DNA of 30,465 nucleotides, taken from a virus. Made by a program: the position numbers and the translations under genes. The stretch covers positions 1 to 30,465 of the IMG/VR virus record IMGVR_UViG_3300032046_002091, one strand, 5' to 3'. This document shows, one piece after another, positions 1-30,465 of the stretch (position 1 is its first letter; each line of letters begins with the position of its first letter). The notes below the pieces were generated by a model, which saw only the letters and a program-made list of their open reading frames with translations, had not been told where the DNA came from and did no database searches.

Positions 1-13
1 ATCCTTTGCATAT

Positions 14-259
14 TCATTTCAATATATCCTTGTATAATGATTGCAATTCAGGATTATTCCTAGAAGCTTCCCTGATAATGCGTTTAGAAAGACGGATCAT
101 AAATTCATCTCGTGCCCAATTGAAAGGTTTATGTACATTGCACCAAACCCATTCGCAATAAAAATGAGCGCATAAATCATAATTATCATAAACTTCTCGT
201 AATCTCCATGCAATACGTGTTCTAATAAGTTCTTTATTCTTAGATGTTAGTCGTTTCAT
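14..259 (-). CDS. Small basic hypothetical protein (81 aa)
   Basis: I do not recognise this protein. It is 81 residues, rich in Arg/Lys, with a central Cys- and Trp-containing stretch (CAHFYCEWVWC, around residues 30-40) that holds three cysteines. It has no membrane segment. The ATG at 257-259 is preceded only by a weak A-rich purine stretch, so the start is less certain than for its neighbours. It is the last complete gene of the leftward cluster. An AAAGGAT motif on the minus strand at the very edge of the window (positions 1-7) suggests that another gene follows immediately. The role is unknown; an early takeover function would fit the context but is only inference. Confidence 0.65.
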   Translation of the reverse strand: MKRLTSKNKELIRTRIAWRLREVYDNYDLCAHFYCEWVWCNVHKPFNWARDEFMIRLSKRIIREASRNNPELQSLYKDILK

Positions 260-271
260 TGCATATCTTTT

Positions 272-568
272 TTATACGTTGGTTTTGAAATTTACTCTAT
301 TCCAAACAGGACAAAATTTATCTGAAAATGAGGCGTCATCTAAATCGTCACTCCATATAGAATCTATAATATCACCCGCTTGAGTGCAAACGGCAGAAGC
401 AATTCTATAGCCTACGTAAGCTAAACCACGCGCAAAGTTTTCACACGATCTAAAATCAGCTTGCATAATTCGTTTAGCATTTCTGCCAAACGATGCCATA
501 TTAAAGCAATCAACTTCAAATACATTTGCAATTCCTGCCTGATAAACTAATACGGCACGTTTACACAT
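272..568 (-). CDS. Hypothetical early phage protein (98 aa)
   Basis: Unrecognised protein of 98 residues. I chose the ATG at 566-568 because the AAAAGGATAAATAAAATG pattern, the commonest ribosome binding arrangement in this cluster, lies directly in front of it. A longer reading begins eight codons upstream inside the preceding gene. The N-terminal half is mixed and the centre has an Ala/Gly-rich stretch (ARGLAYVGYRIASAV) that could be an amphipathic helix. The C-terminal part is acidic (SDDLDDASFSD). It lies just downstream of the 583-993 gene and is probably cotranscribed with it. Confidence 0.7.
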   Translation of the reverse strand: MCKRAVLVYQAGIANVFEVDCFNMASFGRNAKRIMQADFRSCENFARGLAYVGYRIASAVCTQAGDIIDSIWSDDLDDASFSDKFCPVWNRVNFKTNV

Positions 569-582
569 TTTATTTATCCTTT

Positions 583-993
583 TTACACCCAAGATTGATC
601 GAAGGCATATCCGCCAGAAGTGTGAAGCATTTTACCATCACATTCTGGATAGGGTTTATTTCTATGATCATTCGAAGGACAATTTTTACCCGTGCAAGTA
701 AACCCATTAGGGAATAGTGCATAACCTAAATTATAAACCAGGTGAAAGCCCATATCCATACCACATCCAGAGGCTTTGCACCCGTTGTGTTTTTCGTCGT
801 ATCCCTCAAGTAGTTTTGCGGCATTCCAGGAAATATTGACGAGTTGATTATCCTTTACAACGTGCAAAGAAATAACCCGATACATTCCAGAGCGTGAAAC
901 GTGGAGTATATTGGTATAGATTGTATCCCCTGGATTAAGGATATTGAGTAAATAATCTTTTGCTTCTTGTAATTGCAGTTTAGTGTATTTCAT
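583..993 (-). CDS. Conserved phage protein of unknown function with GCGMDMG motif (136 aa)
   Basis: The protein matches a type seen repeatedly among phage hypotheticals. It has an N-terminal basic helix, the motif HVSRSGMYRVISLHVV (about residues 31-46), then GCGMDMGFHLVYNLGYALF (about 76-94), a Cys/His-rich stretch and a C-terminal GGYAFDQSWV. I recognise the pattern from general memory of phage proteomes, not from a search. No biochemical role is known to me. The conserved Cys and His residues (GCG, CTGKNCPSNDH, PECDG) would allow metal binding. The ATG is preceded by AAAGGATGGCAATAAA on the minus strand. Confidence 0.8.
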   Translation of the reverse strand: MKYTKLQLQEAKDYLLNILNPGDTIYTNILHVSRSGMYRVISLHVVKDNQLVNISWNAAKLLEGYDEKHNGCKASGCGMDMGFHLVYNLGYALFPNGFTCTGKNCPSNDHRNKPYPECDGKMLHTSGGYAFDQSWV

Positions 994-1066
994 TTTATTG
1001 CCATCCTTTTTATTTTATTGTGGCAAAATATTATTAATAGAATATGAAATTGCGGTTAGGGTTAGG

Positions 1067-1282
1067 TTAAAAGTCTAATCCTTCGATAAACCCATTAAGC
1101 CATATGGTAAGATTAGACCAAGATAAATGGGGAGATATAGTATAAGTATATTCTGGATTTTGTAGATTATACTGAATTATGACAAACTCTCCCAATCTAA
1201 TCCTGATGGATGTCTTGCAGTGATTTTGTAAACGATTATTTGCTACAATGATTAATTGATTCAATTCCGATTTATATTTCAT
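1067..1282 (-). CDS. Small hypothetical protein (71 aa)
   Basis: Unrecognised 71-residue protein. I placed the start at the ATG at 1280-1282 because GGGAGGAACC precedes it directly and its ATG overlaps the TGA of the upstream gene (ATGA), a typical sign of translational coupling. The sequence mixes a helical N-terminus (SELNQLIIVANNRLQNH) with beta-like segments (RIRLGEFVIIQYNL) and an aromatic C-terminus ending in WLNGFIEGLDF. It has no signal peptide and no convincing membrane segment. Confidence 0.7.
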   Translation of the reverse strand: MKYKSELNQLIIVANNRLQNHCKTSIRIRLGEFVIIQYNLQNPEYTYTISPHLSWSNLTIWLNGFIEGLDF

Positions 1283-1614
1283 GGTTCCTCCCATGATCGA
1301 ATAGGTGAAAGTGATTCGTGAGAAATGCACTTCAATTCGCCCAAAGGATAATTATTTTTTGCAGTATTGACATAGATATGAGTATCATCGCCCTCAGTGT
1401 CGATCATGCCAGTATAGCCAAAAATCGTTTTCAGTTGCCAGTCTGAGGGAAAAGCATAATCAAATGGGTGAGGTGTAAAAGTGTTTGCATGTTCAATTTT
1501 TAAGCGTAGCACAATTTCGCCATCGTTAAAGGAATCGTTAACCTGATAACCATCTTTACTATTCCCCCATACTTCATAAATTCGTTTTTCCCATACTGTT
1601 TTGATCGTTTTCAT
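1279..1614 (-). CDS. Hypothetical early phage protein (111 aa)
   Basis: Unrecognised 111-residue soluble protein, acidic to neutral and rich in beta-prone segments (GYQVND, EIVLRLKIEHAN, DDTHIYVNT). It has no cysteine cluster apart from a single Cys near the C-terminus and no transmembrane stretch. The ATG at 1612-1614 follows AGAAGGATTAC on the minus strand. The last codons overlap the start of the next gene through ATGA, so the two are probably translated together. No functional assignment is justified. Confidence 0.72.
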   Translation of the reverse strand: MKTIKTVWEKRIYEVWGNSKDGYQVNDSFNDGEIVLRLKIEHANTFTPHPFDYAFPSDWQLKTIFGYTGMIDTEGDDTHIYVNTAKNNYPLGELKCISHESLSPIRSWEEP

Positions 1615-1626
1615 GTAATCCTTCTT

Positions 1627-1851
1627 TCAATCAATCGTTATTTTTGTAAAATGTGCATTATACATTTTATTGATTAGATTCAATATACCTGATTTATTCT
1701 CCTTTATGTATTTTTTAGTACACATTCTAACCCCCCAATATTCCCATAATTCACAAGATAGATAATCTATGTTCCGTCGCAATTCTACAACGACTCTTTC
1801 GGGATGTTCATAATCTTTTCTTATTCCTACGTGATATGTTCTGATATTCAT
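1627..1851 (-). CDS. Hypothetical early phage protein, first gene after the leftward promoter (74 aa)
   Basis: Unrecognised 74-residue basic protein. It is the first gene downstream of the extended -10 promoter at 1879-1887 and has a textbook ribosome binding site (AGAAAGGATTAAATAAAATG) on the minus strand. The N-terminus looks beta-rich (RTYHVGIRKDY, RVVVELRRNIDYL) and the C-terminus helical (KKYIKENKSGILNLINKMY). It opens the 14-1851 transcription unit, so its expression should follow whatever binds the ATTGCA repeats around the promoter (inference). Confidence 0.72.
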   Translation of the reverse strand: MNIRTYHVGIRKDYEHPERVVVELRRNIDYLSCELWEYWGVRMCTKKYIKENKSGILNLINKMYNAHFTKITID

Positions 1852-1873
1852 TTTATTTAATCCTTTCTCTATG

Positions 1874-1971
1874 ATTGCAGTATATCAATTGCACATTAAA
1901 ATAATGTGAAAATAAAATAATAATTGCATGAAAATATTTGATTGCAGTAAATCGCCCATTGCACTATTGCA
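1874..1971. repeat. Cluster of six ATTGCA hexamers
   Basis: ATTGCA occurs at 1874, 1888, 1923, 1941, 1958 and 1966, always in the same orientation (TGCAAT on the minus strand). The two leftmost copies flank the putative leftward -10 element on both sides. A same-orientation hexamer cluster around a promoter is what an operator array or an activator binding region would look like. I do not know a protein that recognises it. Confidence 0.55.
1879..1887 (-). promoter_or_regulatory. Leftward extended -10 promoter
   Basis: On the minus strand the sequence reads TGATATACT: a TATACT -10 box (1879-1884) with TG one base upstream, the extended -10 form that can work without a good -35. No convincing -35 box lies 16-18 bases upstream. 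Transcription would start near 1872 and reach the ATG of the 1627-1851 gene after about 20 bases. It lies downstream of the terminator at 2181-2205, which explains how the 14-1851 genes are expressed separately. Confidence 0.55.
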
Positions 1972-2180
1972 GAATCCAATTATAGGACTGGCAGAATAAT
2001 AACAAGATGTTACCACGGCAATAAAAAGCCGCCCAATAAAATAGGTAGCAATTATAGCTATGGGGAGGGTAGAAAGTGGGAGAGCGGGTATCCAGTGATG
2101 GTAGACCATACTGAAATTGTAGCCGATAGGGATTAAGGCAATCTGATATTAGGGTATAAAATGGGTGAGAAGATTAAAAC

Positions 2181-2205
2181 AAAAAGCCCGCTCATTTGAG
2201 CGGGC
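2181..2205 (-). terminator. Intrinsic terminator of the 2224-4725 leftward unit
   Basis: On the minus strand an 8-bp perfect GC-rich stem (GCCCGCTC / GAGCGGGC) with a four-base loop is followed directly by TTTTTG. This is a textbook Rho-independent terminator. It lies about 20 bases past the stop codon of the 2224-2970 gene, so it ends the leftward transcript that begins at 4761-4789. Confidence 0.92.
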
Positions 2206-2223
2206 AAGTTGTAGGGTAAAGGA

Positions 2224-2970
2224 TTAAGTATGGGTGGAATATTCGACACTGCCATCATTTCGCTTATGGGCGATGATTCCGCCGTTCATAATCCGTTTGT
2301 TGTCTTGTGTGTGAATATTGAAATAATAAGATGCGGGCTCATTTTCGTTTTTTGCGTCATTCCATGAGTCAAATGATAGGTCAACGAAAACTTTCTCACC
2401 AAACAGGGAATGATTCGCAGCGATCTTGGTTAATCTCGCAAGGTTACTTTTTAATTCCGGTTGACGTTTACAATCCGCTAAAACACGTGGGATAATTGCG
2501 TATTCTACCCATTCTGTATATTTGAAATTATCCCATTTTCCATTCGTAACATCCTGGTAATTCCATTTCACTTGATTGCGATTCTCAAAGCGGATAAAAT
2601 CAAGTTGATCTTTTGATAGTTCATAAGTAAACACTTGTGGTTGTTCATACCATTTTTGTAGGTTAGTTTGTAATTCCCACATCGTTTTAAACGGGAGGAC
2701 AAAATGGTATTCTTTGACATTTTCACTATACATTTCAAGAGCGTAAATTTCAGCCGAATAAAAAGCAATTTTATATTGTCCGTCTTGAAATAATGGATTG
2801 AATTTAGATTCTCCCCTCATGCAATCCAATACAAGTGGAATTTCATCGCGTGAAATGACATAATAGGTTGGATATGAGTCTGTTTTTTCACGTTCTATTG
2901 TGTTCATGGTAAAGCGGATAAAATCGCTCCTTCGAAATTCCACTTTAAAACTTGTTACGTTGATGTTCAT
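2224..2970 (-). CDS. Hypothetical phage protein (248 aa), last gene before terminator
   Basis: This is the largest protein of the leftward early cluster, at 248 residues. I cannot assign it to a family with confidence. It has no transmembrane segment, no Walker motif and no metal cluster. It is rich in aromatic residues and alternates predicted strands and helices. The C-terminal end (GGIIAHKRNDGSVEYSTHT) resembles the Gly-Gly-Ile/Leu ... Tyr-Ser-x-His-Thr ending common in small phage and plasmid hypotheticals; this is a memory-based impression. The ATG is preceded by GAAAGGATAAAATAAA, and the gene directly follows the 53-codon gene 2977-3138. Confidence 0.8.
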   Translation of the reverse strand: MNINVTSFKVEFRRSDFIRFTMNTIEREKTDSYPTYYVISRDEIPLVLDCMRGESKFNPLFQDGQYKIAFYSAEIYALEMYSENVKEYHFVLPFKTMWELQTNLQKWYEQPQVFTYELSKDQLDFIRFENRNQVKWNYQDVTNGKWDNFKYTEWVEYAIIPRVLADCKRQPELKSNLARLTKIAANHSLFGEKVFVDLSFDSWNDAKNENEPASYYFNIHTQDNKRIMNGGIIAHKRNDGSVEYSTHT

Positions 2971-2976
2971 TTTATT

Positions 2977-3138
2977 TTATCCTTTCAATTCAATTTCAGA
3001 ACGGATTACAATAGACTTAATCTGATAATGCCAGTCAGGATGTACAGCGATTATTTTATCTGCTAGGCATAACATATCGGATAGGCTAGTATCGGATGTG
3101 TAACAGAGGATTTTGTCGTTTACAAGTAAAGCAATCAT
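2977..3138 (-). CDS. Small hypothetical protein (53 aa)
   Basis: A short gene encoding MIALLVNDKILCYTSDTS... and ending in IELKG, 53 residues. Its ATG (3136-3138) overlaps the TGA of the upstream gene in an ATGA junction. Its stop codon lies inside the ribosome binding site of the downstream 248-residue gene (GGATAA), so it fills the gap exactly. The tight fit at both ends is the main evidence that it is real. The N-terminus looks like two beta strands followed by a helix (SDMLCLADKIIAVHPDW). Function unknown; there is no membrane segment of sufficient length. Confidence 0.7.
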   Translation of the reverse strand: MIALLVNDKILCYTSDTSLSDMLCLADKIIAVHPDWHYQIKSIVIRSEIELKG

Positions 3139-3380
3139 TTTACACCTTTATCAAGATTAATCATGTTCTCTAACCCATACCGTTCTACATAGTGTGAAAA
3201 GCATAAATCACAGACATGCTTTGAAATGCGCCGGTCAGTTAATTGACCAACGTAAAATACAATGTACATAGACATTCCTCCGCACCGATGTACATTATTT
3301 ATTGTTTCACACTGATGATAAACAGGCTGATCGTTAGAATTATAAAAAGCGTAATCTGTTTGATATTCGATTTTACCCAT
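3135..3380 (-). CDS. Small putative zinc-binding protein (81 aa)
   Basis: An 81-residue protein with a Cys arrangement suggestive of a zinc site: YHQC and HRCGG in the middle, then HVCDLCFSHYVERYG near the C-terminus, giving a CxxC pair plus two upstream cysteines and nearby histidines. The start at 3378-3380 is preferred because GGGGGCTATA precedes it and the upstream gene's TAA overlaps the ATG (TAATG). A GTG or TTG start slightly upstream is possible. The fold and role are unknown; small zinc proteins of this kind in phages often bind nucleic acid or host proteins, but nothing here proves that. Confidence 0.7.
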   Translation of the reverse strand: MGKIEYQTDYAFYNSNDQPVYHQCETINNVHRCGGMSMYIVFYVGQLTDRRISKHVCDLCFSHYVERYGLENMINLDKGVK

Positions 3381-3553
3381 TATAGCCCCCAAAAGTACTC
3401 AAAATGGGAATTTGACGTATTGACAACTACCACATCATAACCGTCAATTGCCATAAAACCGGCACACAGAAAAGCAAATTGTGCGGCGTCACTCGCATAT
3501 TCCTTACAAAACTCCCAAGCATCTTTGTTATGATCGAAAATGTACATTATCAT
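3380..3553 (-). CDS. Small hypothetical protein (57 aa)
   Basis: A 57-residue protein beginning MIMYIFDHNKDAWEFCKEYA. I chose the ATG at 3551-3553 because AAAAAGGACGAACAAA precedes it. The open frame extends upstream to a TTG at 3649 and includes another in-frame ATG (codon at 3593-3595), so a longer product cannot be excluded. The sequence suggests a helix-rich N-terminus (DAWEFCKEYASDAAQFAFLC) and a beta C-terminus (GYDVVVVNTSNSHFEYF). The last bases form a TAATG overlap with the next gene. Its leader shares a 28-base repeat with the leader of 3637-3810. Confidence 0.65.
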   Translation of the reverse strand: MIMYIFDHNKDAWEFCKEYASDAAQFAFLCAGFMAIDGYDVVVVNTSNSHFEYFWGL

Positions 3554-3571
3554 TTTGTTCGTCCTTTTTAA

Positions 3572-3599
3572 GGGTGAAATTGTTATCAAATTCATGGGC
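3572..3599 (-). repeat. Leader repeat, copy 1
   Basis: A 28-base element, matching 24 of 28 positions with 3831-3858, placed just upstream of the ribosome binding site of the 3380-3553 gene on the minus strand. The first 12 bases (plus strand GGGTGAAATTGT) are identical. In both copies the repeat ends about 18-20 bases before the ATG, so the position relative to the gene is conserved as well as the sequence. Probably a regulatory leader rather than coding sequence, but it could also encode an N-terminal extension of the 3380-3553 gene. Confidence 0.6.
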
Positions 3600-3636
3600 T
3601 GTAATAGATTAGTTTTATCAGTTATTTGGTGCATCT

Positions 3637-3810
3637 TCACTTCAGCCAATCATACGCGTCAATAGCCGTTTCCAAAGCTTCCCGCGTTTCTTCGGGGGTG
3701 ACGCTAAAATGAGTGTGCATGATAATTTGTTCTAATAACCACGCGATGTTTTTTATCGTTAGGCTATTATTTTGCTTGTTCCGTAAAAATTCGATCATAT
3801 CGTGATACAT
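3637..3810 (-). CDS. Small hypothetical helical protein (57 aa)
   Basis: A 57-residue gene reading MYHDMIEFLRNKQNN... and ending AIDAYDWLK. It has one of the best ribosome binding sites in the cluster (AAAAGGAGGATAAATAAAATG on the minus strand). The protein should be almost entirely helical, with two or three short helices (residues 1-12, 19-31, 38-57) and no cysteines. Its TGA lies upstream of the 3380-3553 start. Function unknown; the size and helix pattern would suit a small regulatory or host-interaction protein, which is inference only. Confidence 0.75.
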   Translation of the reverse strand: MYHDMIEFLRNKQNNSLTIKNIAWLLEQIIMHTHFSVTPEETREALETAIDAYDWLK

Positions 3811-3830
3811 TTTATTTATCCTCCTTTTGA

Positions 3831-3858
3831 GGGTGAAATTGTCCTCAAATTTATGCGC
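3831..3858 (-). repeat. Leader repeat, copy 2
   Basis: Second copy of the 28-base leader element, in front of the 3637-3810 gene. Next to it, at 3855-3889, lies an imperfect hairpin with GCGC ends. On the minus strand the order is hairpin, repeat, AAAAGGAGG, ATG. The hairpin could end transcripts from the upstream 3907-4116 gene or be part of a leader structure. Confidence 0.6.
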
Positions 3859-3906
3859 TCCAAAGATATTTTAATCAATATTGAAGCGCATTTTATTTGA
3901 TTACAA

Positions 3907-4116
3907 TTATTCGGGGTCAATTCCTTGCATCATATTTGAGAGAGCCTCATCTGATTCAATGATCGATTCTAACGTTTCTGTGAACGTCATAGAATTTAGC
4001 ACGGGAAATGGCGCAACCGGCACACCTAATTTTTGCGTCAATGCTTTGCGTCGCGCAACCTTAAGAGCATATTTGGATTTACCGGCGGGTTTATTCGGTA
4101 AACGTGTTTTAGACAT
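3907..4116 (-). CDS. Small basic/acidic hypothetical protein (69 aa)
   Basis: A 69-residue protein with a strongly basic N-terminus (SKTRLPNKPAGKSKYALKVARRK, about residues 2-24) and an acidic, helical C-terminus (TFTETLESIIESDEALSNMM). I chose the ATG at 4114-4116 because GAAAGGATAAGATAT precedes it; the open frame extends 27 codons further upstream without a ribosome binding site. The charge split suggests a disordered nucleic-acid-contacting tail on a small helical body, but there is no family match I can name. Confidence 0.7.
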   Translation of the reverse strand: MSKTRLPNKPAGKSKYALKVARRKALTQKLGVPVAPFPVLNSMTFTETLESIIESDEALSNMMQGIDPE

Positions 4117-4203
4117 ATATCTTATCCTTTCAAGATAGTGAACAGATTGTATGATAATGAATATCGTGTCTGTTATTGTACATCTGTCTGAAAACATGAC
4201 AGG

Positions 4204-4350
4204 TTAGATGATAGTGTATAAAAAACACTTATCACGGTAGACTTGGACTGATAGCCAAGTATCAGACCGATTAATTCTGTACCAGGCAAGACAAATTTGA
4301 AGTGTACTAAAATCCCCCACGTTTCCGCCGTTTACTTTAAGTGAATACAT
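4204..4350 (-). CDS. Small hypothetical protein (48 aa)
   Basis: A 48-residue protein reading MYSLKVNGGNVGDFSTLQIC... . The ATG at 4348-4350 overlaps the TAA of the upstream membrane microprotein (TAATG) and follows GAAAGGACTAAAATA. The open frame runs further upstream, but that region is better read as the 4350-4472 gene in another frame. The sequence looks like a beta hairpin, a short helix (STLQICLAWYRIN) and two further strands. Function unknown. Confidence 0.65.
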   Translation of the reverse strand: MYSLKVNGGNVGDFSTLQICLAWYRINRSDTWLSVQVYRDKCFLYTII

Positions 4351-4472
4351 TATTTTAGTCCTTTCAGGATTGACCGAACAAATGAAATTGCGATAACTAG
4401 GCAGAAGATAATGAAAATCCCCTGCCATGCCCCTAAATTCAAATTCATAAGAGAATTCAAGTTGATTACCAT
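4350..4472 (-). CDS. Single-pass membrane microprotein (40 aa)
   Basis: A 40-residue gene. The start ATG (4470-4472) is preceded by GAAAGGATAAGTGTAAA and the stop overlaps the next ATG (TAATG). The product begins MVINLNSLMNLNLG and continues with a hydrophobic segment (WQGIFIIFCLVIAISFV, about residues 16-32), then a basic tail (RSILKGLK). This is the layout of a small single-span inner membrane protein with a cytoplasmic basic C-terminus. Small early phage membrane proteins can modulate host envelope or secretion functions; which one applies here is unknown. Confidence 0.7.
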   Translation of the reverse strand: MVINLNSLMNLNLGAWQGIFIIFCLVIAISFVRSILKGLK

Positions 4473-4479
4473 TTTACAC

Positions 4480-4725
4480 TTATCCTTTCAAATATGCACT
4501 TTCGATTATGTTTGACGGCACAATGTAACCGTATGGGTCAAGTAATGAGTATGTATGGTTAGGGTCAATCAATCTAGCATAGGCTAAATTATGTGTAGCT
4601 TCTTCAATTGTGGAATAAAACCATAACGGGTCGTTTTCTTCATTATCAGATATGATAAAGTAAAATGTCCCATAAATTGCTTTGGCCGGGTTAATCATGT
4701 TTTGTCCTTGCGTTAAATGTTTCAT
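4480..4725 (-). CDS. Hypothetical early protein, first gene of leftward unit (81 aa)
   Basis: An 81-residue acidic protein, first gene behind the strong leftward promoter at 4761-4789. The start at 4723-4725 has AGAGGAAAG upstream; an internal Met at residue 10 also has a plausible site (CAAGGACAAAAC), so a 72-residue form may also be made. The sequence (GTFYFIISDNEENDPLWFYSTIEEATHNLAYA) suggests an alpha/beta fold where a strand is followed by a helix. No family recognised. Confidence 0.7.
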   Translation of the reverse strand: MKHLTQGQNMINPAKAIYGTFYFIISDNEENDPLWFYSTIEEATHNLAYARLIDPNHTYSLLDPYGYIVPSNIIESAYLKG

Positions 4726-4760
4726 TGTATATCTTTCCTCTTGGTCGAACGTTTTCTCTC

Positions 4761-4789
4761 ATTTTACCAATAAATAACATGTTTGTCAA
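4761..4789 (-). promoter_or_regulatory. Strong leftward sigma-70-type promoter
   Basis: On the minus strand: TTGACA (4784-4789, perfect -35), a 17-base spacer, then TAAAAT (4761-4766, five of six -10 consensus bases). Transcription would begin near 4754 and read the 4725-to-2224 genes up to the terminator at 2181-2205. It is among the best promoters in the window, as expected for early phage genes recognised by unmodified host polymerase. Confidence 0.85.
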
Positions 4790-5053
4790 ATACTCTAATC
4801 TACTATTCATATTCTATTAATAATATAAATAAGATATATAATGCCCTAATATATAACTACCTATATATAGCTATACCCAAACCCCTATATGTGCTACTTT
4901 ATGTTAGAGTACACCCTAATATGCCTATATATATGCCCCATATCTAGCCATGCCACAACGCCTCTACACGATAGCAAGGCAATCTAATACACATATGCCG
5001 TCAAAACGGCTGTAGTGCCATTCTGGTGATAGCCTTTATGTTCTAATTATAGC

Positions 5054-5130
5054 TATAAGTGAGCCGTACTGGATACCAGTGTCATAGATTACAGTGTGTC
5101 TGTCATAGATCAACGTACGGCTCACTTATA
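5054..5130. repeat. 16-bp perfect inverted repeat enclosing a 10-bp direct repeat
   Basis: TATAAGTGAGCCGTAC at 5054-5069 is repeated as its exact reverse complement at 5115-5130. The 45-base centre holds TGTCATAGAT twice (5080-5089 and 5101-5110, 21 bases apart, two helical turns). A perfect 16-bp inverted repeat can extrude as a cruciform, and two in-phase direct repeats in its loop look like paired binding sites. It lacks a U-tract on either strand, so a terminator is unlikely. Confidence 0.8.
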
Positions 5131-5184
5131 TTTATGTACGTGCAGCGTGCGCCGACATCCTATAGTGGTATATATGTTAGTGTG

Positions 5185-5209
5185 TACTGTATACTATGAC
5201 TATACAGTA
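5185..5209. repeat. 9-bp inverted repeat in the non-coding region
   Basis: TACTGTATA (5185-5193) and TATACAGTA (5201-5209) are exact reverse complements separated by seven bases, so the arms are about 1.5 helical turns apart centre to centre. This is the geometry of a dimeric repressor operator. A second, weaker inverted repeat (CATATTA/TAATATG, 5219-5240) follows directly. Confidence 0.6.
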
Positions 5210-5469
5210 TTATGTAATCATATTATTTATTTATAATATGTTATTATATGACATCGACATGTGGCTATGTGTTAGAATATATGTTCTATATGTGGGATGG
5301 GGAGAATAGGGAACGCAGGAAGGCGCAACGAACCTACGCGCCAATCAACAAATTTATAGTTCCCGATTTTACGTTAAACAGGCTCAACTATACGCAATAA
5401 ATAATATTACAAAATTACTGTACTTTTATCTTATATACAATAATTCCACAACACTTTATATTTATTCTA

Positions 5470-5478
5470 TGTTATACT
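5470..5478 (+). promoter_or_regulatory. Extended -10 promoter for the 5486 gene
   Basis: TGTTATACT gives TATACT (5473-5478) with TG one base upstream. There is no good -35. A start site seven bases downstream would fall at about 5485-5486, which is the A of the ATG codon itself. Confidence 0.45.
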
Positions 5479-5485
5479 ATTCTAT

Positions 5486-5662
5486 ATGAATAATAAAATG
5501 CCTACGGGTTTTCAATTGGTTTTTTGGTTTCCATCCTGGCAAGGTTTTGGATTTACTGATTATAGAGGTACAGTTTCTGATATGAAATATATCTATGAAT
5601 GGTTGTTTTGGTTTGGATTTTGGGAGATACGCAAGTGGAGCAAACTAAAAATCCTTTCTTGA
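5486..5662 (+). CDS. Trp/Phe-rich small protein, possibly leaderless (58 aa)
   Basis: The 58-residue frame reads MNNKMPTGFQLVFWFPSWQG... and contains six Trp and nine Phe, with a C-terminal half of WLFWFGFWEIRKWSK. It may form a short amphipathic or membrane-associated helix. No ribosome binding site precedes the ATG, while an extended -10 box lies only eight bases upstream, so a leaderless transcript would explain the arrangement. The second ATG (codon 5) also lacks a site. It ends exactly one base before the stop of the convergent 5663-5935 gene. It is the only rightward gene in the left 9 kb. Coding status is likely but not certain. Confidence 0.5.
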   Translation: MNNKMPTGFQLVFWFPSWQGFGFTDYRGTVSDMKYIYEWLFWFGFWEIRKWSKLKILS

Positions 5663-5935
5663 TCAAACTGATAGTTCCCGCCATTTAGATATATTCAAAC
5701 TAACTATGCACAAAATTCCGAGTTCTTGTTTTCTAATGTTATTTATATAAAAATATTCAAAAGATTTTATTGCGTTTTCTAAATCTGTTCGAACTATATC
5801 TATATCATCTTCATTTTCTACGCAGAAAACCAAAGAAAGGGCTATCCCTGGCATATCATTTATAATATAACCCATCCTCATAAGAGAATTTTTGATGTCT
5901 TCACAATCTTGAGTAAAAGGTGTATTTGTGCTCAT
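5663..5935 (-). CDS. Hypothetical protein (90 aa)
   Basis: A 90-residue protein beginning MSTNTPFTQDCEDIKNSLMR. I chose the ATG at 5933-5935, which overlaps the TGA of the upstream gene (ATGA) and has GAGGAAATAG upstream; the open frame extends further but would run through the neighbour. The pattern of helix, strand (IALSLVFCVE), acidic loop, helix and strand (ELGILCIVSLNIS) suggests a small alpha/beta fold. No family recognised. It is the last gene of the leftward 5663-9025 cluster. Confidence 0.7.
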   Translation of the reverse strand: MSTNTPFTQDCEDIKNSLMRMGYIINDMPGIALSLVFCVENEDDIDIVRTDLENAIKSFEYFYINNIRKQELGILCIVSLNISKWRELSV

Positions 5936-6153
5936 GTTAATAATTCTATTTCCTCCCCATCTAACCATTTCTGGCGTTCCTCTTCGGTAGGTTGAACAAA
6001 CCATCCCATGCAGATATAACGGTCTCCAAATCGCGCATATGGTGTCCAATGATCAAAACAGTCCTTGATGAGGGCCCGGTCTTTCTTTCCTATGATAATC
6101 TCATCTGGATGACTTTGCGCCCATTCTAAAGATTTTACTGCATCCCCAAACAT
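5932..6153 (-). CDS. Hypothetical acidic protein (73 aa)
   Basis: A 73-residue protein, MFGDAVKSLEWAQSHPDEII..., with a C-terminus rich in Glu (PTEEERQKWLDGEEIELLT). The start has only a weak purine-rich upstream sequence but lies three bases past the stop of the preceding gene, so coupling is likely. No domain recognised. Aromatic residues in the middle (FDHWTPYARFGDRYICMGWF) suggest a compact soluble fold. Confidence 0.65.
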   Translation of the reverse strand: MFGDAVKSLEWAQSHPDEIIIGKKDRALIKDCFDHWTPYARFGDRYICMGWFVQPTEEERQKWLDGEEIELLT

Positions 6154-6156
6154 ATT

Positions 6157-6357
6157 CTATATCTTATCTGCCATTTCTTTTAGAACGCCTATATATTCTT
6201 TTAGTTGTTGGCATTCGTTATCTAACACCATTTCTTCGATATATCCAGCGTTATGTAATCGTAAACTGAGAAACATTTCTGCGGCGGATTTATCACTAAA
6301 CGCTGCCGTAAGTGCTAATTTAGTACTCCTAAACGCTCTAACAATATATATGCTCAT
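6157..6357 (-). CDS. Hypothetical protein (66 aa)
   Basis: A 66-residue protein starting MSIYIVRAFRSTKLALTAAF. The ATG overlaps the TGA of the upstream ribbon-helix-helix gene and follows AAGAGGACAG. Predicted pattern: an N-terminal strand, a helix (SDKSAAEMFLSLRLHNA) and a long C-terminal helix (NECQQLKEYIGVLKEMADKI). It is small, helical and immediately downstream of a DNA-binding protein, so the two may act together, but there is no direct sign of this. Confidence 0.68.
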   Translation of the reverse strand: MSIYIVRAFRSTKLALTAAFSDKSAAEMFLSLRLHNAGYIEEMVLDNECQQLKEYIGVLKEMADKI

Positions 6358-6545
6358 TCTGTCCTCTTTGTATAGGTTCTCATAAATAATTGGGCCTCCT
6401 CATATGAAAATCCCAAGAATATTGCCTCTTCCCGCAATATTAATCTCAAATATCTGTTTATTGAAAGATGACGCTTTTTAGCCATTGCGTCGATCATCTG
6501 TTTTTCCTTTTCATCTGTATATAGTTTTACTAATATATCTCTCAT
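6354..6545 (-). CDS. Ribbon-helix-helix DNA-binding protein (63 aa)
   Basis: The protein matches the ribbon-helix-helix (Arc/CopG) plan: a short N-terminal strand (DILVKLYTD, about residues 3-11), helix 1 (EKEKQMIDAMAKKRH), a turn with Ser-Ile-Asn, and helix 2 (NRYLRLILREEAIFLGF). Such proteins dimerise, and the paired strands read the DNA major groove; many are repressors or relaxosome accessory factors. The start is coupled to the upstream gene by a four-base overlap (6542-6545). It is a candidate for the regulator that binds the operator-like repeats near 1874-1971 or 5054-5130, which is inference. Confidence 0.72.
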   Translation of the reverse strand: MRDILVKLYTDEKEKQMIDAMAKKRHLSINRYLRLILREEAIFLGFSYEEAQLFMRTYTKRTE

Positions 6546-6829
6546 TTTTTCTTCTCCATTTCTTCGAGGTCACGGACACTAACCCACAATTTATAAAATT
6601 CAGGATATGCCTTCTCCACGCCAATATGGATAATGGGTAGCATCAACTCTTTCGCCGCCGTCAACACCGCCCGGATTTCAGGCGTTATCATCCTGGAAAG
6701 TAAAATATCCACAGATTTTTTTAGTCTATCTTGTGATTCTTTCTCTGATATTGAGTCTTGAAAATATGTGGTTCGCTGGAAAGACCATAATACTTCTTGA
6801 ATTACTTCAGCATTACTTTGTTCACTCAT
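6542..6829 (-). CDS. Hypothetical helical protein (95 aa)
   Basis: A 95-residue, mostly helical protein with an acidic N-terminus (SEQSNAEVIQEVLWSFQRTT) and a charged C-terminus (VRDLEEMEKKK). The ATG follows AGAGGATAATAAAG, a good site. It sits between the LuxR-type helix-turn-helix gene and the ribbon-helix-helix gene. There are no cysteines or metal motifs, and no family is recognised. Confidence 0.7.
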   Translation of the reverse strand: MSEQSNAEVIQEVLWSFQRTTYFQDSISEKESQDRLKKSVDILLSRMITPEIRAVLTAAKELMLPIIHIGVEKAYPEFYKLWVSVRDLEEMEKKK

Positions 6830-6834
6830 CTTTA

Positions 6835-7038
6835 TTATCCTCTCAATAAATTTATAAACCAGGTAACTAATCCAACGTTAGGTCGCTTTGTTCCCTTTAG
6901 ACCCATCTGTTTATACATCTCTTGTCGGTATCTTCTAATCGTTCCTTCTGCTAATCCCATTTCGCTTGCAATCTGCCTAGTAGTTTTGCCGTGCGCCATG
7001 TGGGTAATAATCTCTCTGCGCCGATTAGTTAGTTTCAT
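6835..7038 (-). CDS. LuxR-type helix-turn-helix protein (67 aa)
   Basis: The whole protein is a GerE/LuxR C-terminal DNA-binding domain: LTNRRREIITHMAHGKTTRQ, then the recognition helix region IASEMGLAEGTIRRYRQEMY and KQMGLKGTKRPN. The usual LuxR signature (LTxRExEVLxLxAxGxSNKEIAxxLxISxxTVKxHxxxIxxKLGV) is followed closely, with Arg-Tyr in place of the common Lys-x-His. No receiver or ligand domain is attached. It is therefore a stand-alone transcription factor that probably binds as a dimer. The start overlaps the stop of the upstream membrane protein gene (ATGA). Confidence 0.85.
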   Translation of the reverse strand: MKLTNRRREIITHMAHGKTTRQIASEMGLAEGTIRRYRQEMYKQMGLKGTKRPNVGLVTWFINLLRG

Positions 7039-7193
7039 TTCTTTACCCAGTTGTATGTGGCAATAGCAATTCCTAAGACAAGGGCAATAGTTGTTATAGT
7101 ATTATCGGAAAATATTGGAAGTATGGCATTTATAATACTTAAGGAAATTAATACCATTATGAATACAAATGCGCCTGCGCCTAATGCTAACAT
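7035..7193 (-). CDS. Two-span small membrane protein (52 aa)
   Basis: A 52-residue protein with two hydrophobic segments: LGAGAFVFIMVLISLSIINA (about 3-22) and ITTIALVLGIAIATYNW (about 33-49), ending in Lys-Lys. I prefer the ATG at 7191-7193 because AAGGAG lies ten bases upstream; a GTG eight codons earlier overlaps that site. It is followed by a coupled LuxR-type gene. In the restored reading frame of the upstream HNH gene, the HNH stop (7198-7200) falls four bases before this ATG. Confidence 0.72.
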   Translation of the reverse strand: MLALGAGAFVFIMVLISLSIINAILPIFSDNTITTIALVLGIAIATYNWVKK

Positions 7194-7197
7194 CTTG

Positions 7198-7733
7198 TTA
7201 TGCTCCTTCTTGTACACTATTCATATCTAATTTATTATGAGGACAAATCCCATAAAAACCTTTCGCCATATTGCAGTTGTGACATAAGATTTGAAACCCC
7301 CCCCCGGATAATTATTCTTTCTAATCCAGGCGTAAAAATTACTTCCACCACTCATACCAATTGCCTTACGATGTTCTATGCCACCACCATCAATGTGGTC
7401 AACGCCTAAAAACTCAAAAATAGTTTCACCACAACAGGCACAAATACCCCCGTAATGGTCTATTACATCTTTTCGACGTTTGGCGGCACTTTCTCTCATT
7501 TTCTTACGTATGTATTCTATATTGCTATAATAATATTCTTTTTTGGTTTTCAATATTTGCTCTTTATTTTTCTCGCGATGTTTCTTTGTTCGTTCCGTTA
7601 TATGTTCTTTATTTCTTATCTGATATTCTTTTGTATATTTTAATATGCTTTCTCTATTTTTAACGTAATATTCTTTTCGAGCTTTCAATATATGCTCTTT
7701 ATTTTTGATATAATATTCCTTCTTAGTAAGCAT
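7198..7733 (-). pseudogene. HNH endonuclease with five 15-residue repeats, frameshifted at a poly-G tract
   Basis: As read, the open frame runs 7227-7733 (168 aa). Its N-terminus holds five 15-residue basic repeats of the KKEYYIKNKEHILKA type (residues about 4-78). The HNH core then begins: CACCG (about 106-110), then VDHIDGGG with the HNH histidine, then NFYAWIRKNNYPGGG. At a run of nine C on the plus strand (7297-7305, nine G in the message) the expected ending is lost. One extra G, or two fewer, restores FQILCHNCNMAKGFYGICPH and a stop at 7198-7200, supplying the second CxxC zinc pair. So this is a sequencing indel, a broken gene or a programmed slip. HNH nucleases with such repeats are usually homing-type elements. 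Confidence 0.85.
7500..7724 (-). repeat. Five tandem 45-base coding repeats in the HNH gene
   Basis: The N-terminal part of the HNH protein consists of five consecutive degenerate 15-residue units of the type K-K-E-Y-Y-x-K-N-K-E-x-I-L-K-x. At the DNA level the units differ at many positions, so the repeat is old or under selection at the protein level. Each unit would form about four helical turns with a basic face, suited to contacting DNA over a long stretch. Confidence 0.7.
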
Positions 7734-7744
7734 ATTTCATTCCG

Positions 7745-7948
7745 TTATGTTTTCCGTTCTTTCTCTAATAAATCTAAATATGCTTTATGTCTCATATAAT
7801 ATCCAAGAGGGCCGCAGTGACGGTGTGCCTTCGATCCTACAATCTTTTTGCCTTTGCCCTTGGGATGGCCATTACGATATGTGGAACACTTCTCTTTGTT
7901 TCTGCCAATCTTTCTACCTTTCTTGGACGTAACTTTGGTTTGCACCAT
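7745..7948 (-). CDS. Very basic small protein (67 aa)
   Basis: A 67-residue protein rich in Lys, Arg, Gly and His (VTSKKGRKIGRNKEK, NGHPKGKGKKIVGSKAHRH), with two cysteines. I placed the start at the ATG at 7946-7948, one base after the stop of the upstream membrane protein gene; longer readings run into that gene. High basicity with few hydrophobic residues points to nucleic acid binding. The centre has Cys and His (CSTYRNGH, HRHCGP), which might form a weak zinc site. Function otherwise unknown. Confidence 0.65.
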   Translation of the reverse strand: MVQTKVTSKKGRKIGRNKEKCSTYRNGHPKGKGKKIVGSKAHRHCGPLGYYMRHKAYLDLLEKERKT

Positions 7949-7949
7949 A

Positions 7950-8117
7950 TTAGTTTTCTGAGACCGTGCAAATAGATAATCCAGCAAACGCTCCGATAAA
8001 TGTAATAAGTGCTATTGCACCAGTACAAATCCCTGAGAAGTGAAATAATAAACTCATTAAACTCCAAAATGTAGCTGTTCCGGCAGAAATAAGTAAAACA
8101 ATTGATAATTTAGTCAT
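7950..8117 (-). CDS. Two-span membrane microprotein (55 aa) with structured leader
   Basis: A 55-residue protein with two hydrophobic segments (LSIVLLISAGTATFWSLMSL and ICTGAIALITFIGAFAGLSI) and a short polar tail (VSEN). It has a perfect AGGAGG site five bases before the ATG. That site overlaps the palindrome CTACGTAG (8127-8134), and directly upstream lies a 54-base foldable RNA element (8136-8189). Access to the site could therefore be controlled by RNA structure. The size and topology fit holin-like or other small phage membrane proteins, but there is no direct evidence for lysis function. Confidence 0.75.
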   Translation of the reverse strand: MTKLSIVLLISAGTATFWSLMSLLFHFSGICTGAIALITFIGAFAGLSICTVSEN

Positions 8118-8135
8118 TTTTACCTCCTACGTAGT

Positions 8136-8189
8136 CCCCCGCCATTGATATGCCCCTGTAGGGATACCTGCTGCAAGGCATGACGGGGG
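8136..8189 (-). promoter_or_regulatory. Structured RNA leader, three-way-junction candidate
   Basis: Read on the minus strand, CCCCCGTCAT (8180-8189) pairs with ATGGCGGGGG (8136-8145) over ten base pairs, with only one G-U wobble. Inside lie two small hairpins, CCT-TGCAGC-AGG (8167-8178) and CCC-TACA-GGG (8154-8163), giving a plausible three-way junction. The outer stem ends seven bases before the AGGAGG of the 7950-8117 gene. There is no U-tract, so it is not an intrinsic terminator. It may be a cis-regulatory leader or a small RNA; I recognise no known riboswitch class. Confidence 0.5.
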
Positions 8190-8202
8190 TTTGTCTATTT
8201 AC

Positions 8203-8257
8203 GTCCCACAAGATATATTTTTGAATAAGACAGTTTATAAGGTGCGTAGTGTGGGAC
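8203..8257. repeat. 8-bp inverted repeat between tRNA and structured leader
   Basis: GTCCCACA (8203-8210) and TGTGGGAC (8250-8257) are exact reverse complements around a 39-base AT-rich centre. It lies only three bases beyond the 3' end of the tRNA on the minus strand. It could protect or define the tRNA 3' trailer. No T-run follows. Confidence 0.45.
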
Positions 8258-8260
8258 AAA

Positions 8261-8331
8261 CTGAGACGGATGGGTTTGAACCACCATAAGAATACCCAAA
8301 ATATTCTGGCCTGCCATTAGCCGACATCTCA
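8261..8331 (-). tRNA. tRNA-Gln(UUG)
   Basis: On the minus strand a full cloverleaf can be folded in 71 bases. Acceptor TGAGATG pairs with CGTCTCA (seven pairs, one wobble). The D arm is GGCT/GGCC around a loop with A14, GG and A21. The anticodon stem is GAATA/TATTC with loop TTTTGGG. The variable loop is TTAT. The T arm is GGTGG/CCATC around TTCAAAC. The anticodon is TTG, reading CAA (Gln). A U1-A72 pair with discriminator G73 matches the identity elements of bacterial tRNA-Gln. CCA is not encoded. The gene sits between 8350-8628 and 7950-8117 in the same transcript. Phage tRNAs are commonly thought to supplement host decoding; this genome uses CAA often. Confidence 0.9.
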
Positions 8332-8349
8332 ATCTTGAACCAACACCCA

Positions 8350-8628
8350 TTATAAATCTAATCGTTCTGTTATATCTTGTAATCTGTAGATAACACTTTG
8401 GATACGTGCCGCAAACCCCTCCAACTGAGATGCAAATTCAGAACGGCAATCACTTTTCTTTTCTTCAGATGATATTATTGGTGAGCTTGAGGGTAAGAGA
8501 ATGCTATTAAGTTGATTAGCCAGTTTATCTGTTTCATCTGATAATATATTAAGTTTTTCTTCTACGTTTTTCATGTTCGATGGGATATTACATCCCGGTT
8601 CTTTACATACTGATGCGTTTGTATTCAT
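8350..8628 (-). CDS. Coiled-coil hypothetical protein (92 aa)
   Basis: A 92-residue protein with a short Cys-containing N-terminus (NTNASVCKEPGCN, a CxxxxC pair) and two long helical stretches: NMKNVEEKLNILSDETDKLA (about 18-37) and FASQLEGFAARIQSVIYRLQ (about 64-83). A Ser/Pro-rich linker separates them. It is probably a helical hairpin or coiled coil. TAGGAGATAAAA precedes the ATG. It sits directly upstream of the tRNA-Gln. Function unknown. Confidence 0.72.
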   Translation of the reverse strand: MNTNASVCKEPGCNIPSNMKNVEEKLNILSDETDKLANQLNSILLPSSSPIISSEEKKSDCRSEFASQLEGFAARIQSVIYRLQDITERLDL

Positions 8629-8637
8629 TTTTATCTC

Positions 8638-8874
8638 CTAGAAAATCATTATTAAAATTCCAATAGTCAAAAGTAATAGACCAGCAGCTTTCAAAATCTT
8701 TAGAAAAGCCTTAAGTGTTCCTTTTGGATATTTTCCATGTTCGTAATACGTAAAAATTACTCCATTAGGTAATTCCCCTACACGATGAGAACCCTTTCCC
8801 ATACGAACAGGACATTCATTATGTTTTAGAAGTTTCGTAATGTCTTGACCATTATGAATCGGCTTTGATGACAT
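8638..8874 (-). CDS. HicA-like small protein with C-terminal membrane segment (78 aa)
   Basis: Residues 9-65 follow the HicA toxin pattern (double-stranded RNA-binding-like fold): GQDITKLLKHNECPVRMGKG with GSH at 28-30, a strand pair (RVGELPNGVIFTYYEH), then KYPKGTLKAFLKILKAAGL. HicA proteins are small mRNA-cleaving ribonucleases whose catalytic His lies in the GSH motif (established for the family). Here the domain is followed by LLLLTIGILIMIF (66-78), a membrane-inserting tail not usual for HicA. The start has a strong AGGAGGTAAAAG site and overlaps the upstream gene by 23 bases. No clear HicB antitoxin is visible next to it. Confidence 0.7.
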   Translation of the reverse strand: MSSKPIHNGQDITKLLKHNECPVRMGKGSHRVGELPNGVIFTYYEHGKYPKGTLKAFLKILKAAGLLLLTIGILIMIF

Positions 8875-9025
8875 CTTTTACCTCCTCAACATTCCCATCC
8901 CAGGGAACAGATATTCCGCCACAAAAAAGCCCTCGATCTTCAACAAAATTGACGATCACATCCCAAAGAGCGTTGGCATCCTCATCGGACATATTCTCAA
9001 CAATAAATTCAAAACGTTTACACAT
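8852..9025 (-). CDS. Small acidic protein overlapping the HicA-like gene (57 aa)
   Basis: A 57-residue protein, MCKRFEFIVENMSDEDANAL..., with the motif NFVEDRGLFCGGISVPWDG. It is the first gene behind the leftward promoter at 9048-9076, and GGAGGCGAAAG precedes the ATG. The pattern of strand, acidic helix, then 'glycine-rich after R-G-L' resembles a group of short phage proteins and, more loosely, YggL-type proteins; I am not certain. It overlaps the HicA-like gene by 23 bases, so the two are translationally coupled, the arrangement expected for partners. Confidence 0.7.
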   Translation of the reverse strand: MCKRFEFIVENMSDEDANALWDVIVNFVEDRGLFCGGISVPWDGNVEEVKDVIKADS

Positions 9026-9047
9026 CTTTCGCCTCCATTTCTAATAA

Positions 9048-9076
9048 AGTGTATCAGAAGTTATAAGTCACGTCAA
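9048..9076 (-). promoter_or_regulatory. Leftward promoter of the 5663-9025 cluster
   Basis: On the minus strand: TTGACG (9071-9076), a 17-base spacer, then TACACT (9048-9053). Transcription would begin near 9041, about 16 bases before the 8852-9025 start codon. Its -35 element is the mirror image of the -35 of the rightward promoter (CGTCAAG at 9071-9077 versus CTTGACG at 9105-9111), so the two could be controlled together. Confidence 0.7.
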
Positions 9077-9105
9077 GTTAATGTTTTCTCATCTTTTTGT
9101 ATGTC

Positions 9106-9135
9106 TTGACGAAACTGGATATATAGACTTATAAT
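9106..9135 (+). promoter_or_regulatory. Rightward promoter of the head module
   Basis: TTGACG (9106-9111) and TATAAT (9130-9135, perfect) with an 18-base spacer. A start near 9142 leaves about 20 bases of leader containing AAAGGATAATACTT before the ATG at 9162. It drives the unknown protein, HNH, putative TerS and TerL genes. Confidence 0.8.
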
Positions 9136-9161
9136 TATTATAATACTAAAGGATAATACTT

Positions 9162-9545
9162 ATGGCAATAAGATTTGGTGAAATGTGGGATTTTCAATGG
9201 TTAGCCGAGCAGACCGGTAAAGAATTATTAGAATTATGGCTTAAAGTTGGTTCAATGACTAAAGCTATTTCTTACTACAATTCTGATCATCCTGACCATA
9301 AAATTAAATATAGTAATGAGCTTTCCAGGCGTGTCAGGGTATGGATGGTTCTTCATGTGTCTGAAGCAATTGAACTGATCCAAATACATAATCCTACTGT
9401 CCCTGTAGAAGCAATTCAAGGGAAAATTTTGTATTATGCCGTTAGAGTATTCAAATATAAACGTTTCTTATCTTGGGCGGATGAAAACCCGTGGGCAAAA
9501 CAATATGAAACAGATTATAATAAATGGTATGGTCAAAGTGGATGA
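9162..9545 (+). CDS. Hypothetical protein opening the head module (127 aa)
   Basis: A 127-residue protein, first gene of the rightward module, with AAAGGATAATACTT before its ATG. Residues 18-60 (TGKELLELWLKVGSMTKAIS, then YYNSDHPDHKIKYSNELSRR) could be a helix-turn-helix: a helix, a turn and a basic helix, as in proteins that choose DNA sites. The middle (VSEAIELIQIHNPTVPVEAI) looks helical and the end is Trp/Tyr-rich. In this position it might be a packaging or regulatory factor, but I recognise no family. Confidence 0.65.
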   Translation: MAIRFGEMWDFQWLAEQTGKELLELWLKVGSMTKAISYYNSDHPDHKIKYSNELSRRVRVWMVLHVSEAIELIQIHNPTVPVEAIQGKILYYAVRVFKYKRFLSWADENPWAKQYETDYNKWYGQSG

Positions 9546-9786
9546 TATTTATCACAACGATGTTTTAGAATTATTTCATCATAGATGTATTAAATGTCCA
9601 AGACCTACCGAAATTGTTCATGAGATTGTGCCTCGTTCAAGACGCCCTAAAACTTGGATGTCCCCCGAAAATAGAGTAAGTCTTTGCTCTGAATGTCACT
9701 CTTGGGCGCATGAACGTGGGGCGAGGGCTTCTGCTGAGGAATTAACATTTTTGAGAGAAAAAAGGCTATTAGAATATTATGGTTGA
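9529..9786 (+). CDS. HNH endonuclease next to the terminase genes (85 aa)
   Basis: A compact HNH nuclease. Zinc ligands are C20-x2-C23 and C53-x2-C56. The catalytic segment IVHEIVPRSR has His31, and N48 lies in SPENRVSLCSECH, with His57 and His61 following. It is 85 residues from the ATG at 9529, and overlaps the upstream gene by 17 bases and the downstream gene by eight. An in-frame ATG at 9505 would add eight residues. HNH proteins next to terminase genes are known to take part in DNA packaging in cos phages such as HK97 (gp74), by cutting DNA together with the terminase. That role is likely but inferred from position. Confidence 0.8.
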   Translation: MVKVDDIYHNDVLELFHHRCIKCPRPTEIVHEIVPRSRRPKTWMSPENRVSLCSECHSWAHERGARASAEELTFLREKRLLEYYG

Positions 9787-10333
9787 TCTACTTGGTAAAA
9801 AGATTATATATCCGCCTGGGTATAAAGATCAAATTTTTACTCTTTGGTATTCTATGGGTAAACCTATTGCGAGAGTTCTTTATCTTAAAATACCAGTTTA
9901 TGAGGAATTTGGCACTAAACCGCCTATAGATACTATTCAGGATTGGACATGGAGTACAGAGTTCAAAGAGCGGGCGGCAATCCTTGATGAGCAGGTAATG
10001 GCTCAAATTAATCAGAAGATGGTGGCAGAGAAAGTAGAAATGCTAAATCGCCACGCCGTTATCGGTTCTAAGATGCAGGATATGGCAATGGCATATCTCA
10101 AAGAACATGATAAAGATTTGGGTGTAGGTTCATCTGTCAGACTTCTGGTAGCGGGAGTAGAGATTGAACGTAACAGTCGTGGCATCGCTACTACATTCGA
10201 GAAGTTTGATAAAATGAGTGATTCGCAACTAAACGCCGAAATTCAGAAAATTATTGAGCGTGCGCCTGTAGAATTGATGCCAGGTGAGAGCATAGATGCT
10301 GAATTTATTGAGGAAGATAGTGCCGATAATTAA
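9779..10333 (+). CDS. Putative terminase small subunit (184 aa)
   Basis: The product is a 184-residue protein whose N-terminus (PPGYKDQIFTLWYSMGKPIA, then RVLYLKIPVYEEFG) has the helix-turn-helix layout of TerS DNA-recognition domains. A central helical region (NQKMVAEKVEMLNRHAVIGS, then KMQDMAMAYLKEHD) would oligomerise. The C-terminus has KMSDSQLNAEIQKIIERAP, the 'tDeeL' type segment seen in many small terminases, and an acidic tail. It lies immediately upstream of TerL, where TerS is expected. TerS recognises the packaging site and hands DNA to the TerL motor. The start overlaps the HNH stop; the end overlaps the TerL start. Confidence 0.72.
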   Translation: MVDLLGKKIIYPPGYKDQIFTLWYSMGKPIARVLYLKIPVYEEFGTKPPIDTIQDWTWSTEFKERAAILDEQVMAQINQKMVAEKVEMLNRHAVIGSKMQDMAMAYLKEHDKDLGVGSSVRLLVAGVEIERNSRGIATTFEKFDKMSDSQLNAEIQKIIERAPVELMPGESIDAEFIEEDSADN

Positions 10334-11822
10334 TGCCAGTAATAAACTTTCTCCTGATGATAAACGTAAATTATTAACCCTTATAGAAGAATCAAAACGT
10401 AGAGGTATTAATATTGATTTGAAGGACATATTATCAAGAGATGATAATACTAAAGTTCCTTTCTTTCGCGATCAAAATGGATATTTTCCAAAAAGAGATG
10501 GAAGACAATATAATCCTACAGAGGCGCAAAGAGGTTTCAATCAGAGTATCGCAAGGTTTGTCTCCTTTTGGGGTAGTAGAGGCTGTGGAAAAAGTTCCGG
10601 CGGGGCGCAGAAAGCCCTAGATAAAATTGATCGTGGCGAACCTGGAATGGTTCTCAATCCAGATTTTGAGAATTTCAAGACTTCGACATGGCCTGAATTT
10701 AGAGATTGGATACCTTGGAAGAATGTTGTACCCTCGCATCTTTATCGAGCAAACATAACTTGGGAACCAGCGAAACCTTTTGTTATGGTATTTAATAATG
10801 GGGCAAGAGTATTGTGTAAAGGTCTAAAAGACCCAAACTCAGCTAGAGGCCCCAATATGAATTGGCTCTGGTATGATGAGGCACAAAGAGATGAAACAGG
10901 TGAAGCCTGGAAAATCGCTGTGGCTTGTGTTCGTATTGGGATAGACCCGCAAGCATGGGTTACTTATACTCCTAGAGGCTCAGAACACTGGACAACTAAA
11001 TTCTTTTTGAATGAGGAAATTCCATTAGAAGTATTAACGTTATTTCAAGATTTAGGTGAAACCAGACCTTTATTAGAGACTTTTCATGAAACTATGATTG
11101 GTAATAAGGATAATCTTGATCCAGGTTTTTATGCTGCTATGATGATGGCATATAATGATCCAAATACTGTATATATGAAAGAGAGGGAGGTTTATGGTAA
11201 TGTGGCAGATGAAGGTGGCGCATTAGGTCATCGAGAATGGTTTGATAATAAAATTGTAGATATAACTCCTTTTGATATTGTTAGTAAGATACGATATTAC
11301 GATTTAGCCGGTTCTGAAAAGAAACTAAAGATTACTCGGCGCAAGAATGATCCTGATGAGAATGTAGGCACATTACTATCTTGGAGTGGTAAACGAGAAT
11401 TTTGTATAGAAGATCAGGAATATTGGCGAGAGGATTGGGCGGCTTTCAAGAAACATCTTGTTCGTATAGCAGAGAAGGATGGTTCTCTAGTCCGTATCTA
11501 TATAGAACAAGAACCTGGTGCTGGTGGCGTAAATCAAGTCGAAGAATTGAAACTCTATATTAAAGAGAATTGTCCTGTTCATGTGATAGTGGAAGGGCAT
11601 CGCCCTGAAGGGGATAAAGTAGTTCGTGCGCTTCCCTGGTTTGAAGAAGCAAAAAATGGTTTTATTTACTTGAAGAAAGGAATGTGGAATACAAAATTTC
11701 TAAATCAAGTCGCATCATTTCCTGTTGGTGTACATGATGATGGCATAGATAGCATGTCTGGTGCAAGACAAATTATCGCGCCGTTCAAAACTTGGAAGTC
11801 TTTAGAATTTCTTAGTTTATGA
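10320..11822 (+). CDS. terL: Terminase large subunit (packaging ATPase/nuclease)
   Basis: TerL pumps DNA into the prohead and cuts it. With the GTG start at 10320 it is 500 residues; GAGGAAGATA lies right before it, whereas the in-frame ATG at 10296 has no site. Walker A is FWGSRGCGKSSGG (about 83-95). Walker B is WLWYDEA (about 184-190), and a coupling motif (WVTYTPRGSEHW) follows. The C-terminal RNase H-like nuclease shows its acidic residues in YYDLAGSEKK, IYIEQEPGAGG and GVHDDGIDSMSGA. The gene is full length and lies between the putative TerS and the portal, interrupted downstream by an antisense HNH gene and a methyltransferase. Confidence 0.96.
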   Translation: MPIINASNKLSPDDKRKLLTLIEESKRRGINIDLKDILSRDDNTKVPFFRDQNGYFPKRDGRQYNPTEAQRGFNQSIARFVSFWGSRGCGKSSGGAQKALDKIDRGEPGMVLNPDFENFKTSTWPEFRDWIPWKNVVPSHLYRANITWEPAKPFVMVFNNGARVLCKGLKDPNSARGPNMNWLWYDEAQRDETGEAWKIAVACVRIGIDPQAWVTYTPRGSEHWTTKFFLNEEIPLEVLTLFQDLGETRPLLETFHETMIGNKDNLDPGFYAAMMMAYNDPNTVYMKEREVYGNVADEGGALGHREWFDNKIVDITPFDIVSKIRYYDLAGSEKKLKITRRKNDPDENVGTLLSWSGKREFCIEDQEYWREDWAAFKKHLVRIAEKDGSLVRIYIEQEPGAGGVNQVEELKLYIKENCPVHVIVEGHRPEGDKVVRALPWFEEAKNGFIYLKKGMWNTKFLNQVASFPVGVHDDGIDSMSGARQIIAPFKTWKSLEFLSL

Positions 11823-12413
11823 TTATCGTATTAAAAATTCTTTGTTACAATAAGGACATACTACTTTTCCATAGTGAGTTTTAAGCGTGACTAAATCTAA
11901 ATTTTCGATTCTGTTGTCACTTTTTATTCCGTTTCTGTGGTGTACTACTTCATATGATTCTAAATATCTACCCAAATGCTTTTCCATTATCAGACGATGT
12001 TCGGCAACATATTTATTTGTTTTATTTTTTATACTTGGGTGTTCAGGCATACGTATATATATGTATGGATTATCTTTACTTCCACTTTTATGTATTCCAC
12101 CATTCCATGCTGGATTGTTTTCTCGCATCTTCATTTTGGATGATTGTTCTTTAGTTTTGTCAGAATGTTTTTTGCCTAACATTCCACTATGCATCGTTCC
12201 GTTTTTCCATCTATTTTTGAGAGACTCTGATCGTTTTCTACGCCCATCTTCAGAAGTAACCCATTCTCTACGATCTATACCATTTCTTTGTAATATTCTT
12301 CTTATGGTAGACCGATCACAGTTTTTTATTGTGGATAGTTCTATTGAAGATTTCCCTGCTTCATATAGAGAGCAAATTTCTTTTTCTTGTGATAAATCAA
12401 AAAGTCTTTTCAT
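11823..12413 (-). CDS. HNH homing-type endonuclease inserted antisense (196 aa)
   Basis: Domain order: an N-terminal helix-turn-helix (KEICSLYEAGKSSIELSTIK, then CDRSTIRRILQRNGI), a NUMOD3-like DNA-binding linker (SGMLGKKHSDKTKEQSSKMK), then an HNH core (KYVAEHRLIMEKHLGRYLES, then YEVVHHRNGIKSDNRIENL) and a final CPYCNKEF. The layout is that of phage homing endonucleases, which cut a target lacking the element and spread by repair. The gene is opposite to its neighbours. Its stop codon abuts the TerL stop with no spacer, and GGAGACAACA precedes the ATG at 12411. It is the only leftward gene in the head module, a good sign of insertion. Confidence 0.9.
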   Translation of the reverse strand: MKRLFDLSQEKEICSLYEAGKSSIELSTIKNCDRSTIRRILQRNGIDRREWVTSEDGRRKRSESLKNRWKNGTMHSGMLGKKHSDKTKEQSSKMKMRENNPAWNGGIHKSGSKDNPYIYIRMPEHPSIKNKTNKYVAEHRLIMEKHLGRYLESYEVVHHRNGIKSDNRIENLDLVTLKTHYGKVVCPYCNKEFLIR

Positions 12414-12496
12414 TGTTGTCTCCAATGCATATTATATCACCATTTATAACATGAAAAGAATGGCAGATCGTTTATTGCACCCTAAAAGGAGATAAT

Positions 12497-13243
12497 ATGA
12501 AATATCCAGATGATTTCATTAATAAGATTATCTGTGGGGATTGTTTGGAAATAATGAAAGATATACCTGATAATTCTATTGATGCAATTATTACAGATTT
12601 ACCTTATGGAACAACCGAGTGTAAATGGGATGAGGTTATCCCATTTGAGCCTATGTGGAAAGAAATAAACCGTTTGTTAAGTCCCTACGGAGTGTTTATT
12701 ACTACAGCGAGCCAACCATTTACAAGCAAGTTAATAACGAGTAACCTTCCAATGTTTAAGCATGAATGGATATGGATTAAGAATCGAGGAAGTAATTTTG
12801 CTAATACGATCAGAGAACCTATGAAAGAACATGAAAGCATTCTTGTTTTTGCCCATAATTGTTGGAAATATCATAAACAAATGCAGGAGCGCAGTGGAGG
12901 AGGCATAGAGCGGTCTAAATATCCTGTGGAGTTTAATTCTCAGCCTAGGGAAGGAACAAGAGAGTTTGAAGGTGTGCCACATCACAAAATAGAGAAGTTA
13001 CGAGTTCCGTCTAGCTGGCAAAAATTTAATGTTGAGGTTGGGTTTCATCCAACACAAAAGCCTGTTGCTTTATATGAATATATAGTTAGAACATATACAG
13101 AAACAAATAACATTGTGTTAGACTTTGCTGTGGGTTCTGGAACTACCGCAATTGCTTGTATGAACACAAATCGAAGATTTATTGGTATTGAGAAAGAACA
13201 GAAGTATGTAGATGTCTCAAATGCCCGTTTGAGTGCGTTATAA
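12497..13243 (+). CDS. DNA methyltransferase, beta-class (248 aa)
   Basis: Motif order shows a beta-class DNA methyltransferase: catalytic motif IV (TDLPYGTTECKWDE, residues 33-46) comes first and the SAM-binding motif I (LDFAVGSGTTAIACM, 208-222) is C-terminal, with HPTQKP at 184-189 just before it. DLPYG in place of (D/N/S)PPY is a known variant. Beta-class enzymes methylate the N6 of adenine or N4 of cytosine; the target sequence cannot be read from the protein. AAAAGGAGATAAT precedes the ATG. There is no partner restriction enzyme, so it is an orphan, probably protecting phage DNA or marking it for packaging (inference). Confidence 0.93.
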   Translation: MKYPDDFINKIICGDCLEIMKDIPDNSIDAIITDLPYGTTECKWDEVIPFEPMWKEINRLLSPYGVFITTASQPFTSKLITSNLPMFKHEWIWIKNRGSNFANTIREPMKEHESILVFAHNCWKYHKQMQERSGGGIERSKYPVEFNSQPREGTREFEGVPHHKIEKLRVPSSWQKFNVEVGFHPTQKPVALYEYIVRTYTETNNIVLDFAVGSGTTAIACMNTNRRFIGIEKEQKYVDVSNARLSAL

Positions 13244-13279
13244 TATGCACAGGATTTATCCGATTTATTAAGGTGAACT

Positions 13280-14800
13280 ATGCCTCGAACTAAAAAAACA
13301 GCTCCCGCAGTTGATCATGAAAAAGGCCAAAGAAGTCTGGAACTGCCAGAAATTTGGTTTAATCGTGTTTTGCCTCAATGGAGGCAACCTGATTGGCTTC
13401 ATGCTAATGCGTGGCGGCAGGTGGTTGTCAATCAACCCTTTGCCATGATTTGCCGTGAAACTATTATGGCTAATATCCTCAATCTGGATTATAAGATTGA
13501 TGCCAGAGATTCTAATCGTAGAGATGAGTTAGCAGAAGAACGCAAATATTACGAAAAATTACTTGCGGATGATGGGGATTTTGATTGGAGTACCCGTTTA
13601 GAGTGGTTGTTACAAGATTACCTTGATATTCCATTTGGTGCAGGCGCGGAAATTGGACGTGAGGGTGATAGCCCTGAGGGGAAGGTAATGTGGATCGAAC
13701 CTTTGGATGGCGGAACATTATTTCCCTGGCCTAATAAAGATTATCCCGTAGGTCAGTCTTTATATCAAAATGTTGCAGATGTGGTTTTCTTCCCCTATTA
13801 CGCTATCAATCGCCTCTATATGACCCCTCGTACTTTGATTACACGTAAAGGTTGGGGTTGTGCGCCTCCTGAGAAGATATTTTTGTCTTTGGAATTGCTC
13901 AATCGTGGTGATAGATATTATGCAAATCTACTCTTGGATACACCAGAAGTGGGTATCCTTGATTTAGGCAATATCTCAAAGGAAAGTGCGGAGAATTGGG
14001 TCAAATCTTGGAAAACGATGTTGGTTGGGATTGATCCATTCAAAGTGCCTGTATTATATGAACATGATACTGAAGCAAAATTTATATCCTTTACTCGTTC
14101 ACCAACCGAGTTGATGTTCGATAAAGCGACAATGAAATATGCTTCTATCTGTTGCGCCGGATATGGAATGAGTTTATCAGATATTGGCATTCAAGCAGTA
14201 TCTAGTGGTGGAGAAACTTTGGCTGGTTCTATTCGCCAGGAACGAAAAACTAAGAGAACGGGATTTGGTAGAGCGAAGAAGGCTACGGAAGCCTTTTTCA
14301 ATCGCATTATTCATCCAGAATTGAAACTCAAATTCATTGATATGGATGATGAAGTTAGTGTAGCACTGGGTAGAGCAAGATTAGCGACGGCTACTGCAAT
14401 GGGGTTATGGATTGATAAACGTGTTCTTACTCCCCAAGAGGGTAGGTTACAAATAATCGCTGATGGTTTGATTGATATTTCTGTGCCGGAGAAAATACCA
14501 GAAAAAGACTTTGATATTTTGCCTGTATCTGCCCCCCCGTTGGGCGGTGGAAATACTGCCAACAAACGGCCTGGGATGTTAGGAAAACCTGTTCCTCCGT
14601 CTGCGGGTGGACATGGAGAGGCCAAATCAGAAGCATTAGAAGCGGCATTGAAAGTTCCCGATTTCAAATCTATCTATGATGAATTAGATAATAATTGGGA
14701 GAATTTATCTGAGGAGGATCAAAATTCTGCTTTAGGCGAGATTAATAAGTTTTTGGATGAAATAGTAACAGAACAAGATGTTATAATTGAACAAGATTAG
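13280..14800 (+). CDS. Portal protein (506 aa)
   Basis: The dodecameric portal ring is the DNA entry vertex of the capsid. The sequence has portal features: an N-terminal region before the wing (RQVVVNQPFAMICRETIMAN), a Gly-rich turn (FGAGAEIGREGD), and a clamp/stem-like stretch (CAGYGMSLSDIGI, GGETLAGSIRQERKTKRTGF, FFNRIIHPELKLKF). A disordered Pro/Gly-rich C-terminus follows (PPLGGGNTANKRPGMLGKPV). The length of 506 and the place between terminase and capsid genes agree. GGTGAACT precedes the ATG. The assignment rests on position plus these motifs. Confidence 0.85.
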   Translation: MPRTKKTAPAVDHEKGQRSLELPEIWFNRVLPQWRQPDWLHANAWRQVVVNQPFAMICRETIMANILNLDYKIDARDSNRRDELAEERKYYEKLLADDGDFDWSTRLEWLLQDYLDIPFGAGAEIGREGDSPEGKVMWIEPLDGGTLFPWPNKDYPVGQSLYQNVADVVFFPYYAINRLYMTPRTLITRKGWGCAPPEKIFLSLELLNRGDRYYANLLLDTPEVGILDLGNISKESAENWVKSWKTMLVGIDPFKVPVLYEHDTEAKFISFTRSPTELMFDKATMKYASICCAGYGMSLSDIGIQAVSSGGETLAGSIRQERKTKRTGFGRAKKATEAFFNRIIHPELKLKFIDMDDEVSVALGRARLATATAMGLWIDKRVLTPQEGRLQIIADGLIDISVPEKIPEKDFDILPVSAPPLGGGNTANKRPGMLGKPVPPSAGGHGEAKSEALEAALKVPDFKSIYDELDNNWENLSEEDQNSALGEINKFLDEIVTEQDVIIEQD

Positions 14801-14810
14801 GAGATATAAT

Positions 14811-15077
14811 ATGGCACGAGGTAGACCAAGAAAAATAACTGATGAAAATACAATTCTTAAGGAGATTAATGTAATGGAAACTAAAGTACACGTTGTAGTT
14901 CGATTTTTGAGCCGGATGAATCGTAGTAATGATAAGACGGGGGAAATTTCTGGCGCTGATTTGGATATATGGTTAACTGAATGGTATGAAAAAGGATACC
15001 GAATAGTTACATCAAATTATATTGGTGATGCACCGGAAGGTCATGGGATTTTGATTGTTATGCAAAAAGAAACATGA
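14811..15077 (+). CDS. Small hypothetical protein with AT-hook-like N-terminus (88 aa)
   Basis: The N-terminus MARGRPRKI contains the Arg-Gly-Arg-Pro core of an AT-hook, the minor-groove DNA-binding motif. The rest (KVHVVVRFLSRMNRSNDKTG, then GADLDIWLTEWYEKGYRIVT) looks like a compact alpha/beta fold. I chose the ATG at 14811, which has TAGGAGATATAAT upstream; a longer reading overlaps the portal. It sits between portal and capsid genes but is not a recognised head protein. Confidence 0.7.
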   Translation: MARGRPRKITDENTILKEINVMETKVHVVVRFLSRMNRSNDKTGEISGADLDIWLTEWYEKGYRIVTSNYIGDAPEGHGILIVMQKET

Positions 15078-15397
15078 CGGATTATTTCATCTATTGTGTG
15101 GTAGGTAGGATACTTATTTATATAATCCAGAAAGCCTCTCCGTCCTATCTACCTCTTATAAAGAGTGAAAAATGGAAAGACTTTCTGACGCAGTTATTTG
15201 GATGTGCTTTATGCTTGGGGGTTTGGATTTACACCATCTTGGCATGGTGGCTAAATATAAATGTGTTATATGAATATGTATCTGTTTCGGTGCTATCGGG
15301 AATAGTAACTGGAATAATTACAAGTTTCTTAGTGTGGCTGATCGTAGATGGATTCAAGGGAAAATTCCAAATTATTTGGATCAAGTCACAGGAGTAA
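15074..15397 (+). CDS. DUF1360-like membrane protein (107 aa)
   Basis: A membrane protein with about three hydrophobic segments: residues 3-18, 41-60 (FGCALCLGVWIYTILAWWLN) and 71-92 (VSVLSGIVTGIITSFLVWLI). The C-x2-C-x-G-V-W motif in the second segment is characteristic of the DUF1360 family, common in phages and in Gram-positive bacteria; its function is not established. The ATG overlaps the upstream TGA (ATGA). Why a membrane protein sits within the capsid module is not clear. Confidence 0.72.
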   Translation: MTDYFIYCVVGRILIYIIQKASPSYLPLIKSEKWKDFLTQLFGCALCLGVWIYTILAWWLNINVLYEYVSVSVLSGIVTGIITSFLVWLIVDGFKGKFQIIWIKSQE

Positions 15398-15400
15398 CAC

Positions 15401-16918
15401 ATGCCTTGGTCAGTTGGAGATGTTGATAAACATAATAAAGGTTTGTCTCCCAACCAGAAAAAACAATGGGTTGCCGTTGCTAATGATGCTTTAAAGCGTT
15501 GTGAGGCGAAGGGTGGCAAAGATTGTGATGCTCATGCTATTAGACAAGCTAATGCGGCAGTAGCAAAGTCTAACATCGTTGAGTTCTCTTTGACTATTCG
15601 TGCGGCACATTTTGATGAAGCAACACAGGAAATGCGCTGGAAAGCAGATGCAAGCGATATAGATAACGATACTTATAATGATAATATGACGTTTGAATTG
15701 TTTGGTGACTTTATTCAACGTATTGAAAGTAAAGAAAGACCACCAGAAGTATTTTGTAGTGAGTTTTGGTCGGGAGGTATGCCATATCTTTCTGTGTCAC
15801 ATTATGATGATTTGAATGGAGATGGTGTACCTGGTATTCCTGATGTAGTTTATATGGATGGTAAAATATTAAAAGCAAAGGGTAAATACTTTGATACTCC
15901 GTTAGGTAGGGCATGTTTCAAATCTGTATGTGAATCATTACATACTACTCCCGAAAAGCCTGTACGAATAAGTATTGCTTTTTATGATTATATGCACAAA
16001 CACAAATCTACTGGCACTATTTTTGAGCGAAAATCTTTGGATGATTCATGCAAAGAATGTTTACGAGAAGCGGTAGATAAGTTTTTAGATGGCAAGGAAT
16101 CGGATGGGAAAGAATATTTACGTGGTCATTTGATTCATCTTGCCCATACACGTGTGCCAGTAAATAAGCGCACAAACATGGAGGTAGATAGGTCTATGAC
16201 CACACAAAAAGAAGACGCCACATCCATTATTGGTGAAGAACTCGCTAAGGAATTGGATGAAAAAGAAAAGGCAATGATTGGCAAGAGTGAAACCCTTGAA
16301 AATACTAATAGTCTTGTTTTCAAGGCCGAAGAAGATAAATGTCCTAAATGTGGTAAGAAACTAGTAGATGGCAAATGCCCTGAATGTAGTAAGGAAGAAG
16401 TTGAAGAGGGTTGCGGCGATAAGAAGAAAAAGAAGTCCGATTACGATTTTGCTCCATTAGAATCCAAAGTTGACAAGATGTTATCTATTCTTACTGCGCC
16501 AGAAGAACCAAAACCTGCTCATGTTTTGGATGAATCTTTTAATCAATTCAAGAATGATTTTGATTCTGTTATGCTTTCTGATACTACAGTCGAAGAGAAA
16601 CTTCGCTCTCTGCAAGACCCCATTAATGCTGTAGGTAATACCGTCATTTCTGTGGTAAAGGCAGAATCAAAGCCAGTTACTCCTGAGAAAGTTGAATCAG
16701 ACAAACTGAATCAATTGACTGAACTTGTGGCTTCTTTAGCGCAAAGAATGGAATTGATTTCTACTCAACTAAGCAATCCTCAGGTAAAGCGTGAATCTGT
16801 GGTAACTACACCTGCTGTACCACAACGCAGAAACATTTCACTGCCGCCAGAATTGCTTGCCAAGAAAACTGAAAGCATTACACCGAAACTACATGATATT
16901 ATTATGAAAACAGTGTAG
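15401..16918 (+). CDS. ChaB-domain / prohead protease / zinc ribbon / scaffold fusion (505 aa)
   Basis: Domains in order: a ChaB-like segment (residues about 5-57, GLSPNQKKQWVAVANDALKR and AHAIRQANAAVAKS); a prohead serine protease-like domain (about 60-260) with a candidate catalytic His134 in LSVSHYDDLNGDG and Ser191 in PVRISIAFYDY; a zinc ribbon (CPKCGKK...KCPECSKE, about 314-332); then a helical, charged C-terminal part (about 350-505) with coiled-coil segments, as in scaffolds. Prohead proteases cleave the scaffold and the capsid delta domain after assembly. The position directly before the capsid gene, as in HK97-type phages, supports this. No separate scaffold gene is visible, so both roles may be in one chain. 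The promoter-proximal start is at 15401 after CAGGAGTAACAC. Confidence 0.78.
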   Translation: MPWSVGDVDKHNKGLSPNQKKQWVAVANDALKRCEAKGGKDCDAHAIRQANAAVAKSNIVEFSLTIRAAHFDEATQEMRWKADASDIDNDTYNDNMTFELFGDFIQRIESKERPPEVFCSEFWSGGMPYLSVSHYDDLNGDGVPGIPDVVYMDGKILKAKGKYFDTPLGRACFKSVCESLHTTPEKPVRISIAFYDYMHKHKSTGTIFERKSLDDSCKECLREAVDKFLDGKESDGKEYLRGHLIHLAHTRVPVNKRTNMEVDRSMTTQKEDATSIIGEELAKELDEKEKAMIGKSETLENTNSLVFKAEEDKCPKCGKKLVDGKCPECSKEEVEEGCGDKKKKKSDYDFAPLESKVDKMLSILTAPEEPKPAHVLDESFNQFKNDFDSVMLSDTTVEEKLRSLQDPINAVGNTVISVVKAESKPVTPEKVESDKLNQLTELVASLAQRMELISTQLSNPQVKRESVVTTPAVPQRRNISLPPELLAKKTESITPKLHDIIMKTV

Positions 16919-16925
16919 TAAAAAG

Positions 16926-16934
16926 TGATAAAAT
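16926..16934 (+). promoter_or_regulatory. Candidate extended -10 promoter for the capsid gene
   Basis: TGATAAAAT provides a TAAAAT -10 box (16929-16934) with upstream TG. No clear -35. It would give a leader of about 90 bases before the capsid ATG, containing a CGAAC-ATAG-GTTCG hairpin (16967-16980) and a repeated CATAGGT (16971, 16988). A separate strong message for the capsid gene is common in phages. Confidence 0.4.
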
Positions 16935-17028
16935 AGACATATAACGTCTGGTTAAGCCGTTTGCGTCGAACATAGGTTCGGTCAAGCATAGGTGTCGGAC
17001 AAGAGACTAAAAAATTTTGGAGGACACA

Positions 17029-18225
17029 ATGCCTGAACCCATTTTAAATTTAGGCGAAGATGCTGCCGTAACAAAAGCATTTATTCAGGGTGAAGTTCAG
17101 CGGATTGCTGACCCTGTATTGACTATTACAACTCCGCTAACGCCTCAGGATTTTACTGCACAATATCCTACTCCGCTCGATGTAACAGAAATTTTGGATA
17201 TGTGTGAAGAGTTAGGTGTTTGGCGGGCAATTCCCGAACAACGAACTCAGTTACATACTTATACCTGGCGGGAAATGACTAATCTTCAGTTCTCCGGCAC
17301 ACTTGGCGGACAGACAGATATTGCTTTCGCTGATGGTGCTTGTCCAGAACATTATGTTCATCAAGGTGCAAACAGTTCCGTAACCCTCAAGAATATTGGT
17401 GCTAGAAAAGTTCTCGGCGTTTCCGATATTATGCACTCTGCTGCTATTGCCGGTGCAAACTGGAATGGTATCAATACGCTCGTTGGGCCTAATGCCGCAT
17501 CTGCTGGACTTCCTGGTGGAGACCCCGTAGGGACATTCACACGTGAGCATGTAGCCAATCTCAAGGAAAAAGAAGTTCGTTTGGGCATGACTCTGGTGAT
17601 GAATGGTTGGGATCGCCTTCTAATTCAAGGTGACGCCGCCACTCGCGCTTTAGAGTTCAATGGTATCGAGAACTGGGCTTCCGGCACTTCTGCCGGTGCT
17701 TGTATGCACACGAACGACAACTCTGCTTCAGGTACTTTCTCAGCTCTTAGCTTTGATCGTTTCTTAGCAGAAAGTTGTGCTAAACCCACCCACTTGTTTG
17801 GACACCCTCAGGCTTTACAAGAAGTGATGGCTGCATATTTCCAGTTAGGTTTTGCTCAGTCCCAGACAATTAACTTTACTTCTGGAACCCGCCTCACCCC
17901 TGGATATAACTTTGCAGGACAGGTGAATACGGGTGTTGGTTTGCTGCAAGTCGTAGCGGACAACAATTTCCGTAGAACCACATCAAGTTCAACCACATTC
18001 CAAGCAGACATTTGGGCATTCCGAATGGTACATAACGGAGAACCGTTGGTGTACAAGATGACTCAAATTCCTTTGGGATTGACTGATCTAACCCCAGGTT
18101 GTACGGCAATCCAATTCCAGATTTGGGCTAAGACTGCTCTGGTAATTAAGGCTTGCTGTATGCACGGAAGGTACATTTCGCAATATACGGGAAGAGTGGT
18201 CTCAACGTGCACAGTCATAGGTTAG
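17029..18225 (+). CDS. Major capsid protein (HK97-fold type, 398 aa)
   Basis: The major capsid protein builds the icosahedral shell. The 398-residue product, with the start at 17029 after TTTTGGAGGACACA, has the features of a phage shell protein: an N-terminal extension, IPEQRTQLHTYTWREM (about 71-86), the long helix region TREHVANLKEKEVRLGMTLV (about 169-188), a Gly/Ala-rich variable centre, and a beta-rich C-terminus. Codon choice is biased to GC-ending codons (GCC, GGC, ACC, CTC), more than in its neighbours, as expected for the most expressed gene. It follows the protease/scaffold and precedes a hairpin terminator. The family resembles SU10/N4-type capsid proteins, but I cannot settle this by eye. 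Confidence 0.85.
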   Translation: MPEPILNLGEDAAVTKAFIQGEVQRIADPVLTITTPLTPQDFTAQYPTPLDVTEILDMCEELGVWRAIPEQRTQLHTYTWREMTNLQFSGTLGGQTDIAFADGACPEHYVHQGANSSVTLKNIGARKVLGVSDIMHSAAIAGANWNGINTLVGPNAASAGLPGGDPVGTFTREHVANLKEKEVRLGMTLVMNGWDRLLIQGDAATRALEFNGIENWASGTSAGACMHTNDNSASGTFSALSFDRFLAESCAKPTHLFGHPQALQEVMAAYFQLGFAQSQTINFTSGTRLTPGYNFAGQVNTGVGLLQVVADNNFRRTTSSSTTFQADIWAFRMVHNGEPLVYKMTQIPLGLTDLTPGCTAIQFQIWAKTALVIKACCMHGRYISQYTGRVVSTCTVIG

Positions 18226-18334
18226 TCCTTGACAACCAGTAAAATAGTGGTATCGGGACTGTTTTGCCCTTTTCATAGTCTGGCGAGAGCGTAGAAATCG
18301 GCTCACAATTATTCTTTCATATCCTCCCCCTAGA

Positions 18335-18370
18335 GACGCTACAGTCTTTTCCTCCTTTCACTGTAGCGTC
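18335..18370 (+). terminator. Hairpin terminator after the capsid gene
   Basis: GACGCTACAG (18335-18344) and CTGTAGCGTC (18361-18370) form a perfect 10-bp stem around a 16-base pyrimidine-rich loop, followed by TTGCATTTG, a weak U-tract. It lies about 110 bases past the capsid stop codon. It may be a partial terminator or a processing/stability hairpin. The next gene has its own TATAAT directly after it (18383-18388). Confidence 0.65.
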
Positions 18371-18382
18371 TTGCATTTGCGG

Positions 18383-18388
18383 TATAAT
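18383..18388 (+). promoter_or_regulatory. Candidate -10 box upstream of the DUF5659-like gene
   Basis: A perfect TATAAT 13 bases after the terminator stem and about 20 bases before the ATG at 18409. No good -35 is present at 16-18 bases, where the terminator stem lies, so promoter strength is doubtful. Confidence 0.35.
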
Positions 18389-18408
18389 ATTCTGAAAGGA
18401 TAAAGACT

Positions 18409-18687
18409 ATGAATGAAAAACAGACATCAGATATGTATTTAGCCGCAACCTTGGTAGCTTATGGGGCAGAAATAGACACTGTAAATCGAGACGACATCAA
18501 GAGACAAATGTTCTTATTCAAAACCCTTCCTGTTGTTGTTTGGGTATTTTTAGATGATAAAGTAATCTCACAGAAAGTTTCCGCAATTCCCGAAATAAAA
18601 GCTCTAATGGTAAGCGAAAGATTGCTTTACCCACCCAATTTTGTCAATGCAATCAAATCTGTAAAATCTTATTTATATGCAGAGTAA
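18409..18687 (+). CDS. DUF5659-like small protein (92 aa)
   Basis: The product follows the pattern of DUF5659: TSDMYLAATLVAYGAEIDTV (about 6-25, 'TsdlylAaxLlaxGxxl'), a strand pair (VVVWVFLDD) and a C-terminal basic segment (PPNFVNAIKSVKSYLYAE). The family is common in phage genomes near capsid and tail-joining genes and has no known function. GAAAGGATAAAGACT precedes the ATG. The position after the capsid gene suggests a virion-related or DNA-related role, which is inference. Confidence 0.75.
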   Translation: MNEKQTSDMYLAATLVAYGAEIDTVNRDDIKRQMFLFKTLPVVVWVFLDDKVISQKVSAIPEIKALMVSERLLYPPNFVNAIKSVKSYLYAE

Positions 18688-18689
18688 CT

Positions 18690-18953
18690 ATGCCAGAGAC
18701 AAACGCTAATGGCGATGTAGCCATGAAATATATGCAACCCGCCGATAAATATGTTAGGGTAGGCGGAGAGATTCGTTATCGAGAATATATGTTCAAGGTT
18801 GGTGCTGCTGGTATCAGCATGGCATGGATAATTCCATCCGATGTTCCAGAAGTTTTGAAGATAATGGGTGGATGTTGTAATAGTCAAGCTCCCATGTTTC
18901 GTTATGCTAATGCGGGTGATGTTCGTATCTGGACAGGTGTGGCAGAGCGGTGA
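18690..18953 (+). CDS. Hypothetical protein with Gly-Gly-Cys-Cys motif (87 aa)
   Basis: An 87-residue protein with a middle section of beta strands (RVGGEIRYREYMFKVGAAGI) and the motif MGGCCNSQAPMFRYANAGDV near residues 59-78. Short phage proteins with CC-x-Q motifs near capsid genes are common, but I cannot name a family. It starts two bases after the previous stop and has no strong ribosome binding site, so coupling is likely. Its own stop codon supplies the TG of the next gene's promoter. Confidence 0.68.
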   Translation: MPETNANGDVAMKYMQPADKYVRVGGEIRYREYMFKVGAAGISMAWIIPSDVPEVLKIMGGCCNSQAPMFRYANAGDVRIWTGVAER

Positions 18954-18959
18954 TATAAT
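18930..18959 (+). promoter_or_regulatory. Strong promoter for the holin-like gene
   Basis: TGGACA (18930-18935, five of six), an 18-base spacer and a perfect TATAAT (18954-18959) preceded by TG one base upstream (extended -10). It is embedded in the end of the 18690-18953 gene and starts the message of the 18988 gene about 20 bases before its ATG. Confidence 0.75.
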
Positions 18960-18987
18960 TAGTAAAATTCTAAACAGGAGAAAATAA

Positions 18988-19185
18988 ATGGACAAGTCAG
19001 TTGTGGTAGCATTGGTAGATAGTGTAATTTTAGTGTTGGTTTATGTTCTAAGTAAATATGTACCTGCTCCTTGGGTAGATGTGGCAAAGAATATTTTGAC
19101 CTACTTGCAACCTGTGATTGTGATATATATTTTGAGTTTGCTTGGAATTGAGGTTGTAGCAAAACTGGCGCAGGCTTTACAGTAA
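18988..19185 (+). CDS. Two-span membrane protein, possible holin (65 aa)
   Basis: A 65-residue protein with two hydrophobic segments, VVVALVDSVILVLVYVLSKY (about 5-24) and ILTYLQPVIVIYILSLLGIE (about 36-55), separated by a short polar loop (VPAPWVDVAKN). The size and two-span layout match class II/III holins, which time membrane permeabilisation at lysis. It has ACAGGAGAAAATAA before its ATG and its own strong promoter. No endolysin is adjacent, so the holin call is tentative. Confidence 0.6.
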   Translation: MDKSVVVALVDSVILVLVYVLSKYVPAPWVDVAKNILTYLQPVIVIYILSLLGIEVVAKLAQALQ

Positions 19186-19229
19186 TCTCTAATTCAACTC
19201 TAATGTTGAAATCTTATATTAGAATGTAA

Positions 19230-19263
19230 AATAGTGCATAGAGCATATTATCTATGCACTATT
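19230..19263. terminator. 13-bp hairpin between holin-like gene and next unit
   Basis: AATAGTGCATAGA (19230-19242) and TCTATGCACTATT (19251-19263) pair perfectly over 13 bp with an eight-base loop. On the plus strand it is followed by AAAATTG, so it is not a classic plus-strand terminator; on the minus strand the stem ends in TTTT. It could be a transcript stabiliser or processing site in front of 19287, or a regulatory hairpin. Confidence 0.55.
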
Positions 19264-19283
19264 AAAATTGAAAGGATATAAAT
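19263..19283 (+). repeat. 21-base leader repeat, copy 1
   Basis: TAAAATTGAAAGGATATAAAT, 21 bases, is identical at 19793-19813, in front of two different genes. It contains the AAAGGATATAA ribosome binding site. In copy 2 it includes the A and T of the ATG. It looks like a copied translation-initiation cassette. Confidence 0.65.
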
Positions 19284-19286
19284 ATT

Positions 19287-19574
19287 ATGATATGTTTTAA
19301 ACAGAAATATGGTGAATGGCAGGTTGATGATGGAGCTAATCTATATAGAGATAGATATTGTACATCTTTAGATGAAATTAATGCTATGATTGATCCATTA
19401 ATATTCTTTCATTGGGAAGAGGAAAGATTTTATCAACGAAGAATAAAAAATCCAGAATTGGTTGGTTTTGTAGCTGTAGAGGATGAAGTTGTAGAGAGAG
19501 ATAGAATGCGTCAACGTACTATAACCTACTGTTCTAAAAATCATTGTCGATTTGTAGAATATAAAAAGGAATAA
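19287..19574 (+). CDS. Hypothetical protein (95 aa)
   Basis: A 95-residue charged protein, MICFKQKYGEWQVDDGANLY..., with an acidic N-terminal half and a C-terminus holding CSKNHCRFVEYKKE (a CxxxxC pair). The ATG follows GAAAGGATATAAATATT. No membrane segment and no family match. Confidence 0.68.
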   Translation: MICFKQKYGEWQVDDGANLYRDRYCTSLDEINAMIDPLIFFHWEEERFYQRRIKNPELVGFVAVEDEVVERDRMRQRTITYCSKNHCRFVEYKKE

Positions 19575-19576
19575 AT

Positions 19577-19792
19577 ATGAATGACACAGTTACAATTAGT
19601 TTTTGGGGAAAATCTGGTTTGATATTTAGGATAAACTCTACTTTTTATCCTAACTATCATGTTGGAGATATTATTTATTTGACTGGTAAGCAATTCAAAA
19701 TCGTAAAAATATCATATTTTGTTATTGAGATTGAAAATCAGGGGGTATTTAATTTAGATGTTGAGGTAAAAACAGCAGAAAATTATGACTAG
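19577..19792 (+). CDS. Small beta-rich hypothetical protein (71 aa)
   Basis: A 71-residue protein with alternating hydrophobic strands: TVTISFWGKSGLIFRI, YHVGDIIYLTGKQFKIVKIS, YFVIEIENQGVFNLDVEVK. The pattern suggests a small beta barrel or OB/SH3-like fold, where 'VGDIIYLTGKQFKIVKI' is typical of a short-loop barrel. AAAAAGGAATAA precedes the ATG, which starts three bases after the upstream stop codon begins. Role unknown. Confidence 0.68.
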   Translation: MNDTVTISFWGKSGLIFRINSTFYPNYHVGDIIYLTGKQFKIVKISYFVIEIENQGVFNLDVEVKTAENYD

Positions 19793-19813
19793 TAAAATTG
19801 AAAGGATATAAAT
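19793..19813 (+). repeat. 21-base leader repeat, copy 2
   Basis: Identical to 19263-19283 and placed directly in front of the 19812 gene, so that the last two bases are the A and T of its ATG. It provides the ribosome binding site AAAGGATATAA. Confidence 0.65.
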
Positions 19814-20099
19814 GAGAGAGTGGCACGAAGTTTTTGTTTGCGAAACTTGTCGATTCAAGGTATTGCCAACGCTAATTAATGAAATTCCACCAACACCACA
19901 TGAACGTAAAGATATGTTTATTGGTACTTATATCCAGGCGCGAAAAGCTGGGTGGCGTATGTATGCTAAGTTGTGGTTCTGTCCCGAATGCGTTGCCGAT
20001 GGAAGTTATATAGAATATTGTATTGATAGAGAAATGGAAATACATCATTATTTTGGGTGGATGTCACGGGAAGAAATCAAAAAGGAATGGATGGAATGA
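19812..20099 (+). CDS. Small zinc-binding-type protein (95 aa)
   Basis: A 95-residue protein with two CxxC pairs, VCETCRFKV (about 9-17) and WFCPECVADG (about 55-64), as in a zinc ribbon, joined by a helical insertion (HERKDMFIGTYIQARKAG). The C-terminus is acidic and helical (GWMSREEIKKEWME). It may bind nucleic acid or protein. Its last codons overlap the RmlD-like start (ATGA), so it belongs to the same transcript as the glycan island. Confidence 0.7.
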   Translation: MREWHEVFVCETCRFKVLPTLINEIPPTPHERKDMFIGTYIQARKAGWRMYAKLWFCPECVADGSYIEYCIDREMEIHHYFGWMSREEIKKEWME

Positions 20100-20935
20100 T
20101 ACGAATTGCTGTTACTGGCCCAAACGGTAGATTGGGTTCTCAACTTGTATTGATGGGGTGTACGCCCTTAGAATGTGATATTACCAAACCGGAAGAGATT
20201 GAATTGGCTTTGGTAATGACTAAACCAGACGTGGTTATAAACTGTGCCGGATTTACTAACGTAGACGCCTGTGAAACGGATGAAGGATGGAAGAAAGCTA
20301 TTGCGGTAAATATGCACGGAATAGAGAAATTACGCAATGTATTTTCTGGTAGATTAATTCATATCAGCACAGACTATATCTTTGATGGTAAACGCGGCCC
20401 ATATTCAGAAAGCCACAAAGATACATCTCCGGTAAATTTATATGGAAGCACAAAACTAGGGGGCGAAATTGTACTTTTACACTCTATGAGTACAAATCCA
20501 ACTTGCATCGTGCGTACTACAGGGTTATTTGGTGGATTTGGGCATAAGTCAGATTTTGCAGATGCGGTTATCGAATATCTATCTGCCGGCAAAGAAATTT
20601 TAGTGTCAAATGAATTGATAGGCAATCAGACTTATGTTCCATTTCTGGCAGAGGCCTTATTGAAATTAGCAACTATGGAATGGACGCACAAAATAATTCA
20701 TATTGGAAGTTCCGACATTATTAGTCGATATGAGTTTGCGCTTCTAGTTGCTTCTGTATATGGATTGAATAAAGACCTCATTCATCCCTGTAATAATCGA
20801 GATATAATGGGATGGATAGCAGAACGACCAAAGAAGGGCGGACTAAAAACGATTTTGGCAAAGAAACTATGTTTACCTATCTATACTGTATGGGATGGTA
20901 TTCAACATTATAAGAATGATACGAGGAAGGCATGA
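20096..20935 (+). CDS. rmlD: dTDP-4-dehydrorhamnose reductase-like protein (RmlD family, 279 aa)
   Basis: RmlD reduces the 4-keto group of a dTDP-6-deoxy sugar to give dTDP-L-rhamnose, using NADPH. The sequence has the Rossmann motif GPNGRLG (8-14), INCAGFTNVDACE (48-60), the catalytic STDYIFDGKRGPYSE (91-105) and the Tyr-x-x-x-Lys pair in LYGSTK (Y116, K120). The length of 279 is normal. The start at 20096 overlaps the upstream gene by four bases and follows AAAAAGGAATGGATGGA. It could act on dTDP-rhamnose or on a CDP- or dTDP-linked 6-deoxysugar. It opens the glycan island. Confidence 0.87.
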   Translation: MIRIAVTGPNGRLGSQLVLMGCTPLECDITKPEEIELALVMTKPDVVINCAGFTNVDACETDEGWKKAIAVNMHGIEKLRNVFSGRLIHISTDYIFDGKRGPYSESHKDTSPVNLYGSTKLGGEIVLLHSMSTNPTCIVRTTGLFGGFGHKSDFADAVIEYLSAGKEILVSNELIGNQTYVPFLAEALLKLATMEWTHKIIHIGSSDIISRYEFALLVASVYGLNKDLIHPCNNRDIMGWIAERPKKGGLKTILAKKLCLPIYTVWDGIQHYKNDTRKA

Positions 20936-21156
20936 AGAAAATTAGGGATGGGAAATCGGGGGAAGTTACGGCGGAAATATTTGAAACTATGTTCCCTGAT
21001 AAGCCAGAAGTCTTGTTGATGGATTTCCTAAAAACGGGCAACTCAGACATATGGTGTGTAAAGAAGTTGAATGATTTGGATGTTGGAGTTATCCATATTA
21101 ATAGGGGATATGCACAAAAATTATTAGATGAGTTTAAAATTCTTAGAGGAAAGTAA
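20932..21156 (+). CDS. Hypothetical protein (74 aa)
   Basis: A 74-residue protein, MKKIRDGKSGEVTAEIFETM..., with a helical N-terminus and a C-terminal half of strand, turn and helix (LDVGVIHINRGYAQKLLDEF). The ATG overlaps the RmlD stop (ATGA). No family is recognised. It is charged and soluble. Confidence 0.62.
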   Translation: MKKIRDGKSGEVTAEIFETMFPDKPEVLLMDFLKTGNSDIWCVKKLNDLDVGVIHINRGYAQKLLDEFKILRGK

Positions 21157-21357
21157 ATGGGAATTAGAAGTGTTATATCTCATGTGGGCAAAAGCCTAAA
21201 GTTTGTTATTATTCAACTAGGCGATCATGATTATTATGATCCTGAGGCAGAACGCGAAGTTGTTCAAATGCATAAAACTGGAAGAAGTCCACATAATCTT
21301 GGATTTAGTGATAAGACAAATACAATATTTATTGGGGATAGAGATGATCCGAAATGA
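21157..21357 (+). CDS. Hypothetical protein (66 aa)
   Basis: A 66-residue protein, MGIRSVISHVGKSLKFVIIQ..., with hydrophobic strands followed by an acidic segment (LGDHDYYDPEAEREVVQMHK) and a polar C-terminus. It begins immediately after the previous stop and its stop overlaps the next gene (ATGA). AGAGGAAAGTAA precedes the ATG. Not recognised. Confidence 0.62.
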   Translation: MGIRSVISHVGKSLKFVIIQLGDHDYYDPEAEREVVQMHKTGRSPHNLGFSDKTNTIFIGDRDDPK

Positions 21358-22097
21358 TTAGCCTTATTATGCCTTTTTATGGGCGTTACGAACTAGTACA
21401 CAAACGCCTTCAAGAACTCTGGCAATATATTCCAAGAACAGATTTCGAGATTATAGTTATCAATAATGCCAGTCCTGGCGATAGGGATTATGAAGGTAAT
21501 ATAGCGTGGTGGCAGAACAAAGTAGATAATCCCCATAAGATTAGGTATCATGCGAACAAGGAAAATCTTGGATTTGGAGGTGGGATGAACCAGGGGGCTA
21601 AACATGCTAATGGAGATATTTTAATATTTTTTTCTAATGATGTAATTGTAAGTGGCGATTTTGTGACACAATTAGTCACATTGATGCAGAAAGATAACAA
21701 AATGTTATTGGGCGGGGAAATGATTGATTGGCCTGCTGGATGGAATGAGTTTGATATTGATAATAAACACATTCATATTGCTTATTGTAATGGCTGGCTA
21801 CTCTCTACGACTAAACAAGCGTGGGAACAATCTGATGGATTTGATCCTCTATATGGAAAGTTTGATTATGAGGACGTTGATATTAGTACGAGGTTCACTG
21901 AGATGGGGTATAATTTAGTTGCTTTGAATAGTCCATATCTACACCACATGGGTGGAGCAACTATAAATTCTATGGGAATAGATAGAACAAAGTATACGAG
22001 AGAGCATCGGGAATTATATATCAATAAATGGAAAGGGAAACTACTTCAAATCTATCAGATACAAGAGGAACAAAGATATGTCAACAGAATTAGTTAG
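21354..22097 (+). CDS. Family 2 glycosyltransferase (247 aa)
   Basis: A GT-A fold family 2 glycosyltransferase, which transfers a sugar from a nucleotide donor with inversion. Seen: the N-terminal strand SLIMPFYGRYELV, donor-site INNASPGDRDYEG (35-47), NLGFGGGMNQGAKHANGDIL (71-90), the metal-binding acidic motif at FFSNDVIV (92-99) and the catalytic-acceptor region FDYEDVDISTRF (170-181). The C-terminus lacks a membrane anchor. It overlaps the preceding and following genes, as the whole island does. Confidence 0.88.
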   Translation: MISLIMPFYGRYELVHKRLQELWQYIPRTDFEIIVINNASPGDRDYEGNIAWWQNKVDNPHKIRYHANKENLGFGGGMNQGAKHANGDILIFFSNDVIVSGDFVTQLVTLMQKDNKMLLGGEMIDWPAGWNEFDIDNKHIHIAYCNGWLLSTTKQAWEQSDGFDPLYGKFDYEDVDISTRFTEMGYNLVALNSPYLHHMGGATINSMGIDRTKYTREHRELYINKWKGKLLQIYQIQEEQRYVNRIS

Positions 22098-22356
22098 CCA
22101 TGATAGTCAAGGAACACAAATTAGTGTTCTAATTGAGAAAGTAAATTCCTTGGGGGATTCTATTAAAACCTTAGTGGAGGACATTAAAAAGATACAAGAA
22201 GTAACATATGGAAATGGTCAATTAGGACTAGTAGGAAAAGTTACTACAATAGAAAAATGGGTAGAAAGCCAAATTTGGTTCCAACGTTTAATTATTGGAG
22301 CTATTGTAGGACAAATAATTCTGATTTTTGTGTATTTGTTCAAAGTGATTCCATAA
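22078..22356 (+). CDS. Coiled-coil, single-span membrane protein (92 aa)
   Basis: A coiled-coil segment (about 15-45, GTQISVLIEKVNSLGDSIKT, then LVEDIKKIQEV) is followed by a connector and one transmembrane helix (RLIIGAIVGQIILIFVYLF, about 70-88). The architecture of a coiled coil ending in a C-terminal anchor is that of XhlA-like and spanin-like lysis helpers in phages; I cannot distinguish these. AGAGGAACAAAGAT precedes the ATG, which overlaps the GT2 gene by 20 bases. A lysis-type protein would be unusual within a sugar cluster. Confidence 0.65.
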   Translation: MSTELVSHDSQGTQISVLIEKVNSLGDSIKTLVEDIKKIQEVTYGNGQLGLVGKVTTIEKWVESQIWFQRLIIGAIVGQIILIFVYLFKVIP

Positions 22357-22382
22357 AATAAGAAAATAGAAGAAAAATAGAT

Positions 22383-23162
22383 ATGAAAGTAGTTATCTTA
22401 GCGGGTGGTTTAGGAACCAGACTTCAAGAAGAAACCACATCAAAACCGAAACCAATGGTCGAAATTGGGGGACATCCAATTTTGTGGCATATTATGAAGA
22501 TATATTCATGGTATGGTTTTAATGAGTTTGTAATTGGCTTGGGATATAAAGGGGAAATTATTAAAGATTATTTTGTAAATTATTATCACCATCAAGCTAA
22601 TCTAAAGATAAATACCTGTACAGGAATAATTGAAGAGCAAATCTTTTCGGAGTTATCTAAGGATAACTGGATTGTGCATTTACTTGATACCGGCTTGGAT
22701 ACACAGACTGGTGGACGCGTGAAGAGACTTATGGAATATATAGGTGATGAACCAATCATGCTAACTTATGGTGATGGAGTAGCAAATATCAATATTCAAG
22801 AATTGCTTCAATTCCACAAATCTCATGGAAAGATTGCTACTATTACGGCTGTTAGACCGCCAGCCAGATTTGGTAAACTGATTATAAATAATGATAAGTT
22901 AGTTACTGATTTTGAAGAAAAACGACCGATGGAAGCTGGATGGATAAACGGTGGATTTTTTGTTTTTAATCCTGAAATCATTAAATATATTGATGGTGAT
23001 GCTACACCACTTGAGAGAGGGCCATTAGATAATCTTGCTTATGATAATCAACTAATGGCTTATACCTATGAAGGATTTTGGCACTGCATGGATACAATGC
23101 GAGATGTAATTGATTTAGAATCGCTTTGGAAATCTGATAATGCGCCATGGAAAATCTGGTAA
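22383..23162 (+). CDS. rfbF: Glucose-1-phosphate cytidylyltransferase (259 aa)
   Basis: RfbF makes CDP-glucose from CTP and glucose-1-phosphate, the first step to CDP-linked 6-deoxy and dideoxy sugars. Signature elements are the nucleotidyltransferase N-terminus VVILAGGLGTRLQEETTSKP (3-22), KPMVEIGGHPILWHIMKIYS (23-42), the activated-sugar region LTYGDGVANI (metal Asp), TAVRPPARFGKL, EEKRPMEAGWINGGFFVFNP and FWHCMDTMRDV near the C-terminus. The length is the family norm (about 257). AAAAATAGAT precedes the ATG. The specific set EEKP/MEAGWINGGFFV fits RfbF better than RmlA. Confidence 0.93.
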   Translation: MKVVILAGGLGTRLQEETTSKPKPMVEIGGHPILWHIMKIYSWYGFNEFVIGLGYKGEIIKDYFVNYYHHQANLKINTCTGIIEEQIFSELSKDNWIVHLLDTGLDTQTGGRVKRLMEYIGDEPIMLTYGDGVANINIQELLQFHKSHGKIATITAVRPPARFGKLIINNDKLVTDFEEKRPMEAGWINGGFFVFNPEIIKYIDGDATPLERGPLDNLAYDNQLMAYTYEGFWHCMDTMRDVIDLESLWKSDNAPWKIW

Positions 23163-23175
23163 AGGATATTATAAA

Positions 23176-23625
23176 ATGATTGATGGTGTATGGATTAAAT
23201 CCCTAAAACAAATTCCAGATGAACGCGGTAAAGTGATGTGTATGCTTCGTAGAGATGATCCCTGGTTTGATAAATTTGGGGAGATTTATTTTTCCATTAT
23301 TTATCCCATGGTAATCAAGGGATGGCATCTTCATCTCAAGATGGCTTTGAATTACGCATGTATATCTGGAATGGTTAAACTTGTGCTTTATGATGAGCGA
23401 GAAAATTCTCCTACGAGATATGATTTCCAAGAAATATTCATTGGCGACAGTGATTATTGTTTGGTTCATATTCCTCCAAATATTTGGAATGGCTTTAAAG
23501 GAATTGGTGTTCGATCTGCTATCGTTGCAAATTGTTCCGATATTCCTTATGATCCAGATGAGATTATCAGGCTTGATCCATTTGATCCGAAAATACCTTA
23601 TGATTGGAATCTAAAACATAGATAA
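23176..23625 (+). CDS. RmlC-like cupin sugar epimerase (149 aa)
   Basis: A single cupin domain resembling dTDP-4-dehydrorhamnose 3,5-epimerase, though shorter (RmlC is about 180). Seen: the opening WIKSLKQIPDERGKVMCMLR, the catalytic-His region VIKGWHLHLKMALNYACISG, KLVLYDERENSPT, then VHIPPNIWNGFKGIGVRSAI and the typical end DPFDPKIPYDW. The start is the ATG at 23176 after AAAGGATATTATAAA, and it overlaps nothing. It could epimerise a CDP- or dTDP-4-keto sugar; RmlC-type and WxcM-type cupins cannot be separated by eye. Its pairing with RfbF and the RmlD-like reductase implies deoxysugar synthesis. Confidence 0.78.
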   Translation: MIDGVWIKSLKQIPDERGKVMCMLRRDDPWFDKFGEIYFSIIYPMVIKGWHLHLKMALNYACISGMVKLVLYDERENSPTRYDFQEIFIGDSDYCLVHIPPNIWNGFKGIGVRSAIVANCSDIPYDPDEIIRLDPFDPKIPYDWNLKHR

Positions 23626-23627
23626 AT

Positions 23628-24545
23628 ATGTCAAAACTAAAGATAGTAATTTCTGCTTTAATTTATCCATTTACAATGATGCACTTCTTTTGGATGGCTT
23701 TTGAGCGCAGAGAAGATGTAGAATTATTTGTTCTTGGGCCATATACAGATAACTATATTCCCTGGAATATGGGTATGAGACTTCCTAGGAAATATGTCAA
23801 AGTTCCCGATTTTGCCCTTCCACAAAGTACATCCCAATTCATGCCTCCATACTCTATAGTAAAATCTGTTATCCCTTGGAAGCCAGATTTATGGATACAG
23901 ATTAATGCCGGATTTCACTTTTCCACAAAACCAGATGCAAAGATTGTGGCACACATTCAAACAGACCCGCATGTGCTGAAAGATTTCTACAAAGTTCCCA
24001 TTGAATATTCTGATTTCAACTTTTGTATGCAGGATTTTTATCGAGATGGGAATGAAATTTTATTGCCTTATGCTTATGACCCTGAGATACATTTCCATGA
24101 AGATAGAGAGAAAATCTATGATGCTTGTCTAATTGGTCTACATTATGAGCATCGAAACGCACTTGTGAAGCGTTTGAGAGATAGAGGGCTAAATGTTTAT
24201 TATTCAATAGGCGAAGTTTATTCCGAGTACAGACAAAAGTACAATGAAAGTAAAGTTGCTTTAAGTTGGTCATCTAAATATGATCTTCCCGCACGTTGCT
24301 GGGAATCTTGGGGCATGGAATTGCCTTTAATAACTAATCGTGTTCCTGATTTGAAATTATTCGCTAATGAAAGTGAACATTACTTAGGATTTGATACTGT
24401 GGATGAAGCAGAACAACAAGTAATGACGTTACTCAATGATAAAAAGTTCCGTGATAATTTAGCCGAAAGAGGACATGAAAATGCTAAGGCAGAAACTTAC
24501 GATAAACGCGCACAGACAATATTAGAAACGGTAGGATTAGTATGA
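23628..24545 (+). CDS. CgeB-like glycosyltransferase (305 aa)
   Basis: A GT-B type transferase. The C-terminal half has the signature of the 'glycosyl transferases group 1' variants with CgeB/DUF3880 partners: SKVALSWSSKYDLPARCWES, PLITNRVPDLKLFANESEHY, FRDNLAERGHENAKAETYDK. The N-terminal half has a Pro/Trp-rich stretch (YIPWNMGMRLPRKY) and KIVAHIQTDPHV, a donor-domain strand-turn. It begins two bases after the epimerase stop and its stop overlaps the next start (ATGA). The acceptor is unknown; it would add a sugar to a glycan. Confidence 0.8.
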   Translation: MSKLKIVISALIYPFTMMHFFWMAFERREDVELFVLGPYTDNYIPWNMGMRLPRKYVKVPDFALPQSTSQFMPPYSIVKSVIPWKPDLWIQINAGFHFSTKPDAKIVAHIQTDPHVLKDFYKVPIEYSDFNFCMQDFYRDGNEILLPYAYDPEIHFHEDREKIYDACLIGLHYEHRNALVKRLRDRGLNVYYSIGEVYSEYRQKYNESKVALSWSSKYDLPARCWESWGMELPLITNRVPDLKLFANESEHYLGFDTVDEAEQQVMTLLNDKKFRDNLAERGHENAKAETYDKRAQTILETVGLV

Positions 24546-25321
24546 CTGATCTAAGTATTATTCTTTCTGTAAAAGATCGACCAATTGCGTTACGCAATAC
24601 TTTACAATCCTGGTCTAATTTAGAATGTGACAATTATGAGTTTATTGTTATAGACGATGGTAGTAATGAAGATAATAAAATTGCACATTTTGTAGCAGGT
24701 ATGTCTATCAATTTTCCCTCTTTGAGTTATATTCGATTAGAGAATACTGGATATAGAATACCTAATATTGCCTGGAACGTTGGACTAGAAGAATCCAAAG
24801 GTGATTTTCTTATCTTCGCTATGGGCGATATTATTATCTCTCGCAAGGATATTTGGAAGCATATACAAGATTGCTATGTTGGAAATCGAGTTGGGTTACT
24901 AACATACTTTTTATCCCCCGTAGCCACAGAATATTTATCTATAGTGGAATGGGAAAATGATCCAACGAAACTTGAAACTTCACCAGGATTTTGGAATTGG
25001 CGATCTGAAGAAGGCGAAACTAATCGGCATCGAATACAAAACATAGAACATCATGTAGCACGTACTGCATATGTATTTGGATGTGAACGGAAACGATGGG
25101 AATGGTTTGGTGGACTAAGGAATAAAGATGATTCCCAACTATTGACGGATAATGATTTGTTTTATCGTGAACAATGTTTAGGGATACCAGCAACACCTAT
25201 TCCCGTGGTGAGGGGATACCATCAATGGCATAACAAAATCCTAATTTCAAGTGGTTACGGTTATAATTACAAAACAGAAGCGCAGGCACGGTTATTGGAA
25301 GAAGCGGAGAAAACCAGATGA
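24542..25321 (+). CDS. Family 2 glycosyltransferase (259 aa)
   Basis: A family 2 transferase: DLSIILSVKDRPIALRNTLQ (3-22), the donor-site FIVIDDGSNEDN (about 34-45), NIAWNVGLEESKGDFLIFAM and the acidic motif MGDIIISR (about 94-101). The rest includes FGCERKRWEWFGGLRNKDDS and ends in a charged helix (TEAQARLLEEAEKTR). It is coupled by ATGA overlaps on both sides. It is not the same type as 21354, so it is likely to make a different linkage. Confidence 0.85.
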   Translation: MTDLSIILSVKDRPIALRNTLQSWSNLECDNYEFIVIDDGSNEDNKIAHFVAGMSINFPSLSYIRLENTGYRIPNIAWNVGLEESKGDFLIFAMGDIIISRKDIWKHIQDCYVGNRVGLLTYFLSPVATEYLSIVEWENDPTKLETSPGFWNWRSEEGETNRHRIQNIEHHVARTAYVFGCERKRWEWFGGLRNKDDSQLLTDNDLFYREQCLGIPATPIPVVRGYHQWHNKILISSGYGYNYKTEAQARLLEEAEKTR

Positions 25322-25734
25322 AGAGTAGTAATAATGGACACAAGAAACAATCAAAAACCTATGCCAGTTTTGGAATTATTCATCACTATAATAGTCCTAA
25401 TAGTGCTATTACTATAGACGGCAAAGAAGTACATAGAGAGGAAAAAATTTGGTATGCAGAATATGATGATGAAGGTTATCCGATTAATGGAAGATTTATT
25501 GCTTGCTGTCCTTATGACAATCATTTTGTGTATATTGATCCAATGTGGAAAAAAATTGTCGGTCGATGGTTTGCCCTCTGCACTTGCGGTAGCGTTGCGG
25601 TGATTGTTGGATATAACGCATATAAACAAGAAGCGTCTCCATCTACAGAAGGTACAAATAAAGGTGAAATGTTAGTTTGTAAATGGCATATGGATAATGG
25701 AATACACCAAACTGGTGGTAGGAGATGGGAATGA
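25318..25734 (+). CDS. Hypothetical protein with Cys/His clusters (138 aa)
   Basis: A 138-residue protein. Cysteines and histidines are clustered: FIACCPYDNHF (about 61-71), ALCTCGSVAVIVGYNAYKQE (about 86-105) and MLVCKWHMDNGIHQTGG (about 118-134). This would form a two-site zinc fold. I recall similar phage hypotheticals with CTCGSxAV and C..H...G.H endings, but no named family. It overlaps the upstream gene (ATGA) and the methyltransferase start. Confidence 0.65.
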   Translation: MKSSNNGHKKQSKTYASFGIIHHYNSPNSAITIDGKEVHREEKIWYAEYDDEGYPINGRFIACCPYDNHFVYIDPMWKKIVGRWFALCTCGSVAVIVGYNAYKQEASPSTEGTNKGEMLVCKWHMDNGIHQTGGRRWE

Positions 25735-26321
25735 GAAATTATTTTCATATAGATAGATATTTGAATGAATTAGAGAAAGATGTTTATTATCAGCCTCAGA
25801 AAGGTGACGACCATCTTATTTGGGCTAAGAATATCATTGACCAGTGGGTATCTCAATTAGGCGTAAAAGATGTTTTGGATGTTGGATGTGGAGTAGGTTT
25901 CTGTCAATTGATGTTTGAATCATATGACATAAAATATAAAGGCATTACCTTGGATTCAGATGATTACAAAGACGCCAAGGAAGAAAACAGAAATGTTTAT
26001 ATGCAAGATTATAATTTTATCAATGCCAATGCGAATACTTATGATTTGATATTTGCTCGACATGCGTTGGAGCATAGCCCATTTCCTGTAATAAGTCTTA
26101 TGGAATGGCATAGAGTATCAAAGCAACATCTTGTTATTGTTAATCCTAATCCAGATTATTGGGGATGGGCGGGTAGAAATCATTATGCCGTAGCTAATAT
26201 GACACAACTTAAATTCTATTTGGAACGTTCTGGATGGCAAATAACTAGAGATCAAATAGACAAATACGAAATCTGGATACATGCAATAAAAGTAGAAAGG
26301 AAAATACCTTATTATGAATAG
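25731..26321 (+). CDS. Class I SAM-dependent methyltransferase (196 aa)
   Basis: A small-molecule or sugar methyltransferase of the Methyltransf_11 type. SAM motif I is VLDVGCGVGFCQ (48-59), the acidic residue of motif II is in GITLDSDDY (about 72-80), and motif post-II is YDLIFARHALEHSPFPV (about 106-122). The context of sugar genes suggests O-methylation of a glycan. I chose the ATG at 25731, which has AGGAG six bases upstream and overlaps the upstream TGA; a longer start exists at 25725. Confidence 0.85.
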   Translation: MRNYFHIDRYLNELEKDVYYQPQKGDDHLIWAKNIIDQWVSQLGVKDVLDVGCGVGFCQLMFESYDIKYKGITLDSDDYKDAKEENRNVYMQDYNFINANANTYDLIFARHALEHSPFPVISLMEWHRVSKQHLVIVNPNPDYWGWAGRNHYAVANMTQLKFYLERSGWQITRDQIDKYEIWIHAIKVERKIPYYE

Positions 26322-26490
26322 TCTAAAAGAATATCATGATGAATGGGTAAGAGATTTGGTCATTATTCTGAAGGATAAAGTTAGGGGCGGTAGATTATTT
26401 GGTATGCCTATTAATATAGATAATCTCGAAGAAGTTCTTTGTGCTGTTTATTTACTAGAAGTAGTAAGAAAAGGATGCTCATGGGAATAA
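26314..26490 (+). CDS. Small hypothetical protein (58 aa)
   Basis: A 58-residue gene filling the gap between the methyltransferase and the next transferase, overlapping both. It begins MNSLKEYHDEWVRDLVIILK and ends EVVRKGCSWE. The N-terminal helix, a Gly turn and a second helix (NLEEVLCAVYLLEVVRK) give a helical hairpin. AGAAAGGAAAATACCTTATT precedes the ATG, with somewhat long spacing. Function unknown. Confidence 0.55.
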   Translation: MNSLKEYHDEWVRDLVIILKDKVRGGRLFGMPINIDNLEEVLCAVYLLEVVRKGCSWE

Positions 26491-27515
26491 TTATAGACAT
26501 TCTCACATCGGATGGCAGTCCAACCTTGGTATGTCCAGAATGTTTATATGGAGATGAATACAGATTCGGAGTTGGAGGAAGTGAATTATTCCTTTTTACT
26601 CTCTGTGAGGCTTGGGCAAATCAAGGGCATAAAGTACGTTTATATAATTCCCCCCATGAAAACTATAAAACTGTTGAATGGCTTGAACAATTATCTATAG
26701 AATCATTCAATCCATGTGATAACAGAAATGTAATAATTAATTTCAGAACTCCTAGTGAAGCATCTATTAATGCAAATGGATTGCGGATTTGGTTAACGAC
26801 AGATCAATATTCTCATGGTGATTACAAAGCATTTGCGCCTCATATGGATAAGATTGTATGTATCTCTCAACATCATGTAGATTTCTTCAAATCTAGATAT
26901 GGAATTGAAAATGCTTTCTTTATTGATATACCAATTAGAGAGAAGGATTTCATTGACAGTGAAAAGATTAAGAATAGACTTATTTTTACTTCCATCCCTG
27001 ATAGAGGATTACGAAATCTACTTGCCATTTATCCAGATTTGTTACGAGAAATCCCCGATATATCCTTAGTAATTACATCGGACTATAGATTGTGGGGGGC
27101 ATCTCCACAGAATGAATCATATCGAATAGAATGGATAAAATATATGGATACTGTTCAGTTTCGTGGCGCATTACCACGTAGAAAATATGTTGAAGAACTA
27201 TGCAAAGCAAGTCTTATGGTGTACCCGTGCAATTATCCTGAGCTTTTTTGCATCTCTGTAGCAGAGGCAATGTGGGCAGGTGTGTATCCAATTACGTCAT
27301 CTGCTGGCGCATTATCTACAACGAATATGGGAATGATTATTGATGTAAACCCAGACACTTCTGAGGGAAGGAAATTGTATATAGACAAGACTGTTGAGAT
27401 GTGTAATAATCAATGGAAACTTGCAATTCAGAGAAAACTTGTGCAAGAAAAAGCAAGAGAGCGATTATCTTTACAAAGAATATTACAAGAATGGGATGAA
27501 AAAGTATTTAAATGA
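26481..27515 (+). CDS. GT-B glycosyltransferase, family 4-like (344 aa)
   Basis: A retaining GT-B glycosyltransferase of the group 1/family 4 type. Seen: GVGGSELFLFTLCEAWANQG (about 30-49), the N-domain Gly loop that binds the acceptor; RGLRNLLAIYPDLLREIPDI, the donor-side interdomain start; VQFRGALPRRKYVEELCKAS, and the phosphate-binding helix YPELFCISVAEAMWAGVYPI with its two glutamates (E-x7-E). I chose the ATG at 26481, which has AAAGGATGCTC upstream; the frame opens earlier with no site. It would extend a glycan chain. Confidence 0.88.
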   Translation: MGIIIDILTSDGSPTLVCPECLYGDEYRFGVGGSELFLFTLCEAWANQGHKVRLYNSPHENYKTVEWLEQLSIESFNPCDNRNVIINFRTPSEASINANGLRIWLTTDQYSHGDYKAFAPHMDKIVCISQHHVDFFKSRYGIENAFFIDIPIREKDFIDSEKIKNRLIFTSIPDRGLRNLLAIYPDLLREIPDISLVITSDYRLWGASPQNESYRIEWIKYMDTVQFRGALPRRKYVEELCKASLMVYPCNYPELFCISVAEAMWAGVYPITSSAGALSTTNMGMIIDVNPDTSEGRKLYIDKTVEMCNNQWKLAIQRKLVQEKARERLSLQRILQEWDEKVFK

Positions 27516-28708
27516 CAGAAGAAATAAAACCCCTTAACTTAATTTGGATTTCTGATTTTGATATAATCGGCAGTGGGTACTTGAATCTTTCTGTACCATT
27601 ATGTACAGGATTAGCAAACAAAGGTCATAATATTAAAGCGATTGGAATTGGGTATAAAGGGCAAGAACATTTTTATCCTTTCTCTATTATTCCTTGTACC
27701 AGTATTCAAGAATCTCTTATGATGTTTCAAAATATTTATAATATGTGGCACTATGATGCTTTGATTGTGGCGATGGATTTGCATGTTCATAACCCCTTTC
27801 TACAGATACTACAAAACAAGAAACCTTTTAGTTATGTAGGCATTTCCCCTATCGAAGCTCCTCCTCTTTGTATGACTTGGGCAATGGTGCTTAGTCAAGC
27901 AGATAAGGCATTTATTATTTCTGAATTTGGGGCAGAAGAAGCCCGCAGAGTTGGTGTAATAGAAGCAGAACATTTACAGATTGGTATAGATACGGAAACA
28001 TGGCAACCAGCAACATTAGAGGAAAAGAAAACATTTCGTTCTGCTATGCTTGGAATTGAGGATGATACTTTTGTTGTTTTGACTATTGCGGACAATCAGG
28101 AACGTAAAAACCTTGCAGCGGCGATGGAAATATTCAAAGAATTTTCTAAAGATAAGAAAGCCTTATATGTTTTAGTGACCAGAGAAAATAGCCCTGTAGG
28201 TTGGCGATTGAGGGATTATGCACAAGAATTAGGTATTACGAATAAATTTATGTTATTCGAGAGAGGAATGCCATTCAAGGAACTTTGGATGATGTATGCT
28301 TGTGCAGATTGTTTTCTTCTAACTTCAAAATCGGAAGGACTCGGAATGTGTTTGCTAGAATCTATGGCGATGAAAATTCCTACAATTGCCACAGATTGTA
28401 CAGGCATGGCCGAACTATTAGCAAATGATAGAGGAATATTAATTCCCTCAGAATATACTCATCGCGATCCGTTCGGAAATGGTACACGTTGGTGGATAGA
28501 TAAAAAACTAGCGGTAGAAGCCTTACAAAATGTATATGATAAAACAATCTATCCTTCTATTAATGTAACTTACTCTGATATTGAAGATGCGCGTAAATAT
28601 GTAGAGGACAGAAATTGGGAACAATCCATATTGAGATTAGAAGAAGTATTATTAAAACTAAGGAGTGAACGTGAACCTATTAAAGATAGTGGTAACAGTT
28701 CGAACTAA
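27512..28708 (+). CDS. GT-B glycosyltransferase, family 4 (398 aa)
   Basis: A family 4 transferase with clear motifs: GIDTETWQPATLEEKKTFRS (N-domain end), ADNQERKNLAAAMEIFKEFS (start of C-domain), LLTSKSEGLGMCLLESMAMK (the E-x7-E phosphate-binding segment) and PTIATDCTGMAELLANDRGI. The length of 398 is normal for a single-domain GT4. The ATG overlaps the previous stop (ATGA). It is the longest transferase of the island. The mannosyl- or other sugar specificity cannot be told from motifs. Confidence 0.9.
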   Translation: MTEEIKPLNLIWISDFDIIGSGYLNLSVPLCTGLANKGHNIKAIGIGYKGQEHFYPFSIIPCTSIQESLMMFQNIYNMWHYDALIVAMDLHVHNPFLQILQNKKPFSYVGISPIEAPPLCMTWAMVLSQADKAFIISEFGAEEARRVGVIEAEHLQIGIDTETWQPATLEEKKTFRSAMLGIEDDTFVVLTIADNQERKNLAAAMEIFKEFSKDKKALYVLVTRENSPVGWRLRDYAQELGITNKFMLFERGMPFKELWMMYACADCFLLTSKSEGLGMCLLESMAMKIPTIATDCTGMAELLANDRGILIPSEYTHRDPFGNGTRWWIDKKLAVEALQNVYDKTIYPSINVTYSDIEDARKYVEDRNWEQSILRLEEVLLKLRSEREPIKDSGNSSN

Positions 28709-29372
28709 GGACGAGGAAATAAATATCGGTAAATTCTGTGCCTCCTATCAATGGGCAGATGAAATTGTTATCGCCGACGGTGGAAGTACAGATGGGACAA
28801 TAGACATTATTCGTACATTTCCCAATACTAAACTATATCACTTTCCCGAAAAAGTGTGGTCAAGAGATAAGGCAGTATGGGGTAATCCCATTGACCGGCA
28901 CATAAACTTTTTATTTGAGCGGGCAAGATTTCATGAAGCTGATTGGATTATCTTTGATGATTGTGACTGCGTGCCAAATATGTATCTCAAGCGAGATGGG
29001 CGCAAACTTTTGGAAGGGTGTAAAGATGAGTTGGTTTTAGTCAATCGTATTTATATTTATGGTAAAGATAAATATTTTGAAGGTTGGACAAAGCCCGATG
29101 GAACATTTACTCCATCTTTATGGGCATGGAAAGGTACTGCACCTGTTCATGCTAATCCTATAGGGGATTGGAAGTTTGAGATGAATTTACATCCCGAAGT
29201 AAATCATTCTCATAATCTTTGGCCTCCATATGCCCTTCTACATTATTTTTATCAAAGCGATGAATATATGCAGAAGAAATTAGAATATTATCGGCATGAA
29301 ACGCCTGGTACAAATGATCCAAAGAACGTTGGTGGAAGAATATTACCTCTACCAGAATGGGGGATTGAATGA
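28671..29372 (+). CDS. Family 2 glycosyltransferase (233 aa)
   Basis: A family 2 enzyme: KIVVTVRTKDEEINIGKFCA, the donor-site ADGGSTDGTIDII (35-47), and the metal motif in FDDCDCVPN (about 95-103). The remainder includes WSRDKAVWGNPIDRHINFLF and a Trp-rich segment (WAWKGTAPVHAN). A GTG start at 28671 sits five bases after AGGAG and overlaps the previous gene by 38 bases; the earlier GTG at 28665 is too close to the site. Its stop overlaps the next ATG. Confidence 0.84.
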   Translation: MNLLKIVVTVRTKDEEINIGKFCASYQWADEIVIADGGSTDGTIDIIRTFPNTKLYHFPEKVWSRDKAVWGNPIDRHINFLFERARFHEADWIIFDDCDCVPNMYLKRDGRKLLEGCKDELVLVNRIYIYGKDKYFEGWTKPDGTFTPSLWAWKGTAPVHANPIGDWKFEMNLHPEVNHSHNLWPPYALLHYFYQSDEYMQKKLEYYRHETPGTNDPKNVGGRILPLPEWGIE

Positions 29373-29590
29373 ATAGGCAAGAATATAAATTTATTGATGC
29401 GACGCCAGACGAAAATTATCCATTACGAATATTAAAAGCATATCGCAAAGATTGCGATTTTATTTGGTCATCTTCATCATCGGAGATTAAAGAGGACAGC
29501 CCACTTATAAAAGCAATGAATGATGCACAACATAAACGTGCCGAAGTTTTGGATAAAGCGATAAGGATATTAGAAAATGAGCCATCCTAA
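29369..29590 (+). CDS. Small hypothetical protein (73 aa)
   Basis: A 73-residue protein, MNRQEYKFIDATPDENYPLR..., with a polar Ser-rich middle (FIWSSSSSEIKEDS) and a helical C-terminus (KAMNDAQHKRAEVLDKAIRI). It is coupled to the genes on both sides by overlaps (ATGA before; 14 bases after). Not recognised. Confidence 0.62.
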   Translation: MNRQEYKFIDATPDENYPLRILKAYRKDCDFIWSSSSSEIKEDSPLIKAMNDAQHKRAEVLDKAIRILENEPS

Positions 29591-30465
29591 TGATCCTTTT
29601 GCTAATATACGAGCAGAAGTACGTTTAGAAGATTTACCAAAATGTGATGATAGTTTACCTATTAACTTATCAATAATGATGAGTACTTGCTATAGATATT
29701 CTCAACTACAACGTTCTCTTGAATGTTTAGCTAGACAAGATTGGAAAGAGTTCGAAGTTCTAATTTGTGATAATGGTGATAGTACAGACCTCACATCCAT
29801 CTTCCAGCAGTTTGAACCATACCTTAGAATTAAAACAACTCGTAGGGAAATTGTTGGGTTTAGTGTAGACCCGACCGGCGCATTTAGGACTTTGTTCCCT
29901 ATAGCGTCTGGTGAATATTGGGCAATTATGCAACCTGAGTTGATGCTTTATCCCGAAGTGTGTAGAACATTATACGAAGGTCATCGAAAAGAGTTACCTT
30001 CTAATATTGTTTTATACAATCCCAGGATTGGGGTATCAGAACAATTAATCAAATTTGATGAGATAAATAATCGACAAACTTGGGTAACAATCAAACCATT
30101 CCATCTTAGTCCTGATATGATGAGAATAGTAGATCATTATGATTGGCATACAAATTTAGATAATCTAAAAAATATGCCCAATTTTTGGAATACAAATTAT
30201 GGGCTATCTTATAAACCTAATTCTTATTGGGCAACATTTATTTATTTTCCTTTTTGGTTCTGTGCATCTGGACATAAAGATGCCGGTATATTTAGAGATA
30301 TGCCAACCTTTAGAGGTCATGCGATGATCGACTTCTATACAATGGGTTATAGGCGGTTTTATAATTATATAGATGTAATAGTACAAGAACCAAGAGCTTT
30401 TCATCAAGATCATTTTCGTCAAGCCACAGGTGTACCAGGAGAGTTTAATGACTTTACTACGTTCC
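29577..30465 (+). CDS. GT2-like glycosyltransferase, 3' end beyond window (at least 296 aa)
   Basis: A frame that runs off the right edge with no stop. The ATG at 29577 overlaps the upstream gene by 14 bases. Residues 29-120 look like a GT2 core: INLSIMMSTCYRYSQLQRSL, then EVLICDNGDSTDLTS (60-74) for the donor site, GAFRTLFPIASGEYWAIMQP (101-120). The position where most GT2 enzymes carry a DxD is IMQPELML here. The C-terminal part has aromatic clusters (WATFIYFPFWFCAS). It may be an inactive or metal-independent transferase, or a different GT-A relative. Incomplete at the right edge. Confidence 0.72.
   Translation, partial: MSHPNDPFANIRAEVRLEDLPKCDDSLPINLSIMMSTCYRYSQLQRSLECLARQDWKEFEVLICDNGDSTDLTSIFQQFEPYLRIKTTRREIVGFSVDPTGAFRTLFPIASGEYWAIMQPELMLYPEVCRTLYEGHRKELPSNIVLYNPRIGVSEQLIKFDEINNRQTWVTIKPFHLSPDMMRIVDHYDWHTNLDNLKNMPNFWNTNYGLSYKPNSYWATFIYFPFWFCASGHKDAGIFRDMPTFRGHAMIDFYTMGYRRFYNYIDVIVQEPRAFHQDHFRQATGVPGEFNDFTTF

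Follow-up and report, generated by a model that had tools for sequence, protein, structure and literature searches.

Virion glycosylation by phage-encoded enzymes has been described in mycobacteriophages (Che8 gp110, Corndog gp38 and Myrna; Freeman et al. 2023; PMC12363180, PMC12619734, PMC11256854) where one or a few transferases glycosylate structural proteins (capsid, tail tube) and the acceptor is proven. Among the giant viruses of eukaryotes, chloroviruses (for example the Vp54 glycan of PBCV-1) and mimiviruses encode deoxysugar nucleotide synthesis and several transferases in scattered genes, use GDP- and UDP-sugars, O-methylate terminal sugars and do not rely on host secretory glycosylation (PMC4691112). 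T4-like pelagimyophages carry islands of glycosyltransferase and sugar genes in a hypervariable structural region; these islands lack synteny, are interspersed with tail fibre genes and were interpreted by their authors as modifying the host O-chain (PMC7029224). Mycobacteriophage and chlorovirus virion glycosylation and the pelagimyophage islands are the precedents for the locus described here, which nevertheless differs from each: unlike in the mycobacteriophages, about seven transferases stand together with sugar-nucleotide synthesis and a methyltransferase, always in the interval from the capsid to the neck genes, and the acceptor is a putative one; in contrast to the giant viruses, the carriers are tailed phages with CDP-sugar enzymes in a syntenic island; and in contrast to the pelagimyophages, a conserved, ordered frame is found in a different lineage.

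The window, i.e. the whole stretch of 30,465 nucleotides that was analysed, is a 30 kb viral contig (an IMG/VR virus record) with TerL, portal and a relative of the major head protein upstream of the island (Table 1). The island (20096-30465) forms a single coupled operon on the + strand, and the contig end falls within its final transferase, GT2d. An earlier note on this DNA had described a phage-borne glycan-assembly island combining sugar-nucleotide synthesis with many different transferases, and our results support it: seven glycosyltransferases of three types (four GT2, two GT4 and one CgeB-like), together with RfbF, the RmlD-like reductase, the RmlC-like cupin and the SAM methyltransferase, are all present where it had placed them. 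The coupling it reported is likewise real, but 'nearly all' ATGA-joined was a slight overstatement, as six junctions (20932, 21354, 24542, 25318, 27512 and 29369) show an exact ATGA overlap of 4 nt, most others being longer overlaps or abutting genes, with one gap of 26 nt.

Table 1. Features of the window in and around the glycan island.
Feature	Position	Strand	Evidence or remark
Terminase large subunit (TerL; context, outside island)	10296..11822	+	phrog_979 3.3e-32
Portal protein (context)	13280..14800	+	phrog_11117 3.6e-8; relatives 46-56% identical
ChaB-type N-terminus, probable prohead protease/scaffold	15401..16918	+	family c1, 38 records; role inferred from position
Major capsid protein (MCP), left border of island interval	17017..18225	+	relatives 52-65% identical
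c12, conserved small protein, MCP-island gap	18409..18687	+	in 14 records
c5 homologue, conserved small Cys-rich protein, MCP-island gap	18690..18953	+	tblastn 28-44% in relatives
Putative small hydrophobic (holin-like) protein	18988..19185	+	sequence
RmlD-like SDR reductase	20096..20935	+	PF04321 1e-43
74-aa protein	20932..21156	+	homologue adjoins SDR in nearest relative L090, 45%
66-aa protein	21157..21357	+	no homologue found
GT2a glycosyltransferase, opens conserved frame	21354..22097	+	PF00535 1.7e-19
92-aa coiled coil, C-terminal membrane segment, XhlA-like	22078..22356	+	PF10779 2.2e-4, below cut-off
RfbF, glucose-1-phosphate cytidylyltransferase	22383..23162	+	TIGR02623 equivalog 354.6 bits vs cut-off 300.25
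RmlC-like cupin, NDP-4-keto-6-deoxysugar epimerase/isomerase family	23140..23625	+	PF00908 2.6e-10
CgeB-like glycosyltransferase (GT-B type), conserved frame	23628..24545	+	PF13524 9.6e-15
GT2c glycosyltransferase	24542..25321	+	PF00535 6.4e-9
c9, conserved small protein, C-x-C...C...H	25318..25734	+	C88, C90, C121, H130 invariant, 14 sequences
SAM-dependent methyltransferase	25725..26321	+	PF13489 1.1e-8, PF08241 2.4e-8
58-aa protein overlapping both neighbours (methyltransferase, GT4a)	26314..26490	+	
GT4a glycosyltransferase, conserved frame	26439..27515	+	PF00534 2.9e-9; likely start ATG 26475
GT4b glycosyltransferase, conserved frame	27512..28708	+	PF00534 4e-18
GT2b glycosyltransferase with DxD (D99, D101)	28665..29372	+	PF00535 2.6e-5
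73-aa protein	29369..29590	+	weak Pfam match only
GT2d glycosyltransferase, cut at contig end	29577..30464	+	PF00535 2.7e-7

Judged by its sequence, RfbF is a true glucose-1-phosphate cytidylyltransferase, which also matches 1tzf over its full length (E 1.5e-84). The reductase, whose reading frame opens at GTG 20057 with a likely start at ATG 20096, retains GxxGxxG and YxxxK (Y129 and K133 invariant in the family alignment), and its closest solved structures are dTDP-4-dehydrorhamnose reductases; as it scores 154.8 bits against the TIGR01214 equivalog (cut-off 224.05) and matches at the level of superfamily PF04321 only, we call it 'RmlD-like'. The cupin (likely start ATG 23176) matches 3ejk, a 'dTDP sugar isomerase' (2.5e-33), and is named 'RmlC-like' because it reaches just 19.5 of the 155.75 bits required by TIGR01221 (dTDP-4-dehydrorhamnose 3,5-epimerase); both names had been chosen correctly before. 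The methyltransferase is a probable sugar O-methyltransferase, with an inferred substrate. This set resembles the Salmonella-type rfbFGH genes of O-antigen clusters (CDP-3,6-dideoxyhexose), in that RfbF of the window and RfbH of its relatives (11 of 23 lineage records) pass equivalog cut-offs, and is unlike them in that the relatives' RfbG-like proteins fall below theirs and no Wzx or initiating transferase accompanies them in the 23 records. Only RfbF of the three pathway enzymes was found in the sequenced window, RfbG and RfbH giving no match in this record, a contig ending mid-island; it holds no dehydratase, so that the sequenced pathway is incomplete. RfbH relatives are found in cyanophages too.

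Amongst the transferases, GT4b retains E275/E283 in at least 90% of its family, and GT2d carries MQPE in place of DxD, a motif common to its family in the alignment. The CgeB-like enzyme has homologues in 29 virus loci (34-54% identical), and its profile found no match among PDB sequences. Searches of INPHARED with the MCP and two transferases gave no match, and GT4b had a single weak match among phage records, with no further similarity. As for the small genes in between, which the earlier note thought might belong to the pathway, the XhlA-like protein is probably not a sugar gene, whilst c9 invariably lies downstream of CgeB and its C-x-C...C...H pattern is a likely zinc site; the AlphaFold model of c9 (pLDDT 73.8) shows a fold without a match in the PDB.

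Searches with the MCP retrieved about 40 related virus loci on contigs of 5-113 kb from many metagenomes. Twelve distinct records reach from the MCP to c20, which precedes the neck and tail genes, and in every one of them a frame of GT2 - CgeB - GT4 - GT4 - GT2 lies at the same place and in the same order between MCP and neck/tail genes, each of its members (GT2a, CgeB, GT4a, GT4b and the closing GT2) being present in 12 of 12. The frame is accompanied by interchangeable cassettes (RfbF, RfbG-like, RfbH, cupin, methyltransferase and, in one case, a sulfotransferase), and the interval is adjoined by relatives of neck1, the tail terminator and the major tail protein. From this shared gene order, the island belongs to the core genome of a whole uncultured tailed-phage lineage. 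The earlier view that a phage rarely carries such a set is therefore unsupported, given also the islands described in pelagimyophages. L078 and L089, which have the MCP and lack the island, with, judged by sequence, putative TerL- and portal-like genes just downstream, are a possible counterexample lineage. Island genes show dN/dS of 0.04-0.26 where measurable, and the distances of SDR1, CgeB, c9, GT4b and the closing GT2 track those of the MCP (Spearman 0.39-0.50, Mantel p 0.002); those of GT2a and the methyltransferase do not correlate with capsid distances. As the window is one metagenomic contig, and mosaics can arise in assembly, it could in principle be a chimera, or hold a host operon acquired by chance, which the earlier note proposed to recognise by finding the cluster in host chromosomes. 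We consider this to have a negligible chance: the same arrangement recurs in records from many metagenomes, the frames are intact and under purifying selection, and profile-derived pattern scans of 84,980 bacterial and archaeal genomes, which can miss relatives, found none for either the MCP or the CgeB-like protein, an outcome that within this scope favours the note. A portal search of viral contigs gave no match.

The transferases are thus virus-encoded and adjacent to structural genes, and we posit, with about even confidence, that the island is a virion-glycosylation module, whose glycan is made and placed onto the virion. In this reading, the late structural gene cluster has the island as its right-hand portion. 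RfbF would supply CDP-glucose, and a 4,6-dehydratase, perhaps host-supplied or encoded past the contig end in the window virus and viral (RfbG-like) in some relatives, would yield a 4-keto-6-deoxy sugar; the cupin and RmlD-like reductase would complete a 6-deoxyhexose, the soluble GT2, GT4 and CgeB-like enzymes, working in the cytoplasm, would attach one sugar after another to a structural protein of the phage, and the methyltransferase would cap or decorate the glycan. Could the acceptor be tail fibres, or a released fibre or adhesin, rather than capsid or tail tube? Fibres are among the glycosylated virion proteins of chloroviruses and mimiviruses (PMC4691112), and G001 has collagen-like and fibre genes at its ends; in position, however, the island adjoins the capsid gene upstream of the neck genes and away from fibre genes, and we regard this narrower version as improbable. 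Improbable to a similar, if slightly greater, degree is the glycosylation of modified bases in the phage genome. Phage transferases that glycosylate DNA are known (Pyle et al. 2024, as cited in PMC12619734), and a gene for a DNA methyltransferase is found between those for TerL and portal. Yet the thymidylate synthase/dCMP hydroxymethylase family PF00303 occurs in 1 of 23 records, Tet/JBP (PF12851) in 0 of 23, a weak result with its control silent, and seven transferases with deoxysugar enzymes in a late structural operon fit DNA modification oddly; this suggestion of the earlier note is disfavoured.

The main rival to virion glycosylation is remodelling of the host surface, in which the enzymes would act on the lipid-linked or LPS glycans of the host itself during infection, blocking superinfection or freeing progeny from receptor debris, and depending on the host's flippase, polymerase and ligase. 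RfbF, RfbG and RfbH are classical O-antigen sugar enzymes, similar islands have been read in this manner both in pelagimyophages and in viruses that infect methane-cycling archaea (PMC7029224, PMC9723712), and the exchange of island alleles discussed below is also compatible with phages competing at the cell surface. Against it, membrane glycan enzymes are absent from the 23 records: the flippase Wzx (PF01943), the lipid-carrier initiating Bac_transf (PF02397) and the WecA-type family (PF00953) were each found in 0 of 23 with positive controls, so that none encodes the flippase and initiating transferase of a Wzx/Wzy or ABC O-antigen/capsule route. The island enzymes are soluble, and the only protein with at least six membrane segments in 12 long contigs is an ABC permease. 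Soluble peripheral transferases are usual in O-antigen clusters too, and the use of host lipid carriers is therefore compatible with the missing membrane enzymes. The lineage-wide position in the late structural cluster would, moreover, be late for excluding competitors, and typical phage serotype-conversion genes, gtrABC, encode membrane proteins and are located elsewhere. Host-surface remodelling is, on balance, rather unlikely, though far from negligible; a methylated deoxysugar glycan on virions, as the earlier note proposed, is the best-supported of its suggestions.

Returning to virion glycosylation, three records with near-identical surroundings share just 79-88% identity in the reductase-GT2-CgeB-Zn-protein block, which suggests allele exchange, and it is chiefly in the island genes that near-identical viruses of the lineage diverge. 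L068/L070 and L068/L071 differ near TerL as well, and in L070/L071 a few differences cluster near 13.2 kb; exchange is therefore not limited to the island. Allele mosaics may also come from assembly. Near-identical genomes with short replaced blocks are known from cryoconite phage pan-genomes (PMC7468147); here, one replaced block is that of the glycan island. A swapped block could alter the glycan type, akin to a serotype switch. We could speculate, tentatively, that the lineage counts the glycan on its virions among its core structural components, with swapped alleles giving CDP-deoxysugar phage 'serotypes', and, as a doubtful but possible part of this, that the module stays fixed between capsid and neck genes whilst transferase and reductase alleles are exchanged among near-identical viruses. 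If the glycan is indeed placed on the virion, some uncultured phages possess a self-sufficient glycan coat module among their structural genes, and allele exchange would be the phage counterpart to serotype switching. The lineage offers a defined, conserved gene set for testing the role of phage glycans in natural settings, where antibodies are absent. At least one auxiliary-gene survey treats islands of transferase and nucleotide-sugar genes as suspect and drops the contigs that carry them (PMC11360552), a filter that would lose lineages like the present one.

Concerning the surroundings of the island, the MCP is probably correctly identified, from synteny and a modest profile match, 8 of 11 family members matching the major head protein profile phrog_212 (4.5e-6 at best); its AlphaFold model was discarded (pLDDT 29.9). 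The ChaB domain (PF06150, 2e-11) was matched in one member of family c1. Rfam gave no matches, and promoter and terminator scans returned the same counts as in shuffled sequence. Small membrane proteins occupy the position of the holin-like gene in G001, G009, L075 and L082. Finally, GH25 endolysins and relatives of RecA, PolA and DnaB are present in the lineage, and suggest a bacterial host.

The earlier note had described a phage-borne glycan assembly island, and all of its named genes are present in the window, a complete IMG/VR virus record of 30,465 bases: seven transferases, RfbF, an RmlD-like SDR, an RmlC-like cupin and a SAM methyltransferase are joined by interspersed small genes of unknown function, and neighbouring genes overlap by exactly 4 nt at six junctions. 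RfbF (glucose-1-phosphate cytidylyltransferase) scores above the equivalog cut-off for that enzyme and can be aligned over its full length to 1tzf, a Salmonella-type enzyme of solved structure; the RmlD-like and RmlC-like proteins fall below the cut-offs for RmlD and RmlC.

What is new here is a conserved, ordered frame with cassette slots, together with allele exchange. ORFs were clustered and profiled to give gene maps for 18 records, whose common order runs TerL, portal, c3, ChaB-type protein, major capsid protein (MCP), c12, c5, SDR, GT2a, CgeB, c9 and variable cassettes, then GT4a, GT4b, GT2, c20 and the genes of neck and tail, of which neck1, tail terminator and major tail protein could be assigned in the related record G009. 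The major head protein family was matched by 8 of 11 MCPs. GT2a, CgeB, GT4a, GT4b and the closing GT2 are present in all 12 distinct records spanning MCP to c20 (G001-G005, G009, G010, G012-G014, G017 and G022, with L084 counted once as the same record as G017), and the RmlD-like reductase SDR1 in nine. In L089:11369-21154, TerL- and portal-like ORFs (by eye) follow a same-family MCP in place of the island, and L078 agrees with L089 up to 12.7 kb. Of the near-identical partners L066:11251-15969 and L067:11251-15721, only one record has an MCP-adjacent 1572-aa ORF, split in the other into 480 and 1005 aa with a 165-nt gap.

Cassettes and other features of the window and its relatives
Feature	Location	Strand	Remark
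RfbF + cupin cassette	window		
RfbF-SDR-cupin cassette	G001, G004, G022		
RfbH cassette	G003, G009, G012-G014 and others		
Sulfotransferase and RNA ligase	G009		
Sulfotransferase	L121:5787-6458	-	PF00685, 3.5e-13; inside island of G009, the nearest relative
HNH/NUMOD-like ORF, probable homing endonuclease	window 11823-12425	-	by eye; between TerL and DNA methyltransferase
tRNA-Gln (TTG)	window 8260-8332	-	early region

MCP relatives were found at 10 IMG/VR loci by single-sequence search and 40 by profile search, with none in INPHARED (single-sequence search) or in genome_contigs (a profile scan by short patterns, which can miss relatives). The CgeB profile matched 29 virus loci, in most of which an MCP of this family or further genes of the island are also present; a narrower CgeB alignment found none in genome_contigs, again by a short-pattern scan that can miss.

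Three related records (those of L068, L070 and L071) show local replacement. Counted in 250-base bins, L115 and L116, from the records of L068 and L071, differ at 351 of 19,126 columns, 340 of them in bins 9250 to 10750 (GT2a-CgeB) and 11 scattered over bins 6500 (nine), 7000 (one) and 8000 (one). L070 and L071 differ at 665 of 20,136 columns: 636 in bins 14250 to 17000 (SDR1-GT2a-CgeB-c9), 26 near 13250 and one each at 3000, 3250 and 11750. Alleles in the replaced block are 79.2-88.3% identical (500-base windows down to 73%); its surroundings, given the scattered differences, are almost identical but not identical throughout. Outside the block, L068 also differs from both L070 and L071 near TerL (78-94% identity), and is 100% identical to L069 across 21,179 bases. 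Intact frames in records of different metagenomes argue for real variants as more likely than assembly mosaics. L072 and L073 agree to about 13.8 kb and then fall to 60-70% from c5 onward, a second junction, at the island start, past which L072 matches L068 almost throughout.

Island genes have dN/dS of 0.04-0.26 where dS is measurable. Distances for SDR1, CgeB, c9, GT4b and the closing GT2 track the MCP distances (Spearman 0.39-0.50, Mantel p about 0.002); in the same comparison, those for GT2a and the methyltransferase do not.

We regard a virion-glycosylation module as the most likely reading, with moderate confidence, on four grounds: where the island lies, its conservation across the lineage, the solubility of its enzymes, and precedents from mycobacteriophages and giant viruses (PMC12363180, PMC4691112). 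Perhaps the enzymes instead remodel the host surface, as comparable islands in pelagimyophages and viruses of methane-cycling archaea have been interpreted (PMC7029224, PMC9723712), a possibility we hold only tentatively. PF01943, PF02397 and PF00953 matched none of 23 records, with control genomes positive. By a simple hydropathy count the island enzymes are not polytopic, and the 12 long contigs hold no protein with at least six membrane segments except an ABC permease in G003. This missing lipid-linked machinery favours transfer to protein, short of proof since peripheral transferases can use host lipid carriers. In record G003 an ABC sugar permease (PF02653) lies with a periplasmic binding protein (PF13407) between replication and tail-side genes (L043:4132-6823), preceded by a GluRS-like fragment (by eye). 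Among DNA-modification enzymes, a thymidylate synthase relative is present in one record of the 23 and a Tet/JBP match in none, the control also being silent.

RfbH, a CDP-3,6-dideoxyhexose pathway enzyme, scores above cut-off in 11 of the 23 records, and RfbG-like SDRs match TIGR02622, all below cut-off; neither occurs in the sequenced part of the window. These matches in relatives suggest that the lineage makes CDP-6-deoxy or dideoxy sugars. In L075:17215-19656 an intein interrupts the RfbH gene, which matches (600.9 bits) in two stretches with an intein splicing region in between.
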